Shown: positions 1-49,988 of the stretch, in pieces | Layout: every line of letters starts with the position of its first letter | Numbering within the stretch: the first letter of the stretch is position 1 | Origin: Actinomycetes bacterium | Lineage (GTDB): Bacteria; Actinomycetota; UBA4738; HRBIN12 | Assembly (NCBI GenBank): GCA_021155985.1 | Contig: JAJNBA010000007.1 | Coordinates: 1-49,988 of the forward strand | Reading direction: 5' to 3' | DNA: 49,988 nt | The notes under the pieces: model-generated | The model's input: only the letters and a program-made list of their open reading frames with translations | Told to the model about the DNA's origin: nothing | Databases searched by the model: none | Position numbers and translations under genes: made by a program

Positions 1-447
1 GGCCGGACGGAGCTGTTCACGAAGGGCGTGCTGACCGGGTTCCTCCACAACGCCTACACGGCGCACAAGGGCGGAACGGCCTCGACCGGCAACGGCAAGC
101 GCGGCTACCGAGCAGCGCCCGGCGTCGGCACGTCGAGCTTCTACCTCGACGCGGGGGAGACCCCTCTGGACGAGCTGCTGCGGCGAGCCGACGGTGGCGT
201 CATGATCCAGGACGTGAGCGGCGTTCACTCCGGCGCCAACCCGATCAGCGGGGAGTTCAGCGTCGGCGCGACCGGCCTCCGGATCGCCGCCGGGGCGATC
301 GGGGAGCCGCTGCGCGAGATGACGATCGCGTCGACCCTGCCCGAGATGTTGCAAGCGATCACCGGCGTGGGGGATGACCTCCGATTCTTCTCGTCCGTCG
401 GGACCCCGTCCGTGCTGATCGGGGAGATGACGCTCGCCGGCATCTGA
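1..447 (+). CDS. TldD/PmbA family metalloprotease-like protein, C-terminal part (5' end outside window)
   Basis: Open frame from base 1; C-terminal GYRAAPGVGTSSFYLDAGETPLDELL...GGVMIQDVSGVHSGANPISGEFSVGATG is typical of TldD/PmbA. Confidence 0.85.
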   Translation, partial: GRTELFTKGVLTGFLHNAYTAHKGGTASTGNGKRGYRAAPGVGTSSFYLDAGETPLDELLRRADGGVMIQDVSGVHSGANPISGEFSVGATGLRIAAGAIGEPLREMTIASTLPEMLQAITGVGDDLRFFSSVGTPSVLIGEMTLAGI

Positions 448-452
448 ACGAA

Positions 453-1820
453 TCAGAGCTGGAGGAGGCCCCTCGTCGTGAGCGCGAGGCCGACGAGGGC
501 GATGCAACCGCCCGACGCGACCGGCGCGAGTCGCATCAGCCGCGCCGGGAGCCTGCCCGTGGCGACATGCTTCGCGCGGATCGCCAGCGCCCCGAGTGCG
601 ACGAGCGACGCCGCGAGCCCGATGCTGAACGCCGCGATCAGGGCCAGACCGAGCGGCGTCCGGCCGATCGAGACAGATCCGAGCAGGACGACGAGCGCGC
701 TCGGCGACGGCAGGATGCCTCCTGCGAACGCGAGCGCGAGGAGTCCCCTCCGGGAGAGTGGTCGCGTGAGATGCGGATGGTCGTGCCCGTGCCGGTGACG
801 CTCCGACAGCGCGTGGATCCTCGAGACGAGCAGCGCGACGCCGAGCCCGAGCGCCACGATGCCCGAGGCGAGCCCGAGCCATGGATAGACACGGTCGGGC
901 GCGAAGATGCGCTCCGCCGAGAGCACAAGCAGACCGAGGCCCAGGACCGAGGCGGTGTGCATCACCGACACCGCCGCACCCACGGCGACGGCCTGCCGCA
1001 GCGTGCCGTCGGCGCCGATCACGTACGCGCCGATCAACGACTTCCCGTGCCCAGGCCCGAGCGAGTGCACGGCGCCGACGCCGACGGCGGCAGCGATCAT
1101 CAGGGCGATGAGGCCCACCGACAGGTCTCGACGAGCCGCGAACCCCGCCAGGAGCCCACCGCCGGCGGGCTCTGTGAGGGTCGCGCCGGGTCGCGCGTCA
1201 AGGGAGGCGCCGCCCGGCCGGAAGGCGAAGGAGGCGGATCGAACGTCTGAGGGGGCGACCTCCGCGGGATAGGAGCGGAGCCGGTTGCTCGGACTCTCGG
1301 TCGGCACGTCGGCGTCCACGATCGTCGCGCCGTCCCCGGCTGCCGTGACCTCGCGCCATCCGAGCCGGTCCGGGTAGTTGCGATCCTCGAACGCGAGATC
1401 GTGGTGCGCGGTCTCTTCGATCGCCGCAGCGAGGACGCAGCGCAGTCTGAGCGTGGGGAGCCCCGCCTGCCCGGCGGACAGGGACAGGCTCGACGACTGA
1501 GGCGTGATGGGAACGGCGGCACCGTCCACCCGGAGCAGGAGGCCCATCCGTAGGTCCCCGCAGGCTGCCGCGCGATAGGCGGCCTCCTCCGTCGAGGACG
1601 CGCCGTCGCCGTCGGGATCCAGCCGTGGCTGCTCCTGCAACGTGGGGATCTCCGCCATGTCCACGGCGTAGTCGACGACGATCTCGTCGGCGCGCACGAC
1701 CAGAGCGGCGGACGTGTTGATCGTGAAGTTTCCCAAGGGATGGGCGACGGCGAGGGTGGGGACCGCCAGCACGCCGAGCACGAGGGTCGTGACGATCAGG
1801 ACCCGCCGTGGAACGCTCAA
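453..1820 (-). CDS. NicO/RcnA-like nickel/cobalt (or TauE/SafE-like) membrane transporter with N-terminal extracytoplasmic region
   Basis: Signal peptide then HPLGNFTINTSA; multiple TM segments; GVGAVHSLGPGHGKSLIGAYVIG motif; His-rich loop HRHGHDHPH. Confidence 0.75.
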   Translation of the reverse strand: MSVPRRVLIVTTLVLGVLAVPTLAVAHPLGNFTINTSAALVVRADEIVVDYAVDMAEIPTLQEQPRLDPDGDGASSTEEAAYRAAACGDLRMGLLLRVDGAAVPITPQSSSLSLSAGQAGLPTLRLRCVLAAAIEETAHHDLAFEDRNYPDRLGWREVTAAGDGATIVDADVPTESPSNRLRSYPAEVAPSDVRSASFAFRPGGASLDARPGATLTEPAGGGLLAGFAARRDLSVGLIALMIAAAVGVGAVHSLGPGHGKSLIGAYVIGADGTLRQAVAVGAAVSVMHTASVLGLGLLVLSAERIFAPDRVYPWLGLASGIVALGLGVALLVSRIHALSERHRHGHDHPHLTRPLSRRGLLALAFAGGILPSPSALVVLLGSVSIGRTPLGLALIAAFSIGLAASLVALGALAIRAKHVATGRLPARLMRLAPVASGGCIALVGLALTTRGLLQL

Positions 1821-2021
1821 TCCGCCTCCCTCGCTCGCCGTGACCCGCCATCGCGGGCCGCCGAGGATTCGCGGCGAGGCCTGTCCCGGATCACCCTTCT
1901 GGCCGCACGACCTCAGGTAGACAGGACTTCTTTGAGGTGCAAGGATTCCCGCCGACGATCACCGGGGTGGGAGCGCTTCTCCGAGCGATCGGAGTGCCTC
2001 CCTTGAGTGCAGGGAGGATGT

Positions 2022-3563
2022 ATGGCTCAGAAGACCCGCGAGCAGATGATCTCCGAGAAGGTCGCGCCCGTCCTGGTGGCCCGAACGCTCGGCCCGTTCG
2101 ACCTCGTCGTGATCTTCGTGACGATCGTGCTCTTCATCAACAACGCGGCCGGCCTGCAGTTCGCTGGCCCGTCGGTGTTCATCTTCTGGATCGTCGCGTT
2201 CCTGACGTTCCTGATCACCGGGGCGTTCGTGACGGCCCAGCTAGGGAGGATGTTCCCCGAGGAGGGCTCGCTCTACGTCTGGACGCACAAGGTGCTGGGG
2301 CCATTCTGGGGCTTCTTCGCCGGCTTCGTCGCCTGGTGGCCCGGACCGATCTCGCTCGTGTTCATAGGGATCCTCTTCGCGAACTTCCTGCAGCAGGCCT
2401 CGGTGTTCATCGACCCCGACTGCGAGTTCCCGTGCCTATTCACCGAGAACTGGCAGATCGGCGTCGTCGTCCTGGTCGTGATCTGGTTCAGCGCGATGAT
2501 GTCTTATCTCAAGATGCGCGCAACGCAGAACTACGTGAACATGTTGTTCTGGTTCTACGCGGCGGCGATCTTCCTGATCGGGTTCGCCGGGGTGTGGTGG
2601 CTGCTGCAGGGCAACCCGGCGTCCACGGACTTCGGGACCGGCTGGAACCCGTTCCAGGGCGACGCGCTGGCCCTCGGCCTCCCCGCGAACCTGACCTTCT
2701 TCTCATTCGCGATCCTGGCGCTCCTCGGGATCGAGACCCCGCTGAACATGGGCGCGGAGGTGACGGGCGGGGAGAAGGCGATCCGCACGTTCCTGCTCTG
2801 GGGCTGCGCGATCGTGATGGCCGCGTACCTGTGGGCCACCTGGGGGAACATGGTCGTGATCGAGGCCGGGGGTGCGAACGGCACCACCGGAGGCGCGGAG
2901 ACGGTGGGCCGGTCGCTCGGGAGGTGGACCGGCGCCGCCGTGTCGTTGGTGATGGCGTGGGTCGTACTGACCGTCGCCGTCGTCTACAACTTCTCGTTCG
3001 GACGCCTGTTGTTCGTTTCCGGGATGGAGAAGCGTCTGCCGCACCAGATCGGGAACGTCAACCGGAACAAGGTCCCGGCGAACGCGATCACGCTCCAGAG
3101 CGCGATCTCGACTCTGATCGCGGTGGTCGTGTTCTTCGTGCTCGGAGGAGGGGAGGCCGACCCGTACAAGTACTTCTACGCGCTCTACGCCGGCGTCACG
3201 ATTGTGTGGTGCATCTCGACCGCGCTGCTGTTCCTCGACATCTTCTTCGCGAAGCGTGCCGAGCCGGAGCGGTTCGAGCGCGAGCGGCGGGTGCCGACCG
3301 GCATCCTGTTCCTGTGTGGTGCGGTGGGGTTCATCGTCAACATCCTCGCGGTGCTCTTCATCTTCGTAGGGTCGTGGTACCCGGCCGGGTTCCCCACGCT
3401 CAGGGAATGGAACTTCTGGATGATCGGTATCACCGCCGTGTCTGTGCTCTCGGGGATCGTGATCTGGTTCGTGTCGCAGTCCGCTCGGCGCGGCAAGTCG
3501 GACGAGGAGCTGATCGCCGAGGGTCTCGCCGACCGGGAGTTGGTCGAAGGTTCGTCGGCCTAG
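2022..3563 (+). CDS. APC superfamily amino acid/amine permease
   Basis: GGGAGG RBS at 2012-2017 ahead of ATG 2022 (MAQKTREQMISEKVAPVL); ~12 hydrophobic segments typical of APC permeases; the ORF-track GTG start at 2007 looks less likely. Confidence 0.8.
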   Translation: MAQKTREQMISEKVAPVLVARTLGPFDLVVIFVTIVLFINNAAGLQFAGPSVFIFWIVAFLTFLITGAFVTAQLGRMFPEEGSLYVWTHKVLGPFWGFFAGFVAWWPGPISLVFIGILFANFLQQASVFIDPDCEFPCLFTENWQIGVVVLVVIWFSAMMSYLKMRATQNYVNMLFWFYAAAIFLIGFAGVWWLLQGNPASTDFGTGWNPFQGDALALGLPANLTFFSFAILALLGIETPLNMGAEVTGGEKAIRTFLLWGCAIVMAAYLWATWGNMVVIEAGGANGTTGGAETVGRSLGRWTGAAVSLVMAWVVLTVAVVYNFSFGRLLFVSGMEKRLPHQIGNVNRNKVPANAITLQSAISTLIAVVVFFVLGGGEADPYKYFYALYAGVTIVWCISTALLFLDIFFAKRAEPERFERERRVPTGILFLCGAVGFIVNILAVLFIFVGSWYPAGFPTLREWNFWMIGITAVSVLSGIVIWFVSQSARRGKSDEELIAEGLADRELVEGSSA

Positions 3564-3570
3564 AGCGCGG

Positions 3571-3610
3571 AGGTCGGCCGCCGCCCATCGAGCGGGCGGC
3601 GGTCCGACCT
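3571..3610. terminator. Bidirectional hairpin terminator between convergent genes
   Basis: AGGTCGGCCGCCGCCC (3571-3586) pairs with GGGCGGCGG(T)CCGACCT (3594-3610): 16 bp, one bulged T, 7-nt loop; sits between + stop at 3563 and - stop at 3610. Confidence 0.55.
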
Positions 3611-4785
3611 CATGTTGTTCCGAAGCCGTGGAGGCGGCGACACGCGTCGCCGAGGACCAGCCGTCCGAGCCGCTCCGCCTCGTCCGTTGAGACGTAGTCG
3701 CGCTCGACGAACCGGCCGAGCACGCGCTCGAGCGTGGATCGGACGAGCAGGGCGGACGCCCAGAACGCCTCGGGCTCGCCCGCCTCGTCCGAGCCGTAAA
3801 GGAGCTTGGCGGCCGGGACCGTCCCGACGAGCATCTCGAGGGCCCACTCGACCTGCCCCCAGCCCCAGGGGATCAGCTCCGAGAGCTCGAGGTACACGTT
3901 CGGGAGGACGGACGCCACGTAGGCGGCCTCGCGGACCCACGGATACCCCGAGTGCACCAGTACGACCGGTTGGTCCTGGACATCGACGAGGAGCGGGAAG
4001 ATCGACGCCGGGCCCGCGTACGCGAGGTTGATGTCCGGATCTCCCCCACCGCAGTGGAAGTGGAAGGGTCGGTCGTTCGCCTTCGCGATCGCGAGTGCCC
4101 GGCGGATCAGGAAGTCGCGGACCGGCTTCGCGTGCTCCCTCGTCTCCGCCCACCCGTCGTCTCGCCATCGCGCGAATCCTGCCTCTGCGTCGGAGGAGCT
4201 GGGATCCCCGACGTCGAGACCCGTCCGGTAGGCGACGATCGACTTGTACGCCAAGCAGTTGGGGTCCGCCGCCGCCTGCGTCGCCTCCGCCTCGACGCCG
4301 GCGACGAGATCGTCGAACGATCCATCGCGATGGTGGAGGATCCATGGCTCCAGTCGGGTGACTCGGTGGACCGTGGCACCGATCGTCGACGCGAACTCCT
4401 CCGCGAGGATCGGCGGCTGCGGGAATCCTTCGTCGGAGAGGATCGCTACGACGCCGGCCGCATCGAGGAGTCCTTTGGTGTACGCGACCGGATCGGCGCG
4501 GAGCGCGGCATCCCTGGCTCGGGTGACCGCGTCGCGCGAGGGCTCACAGTCGAGATGCGCCGCCAGCCAGCGCCGGAGGGCGATCCCGAACACGGTGGAG
4601 TCCGTGAAGCCGTCCGCGACGGGCCACAGGTCGTCGTGGACGCGGGAGGATGAGTGGAACGACTCGCCCAGGAACATCATCCGGGTGTCGAAGCCCTCTG
4701 ATTCCTTCGCAAGGAGGTCCTCGAGCCGGTACGGGTGCGTGTGGGCGTCGACGATGTCGACCCCAGCCAGTCCGACGTCGGTCAT
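3610..4785 (-). CDS. TIM-barrel amidohydrolase, similar to the N-terminal half of FluG/nodulin-GS proteins
   Basis: VDAHTHPYR metal motif, HFHCGGGDPDINLAYAGP, VLVHSGYPWVREAAYVASVLPNVYLELS, LLYGSDEAGEPE; start overlaps upstream GS stop (TGATG). Confidence 0.75.
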   Translation of the reverse strand: MTDVGLAGVDIVDAHTHPYRLEDLLAKESEGFDTRMMFLGESFHSSSRVHDDLWPVADGFTDSTVFGIALRRWLAAHLDCEPSRDAVTRARDAALRADPVAYTKGLLDAAGVVAILSDEGFPQPPILAEEFASTIGATVHRVTRLEPWILHHRDGSFDDLVAGVEAEATQAAADPNCLAYKSIVAYRTGLDVGDPSSSDAEAGFARWRDDGWAETREHAKPVRDFLIRRALAIAKANDRPFHFHCGGGDPDINLAYAGPASIFPLLVDVQDQPVVLVHSGYPWVREAAYVASVLPNVYLELSELIPWGWGQVEWALEMLVGTVPAAKLLYGSDEAGEPEAFWASALLVRSTLERVLGRFVERDYVSTDEAERLGRLVLGDACRRLHGFGTT

Positions 4786-6188
4786 CAGTATCTCCACCGA
4801 TGGACGCGAACGACGTCCTCGGGATCCTGGTCCTCGAAGACATCGCGTTCCGCGCGCCTCGTTGCGAGGAACGAGTCGAATAGCACATCGCCCATCGCCT
4901 CGCGGAGCATCGAGGACTTCTCGAGCTCTCGGATCGCGGCGCTCAGTGAGTCGGGCAGCCGGCTGACGCCCAACGAGCGACGTGTGCGGGCGGGGATCGA
5001 GGCGGGGTCGTCAGCGACGGGCTGGGGGAGCGACAGCTCGCGGTCGAGTCCGTCGATACCGGCGGCCACGATCGCGCCGAGTGCGAGGTAGGGGTTCGCG
5101 GCCGGGTCCATGGACTTCACCTCCAGGTTGGCGGCTTCCGGTCGGCTCCCGACCATTCCGGTCACGAAGCGGAGGGCCGCCTCGCGGTTCTCGCGTCCCC
5201 AGCACGCCCAGGGACCGCTCCATCGGTGGGGCTGGAGTCGCTCGTAGCTGGGGACCGACGGCGCGGTGATCGCGGTGAGCGCGGGGAGTGCTTCGAGCAC
5301 CCCTGCCGTGAACGCCTCGGCGTCGCGCGTCATGCCTTCGGGACCGCGTCCACCCTGGAACAGGTTCTTTCCCTTCCGATCCCACAGGCTCAGGTGCAGG
5401 TGGTTCCCGTTGCCGACGCGCCCCGCGAAGACGACCGGCGCGAACGAGGCGGTGTAGTCGTGGGTGCGCGCCACTGCCCTGATCGTGTGGCGTACGACGA
5501 GGTGGGTGTCAGCGGCGGCGATCCCGACGCCGTGCGGCACCGAGAGCTCGAGCTGCCCGGTCGAGTACTCGGGGTGGAACTGCATGACGCCCGTTCCCTG
5601 CGCCTCGAAGGCGCCGATCAGCGCCGTCGCGAACGGTTCGACGTCCGCGAGCGCGATCGCTCCATAGGCGGGTCCCGTGTGCGCCGGCGTCGGATCGGCC
5701 TCGTCCGGTCCCGGCGTGGCGCGATGTCCGAGGAAGAACTCGATCTCGAACCCCCCGCGGAGCTCCAAACCGTGGCCGGCGAGCCGCTCGAGCATCGTTC
5801 GGGCGAACGTGCGCGGGCAGCCCGGGTACGGATCGCCCTCCTGGTCGAGCTGGTCCACGGGCGCGAGCGCCCACCCCGGGCTCGCGGCGAGCCCGATCGT
5901 CTGCGCCGGATCCGGCATCAGCCGTGTGTCGCCCGCCGGTCCGCCGATGTGCGGCGACGACGTGATCTGGTCGTCGACCTGGAAGACCGTGAAGACGGGA
6001 GAGAGGCCGATCCCGAACCGAGCCGCCTCCTCGAACCGACGGAGGGGGATCGTCTTGACGAGGGTGACCCCCGAGTTGATCACGATCGCGAGCGCGACCG
6101 CCTCGACGCCGGAGGCGGCGAGGCGTCGCGCGGTCTCCGCGGCTTCGCCGCCGCCGCCACTCTTCGACCGCCCGCGGGACGACGCCAT
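4785..6188 (-). CDS. Glutamine synthetase-like ligase, FluG/NodGS C-terminal type
   Basis: GS motifs FEIEFFL, NGNHLHLSLWD, NLEVKSMDPAANPYLALGAI; ATG 6188 just after upstream GS stop; the longer ORF to 6959 is out-of-frame read-through of the upstream GS. Confidence 0.8.
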   Translation of the reverse strand: MASSRGRSKSGGGGEAAETARRLAASGVEAVALAIVINSGVTLVKTIPLRRFEEAARFGIGLSPVFTVFQVDDQITSSPHIGGPAGDTRLMPDPAQTIGLAASPGWALAPVDQLDQEGDPYPGCPRTFARTMLERLAGHGLELRGGFEIEFFLGHRATPGPDEADPTPAHTGPAYGAIALADVEPFATALIGAFEAQGTGVMQFHPEYSTGQLELSVPHGVGIAAADTHLVVRHTIRAVARTHDYTASFAPVVFAGRVGNGNHLHLSLWDRKGKNLFQGGRGPEGMTRDAEAFTAGVLEALPALTAITAPSVPSYERLQPHRWSGPWACWGRENREAALRFVTGMVGSRPEAANLEVKSMDPAANPYLALGAIVAAGIDGLDRELSLPQPVADDPASIPARTRRSLGVSRLPDSLSAAIRELEKSSMLREAMGDVLFDSFLATRRAERDVFEDQDPEDVVRVHRWRY

Positions 6189-6193
6189 CGGAC

Positions 6194-7522
6194 CTAGAAC
6201 AGCTCCAGGTACTCCGTGCGCTCCCAGTCCGACACGGAGTCCTGATACCGGGACAGCTCGTACCGACGCATCCGCGAGTAGGCCGTGACGAAGTCCTCGC
6301 CGAGGAACTCCTTCGCGGCCGGGTCTTCTTCGAGGGCGTGGAGCGACTCCTCCAGGGCGATCGGGAGCTTTTCGAAGGTGTCGTCCTCCTCCGCGGGGAC
6401 GCCCGGCTTGGACGGGTCGGGGACCGGCAGCTCCTCCTCGATCCCACGGAGCCCGGCTTGCAGGAGTGCTGCTCCCACGATGTAGGGGTTCGACATCGCC
6501 GACGGGGCCCGATACTCGACGTGCTTGTTCGTCGCGCTTCCCCCTTTCACGCGCACGAGGGCGGAGCGGTCCTCCAGTCCCCAGGAGATGTTCGACGGGC
6601 TGAACGTGTGCGGGCGCCGACGCCGGAGGCAGTTCACGGTGGGTGCGATCACGGCGTCGATCGCGCGGGCGTACTTCAGCTGGCCGGCGATGAACGACCG
6701 GCACGCGGCCGTCATCCCCTGGGGATCGCTCGCGTCGCCGAACGCGTTCTCCTCTGAGTCCGCGTAGAGCAGGGAGATGTGGGTGTGACAGCCGCTCCCG
6801 GCCGAGTCGGCCCACGGTTTCGTCATGAAGGTGGCGAGGTAGCCGTCCTGTTTCGCGATCTCCTTCACGCCGTTCTTGAACGTGAAGGCGTTGTCCGGGC
6901 CGGCGAGCCCGCGTCCGGGCGCGAAGTTGATCTCCCACTGCGATCCGGCGTACTCGCAATTCGCCGTGATGATGTCGACGCCGACCTGCGGCATCTCGTC
7001 GAGGATCCGGCGGATCGTCGGCACGAAGTCGTTCCGGAGCGTGTTGAAGATGTGGTAGCCGGTGAACAACGGCTCGTGGGTGTCACTCGTGAGGAGATAG
7101 AACTCGAACTCGGATCCGAGGAGCGGCTCGAACCCCATCGAACGTGCTTTCTCGAGCGCCTGCCGGAAGACGTGCCTGGGTGTCGCGGCGAGGGCCGTCC
7201 TGTCGTGCCACTGGGCGTCGCAGATCAGCCGCGCCGTGCGATCGGCCCACGGCAACACCTGGGCGGAGCCGGGATCGGGGAACAGCAACTGGTCTCCGTA
7301 GCCTCGCTCCTCGTGATAGAGCGTCCCGCCGACGACATCCGAGCGGGTATCCAGCACGCTCGTCCCGCCGTACATGTTCAGGCCTCGTTCGGCGTAGTCG
7401 AAGGCGTGTGAGATCGGGATCGTCTTCGATCGAGAGATGCCGTGCATGTCGGGAAGCTCGAACCGGACGAACCCGATGTCCTGCTTCTGCCAGCCCTCCA
7501 GGATCCCCTTCACGTCGGTCAT
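6194..7522 (-). CDS. Glutamine synthetase family protein (GlnA3/GlnT-like)
   Basis: SEFEFYLL, AGSGCHTHISL, NKHVEYRAPSAMSNPYIVGAAL; 442 aa; first gene of minus-strand GS-GS-amidohydrolase run. Confidence 0.85.
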   Translation of the reverse strand: MTDVKGILEGWQKQDIGFVRFELPDMHGISRSKTIPISHAFDYAERGLNMYGGTSVLDTRSDVVGGTLYHEERGYGDQLLFPDPGSAQVLPWADRTARLICDAQWHDRTALAATPRHVFRQALEKARSMGFEPLLGSEFEFYLLTSDTHEPLFTGYHIFNTLRNDFVPTIRRILDEMPQVGVDIITANCEYAGSQWEINFAPGRGLAGPDNAFTFKNGVKEIAKQDGYLATFMTKPWADSAGSGCHTHISLLYADSEENAFGDASDPQGMTAACRSFIAGQLKYARAIDAVIAPTVNCLRRRRPHTFSPSNISWGLEDRSALVRVKGGSATNKHVEYRAPSAMSNPYIVGAALLQAGLRGIEEELPVPDPSKPGVPAEEDDTFEKLPIALEESLHALEEDPAAKEFLGEDFVTAYSRMRRYELSRYQDSVSDWERTEYLELF

Positions 7523-7608
7523 CGATCGGCTCCTCTCGATGCGGGTGCCCAGACGTGCGTGCTCATCCTGCCCGGACCGCGCGGCGCCCGGAGGGCTGGG
7601 TTATACCG

Positions 7609-7628
7609 TGCGAGCCTCGTGGCTCGCA
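7609..7628. promoter_or_regulatory. Inverted repeat in divergent intergenic region, candidate operator
   Basis: TGCGAGCC-TCGT-GGCTCGCA, 8-bp perfect arms, 4-nt spacer, between divergent 6194..7522(-) and 7717..9108(+). Confidence 0.4.
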
Positions 7629-7716
7629 ACGGATGACCTCCGCGCGCGGCGTGCCGTACGCTACTGCCGCCGGGCGGGCCGAGTCGCCCGGTAGGTTCGA
7701 CCCCCAAGGAGGCCGG

Positions 7717-9108
7717 TTGGGACAGACGGCGATCGAGAGCGACCGGACGCATGTCCTCCCGCTCGAATTCGGGCGGGCGATGCCGATCGCGGTGCGGGGA
7801 GACGGCGTCTGGATCGAGGACGCGGACGGCCGCCGGTACCTCGACGCGATGAGCGGCGGCTCGATGGCGGCCACGCTCGGCCACGGACGGCGAGACATCA
7901 TCGCCGCGGCTCGGGCACAGGCCGAGACCCTCGCATTCGTCCACAACGAGCGGATGACGAACCCGACCCAGGAGCGGCTCGCCGAGGAGCTCGTCGGCGT
8001 CGCGCCCGAGGGGTTCACCCGGGCACGGTTCACGGTCAGCGGCGCCGACGCGAACGAGATGGCGATCCAGATCGCCCGCAGCTATCACGTCGAACGAGGC
8101 GACGTGGACCGCTGGCAGGTGATCTCGCCGGCCCAGGCGTACCACGGCCCGACGTTGGAGACGCTCGCGCTCACGGGTCGTCCCGGCATGCACGGACCGT
8201 TCGGTCCCTATCTGCCGAAGCACCTGCACATCCCCCCGAGCACCTGGCGATTCGACCCGACCGGCGAGGCCGCGCTCGAGGCGCTGGACCGGGCACTGGA
8301 GGAGGCGGGTCCGGAGAACGTCTCCGCGTACTTCTGCGAGGCGATCAGCGCCGCCGCGCTCCCCGGTTACACGCCACCCATTCGGTTCTGGGAAGGGCTC
8401 GCGGAGCGACGCGAGCGCCACGGTTTCCTCGTGTGCTTCGACGAGGTGGTCACGGGGGTCGGCCGAACCGGCCGATGGTTCGCCGGCGCGGGGACGGCCT
8501 GCGTGCCCGACATCATCGCGACGGCCAAGGGCCTCGGCGCGGGGTACGCGGCGATCGGTGCCGTCCTCGTCCGCGAGCGCGTCTACGAGGCGTTCGCTCA
8601 GGGCTCGCGCCGCTTCACCCTCGGCCACACGTGGGACGGCGCTCCGCTCGCGTGCGCCGTCGGGCTCGCCGTCCTCGAGGCGATGCGCACGGAGGGGTTG
8701 GTCGAACGGGTGCACGATCGTGGTGCGCAGCTCCTCGGCGAGCTCGGGGACGCGCTCGCGGGGATCCCCCTCGTTCGCGAGGTGCGTGGCCACGGGTACC
8801 TGCTCGGTGTGTCGTTCGTCGATCCGCGCGACGGCGAGTCGTTCCTCCCGCCGGAGCTCCGGTTCGGGGCGCGGATCGACGCAGCCGCGTTCGATCGCGA
8901 ACTGATCGTCCTCTCGACCCAGCCGACGCGCGACGGCTACGCTGGCGACCAGACGCTCTTCGCTCCGGCGTTCACGGCGACGGACGAGGAGCTCGGCGAG
9001 ATGGTGTCCCGGTTCGCCGAGGTCGTGCGCAGCGTCGCGGCCGATGTGGAGCCGGAACTCGCCCGTGCCGCGCCGATCACGTCGGCACCGATAGGAGGCG
9101 CTCGATGA
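7717..9108 (+). CDS. Class-III PLP aminotransferase (copy 1)
   Basis: TTG start with AAGGAGG RBS 4 nt upstream; FDEVVTGVGRTGRW; DIIATAKGLGAGYAAIG catalytic Lys; start upstream of 7717 is spurious read-through. Confidence 0.85.
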   Translation: MGQTAIESDRTHVLPLEFGRAMPIAVRGDGVWIEDADGRRYLDAMSGGSMAATLGHGRRDIIAAARAQAETLAFVHNERMTNPTQERLAEELVGVAPEGFTRARFTVSGADANEMAIQIARSYHVERGDVDRWQVISPAQAYHGPTLETLALTGRPGMHGPFGPYLPKHLHIPPSTWRFDPTGEAALEALDRALEEAGPENVSAYFCEAISAAALPGYTPPIRFWEGLAERRERHGFLVCFDEVVTGVGRTGRWFAGAGTACVPDIIATAKGLGAGYAAIGAVLVRERVYEAFAQGSRRFTLGHTWDGAPLACAVGLAVLEAMRTEGLVERVHDRGAQLLGELGDALAGIPLVREVRGHGYLLGVSFVDPRDGESFLPPELRFGARIDAAAFDRELIVLSTQPTRDGYAGDQTLFAPAFTATDEELGEMVSRFAEVVRSVAADVEPELARAAPITSAPIGGAR

Positions 9109-9842
9109 GCCGCACCGAGCGGGATCCCGAGCGGCTGCGCGCGCTGATCCTCCAACACGAGGAGCCGACGCCGCCCGGGCACGTGACGGAGTGGCTCGCG
9201 GCGCACGGCGCGGACGTCGACACGTGGCGCATCGACGTCGAGGATCGTGACGTCGATCCACGCGACTACGACCTGATCGTGTCGCTCGGCTCGGAGTTCG
9301 CCGCGTTCGACGACACGAAGCCCTTCGTCGTCCGGGAGGCGAACATGCTCGAGAAGGCGGTCGCCGAGGACGTGCCGGTGCTCGGCCTGTGCTTCGGCGG
9401 CCAGATGCTGGCCCGCGCGCTCGGGTCCCGCGGATTCCGTCACGAGGAGGCCGAGATCGGCTGGCTCCCCGTCCGGACCTCGGATCCCGAGCTCGTGCCC
9501 GAGGGTCCGTGGTTCCAGTGGCACTTCGATTCGTTCACGGTGCCGCCGGGCTCGACCGTCGTGGCGGACACCGACGTCGGCCCGCAGGCGTTCGTCGCGG
9601 GTCGGAGCCTCGGCCTCCAGTTCCATCCCGAGGTGACGACGCAGATCATGGACGACTGGGTCCGCGTTTATCGCCACGAGCTCGACAGCGACGGCGTCGA
9701 CCCGGACGCGTTGCTCGCGGAGACCAAGCGCATCGCCGGCGAGAGCCGCGCCCGGGCCTTGCAGCTATTCGAGCACTTCCTCCACGAGGTCGCGGGGATC
9801 GAAGCACCCCACGAGGCCGACCTGGACGAGCGAGCGGGCTGA
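9105..9842 (+). CDS. Class-I glutamine amidotransferase-like hydrolase
   Basis: ATGA overlap with preceding gene; nucleophile elbow VLGLCFGGQMLARAL and GLQFHPEV. Confidence 0.85.
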   Translation: MSRTERDPERLRALILQHEEPTPPGHVTEWLAAHGADVDTWRIDVEDRDVDPRDYDLIVSLGSEFAAFDDTKPFVVREANMLEKAVAEDVPVLGLCFGGQMLARALGSRGFRHEEAEIGWLPVRTSDPELVPEGPWFQWHFDSFTVPPGSTVVADTDVGPQAFVAGRSLGLQFHPEVTTQIMDDWVRVYRHELDSDGVDPDALLAETKRIAGESRARALQLFEHFLHEVAGIEAPHEADLDERAG

Positions 9843-9853
9843 GCGGTGGTCGC

Positions 9854-11218
9854 GTGACCACCCCCGCCATCGCCTCAACCGCCACCCACGTCTTCCCCCG
9901 CTTCCTCGACCTCGACTACCCGAATGTCGAGCGCGGCGACGGCGTATGGCTCACGACTACCGACGGTCGCCGGATCCTCGACGCGACCTCGGGCGGCGCG
10001 ATGGTCGCCTGCCTCGGGTCCGGCGTGCCGGAGATCGCGGAGGCAGCCGCGGAGCAAGCCGAACGGCTCTCGTACTTCTACAACCACCACTTCACGAGCG
10101 AGCCGCAGGAGCGTCTCGCCGACCGACTGTTGGAGGTCGTCGCGCCGGGGATGGCGCGGGTCCGGCTCGTCTCCGGCGGTTCCGAGGCGAACGAGACCGC
10201 GCTGCAGCTCGCTCGCCTGTACCACGTCGAGCGCGGCGACACCGCGCGCTGGCGGGTGATCTCGCCAGCGCAGGCGTACCACGGATCGACGATGGGCACA
10301 CTGGCGCTCACCGGCCGCCGAACGTTGCAGGAGCCGTACACCCCGTACCTCGCCGGGCACCTTCATCTCCCGCCCTCGACATGGCGCACCGACCCGACCG
10401 GCGAGGCGGCGCTGGCCGAGCTCGATCGGCTCCTCGAGGAGGCCGGACCGGAGACGATCGCGGCGTTCTTCATCGAACCGGTGAGTGCGGCGGCGCTCCC
10501 CGCGTACTCGCCGCCCGATCGCTTCTGGCAGGGCCTCGACGAACGCCGTGCCGAGCACGGGTTCCTGATCTGTTTCGACGAGGTCGTGACCGGCATCGGC
10601 AGGACGGGGAACTGGCTCGCCGCGGATCAACTCGCCGTCGAGCCGGACATCGTGGCGATCGGCAAAGGTCTCGGCGCCGGGTACGCGCCGCTCGGAGCGG
10701 CCCTCTGCCGCCAGCACGTCTACGACGCGATCGATCGCGGGTCGCGCGAGTTCGACCTGGGCCACACCTGGGACGGCGCACCTCTGTCCTCGGCGGTCGG
10801 CCTGGCCGTCCTCGATCTGCTCGTCGAGCGGAACCTGATCGACCGGGTCCGCGAGCGAGGCCCCGATCTCCGCGACGATCTCGAGGCGGCACTCCAGGAC
10901 TTCGAAATCGTCCGCGAGGTCCGGGGTCGTGGCTTCCTCCTCGGCGTGGAGCTCGTCGATCCGCGGGACGGGGAGTCGTTCCTGCCGTTCGACCTCGACG
11001 TGGCGTCGCTCGTCGACGACACCGCGTTCGAACGAGGGCTGCTCGTCACGTCCACGCATCCCCAGGCGGACGGCTTCGCCGGGGATCAGGTCCTCCTCGC
11101 GCCGGCCTACGTGACCCCGGACGAGGAGCTCGCGCAGATCGTCGAGCGGTTCCGAGCGACGATCGCGTCGGTACAGGAGTCGATCGAGGTCTCGCTGGCG
11201 GCCGCGGGCACCGGATGA
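9854..11218 (+). CDS. Class-III PLP aminotransferase (copy 2)
   Basis: GTG 9854; FDEVVTGIGRTGNW, DIVAIGKGLGAGYAPLG; strongly similar to copy 1 along its length. Confidence 0.85.
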   Translation: MTTPAIASTATHVFPRFLDLDYPNVERGDGVWLTTTDGRRILDATSGGAMVACLGSGVPEIAEAAAEQAERLSYFYNHHFTSEPQERLADRLLEVVAPGMARVRLVSGGSEANETALQLARLYHVERGDTARWRVISPAQAYHGSTMGTLALTGRRTLQEPYTPYLAGHLHLPPSTWRTDPTGEAALAELDRLLEEAGPETIAAFFIEPVSAAALPAYSPPDRFWQGLDERRAEHGFLICFDEVVTGIGRTGNWLAADQLAVEPDIVAIGKGLGAGYAPLGAALCRQHVYDAIDRGSREFDLGHTWDGAPLSSAVGLAVLDLLVERNLIDRVRERGPDLRDDLEAALQDFEIVREVRGRGFLLGVELVDPRDGESFLPFDLDVASLVDDTAFERGLLVTSTHPQADGFAGDQVLLAPAYVTPDEELAQIVERFRATIASVQESIEVSLAAAGTG

Positions 11219-12513
11219 GCTCGACCGCGTCCCTCGGCGAGGAGTTCGTGCTCCTCGCGATCCCCGACATGAACGGGTCGCTCCGGGGCAAGGCGCTCCG
11301 CCCGGCAGCGTTCGACGCGGCCGTCCGAAACGGGACCGTGATGACGGACCTGATCCTCGGTCTCGACCCGGTGGACACGCCGATCACCGACTACGAGCGG
11401 TTCGGGATCCGCACCGGCGCTGCCGACCTACTCGTGACGCCCGACGGCGAAACGCTGCGCGATCTCACGTGGCGGCCCGGCTGGCGGATCTGCCTCGCGA
11501 CACCGAGTTGGCCGGACGGCAGCCCCTGTGACTTCGCCTCTCGTGAGGTGTTCGCGAGGATCGTGGAGGACATGTCGTCGCTCGGCTACGACGTGATGGC
11601 GGCGATCGAGTACGAGGTGCGCATCTGGGACGAGCAGGGTTCGCCGCTCTCGAGCGGGATCAGCTACAGCCTGAACGAGATCGGACGCTACGACAGATTC
11701 GTCGACGCGCTCGTGGGAGCCCTTCGTGCGCTCGACGTGGAACTCTCCGCGGTGCACACGGAGGCGGGGCCGGGGCTCCTCGAGCTGAACCTGGCCCCCG
11801 CGCGGGGACTCGCTGCCGGCGACGGAGCGGTGCTGGCGAAGTTCGCGACGAAGCAGGTGGCGGACTCGATGGGACTGCGCGCGAGCTTCCTCGCGAAGAC
11901 CGTGCCGGGCGAGGAAGGATCCAGCGGCCACGTCCACCTGTCGTGCTGGGACGGGGACACGAACGCGTTCGCGGCCGTGGCTGCCGAGGATCCGCTCCCG
12001 GATCCCCTCGCCGGAGCGATCGCGGGCGTCCTAGAGCACCTCCCCGCGGCGTCCTTGCTCCTGAACCCGACGATCAACTCGTACAAACGGCTCGTCCCCG
12101 GCTGGTTCGCACCGATCAACGCCACGTGGGGCTACGAGAACCGGTCGTGCGCTGTGCGGGCGATCCGCTCGGCCCGACCCGAGCTCTGGCGGTTCGAGTG
12201 CCGGCGTCCGGGTGCGGACGCGAACCCCTACCTGGCGCTCGCCGCGATCGCCGCCTCGGCGGCGGATGGGATGCGGCGGAGTGCCACGCCGCCCGAGCCG
12301 ATCGAAGGGGACGCCTACGCTCGGGCGGACCTCCCCGAGCTCCCCGGCTCGTTGGAGGCGGCGATCGCCGCGTTCGGTGAGGACGAGGCTCTCCAGCGAG
12401 CTCTCAGCATCGGGTTCTCCGACTACTTCGTCACCTCGCGTGCCTGGGAGCTCAAGGCGTGGCGCGAGACGGTCACCGACTGGGAACGCGACCGCTACGA
12501 TCGATCCGTCTAG
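11215..12513 (+). CDS. Glutamine synthetase-like ligase (gamma-glutamylamine synthetase type)
   Basis: ATGA overlap with preceding gene; IEYEVRIWDE, SSGHVHLSCWD, PTINSYKRLVPGWFAP, FECRRPGADANPYLALAAI. Confidence 0.85.
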   Translation: MSSTASLGEEFVLLAIPDMNGSLRGKALRPAAFDAAVRNGTVMTDLILGLDPVDTPITDYERFGIRTGAADLLVTPDGETLRDLTWRPGWRICLATPSWPDGSPCDFASREVFARIVEDMSSLGYDVMAAIEYEVRIWDEQGSPLSSGISYSLNEIGRYDRFVDALVGALRALDVELSAVHTEAGPGLLELNLAPARGLAAGDGAVLAKFATKQVADSMGLRASFLAKTVPGEEGSSGHVHLSCWDGDTNAFAAVAAEDPLPDPLAGAIAGVLEHLPAASLLLNPTINSYKRLVPGWFAPINATWGYENRSCAVRAIRSARPELWRFECRRPGADANPYLALAAIAASAADGMRRSATPPEPIEGDAYARADLPELPGSLEAAIAAFGEDEALQRALSIGFSDYFVTSRAWELKAWRETVTDWERDRYDRSV

Positions 12514-12519
12514 GAGCGG

Positions 12520-13950
12520 TCACTCTTCGCTGAAGTAGACGTTCTTCACCTCGGTGTAGAGCGCCGCCGCGTGCATCCCCATCTCGCGGCCGAGCCCGCT
12601 CTGCTTGAAGCCGCCGAACGGCGCCTCCGTGAACACGCTGCTCGAGGAGTTCACGCTGATCACGCCGGTGCGGATCGCCTTCGCCACGCGGATCGCCCGG
12701 CCGATGTCACGCGTCCACACCGAGCCCGACAGCCCGTAGTGCGTGTCGTTCGCGAGACGGATCGCCTCCTCCTCCGTGTCGAACGGCAGGATGCAGACGA
12801 CGGGCCCGAAGATCTCCTCGCGCGCCACGCGCCAGGAGTTGTCGACGTCCGCGAGCACCGCGGGGCGCAGGTAGAAGCCTTCCCCGTCGGGCACATCGCC
12901 GCCGGTCACGAGTCGCGCGCCCTCCTCCTGACCGATCGAGAGGTAGTCGAGCGAGGTCTGCCGCTGCCCCTGGCTGATCAGCGGCCCCATCTCGGTCGCT
13001 TCATCCAAAGGCTCGCCGATCGCGATCGCCTCGGTTGCCTTCGAGAAGCGCTCGACGTAGTCGTCGTAGATCGCGCGCTGCACGAACTGCCGCGAGCGAG
13101 CGCAGCAGTCCTGCCCCGCGTTGTCGAAGACCGACCACAGTGACTTCGGGATCGCGACGTCGAGGTCGGCGTCGTCGAACACGACGTTCGCGGACTTCCC
13201 GCCGAGCTCCAACGACACCCGCGTGATGTTGGCTGCCGCCGCCGCCATCACCTGCGTGCCCACCTCCGTGGAGCCCGTGAACCCGATCTTCGCGACGCGG
13301 GGGTCGGCGATCAGTGCGGCGGCCGTCGTGGACCCAGGGCCGGGGAGCACGCTCAGTGTTCCCTCCGGGACCCCTGCTTCCATCAGGATGTCGGCGATCG
13401 CGAGGGCGGTCAGCGGGGTCTGCGAGGCGGGCTTGAGGACCGCGGTGTTCCCGCACGCCAGGGCGGGGGCGACCTTCCAGTTCGCGATCACGGCCGGGAA
13501 GTTCCACGGGCTGATCAGGACGCAGGGACCCACCGGCTCGCGGAGGGTCACGTCGAGTCCGGGCGGGACGATCGGGATCGTCTCCCCGAAGATCTTGTTG
13601 GCCGCGCCGCCCCAGTACTCGTAGGTATTCGCGACGATGTCGATCTCGGCGCGCGCGCCGCTGATCGGCTTGCCGCCGTTACGCGCCTCGAGCGTCGCGA
13701 GCTCCTCGGCCTTGTCACGGATCAGGAACGAAGCCTTGGTGAGGATGTGTCCGCGCTCACGAGCGCTCATGCGACGCCACGGCCCCGACTCGAACGCGTC
13801 CACCGCCACATCGAGGGCGCGGCGGGCATCTTCCGCGGATGCTTGCGCGACCTCCCACGCGGCGTTCCCCGTCGATGGCTCCACCACCTCGGTGGTCGCG
13901 CCGTCGGCGGCCGCCACCCGCTCCCCACCCAGCACCAACAGTTCGGTCAT
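12520..13950 (-). CDS. NAD(P)-dependent aldehyde dehydrogenase
   Basis: SLELGGKSANVVF, NAGQDCCARSRQFVQ, EIFGPVVCILPF, PFGGFKQSGLGREMG; start MTELLVLGGERV at 13950. Confidence 0.9.
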   Translation of the reverse strand: MTELLVLGGERVAAADGATTEVVEPSTGNAAWEVAQASAEDARRALDVAVDAFESGPWRRMSARERGHILTKASFLIRDKAEELATLEARNGGKPISGARAEIDIVANTYEYWGGAANKIFGETIPIVPPGLDVTLREPVGPCVLISPWNFPAVIANWKVAPALACGNTAVLKPASQTPLTALAIADILMEAGVPEGTLSVLPGPGSTTAAALIADPRVAKIGFTGSTEVGTQVMAAAAANITRVSLELGGKSANVVFDDADLDVAIPKSLWSVFDNAGQDCCARSRQFVQRAIYDDYVERFSKATEAIAIGEPLDEATEMGPLISQGQRQTSLDYLSIGQEEGARLVTGGDVPDGEGFYLRPAVLADVDNSWRVAREEIFGPVVCILPFDTEEEAIRLANDTHYGLSGSVWTRDIGRAIRVAKAIRTGVISVNSSSSVFTEAPFGGFKQSGLGREMGMHAAALYTEVKNVYFSEE

Positions 13951-14170
13951 CGTCGCCTCCGCTGGACTCGTCATGGCGTCGTGCGGCTGGGCGGCCTCCG
14001 CATGACCGGCAGCCGAACCGACCACGATCAGGCACCACACACTAATGGAAGCGAAGATCCCTCCTCCAGGGTCGGTGAACCGGCCGTCGTCATCCGCTCT
14101 CCACCATGCGAAAAGGTTCCTGTAATGAAGGATGGGCCAGACTCGACGGGGACGAGGGAAGGAAACGTCG

Positions 14171-14704
14171 ATGTTGCGATGGGCGAGAGCGCACAGGGTG
14201 GCCGCGGTCGCGATCGCGCTGGCGGCGCTGGCGCTGTTCGGGCTCGGCATCTATTGGTTCGGCCCGCAGCGGCTCGTCCTGGATCGTGAGGTGGCCGAGG
14301 CGCTGCCGACGCCGACAGGGGCAACGGATCCCTCTACCGGCGAGGAACCGCTCGAGGAGCCTTCCGGGGTCGAGGAGGTCGGTTCCGGGGAGTTCCAGAG
14401 CCTCGAGCACGGCACCATGGGCCTGGCCCGGATCGTCGAGCTCCAGGACGGTACTCGCTTCGTCCGGCTGGAGGACCTCGACACTTCCGATGGCCCGGAC
14501 CTGCGCATCTACCTCACCGATCAACCGCTCTCCGACGACTGGCGCATCTGGGACGACGGCGTGTACCTCGATCTTGGGGCGCTGAAGGGCAACGTCGGGG
14601 ATTCGAACTACCGGGTCCCCGAGAACGTGGATCTCTCGCGATTCCGGACGGTCGTGATCTGGTGTCGGCGGTTCACCGTCGGCTTCGGCGTCGCCCCGAT
14701 CTAG
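14171..14704 (+). CDS. DM13 domain membrane-anchored protein
   Basis: N-terminal TM (VAAVAIALAALALFGLGIYWF) then SLEHGTMGLARIVELQDGTRFVRLEDLDTSDGPDLRIYLTD...GNSNYxVP-type DM13 pattern. Confidence 0.8.
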   Translation: MLRWARAHRVAAVAIALAALALFGLGIYWFGPQRLVLDREVAEALPTPTGATDPSTGEEPLEEPSGVEEVGSGEFQSLEHGTMGLARIVELQDGTRFVRLEDLDTSDGPDLRIYLTDQPLSDDWRIWDDGVYLDLGALKGNVGDSNYRVPENVDLSRFRTVVIWCRRFTVGFGVAPI

Positions 14705-14708
14705 TGGT

Positions 14709-15548
14709 TCAAACGGTCGCGTCGCGGACGTTCGCGACGATCAGGATCGCGACCACGACCGCGAGGGCTACTCGATAGCCGAGGAAGACCGTGAAGTCGT
14801 GGCGCTTCAGGTAGCGGAGCAAGCCCCAGATGACGACGAACCCGCTGATCGCCGACGCCGCCATGCCGGCGACGAACTCCGCGGCGTGACCCTGGAGCCC
14901 GGTCCGCGCGAGGTCTACCGCCTTGTAGGTGCCGGCGCCGGCGATGATCGGGAGCGACAGCAAGAACGAGAAGCGCGCGGCGGACTCCCGGTCCAGGCCC
15001 ATCGCCCTCGCCGCGGTGATCGTCACGCCCGAGCGCGACACGCCGGGCTGGAGCGCCAACGCCTGCGCCGTGCCCAGCAGGAGGCCCTCCTTCGGTCCGA
15101 TCGAGTCGAAGTCGCGATCGCTCCGGGCACGGCGATCGACGACGACGAGCACGATCCCGAAGGCCACCAGCATCACTGCGATCAACCAGGGCGCGCCCAG
15201 CTTCTCCTGGATCACGTTCTCGAACAGCGCCCCCACGATCGCTCCCGGGATCGTCCCGACGACGAGGGCCCAGGCGATCCGCTCGTCCGGCGTCGACATC
15301 CGCCTGGTGGCGATCGAATGGAACCAGGCCGCGGCGTACCTCGCGACGTCGTTCCGGAAATAGATCAGCGCGCCGAGGAGCGTGCCCATGTGCAGCGCGA
15401 CGTCGAAGGACTTCTGGAGGTCGGGGTCGCCGATCGCTCCCCATCCGAACATCCACGGCACGAGGATCAGGTGTCCCGAGCTCGAGACCGGCGCGAACTC
15501 CGTCGCCCCCTGCACGAGGCCGAGGACGATCGCTTGCAGGATGCTCAC
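14709..15548 (-). CDS. uppP: Undecaprenyl-diphosphate phosphatase
   Basis: MSILQAIVLGLVQGATEFAPVSSSGHLILVPWMFGW; LQPGVSRSGVTITAARAMGLDRESAARFSFLLSLP. Confidence 0.93.
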   Translation of the reverse strand: MSILQAIVLGLVQGATEFAPVSSSGHLILVPWMFGWGAIGDPDLQKSFDVALHMGTLLGALIYFRNDVARYAAAWFHSIATRRMSTPDERIAWALVVGTIPGAIVGALFENVIQEKLGAPWLIAVMLVAFGIVLVVVDRRARSDRDFDSIGPKEGLLLGTAQALALQPGVSRSGVTITAARAMGLDRESAARFSFLLSLPIIAGAGTYKAVDLARTGLQGHAAEFVAGMAASAISGFVVIWGLLRYLKRHDFTVFLGYRVALAVVVAILIVANVRDATV

Positions 15549-15581
15549 ACGGTCCTTCCGTCGGGAAAGGTCCGCCAGATG

Positions 15582-16289
15582 CTAGCGGTCGGCCGTCACC
15601 GGAACGGTGAAGGCCGAGCCGGGAACGAGATCGTCGGGACCTCGAACGGCGACGGAGAGCGTGGCGAACGCCGACGCGAACGCGAGGGCCTCCGCGTCCG
15701 TGGGCGAGACGAGCAGGACGAGCCCGGTCGCGCCCTGTGGTGGGGCGGTGGCGCCTCCGAAGGCGGCGCCACCGCCCGCCCGGTCGACGGCGAGCACCTC
15801 GATCGCTTCGCTCGCCACCTCCGTGTGGGCGCCGCCTCCCCCGAAGGTGGCGATCACGTCGACCAGGTCACCGGGCCGCACACCGACCGCCGACGCGACC
15901 GGGATCTCGACCGCCCGCATCCCGGCGCCGACGAGCGAGGCGGTCGGACCCGAGTGCGAACCGGCCAAACGGAGCTGGGTCACGACCTCGCCCGCCGCGA
16001 TGTCCGCGACCGCGATCCGTCCCGTGGCACGACCCAAGTCACGGATCGCGCCGGGCGGCGCGAATCGGGCCGGCAGCGTCACGACCTCGAGGGCGGTCTC
16101 GGTGAGGACCGAGCCCCGCGGGACGTGCGCGACAGCCGCGACGACGGCGATCGGGGGTCCGCCGTCCGGGCGCGCAACGTCGAGCCGGTGCGCGTACGCC
16201 CGCATCACGAGCGCTGCCGCCAGCGCGCTCGCGACGGATGCGGAGAGCAGGATGAAGGACGATCGCGGCAGCTTCCGGCGGAAGAGCAT
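15582..16289 (-). CDS. SAF domain / CpaB-RcpC-like protein
   Basis: N-terminal TM, VARPDGGPPIAVVAAVAHVPRGSVLTETALEVVTLP and RAVEIPVASAVGVRPGDLVDVIATF typical of CpaB. Confidence 0.7.
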   Translation of the reverse strand: MLFRRKLPRSSFILLSASVASALAAALVMRAYAHRLDVARPDGGPPIAVVAAVAHVPRGSVLTETALEVVTLPARFAPPGAIRDLGRATGRIAVADIAAGEVVTQLRLAGSHSGPTASLVGAGMRAVEIPVASAVGVRPGDLVDVIATFGGGGAHTEVASEAIEVLAVDRAGGGAAFGGATAPPQGATGLVLLVSPTDAEALAFASAFATLSVAVRGPDDLVPGSAFTVPVTADR

Positions 16290-16334
16290 GGGCGCGACCG
16301 TAGACGGGCCCCGGGCGCCGCACAGTGACCTATC

Positions 16335-16526
16335 TCACTCGACGGGGCGGAGACCGTCCTTCTCGTTCGGGGGCTCGAGCGGAAGCGACTTGACGCGGAA
16401 CTCCTCGAGCGCCTGCTTGCCCACGATCGTCGCGACCGCCTCCCGCATCCGGTCGGCGAGCTGCTCGGGATCCTCGTCGGTCACGAACCGAACCTCGACG
16501 GTGACGAGCGTTCGGCGGGTCGTCAT
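16335..16526 (-). CDS. Small conserved-looking protein, 63 aa
   Basis: MTTRRTLVTVEVRFVTDEDPEQLADRMREAVATIVGKQALEEFRVKSLPLEPPNEKDGLRPVE; ATGA overlap with upstream MTA phosphorylase. Confidence 0.6.
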   Translation of the reverse strand: MTTRRTLVTVEVRFVTDEDPEQLADRMREAVATIVGKQALEEFRVKSLPLEPPNEKDGLRPVE

Positions 16527-17320
16527 CCGTTGCCGGTGCCGGCCAGGGCGGTCGCGCAGGGGCACGTCCGTTCGGCCGGCACCGCGGGGATCGCGGCGAA
16601 CAGGAGGTCTCGGAGCGTGTCGATGTTCTCGCCGAACACCTTGAGGACCTCCTCGTGGGTGACCGGTGGGATATCGTCCACGCCCACGTCGTAGTCGGTG
16701 ACGAGCGCCACGCTGCCGTAGCAGAGCTCGAGCTCCCTCGCGAGCGTCGCCTCCGGGAACTGCGTCATCCCGATCACGTCGGCGCCGAGCTGGGCGTACA
16801 TCCTCGACTCGGCCACCGTCGAGAATCGCGGGCCCTCGATCACGACCATCGTCCCTCCGTCGCGGTGCTCGATGCCCTGCGATGCGGCCGTCTTCACCAG
16901 CGTCTCGCGGAGCGTCGGGCAGTAGGGGTCGGCGAAGGAGACGTGCGTGGTCTGCGGGCCGTCGTAGAACGTGTTCGAGCGCGACTTCGTGAAGTCGATG
17001 GCCTGGTCGCTCACGACGAGCGTGCGCGGAGGGATCTCCTTGCGGAGCGATCCTGCCGCGCATGGTCCGAACACCCGGGTGACCTCGAGCTCCTTCAGCG
17101 CCCACAAGTTGGCGCGGTACGGGACCAGGTGCGGCGGGAACCGATGGTCCGTCCCGTGGCGGGGGAGGAACGCGACCGTGCGGTCGCCGACCGTTCCGAT
17201 GGTGATGGGCGCGGAGGGCGCGCCGAACGGCGTCTCCACCTCGATCGTCGTCGTGTCCTCGAGGAAGGCGTAGAAGCCCGACCCCCCGATGACCCCGATC
17301 TCCGCGCGGGCCTCGGTCAC
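16523..17320 (-). CDS. S-methyl-5'-thioadenosine phosphorylase
   Basis: [41 protein letters not shown]-type motif, [43 protein letters not shown]. Confidence 0.9.
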   Translation of the reverse strand: [265 protein letters not shown]

Positions 17321-17688
17321 GAGGGCGCCGGCTCCTTCTTCGCGGGCGAGGACGTCTTCTCGGAACCTCCGGAGGAGCCCTTCGTGCTCGTGTCCTTCGA
17401 CCCGTCGCTCGACGGTGCGCCGTCGGTCTTCTTCGCGCCGTCTTTGCTCTCACCTGGCTTCATCTCGCTCTTCTCGCCGTCCGATCGTGATTCGGCCGAC
17501 GTCTTCGACTTCTTCCCGTGGTCCGTGGCGTAGAAGCCGGAGCCCTTGAACGAGATCGCCGGCGGTGCGAACACCTTCCGGAGGCTGCCGCCGCACTCGG
17601 GGCACATCGTCAGCGACTCGTCCCACATCGATTGCACGATGTCGAACGTGTGGCCGCAGTCGCGGCACGTGTACTCGTAGGTGGGCAT
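17317..17688 (-). CDS. FmdB family zinc-ribbon protein with disordered Ser/Lys-rich tail
   Basis: MPTYEYTCRDCGHTFDIVQSM...CPECGGSLRKVFAPPAISFKGSGFYATD; overlaps next gene by ATGA. Confidence 0.88.
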   Translation of the reverse strand: MPTYEYTCRDCGHTFDIVQSMWDESLTMCPECGGSLRKVFAPPAISFKGSGFYATDHGKKSKTSAESRSDGEKSEMKPGESKDGAKKTDGAPSSDGSKDTSTKGSSGGSEKTSSPAKKEPAPS

Positions 17689-17758
17689 CCGGAGCCAGTC
17701 TACTCGGGGCCCTGTTCGCGGCTGACATCGGCTCCGCCGCCGGAGTAGCGTTGCGCGC

Positions 17759-18634
17759 GTGAAGGTCCAGAACGCCGTGATCCCCGTGGCGGGTCTCGGC
17801 ACCCGGTTCCTGCCGGCGACGAAGGCGACCCCCAAGGAGATGCTGCCGGTCGTCGACACGCCCGCGATCCAGCTCGTCGTGGAGGAAGCCGTGCGGGCCG
17901 GGATCACCGACATCCTGATGGTGACCGGTCGCGGGAAGCGATCGATCGAGGATCACTTCGATCGATCGGCCGAGCTGGAGCACTTCCTCGAAGCGAAAGG
18001 CAAGTTCGACGAGCTGAAGCAGGTGCGCGCGATCGCGGAGCTGGCGTCGATCTACTACACACGGCAGCGCGACCCGCTCGGCCTCGGCCACGCGATCGCC
18101 TGCGCCGAGACCCACGTCGGCGACAAGCCGTTCGTCGTGATGCTGCCCGACGATCTCGTCCGCCCCAGGACGCCCCTGCTCGACCGGATGCTGAAGGTGC
18201 ACGAACGCTACGGCCGGAGCGTGCTGGCGGCGATCGAGGTGGGTCGCGACGAGGCCTCGCTCTACGGCATGATCGAGCCGGAGCCCGTCGAGGAGGACCT
18301 CGTGCGGATCGTCTCCATCATCGAGAAGCCGGCGCCGGAGCGATCCCCGTCCACGCTCGCCGCGATCGGCCGCTACGTGTTCACGCCCGAGATCTTCGAT
18401 GCGCTCCGCAAGACCCCTCCGGGTCACGGCGGCGAGATCCAGCTCACCGACGCGATCAACCTGCTCGCCCAGGAGCAGGCCGTGTACGCGTTGACGTTCG
18501 AGGGTCGGTTCGACGTCGGGAACAAGCTCGATTACCTCCGCGCGACGGTCGAGCTCGCCCTCGATCGCGACGATATCGGCTCACAGTTCAAGGCCTACCT
18601 CGCGGAGCTCGCTCGGCGAGAGAGGCTCAGCTGA
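17759..18634 (+). CDS. galU: UTP--glucose-1-phosphate uridylyltransferase
   Basis: NAVIPVAGLGTRFLPATKATPKEMLPVVDTPAIQLVVEEA. Confidence 0.93.
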   Translation: MKVQNAVIPVAGLGTRFLPATKATPKEMLPVVDTPAIQLVVEEAVRAGITDILMVTGRGKRSIEDHFDRSAELEHFLEAKGKFDELKQVRAIAELASIYYTRQRDPLGLGHAIACAETHVGDKPFVVMLPDDLVRPRTPLLDRMLKVHERYGRSVLAAIEVGRDEASLYGMIEPEPVEEDLVRIVSIIEKPAPERSPSTLAAIGRYVFTPEIFDALRKTPPGHGGEIQLTDAINLLAQEQAVYALTFEGRFDVGNKLDYLRATVELALDRDDIGSQFKAYLAELARRERLS

Positions 18635-18683
18635 GCCGCCTCGGAAGGTCCGCCTCCGCTGGGGCCCGCCTACACTGACCGGC

Positions 18684-19943
18684 ATGGCGGCCCAACCCCA
18701 CGATCACGACGCGCCCGAGGGCTTGCTCGCCGTCGAGGAGGCTCGAGAGCGGGTGCTCGGCGCCATCCATCCGCTCGCTCCGCTGCGTCTGCCGCTGACG
18801 GACGCGTACGGCTGCGTGGTGTCCGAGGACGTGGTCGCCACGCATGATCTCCCCGAGTTCGCGTCCTCCGCGATGGATGGGTTCGCGGTGCGTGCCTCCG
18901 ACGTCGCCGACGCCACGCCGTCGCAGCCTGCCGACCTGAAGATCGTCGGCCGCGCGCTGATCGGCCACGAGCCTGAGGGGACCGTCGGCGCCGGCGAGGC
19001 GATGCACATCGCCACCGGCGCGCCGATCCCCGGGGGCGCCGACGTCGTCGTGCCGATCGAGAACGCGATGGTCGACGGCGACGGAAGGGTCCGGTTGCTC
19101 GACGGGCCGGCAGCCGGCACGCACGTACGCCCGCACGGGGAAGACGTCCACGAGGGGGACGTCCTCGTGCCCGCCGGCAAGCGCCTCGGCGCTCCTGAGC
19201 TCGGACTGCTCGCGATCGCCGGCCATCCCACCCCGCTCGTGCATCCGCGGCCTCGGGTCGTCGTGCTGTCCACCGGCGACGAACTAGTGTCTCCGTCGGA
19301 GACGCCGGCGTTCGGGCAGGTGCGGGACGCCAACTCGGCGCTGATCTTCGGCGCCCTCCGCGAGATGGGCGCGATGCCGGTGATGGCGGGGATCGTGCGC
19401 GACGACGTCGAGTCGCTCCGCGAGACGATCTTCAGCTTCGAGATCCAGGCCGACGCGTTCGTGTCCTCGGGCGGGGTCTCCGTGGGGGAGCGCGACGTGG
19501 TGAAGGCCGCGTTCTTCCGGCGGGGTGACGTGGACTTCTACAAGGTGGCGATGCAACCCGGGATGCCGCAGGGGTTCGGCCACGTCGAGGGCAAGCCCTA
19601 TTTCGGGCTGCCGGGCAATCCGGTCAGCGTGTTCGTGAGCCTCGAGGTGTTCCTCCGACCGGCGATCCTCAAGATGATGGGTCGGACGCACCTGTTCCGC
19701 CCCGAGGTGACAGCCACGCTGACCGAAGACGTCCGAGGCCCTCGGGGGAAGCTCCAGTACGCCCGGGTCGAGGTCCGGCGCGAGGAAGGCGGTTGGTCGG
19801 CCGCGCCGACGGGCGCACGGGGATCGAACCTGATCTCGACCGTCGCGCGGGCGAACGGATTGGCGATGATCCCGGCCGGCACCGACGTCGCACCCGCCGG
19901 GTCGACCGTGAAGGTCATGTTGTTCCGGTCCTCGGAGGACTGA
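18684..19943 (+). CDS. moeA: Molybdopterin molybdotransferase MoeA
   Basis: PEFASSAMDGFAVRA, TGAPIPGGADVVVPIE, VVLSTGDELV, SSGGVSVGERDVV, GLPGNPVSVFVSLEVF. Confidence 0.92.
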   Translation: MAAQPHDHDAPEGLLAVEEARERVLGAIHPLAPLRLPLTDAYGCVVSEDVVATHDLPEFASSAMDGFAVRASDVADATPSQPADLKIVGRALIGHEPEGTVGAGEAMHIATGAPIPGGADVVVPIENAMVDGDGRVRLLDGPAAGTHVRPHGEDVHEGDVLVPAGKRLGAPELGLLAIAGHPTPLVHPRPRVVVLSTGDELVSPSETPAFGQVRDANSALIFGALREMGAMPVMAGIVRDDVESLRETIFSFEIQADAFVSSGGVSVGERDVVKAAFFRRGDVDFYKVAMQPGMPQGFGHVEGKPYFGLPGNPVSVFVSLEVFLRPAILKMMGRTHLFRPEVTATLTEDVRGPRGKLQYARVEVRREEGGWSAAPTGARGSNLISTVARANGLAMIPAGTDVAPAGSTVKVMLFRSSED

Positions 19944-19944
19944 G

Positions 19945-20436
19945 GTGACCGGCGGAGAAGGCTTCGAGCGCGCGCGACCCCACGCAGAGCTGTCGGCCCG
20001 GATGGTCGAGGTCGGTGCGAAGGAGGTCACCGATCGGGAGGCCGAGGCCGAGTGCGTGGTCACGATGACCCCGACGGCCTGCGCCCAGCTCGTCGCCGGG
20101 ACGCCGAAAGGCGATCCGATCGAAGCCGCGCGGATCGCGGGACTCATGGGGGTCAAGCGAACCCCCGACCTCCTCCCCTTCTGTCACCCGATCGCGGTCA
20201 CCGGTGCAGAGGTGCGGGTGGAGCCCGACCAGGAGTCCGGCACGATCCGGGTGTGGACGCGGGTCCGGGCGCGGGACCGGACCGGCGTGGAGATGGAGTC
20301 CCTCACGGCGGCGGCCGTGGCCGCCCTCAGCGTGTACGACACCGCGAAGGCCTACGACCGGGCGGCCCGGATCGACGGCCTGCGCCTGCTGACGAAGTCC
20401 GGAGGCAAGTCCGGCGACTACGCGGGCCCGAGCTGA
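19945..20436 (+). CDS. moaC: Cyclic pyranopterin monophosphate synthase MoaC
   Basis: MVEVGAKEVTDREAEAE, AARIAGLMGVKRTPDLLPFCHPIAVT, GVEMESLTAAAVAALSVYDTAKAYD, LLTKSGGKSGDY. Confidence 0.94.
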   Translation: MTGGEGFERARPHAELSARMVEVGAKEVTDREAEAECVVTMTPTACAQLVAGTPKGDPIEAARIAGLMGVKRTPDLLPFCHPIAVTGAEVRVEPDQESGTIRVWTRVRARDRTGVEMESLTAAAVAALSVYDTAKAYDRAARIDGLRLLTKSGGKSGDYAGPS

Positions 20437-20503
20437 TCCCCGAACCCTGCGCCTTCCCGGCGAAAGGACGGCCCGCACCGACGCTTGTGAAAAAGTTCTT
20501 CGG

Positions 20504-20519
20504 ATCACATGGATGTGAT
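20504..20519. promoter_or_regulatory. Inverted repeat upstream of 20606 gene, candidate operator
   Basis: ATCACAT-GG-ATGTGAT perfect 7-bp arms in the moaC-20606 intergenic region. Confidence 0.3.
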
Positions 20520-20605
20520 TGAGGACCCCTATATGTGGTGCTACGGTGCCGTCCCAGCCTAGATGTTGTGTCGAACCGGGAACGACAGAGCGGAGGCTGG
20601 GCGCA

Positions 20606-21175
20606 TTGGATTGGCTGCTCCTCGCGGCACTCGGCATCATGTGGGCCGCATCGCTGCTTCCACGCATATCGGGACGACGCTCGTTGTCGGCGTCGGTCGA
20701 GGATTTCGAACGTAGGATGGAGTTCTTGGCGCTCGCCGAAGTGAACGGCACCACCGGACGTTGGATCGTGACTCCCCGGAAGGGGGCTCGCTTCGTCGGC
20801 GACGCCGAACGCCGCAAGGCTCGCGTCCGCGACCGCCGCCGCCGCGTCCTCGTCTTCCTGATCGAGGCGATCGGTATCTCCTTCCTGATCGGGCTCGTCC
20901 CGCCGCTCCGTGTCGTCTGGAACGTCACGCTGGCGCTCGCGATCTTGCTCGGCGCGTACATCTGGATGCTGATCTCGATGAAGCGCCGGAGCGTGGCCGA
21001 TCCGCAGGAGGCCGTCCGGAACGCGCGGATCCCGCGCGACCAGGCAGCCGCCTTCGCGGCCCGGTACGTGATCGAGGGTCGCAACGGGCATGCGCACGAA
21101 ACGTTCAACGGTCTCGAAGGCATCGCGGAGAGCGACCGCGTGCACGTCGTGGTCCGACCCGCCTCCGCCGGCTGA
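20606..21175 (+). CDS. Small membrane protein of unknown function
   Basis: TTG start (LDWLLLAALGIMWAAS) with CGGAGG upstream; two further TM segments. Confidence 0.55.
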   Translation: MDWLLLAALGIMWAASLLPRISGRRSLSASVEDFERRMEFLALAEVNGTTGRWIVTPRKGARFVGDAERRKARVRDRRRRVLVFLIEAIGISFLIGLVPPLRVVWNVTLALAILLGAYIWMLISMKRRSVADPQEAVRNARIPRDQAAAFAARYVIEGRNGHAHETFNGLEGIAESDRVHVVVRPASAG

Positions 21176-21811
21176 GTGGACCTCTCGGACCTCGCGCGTT
21201 CCATCCACACCCGTCTCGACGCCAAGAACGCCGCCCGCGAGCAGGCGTTGCCCGCCGCGCGTCGTTCGATCCGCGCGAGCGCGAACGCGATCCGAGCGAT
21301 CCATCGGCTGGAGTTCGACGCCGCGAGGGCCCTGATCGGCGAGTCTCGCGCGTCGTTGGAGGAAGGGCTCGCCGCCGTTCGGGATCACGCCGACATCCGC
21401 CACGCCGGGTACCTGCAGGACGCCCAGAAGGAATACGCTGAGGCGAACCTCACGATGGCGCTCGTCACGGGTGAGGAACTCCCGGGCCCGACCGACCTCG
21501 ATGTCGAAGATGCGGCCTACCTCGGCGGGATGTCGGACGCGATCGGCGAGGGAAGGCGACGACTCCTCGATCTGCTCCGTGGGGGTCGCGTGGCGCAGGC
21601 CGAGGAACTGCTGGACTCGATGGAGGAGATGTTCGGCGTCCTCGTGGCGATGGACTACCCGGACGCGATCACGATGAATCTCCGGCGGGCGACGGACGTC
21701 TCCCGCTCCCTGATCGAGAAGACCCGCGGCGACCTGTCGATCTCGGTGGTGCAGAAGGATCTCCGCGACGCGCTCGACCGTCACGCTGCCGCTCTCCGCG
21801 ACGATCGATAA
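21176..21811 (+). CDS. Helical protein of unknown function
   Basis: GTG immediately after preceding stop; charged helical sequence, normal codon pattern. Confidence 0.6.
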   Translation: MDLSDLARSIHTRLDAKNAAREQALPAARRSIRASANAIRAIHRLEFDAARALIGESRASLEEGLAAVRDHADIRHAGYLQDAQKEYAEANLTMALVTGEELPGPTDLDVEDAAYLGGMSDAIGEGRRRLLDLLRGGRVAQAEELLDSMEEMFGVLVAMDYPDAITMNLRRATDVSRSLIEKTRGDLSISVVQKDLRDALDRHAAALRDDR

Positions 21812-21888
21812 ACGCGCACTCGGTCGCCCTGCACGAACGGTGCCCACCCCTTGCGGGAGCTCGCCGAGGTGCTGGACAATCCCGCGAG

Positions 21889-24800
21889 ATGGTCGAGCGG
21901 GGTGGGCCGGGGACGGCAGCTCGGGCCGAGATCCTGACGTTCCTGATCGCGGACGTCCGGGGCTACACGAGCTTCACGCAGGCGAGGGGTGACGAGGCCG
22001 CCGCGCGTCTCGCCGCCTCGTTCGCCGAGATCGCACGCGAAGGCGTCGAGGCGCGCGGCGGCTCCGTGATCGAGCTCCGCGGCGACGAGGCGCTCGCGGT
22101 GTTCGGCTCGGCTCGCCAGGCCCTGCGCGCCGCCGTCGACCTCCAGTTGGCATTCGTCGACGAGGTGGAGCGTGATCCCACGGTTCCGCTCCGAGTGGGG
22201 ATCGGCTTGGATGCAGGCGAGGCGGTGCCCGTGGAGGACGGCTACCGCGGCGGCGCGCTGAACCTCGCTGCCCGGCTCTGCTCGCAGGCCGGCCCGGGTC
22301 AGGTCTTGGCGAGCCAGGGCGTGCTTCATCTCGCTCGCGCCGTGGACGGGTTGGACTTCACGGAGGCGGGTGTTCGCGAGATGAAGGGACTTCCCGAACC
22401 CGTCGCGGTCTTCGACGTGACCCCGCAGGGTTCGTCCCCGGGCGACCTCATGACCCGGCTGGACGACGCGGGACGTGACGGCGCCGCCCCGCCGCCGCGC
22501 ACGGAGCTGCCGCCGGCGCTGGATCCTTCCGTCCCGCTCATCGGTCGAGAGGTGGAGGCACGCTGGCTCCGGTGGACGTGGCGGCATGCGCGGCGCGGTT
22601 CGGGGGCGGCCGCGGCGATCGTCGGCCCGGCGGGGGCGGGGAAGACCCGTCTGGCCGCCGACGTGGCCGCGCTCGCGGCGAGCGACGGAGCCCGGGTGAG
22701 GTACGTGAGCTGCACCACGGGATCCGAGGCCGTCACTGCGATCGACGAGGCCGCCGCCGACGGCCCTTCCGTGATCGTGATCGACGACGCCCAGGTGGCC
22801 GAGGCGGCCACCGCCGCCGCACTCTCCCGTCTCCTCGACCGGATCCCCACGCTCCCGGTGCTCGTGGTGATCGCCTTCCAGGCCGAATCGGGATCGGGGC
22901 CTTCGTTCGGCGCCCGGCCGGAAGCCGTCTCGACCCTCCGGCTCGAGCCGCTCCCGGCCGACGCCGTCGGGCAGATCGCCGCCCTCTACCTCGACGATCC
23001 CGCGACGCCTGCTCCCGTCGCTGCGTTGCTCGAGGCATCCGAAGGTCTCCCGGCACGGATCCACGCCCTCGCCGGCGACTGGGCCAGAGGCGAGGCGGCT
23101 CGACGACTCGGGGAGGCCGCGGCGCAGGCAGCGACCCAACGGAGCGGACTCCGATCATGGGAGTCGACGCTGGCCGACAACGTCGTCGATCTCCAGCTGG
23201 TTCGAGAGCGTTCGGAGCTGTATTCGGCGTCCGGATCCGGAGCCGAGCTCGACGGACGGCAGACCTCTCCGTACCGCGGCCTCGAGAGCTTCGATGTCGG
23301 CGATGCGCCGTTCTTCTTCGGTCGTGAGCGGCTCGTCGCGGAGATGATCGGTCGCCTCGCGGGCTCGACCGCGCTCGGCGTCGTCGGGCCGTCCGGCAGC
23401 GGGAAGTCCTCGGCGGTGCGTGCCGGCCTCCTCTCCGCCCTCGGCAGCGGTTCGCTCCCAGGAAGCGAGGGATGGGCGACCGCGATCCTCCGTCCCGGCG
23501 CGTATCCGCTTCGCGCCCTCGATCGGGCGGTCTGGAGCGCGCTCCCGGACACGCTGCGAGTGCGACTCGAAGGGTCCGAGCTGCCGCTGCGGATGGCTCG
23601 GGCAGCGATGCAGGAAGGGGACAGGCTTCTCGTCCTCGTGGATCAGTTCGAGGAGCTGTTCACCCAGTGCACGGATGAGCAGGAGCGTGAGGCGTTCGTC
23701 AACGCGCTGGTGGAGGCGTCGGTCGACCTTCGGGCGAACGTGATCGTGGTCGTGGCGGTCCGAGCCGACTTCTACGGCCGATGTGCGGCGTTCCCTTCGT
23801 TCGCCGAGCTGCTCGGCGCGAGTCACGTCCTCGTCGGCCCGATGTCCGCCGGGGAGTACGCGCGAACGATCACCGGTCCCGCGCGCCGCTCCGGCCTCGT
23901 CGTCGAGCCGGCACTCGTCGATGCCTTGGTTGCGGAGGTGGTCGACGAGCCGGGCGGGCTGCCGCTGCTGTCGTCCGCGCTGTTCGAGCTGTGGCAGCAC
24001 CGGAACGGGCGCACGATCCCGCTGGCTGCGTACGAGCGCACGGGTGGCATCCATGGAGCCGTGGGCCGGCTCGCGGAAGAGGCGTACGACACGCTGTCGA
24101 CGGAGGAGCAGGACGTGGCGCGAGCCGTGATGCTCCGCCTCACGGGCCCGGGGGATGGCTCCGACGTCGCTCGCCGACGCGTGCCCATGGAGGAGCTCGA
24201 CCTGGAACGGAACGAACGGGTCGCGACGGTCGTGCGCACACTCACCGATGCGCGGCTCCTGACCGTGAGCGAGGGTGCGCTGGAGGTCGCGCACGAAGCG
24301 CTCCTGCGCGAGTGGCCGCGTTTCCGAGCGTGGCTGGATGAGGATCGATCCGGCCAGCGGCTCCGTTCACATCTGACCGAACAGGCGAAGGCCTGGGAGG
24401 AGGCCGGCCGTGAAGCCGGGGAGCTCTATCGAGGCGCGCGCCTGGCGTCGGCGATCGATTGGACCGCGGAGCACAACCTGGAGCTGAACGAACTGGAGCG
24501 CGAGTTCCTCGCGCAGAGTCGCGAAGCGCGAGAGCGTGAGCTCGCCCGCCAACGAACGATCAACCGACGGCTGCGCGCCATGCTCGCCACCGTCGCGCTC
24601 TTGCTCGTCCTCGCGCTCGTCGGGGGAGTGCTCGCGGTCACCCAGCGAGGCAAGGCCGTGGCCGCCGCCACGGAGGCCGACGCGCAGCGGCTCGGCGCGC
24701 AGGCGCTCGTGCAGAAGGATCTGGATCTCTCCCTGCTCCTCGCCCGTCAGGGCACGGCGCTGCACGACTCGGAGGAGACCCGCGCCAACCTCCAATCGGC

Positions 24801-26787
24801 GTTGGTCCGAAGCCCCGCCGCGATCGCCGTCTGGCGTCCGCTCGGGGGTCGGCCGCAGAACGTGACGGCCAGTCCGGATGGTCGACTGTTGGCGGTCGGG
24901 AACAACCGCGGCGAGGTGGGGGTCGTGGATGCCTCGTCCGGCGAGCTGCTCCGGACGATGCCGGGCTTCGTCGGGCAATGGAACGCCGCGGGGGAGCTCC
25001 TGGTCCCGAGCTTCACGCCGGAGGACGGCCTGGTCGTTCGCGTCGTCGACCCGGCGACCGGTGACACGACCCGCGAGGGATCGTTCCCGCAGGAGGAGTT
25101 CGCGGCCTTCAGCTTCACCGAGGATCTCGGTGTGTTCGCGATCATCCGGGCGGACGGGATCGTCCGGATGTGGGACCCCGCCACGGACCGGACCCTCGCG
25201 GAGATCCCACCACGCCCCGGTCGCCTGTTCCTCGATGTCTGGCTCTTCGGCGACGGACAGCTGCTGACGATCGAGGGCTCGACCTCGGTCGACGACCCGT
25301 TCAGCGGTCCCGGCTTCTACTCCCTGTGGGAACAGGGCGGCGCCGAGCCGACCGTGACCATCCGCACGCCGAGCCTGCTGCAGTTCGGCGTGACCGATGA
25401 CCTCGACCGGATGGCGCAGCCCCAGCCGGATGGATCCCTCCGCGTATACGACCTCGAGACGGGCAAGGGTCGCACTCTCGAAGGCCGCCACGTCGACGCC
25501 GTCTTCGCCGCGTTCTCGCCCGACGGTCGAACCCTGGTGACGACGAGCGAGGACGGCACCGTCGGCCTGTGGGATGCGGACGCCGGGGTCTTCCGTGAGC
25601 TCCTCGTCGGGCACAACGGTCCCGCGCATTTCGCTTCGTTCGCCGATGTCGACGGTCGGGTCACGATGTACACGTCGAGCCTGGATGGAAGCGTGATGGC
25701 ATGGGATGTCAGCGGGGAACGCCGACTCGGTCGCTCGTTCGACGGGTCGGACGGGTATCCGAACCAGGAAGAGCCGCAGGCGTTCCTCACGGTGAGTCCC
25801 GACGGCTCGATGCTCGCCGCCGGTGACGCGGACGGCACCGTCGTCGTTCGAGATGCGGAGACGTTCGAGATGATCCACGAGCTGGACGCGATCGACGGCG
25901 AGGTGGACGACCTCGCCTTCTCGCCCGACGGCCGGTTGCTCGCCGTGACCGGTCCCGGACAGGTCGGCTTGTGGGAGACGGGTTCGTGGGCCCGTCGGCC
26001 CGTCGACACGTCGGAGGTCCCTCTCGAGCTCGGCGACCAAGGCGGCATCGATTGGGTGCGCGCGGTGGCGTTCTCGCCCGACGGCGAGATCCTGATCGCG
26101 GGAGGCCCGGAAGGCCTGGTCAGGGCGTGGGATGCAGTCACCGGTGAGGTCATGGGCGAGCCGGTCGAAGTGGGGGGAGACATCTTCGACGTCGCCTTCG
26201 ATCCCGACGGTCGGCGGCTCGTCGTGGCGTGGAACGGCGAACCACCCGACGGTGGGTTCGGTGGTTGGGCGACGGTGTACTCCTTCCCCGGAGGGAACGA
26301 GGTCTACACCGTCAACGTGGACGGCGACTTCAGTCGAGCATCGACGGCCCTGTTCAGCCCGGACGGGGCGATCCTCGCGACGGGCGGAGGCGACGGGCTC
26401 GTGAGGATCTTCGATGCCGCCTCGGGTGAACCGATCGGGCAACCGATCCTCGCGTCCGCGGGCTTCGTGCTCTCGCTGGACTTCGATCCGTCGGGCCGCA
26501 TCCTCGTGTCGGGCGGCACCGACGGGACGATCAGGCTCCTCGACCCCGCGACCACGAGACAGCTCGGGGCGGCCTTCCCGACCAGGGCGCAGCGTTGGGG
26601 GACCGCGGTCGTGACGCCGGACGGGAAGCACGTCCTGGCGGTCCTTCAGACGGGCGAGGGGGTGCGCTGGAGCATCGATCCTCAGGAGTGGAACCGCCAT
26701 GCGTGCGCGGTCGCGGGCCGCACGCTCACCCGTCTGGAGTGGGATCGGTTCCTGCCCGATCGCCCGTACGAACCGGCCTGCGGCTAG
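21889..26787 (+). CDS. Class-III nucleotidyl cyclase-like domain / AAA-type ATPase / nSTAND1-type ATPase / TM helix / WD40 repeats, 1632 aa
   Basis: ILTFLIADVRGYTSF cyclase start; P-loops GPAGAGKT (~aa 246) and GPSGSGKS (~aa 501) with SPYRGLESFDVGDAPFFFGRERL; TM MLATVALLLVLALVGGVLAV (~aa 898); repeated FSPDGR...GLWD blades. Confidence 0.9.
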   Translation: MVERGGPGTAARAEILTFLIADVRGYTSFTQARGDEAAARLAASFAEIAREGVEARGGSVIELRGDEALAVFGSARQALRAAVDLQLAFVDEVERDPTVPLRVGIGLDAGEAVPVEDGYRGGALNLAARLCSQAGPGQVLASQGVLHLARAVDGLDFTEAGVREMKGLPEPVAVFDVTPQGSSPGDLMTRLDDAGRDGAAPPPRTELPPALDPSVPLIGREVEARWLRWTWRHARRGSGAAAAIVGPAGAGKTRLAADVAALAASDGARVRYVSCTTGSEAVTAIDEAAADGPSVIVIDDAQVAEAATAAALSRLLDRIPTLPVLVVIAFQAESGSGPSFGARPEAVSTLRLEPLPADAVGQIAALYLDDPATPAPVAALLEASEGLPARIHALAGDWARGEAARRLGEAAAQAATQRSGLRSWESTLADNVVDLQLVRERSELYSASGSGAELDGRQTSPYRGLESFDVGDAPFFFGRERLVAEMIGRLAGSTALGVVGPSGSGKSSAVRAGLLSALGSGSLPGSEGWATAILRPGAYPLRALDRAVWSALPDTLRVRLEGSELPLRMARAAMQEGDRLLVLVDQFEELFTQCTDEQEREAFVNALVEASVDLRANVIVVVAVRADFYGRCAAFPSFAELLGASHVLVGPMSAGEYARTITGPARRSGLVVEPALVDALVAEVVDEPGGLPLLSSALFELWQHRNGRTIPLAAYERTGGIHGAVGRLAEEAYDTLSTEEQDVARAVMLRLTGPGDGSDVARRRVPMEELDLERNERVATVVRTLTDARLLTVSEGALEVAHEALLREWPRFRAWLDEDRSGQRLRSHLTEQAKAWEEAGREAGELYRGARLASAIDWTAEHNLELNELEREFLAQSREARERELARQRTINRRLRAMLATVALLLVLALVGGVLAVTQRGKAVAAATEADAQRLGAQALVQKDLDLSLLLARQGTALHDSEETRANLQSALVRSPAAIAVWRPLGGRPQNVTASPDGRLLAVGNNRGEVGVVDASSGELLRTMPGFVGQWNAAGELLVPSFTPEDGLVVRVVDPATGDTTREGSFPQEEFAAFSFTEDLGVFAIIRADGIVRMWDPATDRTLAEIPPRPGRLFLDVWLFGDGQLLTIEGSTSVDDPFSGPGFYSLWEQGGAEPTVTIRTPSLLQFGVTDDLDRMAQPQPDGSLRVYDLETGKGRTLEGRHVDAVFAAFSPDGRTLVTTSEDGTVGLWDADAGVFRELLVGHNGPAHFASFADVDGRVTMYTSSLDGSVMAWDVSGERRLGRSFDGSDGYPNQEEPQAFLTVSPDGSMLAAGDADGTVVVRDAETFEMIHELDAIDGEVDDLAFSPDGRLLAVTGPGQVGLWETGSWARRPVDTSEVPLELGDQGGIDWVRAVAFSPDGEILIAGGPEGLVRAWDAVTGEVMGEPVEVGGDIFDVAFDPDGRRLVVAWNGEPPDGGFGGWATVYSFPGGNEVYTVNVDGDFSRASTALFSPDGAILATGGGDGLVRIFDAASGEPIGQPILASAGFVLSLDFDPSGRILVSGGTDGTIRLLDPATTRQLGAAFPTRAQRWGTAVVTPDGKHVLAVLQTGEGVRWSIDPQEWNRHACAVAGRTLTRLEWDRFLPDRPYEPACG

Positions 26788-26809
26788 CTGCTACGCTGCC
26801 CGACGTCCC

Positions 26810-26883
26810 GGGGGTGTAGCTCAGCCCGGTAGAGCGCTGCCTTCGCACGGCAGAGGCCAGGGGTTCAAATCCCCTCACCTCCA
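26810..26883 (+). tRNA. tRNA-Ala (anticodon CGC, 26844-26846)
   Basis: Full cloverleaf: acceptor GGGGGTG/CACCTCC, D-stem GCTC/GAGC, anticodon stem CTGCC/GGCAG with loop TTCGCAC, T-arm AGGGG-TTCAAAT-CCCCT; CCA not encoded. Confidence 0.95.
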
Positions 26884-27037
26884 CTCACGATCCGATCGAT
26901 CGCCACGGACGCACGCCGTCGATCTCAAGCGCCTCCGGGACTCCGGAGCTGCGGGGTCGTTGAACCGGAGGGATCTGCGGTCAAGAATCGGCCTATCCCG
27001 TGCCGATAGCCGGGATACCCGACGAGGAGGATCGTCC

Positions 27038-27541
27038 ATGCGCTCCGAACGCATCAACTTCCTGGCGGTCGTGACGGCCGTGGCGGGATTGACCGGCTTC
27101 ATCGGCGTCTACGCGAAGTGGTTCAGCTACTCCTACCCGGTCGACGGTGGCACGGTGACCATCTACCTGGACGGCACCTGGGACGGGACGGGCGCCATCG
27201 CGTTCGCCGCGGGCATCGGCGCGCTGCTGTTCGGCTGCGCCTACATCCTGCTGGCGGACCCGGCGATCCGGCGCATCGTCGCCCTCTTGATGGTGATCTC
27301 GAGCATGGTCCTCCTGATCTCCTCCGCGATCGGGTTCACCCGTGTGGCCGAGACGATCGGCCCGAACCCGATCTTGCCGGGGGCCGAAGGGCAGACCCCG
27401 TTCGAAGCGACCGTCGCCATCGGTCTGGCGATGTCGCTCGCGAGCGGCATCATCGCCACCGTGGCATCGGTCCTGTTGGTCGCTCGACGGGAGGCCGGTG
27501 TGGAAGAGTCAGCGGAGATGTCGGCGGCCGCGACCGTCTGA
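27038..27541 (+). CDS. Membrane protein of unknown function (4 TM)
   Basis: GAGGAGG RBS before ATG 27038 (MRSERINFLAVVTAVAGLTGF); hydrophobic segments; ORF extension upstream crosses the tRNA and is rejected. Confidence 0.7.
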   Translation: MRSERINFLAVVTAVAGLTGFIGVYAKWFSYSYPVDGGTVTIYLDGTWDGTGAIAFAAGIGALLFGCAYILLADPAIRRIVALLMVISSMVLLISSAIGFTRVAETIGPNPILPGAEGQTPFEATVAIGLAMSLASGIIATVASVLLVARREAGVEESAEMSAAATV

Positions 27542-27582
27542 CGGGGTCGCACGTCCCACCTGCGGGTAGCCTGGGCGCCCGC

Positions 27583-28830
27583 ATGGCGCGAACGACCTCC
27601 CGGCTGACGTGGTGGGACCGACCCGGTCTCGAGGTCCGAGCCGGCCGGCTCTCCATCGCCGGGCGCGACGCCGAGTCGATCGCGCGCGAGCACGGAACCC
27701 CGCTCTACGTCCACGATCTCGTTCGGGTGGAGGAACAAGCACGAGGTCTCCAGGGCGCGCTCGGCGCCGCCGGACTCCGCCACCGGGTCCGGCTCGCGCT
27801 CAAGGCGCAGCGCGAGCCGACGTTCCTCGCGTTCCTCCGCGCCCTGGGCGCGCCGGGCTCCCCGGAGAGCGTCGGGATGGACGTCTGCTCGCCGATGGAG
27901 ATCAGGTGGGCGCTCGATCACGGCTGGGGGCAGGAGGAGATCAGCTACACGGGGACCAACCTGTCCGCCCGCGACCTCGACGCGGTGCTCACGGCGGGGG
28001 TCCACCTGAACGTCGACCTCCTCACGCAGCTGGATCGAGTGGGGACCCGGGCGCCGGGCTCGACCGTCGGCATCCGGATCAACCCGCGGATCGGAGCCGC
28101 CTACCCGGGCGGTGGCCAGACGTACGCGGGAGATCGGCCGACCAAGTTCGGGATCTACCCCGAGCACCTCGGAGAGGCCCTCGCCATCGCACGGCGGCAC
28201 GACCTCACGATCGACACGGTGCACGTGCACGCCGGCTACCTCTACCTGACCGACGCGCTCCCGATCGTCGACGAGACGATGCGGCGAGTGGCCGAGGCCA
28301 CCCGGAGCCTCGTGGAAGCGGGGTGTCCGATCGTGGAGGTCAACACCGGAGGAGGGCTCGGCGTCCCGTTCCGGCCCGGCGACGAACCACTCGACCTCGA
28401 GGCGTGGGCGTCCGTCCTCGCCCGGCACCTCGGGCCGCTCGACGTGACGGTCGGGACGGAGCCCGGCGAGTTCCTCGCGAAGCAATGCGCCGTCCATCTC
28501 GCGGAGGTCGTGAGCGTCGAGGATCGAGACGGCACGACCTTCATCGGACTGGATACGGGTTGGAACGTGATCAACGAGCACTTCGTGTACCGGATCCCCT
28601 ACCACCCGATCCTGTGTCGAGCGGCCGACGGCGAGCCCGTGGCCCGCGTCACCGTGGCGGGACACATCAACGAGGGGAACGACCTGCTCGCCGAGGACCA
28701 TCCCATGCCACAGGTCGAGGAGGGCGACATCGTGGCGATCCCGAATGTCGGTTCTTACAACGCGTCGATGACCTCCGTCCACTGTCTCCGCCCCGAGGCC
28801 CCGGCGGTGTTCTTCTCCGACCGCGCGTGA
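27583..28830 (+). CDS. Fold-III PLP-dependent decarboxylase (diaminopimelate/ornithine decarboxylase family)
   Basis: GTPLYVHDL, RVRLALKAQREP (Lys), VNTGGGLGVPFRPGDEP, GTEPGEFLAKQCAVHLAEV, GLDTGWNVINEHFVYRIPYHPI, AGHINEGNDLL. Confidence 0.8.
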   Translation: MARTTSRLTWWDRPGLEVRAGRLSIAGRDAESIAREHGTPLYVHDLVRVEEQARGLQGALGAAGLRHRVRLALKAQREPTFLAFLRALGAPGSPESVGMDVCSPMEIRWALDHGWGQEEISYTGTNLSARDLDAVLTAGVHLNVDLLTQLDRVGTRAPGSTVGIRINPRIGAAYPGGGQTYAGDRPTKFGIYPEHLGEALAIARRHDLTIDTVHVHAGYLYLTDALPIVDETMRRVAEATRSLVEAGCPIVEVNTGGGLGVPFRPGDEPLDLEAWASVLARHLGPLDVTVGTEPGEFLAKQCAVHLAEVVSVEDRDGTTFIGLDTGWNVINEHFVYRIPYHPILCRAADGEPVARVTVAGHINEGNDLLAEDHPMPQVEEGDIVAIPNVGSYNASMTSVHCLRPEAPAVFFSDRA

Positions 28831-29592
28831 CCGACCTTCCCATCGCCGAGCGGTGGTTCCGATCCGAGCGGGTGACCGACGCGATCACGCTGCTCGTCGA
28901 GGATCACCTCGACGTGTTCTTCGAGTCGAACGTCTGGCACGTCCGTGGGCGCGACCGCGACCTCGTGGTCGATACGGGCAACGGGATCGGCGATCTCCGG
29001 GGGGAGCTCGCCCCGCTGGCCGAAGGCCGGCCGATCGTGGCGGTCGCCACACATGACCACTTCGATCACATCGGGGGCATGCACGCGTTCGAGGAACGCT
29101 GGTGTCATGCGGCCGATGCCGATGGGCTGCGTGCGCCCGAAGGCCTCGCCCTCCTCCGGCGGGACTACCGACCCGGTCTGGGAGTATGAGATCCGCTGGT
29201 ACGGCTACGAACCGCCGGAGATCGTGGTCACGGCCCTGCCCGGCCCGAACTTCGACCTCGGCGGCTGGCGGACGTCGCCGACAGAGCCGACACGCATCCT
29301 CGCGGACGGCGACCTCGTGGATCTGGGGGACCGCGCCTTCGAGGTCCTCCACGTCCCGGGCCACACCGCGGGCTCGATCGCGCTCTGGGACGCCGAGGCC
29401 GGTCTGCTGTTCACAGGCGACACCGCAGCTCTCGACGACCCTCTGTACGCCGACGACGAGGCGGCGTTCGTAGCGTCGCTCGAGCGGCTCTCGGCCCTGC
29501 CGGTCGAGCTCGTCTGCGCGGGGCACTCCCGGCCGTTCGGTCGGGAAGAGCTCAGGGCCCTGATCGACGAGCAGCTCACGTCGCGCAGCTGA
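28827..29592 (+). pseudogene. MBL-fold metal-dependent hydrolase interrupted by an apparent +1 frameshift near 29160-29185
   Basis: Frame from GTG 28827 carries ATHDHFDHIGG; a different frame carries FEVLHVPGHTAGSIALWD, LLFTGDTAALDDPLY, VCAGHSRPF to stop 29592; together they make one complete MBL domain. Confidence 0.8.
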
Positions 29593-29601
29593 CGCCCGGC
29601 G

Positions 29602-31149
29602 TCAGGCGAAGCGCGCGGTGAACACGGCGTCGGCATCCGACCAACCGCCGAGCCCGAGACGGGCCACGAGCGAGCGGCACGAGCCAGCCCAGCCCGCCTC
29701 GGTCCGCCACTGCAGCATCAGTCTGCCGTTGTTCGACAGGTTCGCCTGGACCGACGCCGACTGCTCGGCCAGCACCTCGCCGGTCGCGCAGTCCACCTTG
29801 CGCACCAGCGGGTACCCGTTCGCGAACACGGACCCCTGTGGGTGTCCCCCGAGCTCGAGGATGATCGGGATCACGCGCCCCGCAGAGAAGACCGACGTGT
29901 TCGTGATCGGCCCGGCGATGTCCTCGAACACGACGTACTCGTGGGTCGCGGAGCCGACGTTCCCCTCCGCGTCCGTCCCGGTGACGGTGAACGCGTGCGA
30001 GCCCGGTCGGTTCGGCACGATCGACCCGTCCGCGACCGGTCCCCGGCAGGAGATCACGCCCGAGCCCCCGGCCTCATCCGTGCAGAAGTAGTCGGCGACC
30101 ATGCCCTCGCCGTCGGTCAGCACCGAGCCGTGCGCCGGCGACACGATCGTGACGGTCGGAGCGACGTCATCGGCGGGGCCGGAGGGCTCGAGCCGCCCCA
30201 CGCGGTTCGTGCCTTGGGCGCTGAACCAGATCGCGCCGTCGGCCCCGGTCGTGATGCCGGTCGGCGTGGCGCCCTCGCCGAGCGGGATCTCGACGATCGC
30301 GCCGTCGAGGCCGATCCGGCCGACGGCGTCGGCGGTGCTCTCCGTGAACCAGAGCGCTCCGTCGGCCCCCGTCGTGATCCCGCTCACCCCGGCTCCGGGC
30401 GTGGGGACCGGATAGGTCGTCAAAGCTCCTCCGGTCGTCATCCGCACGATCGTGTTGGATGCGCGAGCCGTGAACCAGAGCGCGCCGTCCGGACCGGTGG
30501 TGATCCACTGCGGGCCGCTCGCGTTCGGGGGGAGCGGGAACTCCGTCATCGTGCCGTCGAGCGTGATCCGTCCGACCACGTTCGCAGCCGTCAGGGTGAA
30601 CCACATCGCTCCGTCGGATCCCGTCGTCACGCTGAGCGGCGCGGCGCGAGGGGTGATCGTTCGCCACTCCGTGATCTCTCCGTCCGGGGTGATGCGGCCG
30701 ATCGCGCCGACGCCTCGCTGCGCGAACCAGAGCGCGCCGTCGGGGCCGAGCGTGATGCCCGTCGGCGTGGACAGGTCGCGGAGATAGAACTCGGAGAGCT
30801 CCCCGTCGATCGTGAGCCGCCCGATCCGGTTCCCGTTGTGCTCGGTGAACCACATCGCCCCGTCGGACCCTCGGGCGATGTCGTAGGGATCGACGCCGGA
30901 CTCGAGGGGGATCGACGACGACGATCCGTCGGGGGCGAGCCGCGTGATCTCGGCGGCCGCGCGACTGGCCACCCACGTCTTCCCGTCAGGGCCCGCGGCG
31001 AGTCCCTGGGGGAAGGAGTCCGACGCCGGCAAGTCGAACCAGGTGGGTTCGACGGCAGCGGCGGGCAGGCTGATGGCGCCGAACAGCGAGGCGAGGATCA
31101 CCAGCGCGGACCCCGCCACGATCGAAGCATGGTGCTTGCGCCGTACCAT
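29602..31149 (-). CDS. Secreted Vgb-family (virginiamycin B lyase-like) beta-propeller protein with C-terminal domain
   Basis: Signal peptide MVRRKHHASIVAGSALVILASLFGAISLPAAA; repeats of GPDGALWFTxxxxNxIGRIT-DGxxTEFPLP. Confidence 0.8.
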   Translation of the reverse strand: MVRRKHHASIVAGSALVILASLFGAISLPAAAVEPTWFDLPASDSFPQGLAAGPDGKTWVASRAAAEITRLAPDGSSSSIPLESGVDPYDIARGSDGAMWFTEHNGNRIGRLTIDGELSEFYLRDLSTPTGITLGPDGALWFAQRGVGAIGRITPDGEITEWRTITPRAAPLSVTTGSDGAMWFTLTAANVVGRITLDGTMTEFPLPPNASGPQWITTGPDGALWFTARASNTIVRMTTGGALTTYPVPTPGAGVSGITTGADGALWFTESTADAVGRIGLDGAIVEIPLGEGATPTGITTGADGAIWFSAQGTNRVGRLEPSGPADDVAPTVTIVSPAHGSVLTDGEGMVADYFCTDEAGGSGVISCRGPVADGSIVPNRPGSHAFTVTGTDAEGNVGSATHEYVVFEDIAGPITNTSVFSAGRVIPIILELGGHPQGSVFANGYPLVRKVDCATGEVLAEQSASVQANLSNNGRLMLQWRTEAGWAGSCRSLVARLGLGGWSDADAVFTARFA

Positions 31150-31201
31150 GTTTCGGGTATCGGCATCTCGGCTCGATCTGCGCACCCGGCGAAGGTCGCG
31201 A

Positions 31202-31225
31202 GGCCTCCCCCGGCTGGGGGAGGCC
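31202..31225. promoter_or_regulatory. Perfect 10-bp stem hairpin in divergent intergenic region
   Basis: GGCCTCCCCC-GGCT-GGGGGAGGCC, between divergent starts at 31149(-) and 31243(+). Confidence 0.4.
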
Positions 31226-31242
31226 GAGAGTATGCTCCGCCG

Positions 31243-32472
31243 ATGCCATCGGCCGAACCGCTCGTGGTGATCGCCGGCCGCGTGCTGGATGTATCGACCG
31301 GCGAGGTGCTCACCGACCGGGCCCTCGTGATCGACGGCGATCGCGTCCGCGACGTGGTCGAGGCAGGTGCGGCCCCACAGGGCCGGACCATCGATCTGTC
31401 CGGACGGACGGTCCTCCCCGGCATGATCGATTGTCACGCCCACCTGATCGGAGAGATGGATGACGGCCAGGGGTACGCCTACCTCCTGACGCGCTCCTCC
31501 GCCCAGGAGGCCCTCACGGGGGTCACGAACGCGCGCGCCACCCTGCTCGGTGGCTTCACCACCGTCCGCGACGTGGGGACGTTCCACGCGTTCGTGGATC
31601 TCGCGCTCCGTGATGCGATCGAGGAAGGCAGGCTCGTCGGGCCTCGGATGATGTGCGCGGGAGCGTATGTGACAAGCCCCGGCGGGGGCGGGGACATCAC
31701 CGGCCTCCCGCCCGACGTGCCGGTGCCGAGCGAGCTCCGGATGGGCGTGTCCACCGGCCCCGATCAGGTGCGTGCCAACGTCAAGCGGATCTTCGAGGCG
31801 GGCGCCGACTTCATCAAGGTGATCGCGACGGGCGCGGTCCTCACGTCGGGGACGAACCCGGGCGAGCCCGAGTTGACCGAGGAGGAGATCCGCGCGGCCG
31901 TGGAGGAGGCCGAGGCCCGGGGGACGCACGTCGCGGCCCACGCGCACGGAGCCGAGGGCGCGAAGCGGGCGATCCGCGCCGGCGTCCGCTCGATCGAGCA
32001 CGGCTGCTTGATCGACGACGAGACGATCGACCTGATGCTCGAGCGGGGGACCTACCTCGTCTGCGACATGTTCGACGGCGATTGGATGATCCAAGAGGGT
32101 CCCCGCCTGGGGTACTCGGACGAGGTGATGCGGAAGACCGAGATGACGAACGACGCGCAGCGCGAGAACTTCGCCAAGGCCGTCAAGGCGGGCGTCAGGA
32201 TCGCCTTCGGGACGGACTCCGGGATCTATCCACACGGGATGAATGCGAGGAACCTCGCCTTCCACGTGCGGTTCGGCCAGACGCCGATGGAGGCGATCCG
32301 CAGCGCGACCCTCGGCGCGGCCGAGCTCCTGGGTTGGGACGACCGCGTCGGGTCCCTGCGACCGGGCCTGTTCGCCGACCTGATCGCGGTCGACGGCGAT
32401 CCGCTCGACGACGTGACGGTGCTCGAGGACGTTCCCTTCGTGATGAAGGGCGGTCAGGTCGTCAAAGGTTGA
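31243..32472 (+). CDS. Amidohydrolase family protein (imidazolonepropionase/prolidase-like)
   Basis: VLPGMIDCHAHLIGE, GADFIKVIATGAV, HVAAHAHG, SIEHGCLID, IAFGTDSGIYPHG, LRPGLFADLIAVDGDPLDDV. Confidence 0.88.
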   Translation: MPSAEPLVVIAGRVLDVSTGEVLTDRALVIDGDRVRDVVEAGAAPQGRTIDLSGRTVLPGMIDCHAHLIGEMDDGQGYAYLLTRSSAQEALTGVTNARATLLGGFTTVRDVGTFHAFVDLALRDAIEEGRLVGPRMMCAGAYVTSPGGGGDITGLPPDVPVPSELRMGVSTGPDQVRANVKRIFEAGADFIKVIATGAVLTSGTNPGEPELTEEEIRAAVEEAEARGTHVAAHAHGAEGAKRAIRAGVRSIEHGCLIDDETIDLMLERGTYLVCDMFDGDWMIQEGPRLGYSDEVMRKTEMTNDAQRENFAKAVKAGVRIAFGTDSGIYPHGMNARNLAFHVRFGQTPMEAIRSATLGAAELLGWDDRVGSLRPGLFADLIAVDGDPLDDVTVLEDVPFVMKGGQVVKG

Positions 32473-32532
32473 GCGGACCAGGGTGCCGGCGTCTGCCATG
32501 ATGACGCGCGTCCGCACGAGGGAGTCGAGCCG

Positions 32533-33861
32533 ATGAGCGAAGTCCAGCCGCTGTCCGCCGCCGAGATCGTCGAGAAGTCGAAGCGCTACACCCTCTACGA
32601 CTGGCAGGCCCAGTCGAAGGCTTCGCCGATCGCGGTGGATCGAGCCGAGGGCGTGTACTTCTGGGACGTCGAGGGCACGCGCTACCTCGACTTCAACTCA
32701 CAGTTGATGGGCGTGAACATCGGGCACGGAGACAAGCGCGTGGCCGATGCGATCGCGCGGCAGGCGGAGAAGCTCCCGTACATCTCGCCGTTCATGGCGT
32801 ACGAGACGCGCGCGCGGCTCGGAGAGAAGCTCGCCACGCTCTGGCCCGGCGACCTCGAGAAGACGTTCTTCACGCTCGGGGGCGCCGAGGCGAACGAGAA
32901 CGCGATCCGGATCGCGAAGGCGTTCACAGGGCGGCAGAAGATCCTGGCCCGGTACCGCTCGTACCACGGCGCCACCTACGCCACGATCAACCTCACCGGC
33001 GACCCACGCCGCTGGGCGAATGAGAACCCGCCGATGCCCGGGATCGTGCACGTGCTGGATCCGTACCGCGGGACGGTGCGTGGCATGGAGGACGCGGCCA
33101 CGGCCCTCGCCACGCTCGAGGAGACGATCGAGCTCGAGGGCCCGCAGACGATCGCGGCCTTCATCCTCGAAACCGTCACGGGTACGAACGGCATCCTGAT
33201 CCCGCCCGACGGCTACCTCGGGGGCGTCCGCGAGCTTTGCGACCGTCACGGCATCTTGTTCATCGCCGACGAGATCATGTGCGGGTTCGGACGAACGGGC
33301 GAGTGGTTCGCGGTGAACCACTACGACCTCGTGCCGGACCTGATGACGGCCGCCAAGGGTCTGACCTCGTCCTACCTGCCGCTCGGGGCCGTCGCCATCA
33401 AGCCCGAGATCGCCGCTCACTTCGAGGAGAACGTGTTCTACGGCGGGCTGACCTATAACTCCCACCCGTTGTCGTGCGCGGCGGCGATCGCCGCGATCCA
33501 GGTCCTCGAGGAGGACGATCTCGTCGGGAACGCGAAGCGGCTGGACCCGGTGATGCGCCGGCATCACGAGGAGCTGATGGCGAAGCACCCGAGCGTGGGC
33601 CGCGTCCGCAATATCGGCCTCTTCGGGATCGTCGAGCTCGTCAAGAACCGGGACACGATGGAGCCGCTCTCGCCCTTCAACGTCGTGAACGAGACGATGC
33701 AGGCCGTGAACAAGGCGCTGCTCGAGCGAGGCCTGTTCACGATGATCCGATTCAACGGCATCATGACGAACCCGCCGCTCTGCGTCACGGAGGAGCAGCT
33801 GGACGACGGGTTCGCGATCGTCGACGACGTCCTCGACATCGCCGACGCTGCGACCGGTTGA
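32533..33861 (+). CDS. Class-III PLP aminotransferase (third copy, distinct subfamily)
   Basis: FIADEIMCGFGRTGEWFAV, LMTAAKGLTSSYLPLGAVAI (Lys), TYNSHPLSCAAAIA. Confidence 0.88.
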   Translation: MSEVQPLSAAEIVEKSKRYTLYDWQAQSKASPIAVDRAEGVYFWDVEGTRYLDFNSQLMGVNIGHGDKRVADAIARQAEKLPYISPFMAYETRARLGEKLATLWPGDLEKTFFTLGGAEANENAIRIAKAFTGRQKILARYRSYHGATYATINLTGDPRRWANENPPMPGIVHVLDPYRGTVRGMEDAATALATLEETIELEGPQTIAAFILETVTGTNGILIPPDGYLGGVRELCDRHGILFIADEIMCGFGRTGEWFAVNHYDLVPDLMTAAKGLTSSYLPLGAVAIKPEIAAHFEENVFYGGLTYNSHPLSCAAAIAAIQVLEEDDLVGNAKRLDPVMRRHHEELMAKHPSVGRVRNIGLFGIVELVKNRDTMEPLSPFNVVNETMQAVNKALLERGLFTMIRFNGIMTNPPLCVTEEQLDDGFAIVDDVLDIADAATG

Positions 33862-33874
33862 CCGAGAGCTGCTT

Positions 33875-34198
33875 TCAGGCGCCGGTGGCCGCCCAGCGGT
33901 CGGCCCACGTGGCCAGGCCGTCGATCACCTTCGCGAGCTCGCGCCCCCGCTCCGTCAGGGAGTACTCGATCAGCACCGGTGTCGAGGGCGTGACCGCTCG
34001 CGTAAGGATGCCCGCCGACTCCAGATCCCGGAGTCGATCGGATAGCACGGTGTCGGAGATCTCCGGGATCGCCGTGCGCACGACCGAGTAGCGGCTTGGC
34101 CCACCGAGGAGCACCCACACGATCTGCGGCACCCAGCGTTGCCCGACGAGCTGGGCCGCACGCTGGAAGCTCTCGCAGACCGCGCGTTCCGTATCCAT
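33875..34198 (-). CDS. HxlR family winged-helix transcriptional regulator
   Basis: Single N-terminal Cys (CESFQRAAQLVGQRWVPQIVWVLLGGPSRYSVVRTAIPEISDTVLSDRLRDLESAGILTR...IEYSLTERGRELAKVIDGLATWAD). Confidence 0.88.
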   Translation of the reverse strand: MDTERAVCESFQRAAQLVGQRWVPQIVWVLLGGPSRYSVVRTAIPEISDTVLSDRLRDLESAGILTRAVTPSTPVLIEYSLTERGRELAKVIDGLATWADRWAATGA

Positions 34199-34206
34199 AG
34201 CCGAAT

Positions 34207-34237
34207 CTTAGCTGCTCAGGGCTTCTATGATGCTAAG
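34207..34237. promoter_or_regulatory. Inverted repeat between divergent HxlR and YceI genes, candidate HxlR operator
   Basis: CTTAGC (34207-34212) and GCTAAG (34232-34237), perfect 6-bp arms, 19-nt spacer, AT-richer than surroundings. Confidence 0.4.
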
Positions 34238-34319
34238 GAATACAGAGTGACTCCCCGCCGTTCTGGGTACGAGACCGAGGACGTCCTCCGGCGTCCGTGC
34301 GAAGGGAGAGTGTTCTGCG

Positions 34320-34886
34320 ATGGCAGAAGCGACGAAGGAGATCGGGGGCCTCCCGTTGCCGCCCCCCGGCAAGTACGAGCTCGACATCGCCCACACGGCG
34401 GTGGAGTTCGTCGCCCGCCACATCCTCACGAGGGTTCGGGGCCGTTTCACGGAATTCTCGGGATGGATCGACGTCGCGGAGAACCCGGAAGAGTCCTCCG
34501 CCCACGTCGAGATCAAGACCGCGAGCATCCAGACCAACACGGAGCAGCGGGACGAGCACCTGAAGAGCGATGACTTCCTGAACGTCGAGCGGTGGCCCGT
34601 GATGACGTTCGCGAGCACCGCGGTGAGGCACACCGGGGGAGCCACGTTCGAGCTCGACGGGGAACTCACGATCCGTGACGTGACCCGTTCCGTGACGCTC
34701 ATCGGTGAGTATCTCGGGACCGAGACGAACCCCTACGGGAAGACCGTCTTGGCCGCGACCGCGAAGACGACGCTCGAGCGCGAGGACTGGAACGTGAACT
34801 GGAACATGGTCCTCGAGACCGGCGGCTTCCTCGTCGGCAAGACGGTCGACCTCGAGATCGAGGTCGAAGCGCTGAAGACCGGCTGA
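34320..34886 (+). CDS. YceI family protein
   Basis: GKYELDIAHTAVEFVARHILTRVRGRFTEFSGWIDV...IKTASIQTNTEQRDEHLKSDDFLNVERWPVMTFAST. Confidence 0.92.
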   Translation: MAEATKEIGGLPLPPPGKYELDIAHTAVEFVARHILTRVRGRFTEFSGWIDVAENPEESSAHVEIKTASIQTNTEQRDEHLKSDDFLNVERWPVMTFASTAVRHTGGATFELDGELTIRDVTRSVTLIGEYLGTETNPYGKTVLAATAKTTLEREDWNVNWNMVLETGGFLVGKTVDLEIEVEALKTG

Positions 34887-34896
34887 GACCGTTGCG

Positions 34897-35505
34897 TCAC
34901 GGGGGCGTCGGGAACGGTCCCGACGCCCCCGGTTCGTACGAGATGAGCTCGAAGGCTCGGTCGTAGCGGACGACGACGTCGTCCGCCACCCAGAGATCGC
35001 TCGACCAGTCGGTCGCGAGCGCGGTGTAGCGCCATCGAGCCGCGAGGAACGTGCCGGTCGGCGTCTCGACCGATTCGCGTCGGATCAGCTCGTACCGTTG
35101 CCGCATCGGAACCGGTTCGACGGTGACGGGCTCGAGGAAGAGGACGTCGATCTCGCTGGTCCCCTCCAATCGTTGCGCCGTGATCGCGTTGAAGGCGGGC
35201 GAGAGGTAGTCCAGGTGCATCTCCGGTCCCCACGCCATCTCGACCTTCTGCCCGTCTCGGACACCTTCGAGTGAGTCCCCGCGCGCCTCGAGGAGGGTCG
35301 CGTGCGATCCGGTCTCGATCCTCGTCCGGACGATCCGCCACGAGGCGTCGACCACGACGTCGACCGTCTCTCGATGGAGCGTGGGCTCACCGCGCTCGAT
35401 CTCGGAGACGTACCGCCAACCCATCGGGCCGGGGGCGCAGCGGAAGTCCTCCGTCCCGACGACGTCACCGCCCCGCCCGCGCACCGAGTACCGGCCGCTC
35501 GGCAC
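34897..35505 (-). CDS. Conserved-looking hypothetical protein, 202 aa
   Basis: GTG start 2 nt from the end of the upstream acyl-CoA dehydrogenase; normal codon pattern; no family recognised. Confidence 0.55.
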   Translation of the reverse strand: MPSGRYSVRGRGGDVVGTEDFRCAPGPMGWRYVSEIERGEPTLHRETVDVVVDASWRIVRTRIETGSHATLLEARGDSLEGVRDGQKVEMAWGPEMHLDYLSPAFNAITAQRLEGTSEIDVLFLEPVTVEPVPMRQRYELIRRESVETPTGTFLAARWRYTALATDWSSDLWVADDVVVRYDRAFELISYEPGASGPFPTPP

Positions 35506-35506
35506 G

Positions 35507-36664
35507 TCAGACCTGCGGCTGGAGCCCGAGGTCCCGCGCGATCACCAGGCGGAGGATCTCACTCGTGCCCTCGCCGATCTCGAGCACCTTCGCGTCGCGG
35601 TACGCACGGGCGACCGGGAACTCCTCCGTGTAGCCGTAGCCGCCGTGCACTTGGATCGCCTCGCGCGCCACGTCGACGGCGGTCTCGCTCGCGCGGAGCT
35701 TCGCGATCGCGGCCTCCGTGGTGTACGGCTGTCCCCGATCCTTCAGCCAGGCCGCCCGGTACGTCAGCAGTCGCGACGCCTCGATCGCGGCGCGCATGTC
35801 GGCGAGCTTGAACGCGATCGCCTCGTAGTTCCCGATCGGCCGTCCGAATGCTTCACGATCCTTCGCGTAGCGCACGCTGGCATCGAGGCACCCCTGGGCG
35901 AGCCCTACCGAGAGCGCCGCGATCGAGATCCGCCCGTCGTCCAGTGCCGCGAGGCACTGCGCAAGGCCTCTCCCACGCTCCCCGAGGAGGTGATCCTCGG
36001 GGACCCGGCATCCCTCGAACGAGAGCTCGTGGGTGTCGCTCGATCGCCACCCCAGCTTCCGGTAGGGGGCACCGACCGAGAACCCGGGCGCGTCGGCCGG
36101 CACGACGATCGTGGAGACGCCGTTGGCTCCCGCATCGTCTCCCGTGCGACACGCCACCACCACGAACCCGGTGATCGGGGTCCCGCTGTTCGTGATGAAC
36201 GACTTCGATCCGTCGATCACCCAGCTCCCGGCGTCGAGTCGGGCTTTCGTCCGGAGCGCGGCGGCGTCCGATCCGCTCCCCGGCTCCGTGAGGCCGAACC
36301 CCGCGAGCATCTCGCCCGCGGCGATCGGGGGAAGCCACCGCTGCCGCTGCTCGGTGCTCCCGTAGCGCGCGATCATCCCCGCGGCCAGTCCCGACGCGAC
36401 CGAGACCGTGACCGCGACGCTCGCGTCGGCCCTGCCCAGCTCCTCGATCACGAGCGCCCAGGTGACGGCGTCCGCTCCGAGGCCCCCGTGCTCCTCGGGG
36501 ATCGGAACACCGCAGATCCCGAGCTCGCCCAGCTTCTTCACGATGTCGAGGGGGAGCTCCTCGTGCTCGTCGCGCTCGCCGGCGCCCGGCGCGATCTCCT
36601 GGGTGGCGAATTCCCGGACGAGATCGCGGACCTGCTGCTGCTCCGGCGTCAGCTCGAACTCCAT
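35507..36664 (-). CDS. Acyl-CoA dehydrogenase
   Basis: FELTPEQQQVRDLVREFA, FGLTEPGSGSDAAALRTKA, KSFITNSGTP, YAKDREAFGRPIGNYEAIAFKLADM, IQVHGGYGYTEEFPVARAYRDAKVLEIGEGTSEI. Confidence 0.94.
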   Translation of the reverse strand: MEFELTPEQQQVRDLVREFATQEIAPGAGERDEHEELPLDIVKKLGELGICGVPIPEEHGGLGADAVTWALVIEELGRADASVAVTVSVASGLAAGMIARYGSTEQRQRWLPPIAAGEMLAGFGLTEPGSGSDAAALRTKARLDAGSWVIDGSKSFITNSGTPITGFVVVACRTGDDAGANGVSTIVVPADAPGFSVGAPYRKLGWRSSDTHELSFEGCRVPEDHLLGERGRGLAQCLAALDDGRISIAALSVGLAQGCLDASVRYAKDREAFGRPIGNYEAIAFKLADMRAAIEASRLLTYRAAWLKDRGQPYTTEAAIAKLRASETAVDVAREAIQVHGGYGYTEEFPVARAYRDAKVLEIGEGTSEILRLVIARDLGLQPQV

Positions 36665-36708
36665 CGGTCGAGAGTACCGACTTCCGGTATGGAGCCCCAT
36701 GCGAGAGG

Positions 36709-38685
36709 ATGATGTCGATGAGCGATGTCGTGACCGTCGACCCTCTCGAAGCGGGACGGGAGGCCTACGCGCGCCGGGCGTGGCCGGAGGCCCACCGGCT
36801 GCTGCAGGAGGCGGATCGACACGGTGTGCTCGAGCCCGAGGACCTCGAGGCGCTCGCGAAGTCGGCCTGGTGGATCGGCCTCTCGACGGAGTCGATCGCC
36901 GCGTTCGAGCGGGCCTACGCGCTCCACCTCGAGCGAGGGAGCCGGTCGAAGGCCGCGATGATGGCGCTCACCCTGCGCCGGGAGTACGGCGCGAGGCTCG
37001 CCGGCTCCGTCGGGCAGGCATGGCTGCATCGCGCCGAGCATCTCCTCGAAGGAGAGCCGGAAGCCGTGGCGCACGGGTACCTCGAGATCGCGCGGCGTGA
37101 GCTCGCGTTCGACCGCGGAGACATCGACGAGGCGTTGCTGCACCTGGATCGCGCCAAGGAGATCGCGTCGCGCCTGGACGACGCCGACCTCCCCGTCTGG
37201 GAGGCGCTCAGCCGCGCCGAGGTGTTGGGCACTTCCGGACGGCTCGACGAGGCGTTCGGCTTGATGGAAGGTGCGGCGGCGGTCGCGGTCGGCGGGGAGC
37301 TGGGCGCGTTCACCACCGGCGCGGTGTTCTGCTCGGTGATGTCCGTGTGCCGCGAGACCGCTGACTATCGGCGTGGCAGCGAGTGGGCCGATGTCTCAAA
37401 GCGCTGGTGCGAGCGCCAGGACATCACGGGCTTCCCGGGCATCTGCCGAGTGCATCGGGCTGAGTTCATGCGGCTCACGGGCGCCTGGGCCGACGCGGCG
37501 TCGGAGGCGCAGCTGGCCTCGGAGGAGCTGCAACACTTCCATCCAGCGGCCGCAGGCGCAGCGTTCCACGAGCTCGGGGAGATCCGCGTGCGGCTCGGTG
37601 ACCTGGAGGGCGCGGATGAGGCCTTCGCACAAGCGCGAGCGCTCGGCGCCGAGCCGCAGCCGGGAACGGCGCTCCTCCTCGTGGCCCGCGGGCGGACGGA
37701 CGCCGCGGCGGCGTCGATCAAGGGGAGTCTCGAGGAGATCACGTGGCACAAGCTTGCTCGAGCACGGCTGCTCCCCGCACAGACCGAGATCGCGAAGGCG
37801 CTCCGCGATACCCGGACGGCGGAGGCTGCCGCGGCCGAGCTCGAGGAGATCGCCCGGGAGTTCGGGACGGCGGCGATCCGCGCCTCAGCGGCGTACGCGG
37901 CCGGGATCGTCGCGCTGCTTCGGGACGATCCGTCGCTGGCGCTCACACGGGCCCGCGAGGCACGGCGACTCTGGCGCGAGATCGATGCGCCGTACGAGGC
38001 GGCGATCTCTACCCTTCTGCTCGCCGAGGCACGGACCGCGGCCGGGGAGATCGAAGCGGCCAGGCTCGAGCTCGAAGCAGCCCGCACAACGTTCGAGCGG
38101 CTCGGCGCGAAACCGGACATGGCCCGCACGGATGCCCTCTTGGCTCGGCCCGCGAATCCCACGGGCGCGCGGGAGGTGCGCACGTTCATGTTCACGGACA
38201 TCGTGGGCTCCACGGCCCTGGTCGAGGCGATCGGAGACAACGCCTGGCACGACCTCCTCCACTGGCATGACGAAGCGCTCCGCCGTTCGATCGTCGCCAG
38301 CGGCGGCGAGGAGGTCCACCGGACCGGTGACGGCTTCTTCGTGGCGTTCTCCGACCCGCGCTCGGCGCTGGCCTGCGCCACGGAGATTCAGCGAGCGCTG
38401 GCGGATCACCGTCGGGACCACGGGTTCGCCCCGCAGGTCCGGATCGGAGTCCATGCGGCGGAGGCGACCCGGGCCCGAGGTGATTACGAAGGGGCGGGCG
38501 TCCACGCGGCCGCCCGGATCGCTGCGCTCGCACAGGGCGGCGAGGTGCTGGCCAGCGTCGAGACTCTCGATGCCCTTGGCGACGGTATCGGGGGTGTGGT
38601 CACGGACGAGCCTCGTGAGGTCTCGCTGAAGGGCTTGGCCAAGCCGGTCAGGGTCGTCGCGGTCGACTGGCGCTCGCCCGCCTAG
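36709..38685 (+). CDS. TPR-like protein with C-terminal class-III nucleotidyl cyclase-like domain
   Basis: Helical repeat region followed by RTFMFTDIVGSTALVEAIGDNAWHDLLHWHDEALRRSIVASGGEEVHRTGDGFFVAFSDP. Confidence 0.85.
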   Translation: MMSMSDVVTVDPLEAGREAYARRAWPEAHRLLQEADRHGVLEPEDLEALAKSAWWIGLSTESIAAFERAYALHLERGSRSKAAMMALTLRREYGARLAGSVGQAWLHRAEHLLEGEPEAVAHGYLEIARRELAFDRGDIDEALLHLDRAKEIASRLDDADLPVWEALSRAEVLGTSGRLDEAFGLMEGAAAVAVGGELGAFTTGAVFCSVMSVCRETADYRRGSEWADVSKRWCERQDITGFPGICRVHRAEFMRLTGAWADAASEAQLASEELQHFHPAAAGAAFHELGEIRVRLGDLEGADEAFAQARALGAEPQPGTALLLVARGRTDAAAASIKGSLEEITWHKLARARLLPAQTEIAKALRDTRTAEAAAAELEEIAREFGTAAIRASAAYAAGIVALLRDDPSLALTRAREARRLWREIDAPYEAAISTLLLAEARTAAGEIEAARLELEAARTTFERLGAKPDMARTDALLARPANPTGAREVRTFMFTDIVGSTALVEAIGDNAWHDLLHWHDEALRRSIVASGGEEVHRTGDGFFVAFSDPRSALACATEIQRALADHRRDHGFAPQVRIGVHAAEATRARGDYEGAGVHAAARIAALAQGGEVLASVETLDALGDGIGGVVTDEPREVSLKGLAKPVRVVAVDWRSPA

Positions 38686-39134
38686 GGACCGGCACCATCC
38701 GCCACCGGCGCGAAGCCCTCCACGTCCAGCATCGAGCCCTCGCGGGGCGATGTGAACACGGCGCGCACCCGCTCGCCGATCGCGGGCTCGCCGCCGGTGT
38801 GCAGCAACCGATGGAGCAGCACGGTGTCGGCGCCGTCCAGCCGCACGAGCCCGTAGGTGACCGGCCGTTCGAGCGGTTGATCGTCGACGTCTACACGGAC
38901 GAGGGTCCACGAGACCAGCTCCCCCTCGGGCCCGCACTCGAGCGAGGGCTCGAGCTCGGCGAGGCATCGCTCGCAGAAGATCCTGGCGGGCACAGAGGTC
39001 ACGCCGCAGTCCTCACATCGTGATCCGAGGAACACCGCACGATCCCGGAGCCCCTCGAAGAAGGCGGTGTTCCCCACGCCGGGCGTGTAGCGGAAGGAGA
39101 CCGAGAGCTCACCCGGGATCTTCGTGGGGCTCAC
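38682..39134 (-). CDS. Zn-ribbon/OB-fold DUF35-type protein
   Basis: RCEDCGVTSVPARIFCERCLAEL double CxxC, then GELVSWTLVRVDV...YGLVRLDGADTVLLHRL. Confidence 0.85.
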   Translation of the reverse strand: MSPTKIPGELSVSFRYTPGVGNTAFFEGLRDRAVFLGSRCEDCGVTSVPARIFCERCLAELEPSLECGPEGELVSWTLVRVDVDDQPLERPVTYGLVRLDGADTVLLHRLLHTGGEPAIGERVRAVFTSPREGSMLDVEGFAPVADGAGP

Positions 39135-40882
39135 GGAGCGATCTCCACGGGGAGTTCCACCGCCGCGACGGCCACCAGCTCACGGCGGAGCTCGGGCTCG
39201 AGTGGCCGGAAATACTCGATATCCAGGATCGACCCGACGCGCTCGCCGGCCGGCTTCCACACCGCTTCGACCTGCATCCCGGCACGCACGTCGTCGGGAG
39301 CGACCTCGCCCACGAGGTGGAGGAAGCCGCCCTCGCTCGTGCCGTCGAGCCGGATCACCGCCGGGATCTGCGGCTCGTCGAGCGGTCGCATGTCCCAGGT
39401 GACATGACAGATCGAGAACGTCTCCACCGTGCCGGTGTGCGGCACCTCGGTCCAGCCGTCCGTTGGCCGGAAGCATCGCTCGCAGAACTTGCGCGCGGGC
39501 ACCAGCGTCCGGCCACACGAGATGCAGGTCGTCGCGAGGATCCGTTGTTCGCGCAGGCCGTCCAGGACCGCACCGATCGCCTCACCGGGGTCCCACTCGT
39601 AGCGGGTGTCGAGCCGTTGCTCGACGGCCCCCGTCGCGGAGCGGAACTCCTGATCGGACAGGGACGTGGCGCGCGGCGCGAACGGCGGCGACTGCGTGGC
39701 CGTCGCGAGCGGTCCCCCACCGTTGCCCATCACCACCACGGTCCCGACCTGCATCAGGTCACCCCAGGCTTGGGCGACGCCGCGCTCCGGCGTTCCCGGG
39801 ACCTGGCGCGCGCCGGCCTCGCCTCGGAGCTGCCAGAAGAGCTCGGCGATCTTCATCAGCCCGGCAGCGGCGATCGGGTTCCCGACCCCGAGCAGACCGC
39901 CGGAAGGACAGCACGGGAGGTCCCCGTCCCGGGCGGTCACGCCGTCCGCGGCGGCCTCGGGCGCCTTCCCCCGGTCGAAGAGCAGCAGGCCTTCGAGGTG
40001 GTGCAGCTCCTTGTAGTCGAACGGGTCGTAGGGCTCGGCGACCTGGATCTCCTTCCGCGGCTCGTTCACGCCGGCCATCCCGTAGGCCATGCGCGCGGCG
40101 TTCTCGACGTACTCCGGGTACGCGAGGTCCCGGTTCGTCCAGTAGGTCGTGTCGAGGTTCCAGCCGACGCCCTGGATCCAGACGGGGCGGTCGGTGAGCC
40201 GTTTCGCCGCGTCCTCCGAGGCCATCACGATCGCGACGGCGCCGTCGGAGATCGGCGAGACGTCGAGGCGCTGCACCGGCCAGGCGAGGGTCTCGCTCCC
40301 CAGCACGTCTTCCACGGTGATGTCGGCCTGCCCCAGCAGCGCGGCGGGGTGTTCGGCCGCGTTGCGCTTGTTCTTCACCGCCACCTGGGCGATGTCGCGT
40401 TTGTCGAGACCGTAGGCCTGCATGTATCGCTGCATCTCCAGCGCGAAGATCCAGAGCAGGTTGGGTCCCAGTGGACGTTCCAGGATGTTGTCGAAGATCG
40501 TGAGGAACGCGCCCTGCGGATGGGGCTGGCAGGAGGACATCTTCTCCTCCGCGACGCACACCACCACGTCGGCCAGCCCGGAGGCGACGGTGTACCAGCC
40601 CTGGATCGCCGTGAAGACGCCGCTGCCACCGCCGACGTAGGTGCGCATGTACGGCTTGGCCCAGGCGCCGGCGCCGTCGGCGAGGTAGTCACCCTTGCGG
40701 TGGACGCCGTCGAAGGCGTCGGGCGCGCTCGTCAGGCAGACCGCGTCGACGTCATCGAGCTTGAGCTCGCACGAGGCGAGCGCCTCCCTCGTCGCGATCC
40801 ACGAGAGCTCCTTGCCCGTCTCCTGCGCGCGCCGGACGAACCGCGACATCCCGGCGCCGACGACGGCGACGCGAGGGCTCAT
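39131..40882 (-). CDS. Thiolase-fold (SCP-x/Ltp2-like) protein fused to a C-terminal DUF35 Zn-ribbon/OB domain
   Basis: N-terminal VAVVGAGMSRFVRR thiolase fold with PCCPSGGLLGVGNPIAAAGLMKIAE; C-terminal TTCISCGRTLVPARKFCERCFRP; ATGA overlaps at both ends. Confidence 0.85.
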   Translation of the reverse strand: MSPRVAVVGAGMSRFVRRAQETGKELSWIATREALASCELKLDDVDAVCLTSAPDAFDGVHRKGDYLADGAGAWAKPYMRTYVGGGSGVFTAIQGWYTVASGLADVVVCVAEEKMSSCQPHPQGAFLTIFDNILERPLGPNLLWIFALEMQRYMQAYGLDKRDIAQVAVKNKRNAAEHPAALLGQADITVEDVLGSETLAWPVQRLDVSPISDGAVAIVMASEDAAKRLTDRPVWIQGVGWNLDTTYWTNRDLAYPEYVENAARMAYGMAGVNEPRKEIQVAEPYDPFDYKELHHLEGLLLFDRGKAPEAAADGVTARDGDLPCCPSGGLLGVGNPIAAAGLMKIAELFWQLRGEAGARQVPGTPERGVAQAWGDLMQVGTVVVMGNGGGPLATATQSPPFAPRATSLSDQEFRSATGAVEQRLDTRYEWDPGEAIGAVLDGLREQRILATTCISCGRTLVPARKFCERCFRPTDGWTEVPHTGTVETFSICHVTWDMRPLDEPQIPAVIRLDGTSEGGFLHLVGEVAPDDVRAGMQVEAVWKPAGERVGSILDIEYFRPLEPELRRELVAVAAVELPVEIAP

Positions 40883-41940
40883 CGGCGCATCACCGCGACC
40901 GCCGCCGACGTGGAGGGAACCCCGCGCCAGGATTGCGCGAGGCCTACCCGCGCGTCCCCGCTCCGCAGGCCTTCGATGCACGCGAGGGCGCGGGCGAGAC
41001 CGTTCGCTTCACGGAGATGCCCCTCGCCGAGCGCACCCCCACTCGGGTTCACCCGGTCCTCGGCCAGATCCGACAGCCCGAGCGCCTCGAGGTGCTGCAG
41101 CTGCTTGTAGGCGAACGTGTCGTCGACCTCCGCCAGCTCCACGTCACCGGGCTCGACCCCGGCGCGATCGTAGGCGGCGCGGGCGGCGCGCTCGGCGGCC
41201 GCCGCACGGTCCCAGTCCCGGCTCTCGACCGACGGGGCATCCTGGCTCCAGCCGACGCCGTCGATGAAGACGCTCCCTTCAGGTGTGCGCTCCTCTGTCG
41301 TGAGCACGAGCACGACGCATCCATCGGCCGGCTCGGCGGTCTGTTCGCGGGTGAGCGGGTCGAACAACGGCGTCGGATCGTGGACGTCTGCGTAGGACGC
41401 ACGACGGTTCGTGGCCGCGTGCGCGCGGTTGCGCGCCGCAACGTCCGCGCATTCGGACTCGCTCCGGCCCGTCACGTGGAGCCATCGGCGCATCTCGAGA
41501 CCGGCGAGCGCCGTCGGCGACACGCCGAGCGGACGGTTCAGGACGGGGTCCATCGCGAACCGGTCCACGCGTCCGAGGGAGACGACGTCGCTGGCCTTCG
41601 AGTGCGACTCAACGGCCACCGCCGACGCCACGCCGCTGCGGATCAGCATCACCGCCGTGGCCACCCCGAACAGGCCGTCGGAGGCGACCGTCTGTACCGG
41701 CCGTTGCACTGCGCCGAGCTGATCCGGCACGTACTCGTCGAAGATGCTCGTGCCCTCCTCGATGTCCTCCGAGCAGCACACGAACGAGTCGATGTCGCTC
41801 CTGGGGTCGACGCCCGCGTCCGCGTACGCGCTCCGGGCCGCCTCGAACATCAGCTCCTTGTAGGAGGTCCCCTCCGTCGTCCGGGAGAACCCGGACCAGC
41901 CGATGCCGGCCACACCCACTCGGAGCGCCATGGCCTCCAT
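40879..41940 (-). CDS. Thiolase-fold protein (SCP-x/Ltp2-like)
   Basis: RVGVAGIGWSGFSRTTEGTSYKELMFEAARSAYADAGVDP; VNPSGGALGEGHLREANGLARALACIEGLR. Confidence 0.82.
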   Translation of the reverse strand: MEAMALRVGVAGIGWSGFSRTTEGTSYKELMFEAARSAYADAGVDPRSDIDSFVCCSEDIEEGTSIFDEYVPDQLGAVQRPVQTVASDGLFGVATAVMLIRSGVASAVAVESHSKASDVVSLGRVDRFAMDPVLNRPLGVSPTALAGLEMRRWLHVTGRSESECADVAARNRAHAATNRRASYADVHDPTPLFDPLTREQTAEPADGCVVLVLTTEERTPEGSVFIDGVGWSQDAPSVESRDWDRAAAAERAARAAYDRAGVEPGDVELAEVDDTFAYKQLQHLEALGLSDLAEDRVNPSGGALGEGHLREANGLARALACIEGLRSGDARVGLAQSWRGVPSTSAAVAVMRR

Positions 41941-42027
41941 GTATATCGAAGGGTCGGGGTGGTCCGCACTGGCTGCGCACGCCGTGAGCGCAGTCGGCAC
42001 GATCCTCGCGCGCCGTATCGTGGCCGC

Positions 42028-43971
42028 GTGAGCGACATCATCTGGTCGCCGTCGCCCGAGTACCTCGAGCGGGCCAACGTTACCCGGTTCATGCGCGCAC
42101 ACGGGATCGGCACGTACGACGAGCTCATCCGGCGCTCCGTCGAGGACGTCTCGTGGTTCTGGGACGCGGTGGTCCGGGACCTCGAGATCGAGTTCTTCGA
42201 GCCGTACGATCGGGTCCTCGACACCTCCCGGGGCGTCGAATGGGCGACGTGGTTCACCGGGGGGCGGGTCAACCTCGCGCATCAATGCGTGGATCGATGG
42301 GCCGGAGCGACCCCGGCCGCGGCCGCCGTGGTGTGGGAGGGCGAGGGCGGCGACACGCGGGCGTGGACCTACGCCGATCTGCGTCGCGAGACCGATCGCC
42401 TCGCCCGGGCGCTCCTCGATCTCGGAGTCGGGTCGAAGGATGTCGTCGGGATCTTCCTGCCGATGATCCCGGAGACCGTCGCCGCCGTGATGGCCTGCTC
42501 CAAGATCGGCGCGATCTGGGTGCCGATCTTCAGCGGGTTCGGGCCGGACGCGGTCGCGGTCCGGCTGGAGGACGCCGGCGTGTCGGTGCTCTTGACCGCC
42601 GACGCGTTCCCCCGGAAGGGTCGCGCCGTCCCGATGCTCGAGGCGGTGCGTGAGGCCATCGCCCGTGTGCCATCGGTCAGAGAGACGATCGTCCTGCGGC
42701 ACGCGGGCGAGGGCCCGGCGGCGGGGGAACGCGACTGGTCGACCGTGATCGCCGCGGTCCCCGACGAACCACTCGCCGCCGAAGCGTTGGAGAGCGAGCA
42801 CCCGCTGTTCATCGGCTACACGAGCGGCACCACGGGGCGACCGAAAGGCGTGCTGCACGTCCACGGCGGATTCCTCGTGAAGATCGCGTCGGAGGTTGCC
42901 TACCAGGCGGACCTGCATCCGGGGGAGATCCTGCATTGGGTCACCGATCTCGGCTGGATCATGGGCCCGTGGGAGATCGTTGGGGCGCTCGCGCTCGGCT
43001 CGACCGTCTTCCTCTACGACGGCGCTCCCACGCATCCGGGGCCCGACCGACTCTGGTCGCTGGTCGAGCGGCACCGCATCTCGACCCTCGGCGTCTCGCC
43101 CACGCTGATCCGCGCGATCATCCCGTCGGGGACGGACCACGTCCGTCGACACGACCTGTCATCGCTGCGGATCCTCGCGTCGACGGGTGAGCCGTGGAAC
43201 CCCGACCCGTACCTCTGGCTGCACCGAGAGGTCGGCGGTTCGCGTCTCCCGATCATCAACCTGAGCGGGGGTACGGAGGTGGGGGCCTGCTTCCTCTCGC
43301 CGCTGCCGATCACGGACCTGAAGCCGTGCACGCTCCGAGGCCCCGCGCTCGGGATGGATATCGACATCGTCGACCCCGCCGGCCTCACGATCGCAGCCGG
43401 GGAAGTGGGAGAGCTCGTGTGCCGTCAGCCCTGGCCCGCGATGACGCGAGGGATCTGGGGAGATCCGGAGCGGTACCTCGACACGTACTGGCGTCGGTTC
43501 CCGGGCGTCTGGCTCCACGGCGACTGGGCCACGCGCGACGAGGACGGATTCTGGTTCCTCCACGGGCGCTCCGACGACACGCTGTCCGTCGCCGGCAAGC
43601 GTCTCGGGCCGGCGGAGGTGGAGAGCGCCCTGGCCTCCCATCCGGCGGTGGCGGAGTCCGCCGCCGTCGGCGTGCCACATCCACTCAAGGGCGAGGCGAT
43701 CTGGTGCTTCGTGGTGGTCCGGCCCGGTGAGGAGGCCGATGCCGGCCTCGCGAGGGCCCTCCGGAACGTGGTGGCGGACCATCTCGGCCGGTCGTTCTTA
43801 CCCTCCAAGGTCGTCTTCGTCCCCGAACTCCCGAAGACGCGGAGCGCGAAGATCGTCCGGCGGGCGATCCGGGCGACGGCGCTGGGCGAGGACCCCGGGG
43901 ATCTCTCCGGCCTCGAGGACCCCGGTGTGCTGGACGTGATCCGGCAGGCGCTCGCGGGCGCGGGGCGCTGA
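42028..43971 (+). CDS. AMP-dependent acyl/acetyl-CoA synthetase
   Basis: FIGYTSGTTGRPKGVLHVHGG, VTDLGWIMGPWEIVGAL, INLSGGTEVGACFLS, GDWATRDEDGFWFLHGRSDDTLSVAGKRLGPAEVESAL, KTRSAKIVRRAIR; GTG start. Confidence 0.92.
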   Translation: MSDIIWSPSPEYLERANVTRFMRAHGIGTYDELIRRSVEDVSWFWDAVVRDLEIEFFEPYDRVLDTSRGVEWATWFTGGRVNLAHQCVDRWAGATPAAAAVVWEGEGGDTRAWTYADLRRETDRLARALLDLGVGSKDVVGIFLPMIPETVAAVMACSKIGAIWVPIFSGFGPDAVAVRLEDAGVSVLLTADAFPRKGRAVPMLEAVREAIARVPSVRETIVLRHAGEGPAAGERDWSTVIAAVPDEPLAAEALESEHPLFIGYTSGTTGRPKGVLHVHGGFLVKIASEVAYQADLHPGEILHWVTDLGWIMGPWEIVGALALGSTVFLYDGAPTHPGPDRLWSLVERHRISTLGVSPTLIRAIIPSGTDHVRRHDLSSLRILASTGEPWNPDPYLWLHREVGGSRLPIINLSGGTEVGACFLSPLPITDLKPCTLRGPALGMDIDIVDPAGLTIAAGEVGELVCRQPWPAMTRGIWGDPERYLDTYWRRFPGVWLHGDWATRDEDGFWFLHGRSDDTLSVAGKRLGPAEVESALASHPAVAESAAVGVPHPLKGEAIWCFVVVRPGEEADAGLARALRNVVADHLGRSFLPSKVVFVPELPKTRSAKIVRRAIRATALGEDPGDLSGLEDPGVLDVIRQALAGAGR

Positions 43972-44072
43972 GTTCCCATTCGGCGCAGCCTCTCCCGGGA
44001 AGACGCATACCTGCACTCTCATTCAAAAGCGTTGCTTCCGAACCCATCCGGGGATGCGATTTCTCCCGACTG

Positions 44073-44098
44073 CGGATACGAGCATATGCTCGTATCCG
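44073..44098. repeat. Perfect 26-bp palindrome
   Basis: CGGATACGAGCATATGCTCGTATCCG is identical to its reverse complement; intergenic. Confidence 0.95.
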
Positions 44099-44173
44099 AA
44101 ACACCGGAGGTCGCGCACGGCGAAGCCGAGCGGCCGAGGAGGCGGGGTGTGAGAGCGGGATCCACACGGAAGG

Positions 44174-44676
44174 GTGGAGGGCGCTCCGATCGAGGTCGGC
44201 GACGGGCAGGGCCCCACCGTCACGCTGGTGGTGCCCGTCCCCGGGGGAGCCGCCCGATCCGGGCAACGCGCAGGACGGTCCGTGACCGAGCGCCCGACCG
44301 TGCTCCTAGTCGACGACCACGCGGTGGTCCGAGCCGGCATCCGGGTACATGCTCAAGGGAGCCGCGGCAGCGGAGCTCTCCGATGCGATCTCGCGGATCC
44401 TCAGGGGTGAGTCCTCCGTGCCGCCCGCGCTGGACGTGCTCCTCGCGGGACACGGCTCGAGGGTGGGCACGTACGCGGACCCTGCCGCGGCGCTCACGCA
44501 GCGTGAGCGCGAGGTCCTACCTCTCTCCTCGGACGGTCGAGTCGCATCGCGCGAACATCCAGAGGAAGCTGGGTGTGCGGAGCCGTGCCGACCTCGTGCG
44601 CGCGGCCGCGGAGATCGAGGAGAGCGAGAGCGGGACGGGGAAGGAGGACGGATCGTCACACCCGGGGCCTCCGTAG
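44174..44676 (+). pseudogene. Decayed two-component locus: histidine kinase tail remnant plus NarL/FixJ-type response regulator with two internal deletions
   Basis: GAPIEVGDGQGPTVTLVVPVP (HK end); VTERPTVLLVDDHAVVRAGIR; then in another frame YMLKGAAAAELSDAISRILRGES...LTQREREVL; then in a third frame YLSPRTVESHRANIQRKLGVRSRADLVRAA. Confidence 0.85.
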
Positions 44677-44685
44677 ACTGCCGCC

Positions 44686-45504
44686 ATGCGGCTCGCGGTC
44701 TGTCAGATGCGGTCCGGAAGCGATGTCGGTGCGAACCTGACGGAGGCGGAACGGTTGCTGGACCAGGCGGCCGACGCCGGCGCCGATCTCGCGATCCTCC
44801 CGGAGCTCTTCCCGTTCCTCGGTCCTGAGGCTCGTCTCCCGGAGATCGCGGAGCCCGTCCCGGGCGGCTCCTCGGTCGAGATGCTGGGCAAGGCGGCTGC
44901 TCGGGGGCAGCTGTGGATCGCCGGGGGAAGCGTCCCGGAGCGGGACGGGGAGCACCTCTTCAACACGGCTCCTCTCTTCGATCGGTCGGGCGAGCTCGTC
45001 GCGCGCTACCGGAAGATCCATCTCTTCGACGTGGATCTCGAGGGTCAGCCCCCGTTCCGGGAATCCACCACGTATCGAGCGGGGACCGAGCTCGTGACCC
45101 ACGCGATGGAGGACTTGAGGGTCGGCCTGTCGATCTGCTACGACCTCCGCTTCCCCGAGCTGTTCCGCGGGCTCATGACGCTCGGCGCGGAGCTCTTCGT
45201 GCTACCCGCGCAGTTCCAGCATCAGACCGGCGTGGCGCACTGGGAGGTGTTGCTGCGAGCGCGGGCGATCGAGAACCAATGTTTCGTGGCGGCCGCGGCG
45301 CAGTGGGGCGAGTTCGGCTTGCCGGAGGAGCTACGGCGGTCCTACGGCCGGTCGATGATCGTCGGCCCGTGGGGCGACGTTCTGGTCGAGGCACCGGAGG
45401 AGGGGACCGGTGTCTGGTTCGCCGATCTGGACGTCGCGGACCTCCGCCGCGCGCGTCGGGTGCTTCCCGCGCTCGAGCATCGGCGGCTCGGCAGCAGCTG
45501 CTGA
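44686..45504 (+). CDS. Carbon-nitrogen hydrolase (nitrilase/omega-amidase superfamily)
   Basis: Glu-Lys-Cys triad contexts AILPELF, RYRKIHLFD, LSICYDLRFPELFR. Confidence 0.92.
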   Translation: MRLAVCQMRSGSDVGANLTEAERLLDQAADAGADLAILPELFPFLGPEARLPEIAEPVPGGSSVEMLGKAAARGQLWIAGGSVPERDGEHLFNTAPLFDRSGELVARYRKIHLFDVDLEGQPPFRESTTYRAGTELVTHAMEDLRVGLSICYDLRFPELFRGLMTLGAELFVLPAQFQHQTGVAHWEVLLRARAIENQCFVAAAAQWGEFGLPEELRRSYGRSMIVGPWGDVLVEAPEEGTGVWFADLDVADLRRARRVLPALEHRRLGSSC

Positions 45505-45926
45505 TGCGTCGCGAGCTCTCGGACGGATACGAGCTCGACGACGATCGCGCCCGCATCGACGTGGATGTGGTGCACCGGTATCTGGCAGAGGAGGCCTACT
45601 GGGTGCCCGGTCGCGACAGGGCGACGATCGAGCGGCTCGTGCGGGAGTCGGCGATGGTGATCGGCGCGTATCACGGTCGGGAGCAGGCCGGTTTCGCACG
45701 GGTGGTATCGGACGGCTCGAGCATGGCGTGGCTCGGTGACGTGTTCGTGCTGGAGGGCCATCGAGGGCACGGGCTCGGCGTGGAGCTCGTTCGGGAGGCC
45801 GTGGAGCATCCGTCCCACCGCGATCTCGCCTGGTTCCTCAACACCCGCGATGCGCACAGCCTCTACGCGAGGTTCGGGTTCGAGCAGCCCAACGAGCGAA
45901 CGATGGTGCGCCTCCGCCACGGCTGA
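45504..45926 (+). CDS. GNAT family N-acetyltransferase
   Basis: TGATG overlap; VSDGSSMAWLGDVFVLEGHRGHGLGVELVREAVEHP...LNTRDAHSLYARFGFEQP. Confidence 0.88.
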   Translation: MRRELSDGYELDDDRARIDVDVVHRYLAEEAYWVPGRDRATIERLVRESAMVIGAYHGREQAGFARVVSDGSSMAWLGDVFVLEGHRGHGLGVELVREAVEHPSHRDLAWFLNTRDAHSLYARFGFEQPNERTMVRLRHG

Positions 45927-47039
45927 TCAATCGGGCGGCAGGTCCTCGGGACGGTCGATGTCGGCAGGGGCCGGGAAGGGAACCACGACCTCGTCGACCC
46001 AGTCCGGATGAGAGGCCATGATCGCGCGGGCGCCGGTGTCACCGTGCAGGTGGCCGGCCTCGGCGTAGACCTCCCGGGAGAGCAGGGCCGGGCCGGGACC
46101 GTCCGTGTAGGCGATCCGCACGATGCGGCTCCGCGAGAGCCCGAACGCGTCCGTCAGCGCACGTACCTCGGCATCGGTGACGCCCGGTTGATCGGCGAGC
46201 AAGACGACCACCCCCTCGCTGTCGGCGGCGAGATCGTGCAGACCGACGGCGAGCGACGACGACTGGCCGGACGCATGATCGGCGTTCCGTACGAAGCGGC
46301 CCTGAGGGGGAAGCGCGAGCGCTGCTTCGACGGGAGCGGCGTCGTGGCCGGTGACGACCACGATCTCGTCGATCCCGGCCGACGCGAGCGCATCCAGCGC
46401 GTGTTGGGCGAGCGGGCGCCCTCGGAAGGGCACGAGCTGCTTGGTGGATCCGAACCGGCGCGCCGACCCCGCCGCCAGCACGATCCCGGAGATCACGGGC
46501 TCGGTCGACGGCCGATGAGCCGTGCGACGAATCGCACGATCGCGGCCCACAGGGCGCGGATCCCTCACCGTGGCCACCTGTCCCTGGGGCTCCTCGTGCA
46601 GCTTCGCCTCGAGGCACTCGGCGAACTGCTTGGTCAGCAGCTTCGAGACCTCCGGGAGGAGCCCGCGCGAGAGTTGCGCCGCCGCTCCCGTGATGGTCAG
46701 GTCGGAGCGGATGTGGACGGTCGTGCCCTCATCGCCGGCAGGCTCCAGCCACGACTCGACCTTCGCCGTCGCGGCGCCCTTGCCTCGCTGCTCCGTCCCT
46801 TTGGCGGACAGCCTCGCGCGATGTGCCTCGTCATCCCGCTCTTCCACCACCACGGTACCGATGAACGCCATCTGGATCGGACCGAAGCGCACGTGCACCG
46901 TGCCCTTCCATGTCCGGTCATCGACGGCCTCGGTCAGCTCCGCGCCGGGCATGCACGGAGCGATCGCCTCCACGTCCTGGAGCACCGCCCAGAGGCGATC
47001 GACCGGTGTACGCACTGTGAACGCGTCTTCGATCAGCAT
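45927..47039 (-). CDS. CoxG-like SRPBCC domain fused to MocA/MobA-like molybdenum cofactor nucleotidyltransferase
   Basis: N-term DRLWAVLQDVEAIAPCMPGAELTE...KGTVHVRFGPIQMAFIGTVVV (CoxG); C-term ISGIVLAAGSARRFGSTKQLVPFRGRPLAQHALDAL...LLADQPGVT (MocA-like). Confidence 0.85.
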   Translation of the reverse strand: MLIEDAFTVRTPVDRLWAVLQDVEAIAPCMPGAELTEAVDDRTWKGTVHVRFGPIQMAFIGTVVVEERDDEAHRARLSAKGTEQRGKGAATAKVESWLEPAGDEGTTVHIRSDLTITGAAAQLSRGLLPEVSKLLTKQFAECLEAKLHEEPQGQVATVRDPRPVGRDRAIRRTAHRPSTEPVISGIVLAAGSARRFGSTKQLVPFRGRPLAQHALDALASAGIDEIVVVTGHDAAPVEAALALPPQGRFVRNADHASGQSSSLAVGLHDLAADSEGVVVLLADQPGVTDAEVRALTDAFGLSRSRIVRIAYTDGPGPALLSREVYAEAGHLHGDTGARAIMASHPDWVDEVVVPFPAPADIDRPEDLPPD

Positions 47040-47077
47040 CGGCGGGAAGCGTAGTCCTGTTGGGCTAGGCTCCGCCC

Positions 47078-47524
47078 GTGGATCCGGACGAGGAGGTCTC
47101 CTCCGGAGGCCGGTTCGAGACGTTCGACGCGAACCTGCGCTTCGCCGTCGCCCGCGATGAGGAGGGGTACGGCGTCTGGAGGCTCGACGACCTGGGCGAC
47201 GGCGATCCCATCGACCGGTTCTCCGATGACGACCGAGGGTACCGAGCGGCAGCCGTCCGGTGGAACGAGCTGACGGCCAACGCTCGCCGGGACGGGTGGC
47301 TCCGGAAGCTGGTGTGGATCGTGGTCGTGGCAGCTGTCGTCTGGGTCGCCTCCTCCGCCGTCTCGGCGCTCCTGTACCTGCAGGTCGGCGCGACCCTGTT
47401 CGAGGGAACGGGCCTCTTCGACACCCTTGTCCGCTGGTCGCAGCTCATCCGCGTCGTGGCCCAGCCAGTCACGCTTGGCGGAACCGCCGTCTACGTGGTC
47501 TTCTGGCTCCAGAACCGACGGTAG
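47078..47524 (+). CDS. Membrane protein of unknown function (2 TM)
   Basis: GTG start; N-terminal acidic region then LVWIVVVAAVVWVASSAVSALLYL and a second TM. Confidence 0.55.
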   Translation: MDPDEEVSSGGRFETFDANLRFAVARDEEGYGVWRLDDLGDGDPIDRFSDDDRGYRAAAVRWNELTANARRDGWLRKLVWIVVVAAVVWVASSAVSALLYLQVGATLFEGTGLFDTLVRWSQLIRVVAQPVTLGGTAVYVVFWLQNRR

Positions 47525-47569
47525 GCAGCCTTCCGTTTCCCGCGCAACGCATCCGGGTATCAGGCCGCC

Positions 47570-48445
47570 GTGGACTTCCGGAAGGGCGCGAAGCTCGATC
47601 CCACGCAGGTCGAGGACCGTCGCGGCATGCGCGGCATGCGCGGCGGCCGCGGCATGGCGGTCGGCGGTGGTGCCGGCGTCGTAGGCGTGATCGTCGTCCT
47701 CCTGATCACCCTGCTCGGAGGCGACATCGACCTGAGCGCGCTGCAGTCGCTCGATGGCGTGGTGGCCGGAGGCCAGCAGCAGGGCGAGGTCATCGAGGAG
47801 TGCAAAACCGGCGAGGACGCGGAGCGGAGCCGCGATTGCCGCTTGATCGGCACCGTGAACAGCATCCAGGCCTATTGGGGCGACGCCGTCCGCGGGTACA
47901 CGCCCTCCGTGACGGTGTTCTTCTCCGACTCCACGGGCACCGGGTGCGGGGCCGCGACCTCCCAGGTCGGTCCCTTCTACTGCCCGGCGGATCAGAAGGT
48001 GTATGTCGATCTCGGGTTCTTCGAGGATCTGCAGACGAAGTTCGGGGCGGAAGGCGGTCCGTTCGCCGAGGCCTACGTGCTGGCGCACGAATACGGCCAC
48101 CATGTGCAGGATCTCCTCGGCGTGCTCGACCGGATCGGCGGGGACCGTGAGGGTCCCCAGAGCGCCGCCGTCCGGACGGAGCTCCAGGCCGACTGTTACG
48201 CCGGCGTTTGGGCCGCGAACGCGGTGGATACCGGCTTCCTCGCGTCGCTCGGCGACGACGAGATCACCCAGGCGCTCGACGCCGCGGCGTCCGTCGGTGA
48301 CGACCGCATCCAGCAGGAGACGCAGGGGCAAGTGAACCGGGAGGCGTGGACGCACGGCTCCTCCCAGCAACGCCAGCAGTGGTTCATGACCGGGTACCGA
48401 GGCGGCGACCCGAACAACTGCGACACGTTCAGCGGCACCGTCTGA
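47570..48445 (+). CDS. YpfJ-like neutral zinc metallopeptidase
   Basis: [86 protein letters not shown]. Confidence 0.92.
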
Positions 48446-48457
48446 CCCGGCGCCGCA

Positions 48458-49597
48458 TCAACCGGGGCGAGCCTCCGTTCCCGGCCGGGGCCGGTCGTGG
48501 ATCGGTCCCGAGCGGTCTCGGAGGAAGCCACCCGAACGGCGCCGCTTGACCGCGACGATCTCCGCCACGATGGCCTGCGCGATCTCCTCCGGGCCCTCCC
48601 CGCCGAGGTCGAGGCCGGCGGGGCCGTGGATCCGCTGCCGGGCGGCATCGCCGATCTCGACCCCTTCGTCGCGGAGCTCCATCAGCAAGCGCTCCGTCCT
48701 CGCCCCCGGACCGAGCGTGCCAACGTAGGCGGCAGGCGAGCCGAGCATCGACCGGACGTACTCCTTGTCGCGGAGGAAGTGATGGGACATCACGACTGCG
48801 AACGTGCGGTCATCGACCCCAGCCTCCTTGGCCGCGTCCGCGGGATCGTCGACCGCGACGAAGCCGCTCGCCTCGGGGAACCGCTCGCGGGTCAGGAACG
48901 CGGGGCGATCGTCGGCCACCGTGACGTTCCATCCAAGGAGGGAGGCGGCACGGACGAGCGGGATCGCGTCGTGACCCGCGCCGCAGACCAGGAGCCGGAG
49001 CGGTGGATCGAGAACCTCGACGAACGCGCGGACGCCCTCGACGAGGATCCGCACCTCCGAGCGTTCCTCCCGGAGGAGCACCTCCGCGGCTCGAACGGCC
49101 TCCGCATCCACGGCGGCGCTCCCGAGGGAGCCGTCGGTCGTGCCTTCGGGGCGAACGACGAGCCGCGATCCCGGACCGACGTCCGCGGAGGACGACTCGA
49201 CCACCGTCACGACGCTGATGGGCCGCTCCGCCTCGAGCGCCGCTCGCAGCGCACTGGCCACCTCGGCGGCTTTCTCCGCGGGTTCGATGAAGACCTCGAT
49301 GGCGCCGTTGCATCCGAGACCGAGCCCCCAGACGGCGTCGTCGTCGGCGGTCAGGTCCCACCCCGCCAGGCGGGCGCGTCCCTCCTCCATGACCACCCGA
49401 GCCATATCGGCGACGTCACCCTCGAGGCAGCCTCCGGACAGGTTCCCCACAGGGGCGCCCTCCTCCGGGACGAGCAACCGGGCGCCCGGTCTGCGGTAGG
49501 TCGATCCGCGCACGGCCACGATCGTGGCGAGTGCCATCCGCTCGCCCTTGACGGAGAGCGCCTCGATCGCCGCCAGGACGTCGCCGATCTCGCTCAT
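48458..49597 (-). CDS. XdhC/CoxI family molybdenum hydroxylase maturation protein
   Basis: ALATIVAVRGSTYRRPGARLLV, GNLSGGCLEGDVADMA, GLGCNGAIEVFIEP, LLVCGAGHDAIPLVRAASLLGWNVTVADDRP, HIHGPAGLDLGGEGPEEIA-type C-terminus. Confidence 0.93.
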   Translation of the reverse strand: MSEIGDVLAAIEALSVKGERMALATIVAVRGSTYRRPGARLLVPEEGAPVGNLSGGCLEGDVADMARVVMEEGRARLAGWDLTADDDAVWGLGLGCNGAIEVFIEPAEKAAEVASALRAALEAERPISVVTVVESSSADVGPGSRLVVRPEGTTDGSLGSAAVDAEAVRAAEVLLREERSEVRILVEGVRAFVEVLDPPLRLLVCGAGHDAIPLVRAASLLGWNVTVADDRPAFLTRERFPEASGFVAVDDPADAAKEAGVDDRTFAVVMSHHFLRDKEYVRSMLGSPAAYVGTLGPGARTERLLMELRDEGVEIGDAARQRIHGPAGLDLGGEGPEEIAQAIVAEIVAVKRRRSGGFLRDRSGPIHDRPRPGTEARPG

Positions 49598-49722
49598 GGA
49601 GCGGATGGTAGCCGGGCGACGGACGCCCGATCTTCCGATCTCCCGGGCCTACGCTCGCCGTAGGTCGTCGAGGAGATCCTTACGACTCATGGCGGCTCCG
49701 AGGATGTCCGATACAGGGAGAC

Positions 49723-49988
49723 ATGAGCGACGAGTTCCAGTTCGGCGAGCGCGCCAAGCTCCCCGCGCGCCTGGGCGGGTCGGCCGCCCCACCGAAGGGC
49801 TCGATCCCGGTCAAGCTCGTAGGGGTCGTCGGGTGCCTCGCCGTGGTCGCGGCGGCTGCGTCGTGTTCCTGCGCAGTGCTGACGAGGCCGGCAGGGAGAT
49901 CGCCGACGCACGATCGGACACCCTCACGCAGATCGACCGGGCGTATGACGCGGCGGCGCAGGGCACCGTGGGTCGGGCCGTGGTGGTG
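49723..49988 (+). CDS. Truncated membrane-anchored protein (continues past window), possible frameshift near 49855-49863
   Basis: ATG 49723 MSDEFQFGERAKLPARLGG...VKLVGVVGCLAVVAAAA; a different frame then reads VFLRSADEAGREIADARSDTLTQIDRAYDAAAQGTVGRAVVV. Confidence 0.45.
   Translation, partial: MSDEFQFGERAKLPARLGGSAAPPKGSIPVKLVGVVGCLAVVAAAASCSCAVLTRPAGRSPTHDRTPSRRSTGRMTRRRRAPWVGPWW

Follow-up and report, generated by a model that had tools for sequence, protein, structure and literature searches.

In Pseudomonas, the class-III aminotransferase SpuC is linked to gamma-glutamylation genes and reportedly deaminates both putrescine and gamma-glutamylputrescine (PMC10606097; PMC11879879). Replacement of the PuuB oxidase by an aminotransferase is thus already known. 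The spu/pau set places genes for a ligase (SpuB/SpuI), a gamma-glutamyl hydrolase (SpuA), and SpuC together, and the locus analyzed here likewise has ligase, predicted gamma-glutamyl hydrolase, and class-III aminotransferase genes, with no linked oxidase. By family, it also resembles Escherichia coli puuPADRCBE in its transporter, ligase, ALDH, aminotransferase, and hydrolase functions. A sequence-only reading had proposed an undescribed kind of system, a claim that the SpuC precedent argues against (PMC10606097; PMC11879879). We conclude that the locus is a real, conserved gene set, representing a new arrangement of chemistry known from Pseudomonas, in uncultivated soil bacteria.

The locus lies in the window, a 49,988-nucleotide stretch of an Actinomycetes genome. 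The positions and families previously given for its nine open reading frames were all borne out, and the features are as follows.

2022..3563, + strand: APC-superfamily amino acid/amine permease (Pfam AA_permease_2, E=3.7e-32); variable part of the locus
3610..4785, - strand: Amidohydro_2 metal-dependent hydrolase of the FluG N-terminal/SCO6961 type (Pfam PF04909; PDB 2qpx, E=3e-24)
4785..6188, - strand: GSa, predicted gamma-glutamyl-amine ligase of the glnA3-like type (D50 to S, E327 to W)
6194..7522, - strand: GSb, predicted gamma-glutamyl-amine ligase (D50 to Y, E327 to F)
7523..7716, no strand: divergent intergenic region separating two putative operons (no Rfam match)
7717..9108, + strand: AT1, class-III omega-transaminase-type aminotransferase, core (Pfam Aminotran_3; PDB matches)
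9105..9842, + strand: class-I GATase, core, probable gamma-glutamyl amide hydrolase (Cys96-His174-Glu176)
9854..11218, + strand: AT2, class-III aminotransferase, paralog of AT1 (57% identical), core
11215..12513, + strand: GSc, predicted gamma-glutamyl-amine ligase, core (D50 to T, E327 to F)
12520..13950, - strand: ALDH, converging with GSc (Pfam Aldedh)

Read directly, the junctions include the ATGA overlaps of AT1/GATase and AT2/GSc and the TGATG overlap of GSa and the amidohydrolase gene, as previously reported; the gap between GSc and ALDH, given as 7 nt, is 6 nt. GSb and GSa are spaced by 5 nt, and 11 nt separate the GATase gene from the GTG start of AT2. The best start for AT1 is the TTG at 7717, preceded by AAGGAGG. 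In three relatives, a GAF-PucR regulator gene occupies the divergent intergenic region, and permease orthologs (65 to 82%) are present at three related loci. A riboswitch was considered as a clue to the substrate and rejected, as the Rfam search gave a tRNA and nothing else.

The core order AT1-GATase-AT2-GSc (7717 to 12513) recurs in 28 genomes from three phyla, Actinomycetota, Chloroflexota, and Dormibacterota, so the arrangement is not a product of chance, and for these four genes the expected synteny extends well beyond close relatives. This count comes from one contig scan with two short motifs and therefore under-counts distant relatives. GSb, ALDH, permeases, regulators, and a PuuD-type hydrolase vary around the core: GSb is linked to it in 16 genomes and ALDH at 10 core loci, GSa and GSb are each missing at some core loci, and the GSa-amidohydrolase sub-module is missing from many. 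A PuuD-type (Peptidase_C26) hydrolase gene lies near the core in many relatives and also on contig C126 of the window genome. Full-text searches, which covered few of the subscription journals, found no paper describing this operon.

GSa, GSb, and GSc keep the metal, ATP, and glutamate residues, and the ammonium-site residues D50 and E327 are both replaced in each, as in all 15 orthologs checked (4 of GSa, 6 of GSb, and 5 of GSc); GSa additionally carries R355N and R359K. PuuA of E. coli and plasmid-borne IpuC have lost the same two residues. The controls for this comparison were the genome's own GlnA genes (C11 and C50), which are unlike the three paralogs. Based on the retained catalytic residues, the lost ammonium-site residues, and the two true GlnA genes elsewhere in the genome, the three are almost certainly gamma-glutamyl-amine ligases, and the earlier assignment of amines as their substrates is backed by these active-site residues. 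A Pfam Gln-synt_C match is what speaks for ordinary, ammonia-assimilating glutamine synthetases, an identity that is extremely improbable given that D50 and E327 are lost in all three, that their scores fall far under the curated GlnA cut-off, and that two real GlnA genes exist; we rejected it on the active-site residues. The paralogs are not PuuA either, as the best GS score against the PuuA equivalog model was 341 bits (cut-off, 650) and in the tree PuuA falls outside the groups of GSa, GSb, and GSc. At 26 to 30% identity to one another and in separate, ancient clades, they are not recent duplicates; the suggested heteromeric ligase is thus unlikely, and the absence of GSa or GSb from some core loci also weighs against it.

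AT1 and AT2 come from one old duplication. Both keep the residues of PLP chemistry (K271, D242, and T305 are intact in AT1), and they are fixed differently at substrate-pocket positions. The aminotransferase tree, which did not include SpuC, left out four AT2 rows that were same-locus AT1 copies, the AT2 there being split, truncated, or lower scoring. PDB matches of both are omega, putrescine, and polyamine transaminases, including the polyamine:pyruvate transaminase 9j4z, which matches both (E of about 1e-54 to 1e-57) and is not the best match. The residues aligned with GabT R141, R398, and E211 are all replaced in AT1 and AT2, and neither is of the PuuE/GabT type; a role for AT2 as GABA aminotransferase was rejected, since both carboxylate-binding arginines are missing. 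In the GATase, the catalytic triad Cys96-His174-Glu176 is invariant, and the nearest folds to its AlphaFold model (pLDDT 89) are the stand-alone GATases MsGATase, TM1158, and DnfC, with Arabidopsis gamma-glutamyl peptidase 1 further down the list.

A tblastn search with E. coli PuuB, which as positive control recovered the GS-PuuB pair of a Thioclava plasmid, revealed no PuuB-like oxidase closer than about 10 kb to any core locus. The absence of a visible oxidase thus holds for the window locus and every related locus but not for the genome, which encodes about a dozen DAO-family flavoproteins elsewhere, one of them 30% identical to PuuB and encoded on a different contig, away from any gamma-glutamylation gene. 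An unlinked oxidase is therefore possible, and on the question of a PuuB-type oxidase elsewhere in the genome, which the sequence-only reading had named as counting against it, the proposal does not come through cleanly. PF01593 amine oxidases were found in 145 of 150 genomes, so their presence is uninformative.

The gene set probably tags an amine with glutamate and degrades it by aminotransferases, not by an oxidase. We put the probability that the locus encodes amine catabolism like Pseudomonas spu/pau gamma-glutamylation, with aminotransferases replacing the PuuB oxidase, at about 0.62. The proposed oxidase-free variant fits in having no linked oxidase, and its novelty is reduced by the known use of aminotransferases in gamma-glutamylation. 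We infer the order of steps, the action of AT1 on a gamma-glutamylated amine, the roles of GSa, GSb, and the amidohydrolase, and the nature of the substrate. An amine would be imported by the APC permease, and the GS-fold ligase GSc would use ATP to couple glutamate to its amino group, with GSb and GSa possibly acting as ligases for other amines or other ends. The omega-transaminase AT1, AT2, or both would convert the free amino group to an aldehyde, yielding alanine or glutamate, and this aldehyde would be oxidized by ALDH, giving an acid. Cleavage of the gamma-glutamyl bond, with release of glutamate, would then fall to the class-I GATase (joined in relatives by the PuuD-type hydrolase), and the second aminotransferase may take the released amino compound or a second amine. 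The cultured Paenarthrobacter plasmid pYJN5-2 counts in favor of this scheme, as it carries an ALDH-aminotransferase (54%)-GS-FCD regulator series and a gamma-Glu-GABA hydrolase family gene. Several Chloroflexi loci count against it, as there the ALDH is missing and kinase, dehydrogenase, and aldolase genes take its place.

The substrates of the aminotransferases could instead be free amines or omega-amino acids, as for PatA and beta-alanine aminotransferases, with the GS and GATase genes forming a separate parallel or detoxification route that is merely co-regulated. Both enzymes resemble amine:pyruvate omega-transaminases, the presence of two with differently fixed pockets would suit such a division, and P. 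putida runs direct transamination and gamma-glutamylation in parallel (PMC11879879). However, in every complete locus the two aminotransferase genes flank the GATase gene and directly precede GSc, which suggests one pathway, and we consider separate routes rather unlikely. GS-like ligases and class-III aminotransferases are found in biosynthetic pathways as well, so the locus might make a gamma-glutamylated product or use a gamma-glutamyl protecting group. This is very unlikely: APC permeases, ALDH, PuuD-type hydrolases, and GAF-PucR, FadR-like, and GntR-type regulators are usual in catabolism, and the neighbors examined included no genes for a carrier, synthase, or exporter.

Within the preferred reading of amine catabolism by aminotransferases, a linked kinase-aldolase cassette gives a hint of the substrate, namely a hydroxylated amine. 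The cassette consists of an ethanolamine-permease-like transporter, a GSd ligase, a Zn-alcohol dehydrogenase, an FGGY kinase, a DhnA-type aldolase, a GntR regulator, and a PuuD-type hydrolase. Its gntR-aldolase-dehydrogenase-kinase genes lie immediately before AT1 in five Chloroflexi, it is ≤10 kb away at three further loci, and in five window relatives (one of them, L081, among the loci already counted) it is on the same contig, 7.5 to 20 kb from the core GATase. The window genome carries it on contig C126. Cassette genes are 70 to 79% identical across phyla, and its permease reaches 359 to 376 bits with the ethanolamine permease model, whose cut-off is 382. Yet neither the Thermoleophilia-type loci examined nor genomes G025 and G026 have the cassette, six genomes carry it but lack the core, and co-occurrence in the window's family is not significant (Fisher p=0.12). 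A hydroxylated substrate (amino alcohol or amino polyol), with the cassette degrading the polyol skeleton, is thus tentative and, as it stands, unlikely. It is quite unlikely that core and cassette form one undescribed route for hydroxylated or sugar-like amines, divided between two neighboring gene sets of soil Actinomycetota and Chloroflexota and running through gamma-glutamylation, transamination by two specialized paralogs, alcohol oxidation, FGGY-kinase phosphorylation, and aldolase cleavage. If the kinase-aldolase link were real, it would point to substrates from a class of amines so far unassigned to gamma-glutamylation. More broadly, many MAGs carry several genes misnamed "glutamine synthetase" or "aspartate aminotransferase family", and the conserved predicted gamma-glutamyl-amine ligases and duplicated aminotransferases of this locus may give uncultivated soil lineages access to amine nitrogen without an H2O2-forming oxidase.

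Several described systems share parts of the locus. A one-to-one mapping onto E. coli puuPADRCBE, as previously drawn, fails in part: PuuB is lacking, BLAST gave no match of PuuD to the window GATase or of PuuP to the window permease, and the aminotransferases are without the PuuE/GabT arginines, so that a direct ortholog set was rejected for PuuB, PuuD, PuuP, and PuuE. The Paenarthrobacter clusters for isopropylamine (ipu), together with a similar cluster carried by a Microbacterium plasmid, resemble the locus in their GATases, APC permease, and GAF-domain regulator; GSc is about 35% identical to plasmid genes annotated IpuC, and the window ALDH shares 46% identity with the ALDH beside IpuC on plasmid pTC2 and 38% with both PuuC and GabD of E. 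coli. In the ipu clusters, however, a cytochrome P450-ferredoxin system adjoins the ligase and the aminotransferase is distant (32 to 33%), whereas none of the nine window-locus genes encodes a P450 or other monooxygenase. Aniline and 1-naphthylamine systems (AtdA1A2 and NpaA1A2) also pair a GS-like ligase that has lost the ammonium-site residues with a GATase-like hydrolase (PMC11335346), but there a Rieske dioxygenase comes next, not aminotransferases. Streptomyces coelicolor glnA3-SCO6961 and fungal FluG share the ligase/Amidohydro_2 pairing (PMC5403932, PMC6478659), and the likeness is limited to the GSa-amidohydrolase sub-module, in which a GS-like ligase gene adjoins one for an Amidohydro_2 protein like 2qpx, the structure to which the amidohydrolase half of FluG was matched (PMC6478659). 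Consistent with this, the GSa clade (support, 100/100) contains a Streptomyces GS encoded directly upstream of an Amidohydro_2 gene. Compared with Pseudomonas spu/pau, in which each cluster has one spuC, pau genes also supply oxidases, and spu has an ABC transporter, the window locus differs in ligase subfamilies and host and in the AT1/AT2 pair placed around its GATase gene.

All nine genes proposed for the amine locus were found, in the proposed order and on the proposed strands, and the overlaps AT1/GATase, AT2/GSc, and GSa/amidohydrolase were read directly in the sequence. The window is contig C89 in full, from a 2.67-Mb, 91% complete metagenome-assembled genome in 139 contigs (G000) of an uncultivated bacterium, placed among the actinobacteria by its closest named relatives. 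GS denotes glutamine synthetase-like and AT class III aminotransferase genes.

2022-13950: locus of permease, amidohydrolase, GSa, GSb, AT1, GATase, AT2, GSc, and ALDH
7717-12513 (+): core, AT1-GATase-AT2-GSc
29602-32517 (-): beta-propeller protein with PxKF domain; rejected as resistance evidence, its scores lying far under the cut-off of streptogramin lyase models
32533-33861 (+): third class III aminotransferase, outside the locus; ∼33% identity to AT2, above the NCBIfam PRK06062 cut-off
44686-45504 (+): nitrilase-superfamily gene; below cut-off against the deaminated glutathione amidase model (omega-amidase type)

A GSc alignment run against 84,980 genomes yielded 38 loci, 35 of them close (at least 54% identity). 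The core order was found in 28 genomes, including the window and its relative G002, in some of which a terminal gene is truncated at the contig edge; no broken order was seen among the loci examined. Hosts are the window's own Actinomycetota group (KatS3mg013), Solirubrobacterales, Thermoleophilaceae, soil Chloroflexi, and one Dormibacteraeota MAG. GSc orthologs occur in 14 of 397 genomes from the window's phylum, 13 of them from its order; the distribution is therefore patchy, and transfer of the core between phyla is likely.

Aligned to E. coli GlnA, PuuA, and plasmid genes annotated IpuC (Salmonella numbering), GSa, GSb, and GSc retain E129, E131, E212, E220, H269, R321, R339, R344, and E357. 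D50 and E327, which bind and deprotonate ammonium in glutamine synthetase, are replaced in all three (S/W in GSa, Y/F in GSb, T/F in GSc), as they are in PuuA (P/Y) and the IpuC-annotated genes (C/W), and the replacement letters are fixed across 15/15 orthologs checked. GSa further carries R355N and R359K. Absence of ammonium-handling residues from GS-like amine ligases has been described (PMC11335346, PMC6478659). Contigs C11 and C50 each carry one GS gene with D50 and E327, and these genes can assimilate nitrogen; additional E327-less ligase genes lie on C126, C77, and C13. Each monophyletic (100/100 support) and with 26 to 30% mutual identity, GSa, GSb, and GSc are old, separate subfamilies.

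AT1 and AT2 (57% identity) form two clades (96/98 support), which points to a single duplication predating the spread of the operon. Nearly all retain the PLP residues aligned to GabT K268, D239, and T297; at R141, R398, and E211 both differ from GabT (P or S/A, L or V, and A, respectively). Their PDB sequence matches are omega-transaminases and putrescine and polyamine:pyruvate transaminases. AT1 and AT2 are each fixed for a different residue at several positions, among them those aligned to GabT I50, C77, V80, and L81, which we take to be substrate pocket sites, and the two enzymes may act on different substrates.

The GATase residues C96, H174, and E176 are invariant in 8/8 orthologs from several lineages. 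The folds nearest its predicted model (pLDDT 89) are MsGATase, TM1158, and DnfC, with Arabidopsis gamma-glutamyl peptidase 1 lower in the ranking. BLAST detected no similarity to E. coli PuuD, and PuuD-type genes are separate neighbors of the core in many relatives.

On the simplest reading, the order would be gamma-glutamylation, transamination, aldehyde oxidation, and hydrolysis. The sequence-only reading had an aminotransferase possibly replacing the FAD oxidase PuuB, giving an oxidase-free variant. The evidence supports an oxidase-free locus, as no PuuB homolog was found at any core locus in the fetched stretches (up to ∼10 kb each side), but does not extend to the pathway, since ∼12 strong DAO matches occur elsewhere in G000. 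The best (30% identity to PuuB) is on C114, and none of the nine proteins of the window locus had a match in the 20 kb surrounding it. DAO flavoproteins lie on C114, C8, C77, C107, C40, and C119, several in open frames of 700 to 840 aa, with three on C114; they could be sarcosine/dimethylglycine-type enzymes.

Gene content around the core varies among three types.

Window type: permease, amidohydrolase, GSa, GSb, core, ALDH
Thermoleophilia/Dormibacter type: ALDH, AT1, GATase, FadR-like regulator, AT2, GSc, PuuD-type hydrolase and/or permease, GSb, GSe (a further GS gene)
Chloroflexi type: ethanolamine-permease-like transporter, GSd (another GS gene, for a ligase), GntR, aldolase, dehydrogenase, FGGY kinase; then AT1, GATase, AT2, GSc, PuuD-type hydrolase, RpiR regulator

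Some window relatives have a GAF-PucR regulator inside the divergent gap or directly after GSc. Near one core, a nitrilase-superfamily gene (L085, 358-1161, -; below cut-off against deaminated glutathione amidase) adjoins a PuuD-type gene and GSe. Electron transfer flavoprotein genes lie close to GSc in L053/L079 (immediately downstream in L079), L050/L078, and L105, and L050 has an acyl-CoA dehydrogenase gene close to the core.

The Chloroflexi kinase, dehydrogenase, and aldolase have counterparts (70 to 79% identity) on C126 of G000, adjoining an ethanolamine-permease-like gene, GSd, a second GATase, and a PuuD-type gene. This stretch is a second gamma-glutamylation gene set:

C126 5191-14787 (L067): ethanolamine-permease-like gene, GSd, FGGY kinase, Zn-dehydrogenase, DhnA-type aldolase, GATase, PuuD-type gene fused to GrpB

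One in-frame TGA in the aldolase match and one TAG in the GATase match reflect decay, match ends, or assembly error. The aldolase lies 7.5 to 20 kb from the core GATase on the same contig in five relatives (G002, G003, G004, G007, and G010). Among 150 relatives, with core presence scored by hand, 10 have both, 4 the core only, 6 the aldolase only, and 130 neither (Fisher p = 6e-9, inflated by relatedness); inside the window's family, p = 0.12. We regard the kinase-aldolase link as the most interesting open lead.

A passage of PMC10606097 citing earlier work describes SpuC as deaminating both putrescine and gamma-glutamylputrescine, so aminotransferase-based gamma-glutamylation is already established; the proposal of a possibly undescribed system for gamma-glutamylation-like amine catabolism was thus right in part and overstated in novelty. 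In a cultured relative, Paenarthrobacter sp. YJN-5, pYJN5-2, a conjugative plasmid with IS21 copies, carries ALDH-aminotransferase-GS-FCD regulator and a gamma-Glu-GABA hydrolase family gene:

pYJN5-2 (L157) 12573-22789: ALDH-aminotransferase-GS in two inverted copies, with 5-oxoprolinase subunit genes alongside

Its aminotransferase is 54% identical to both AT1 and AT2, and the gene set offers a good laboratory handle. What is new is a variant arrangement of this chemistry, conserved in several phyla: a duplicated aminotransferase pair flanks a GATase, and the ligase subfamilies are distinct to it.
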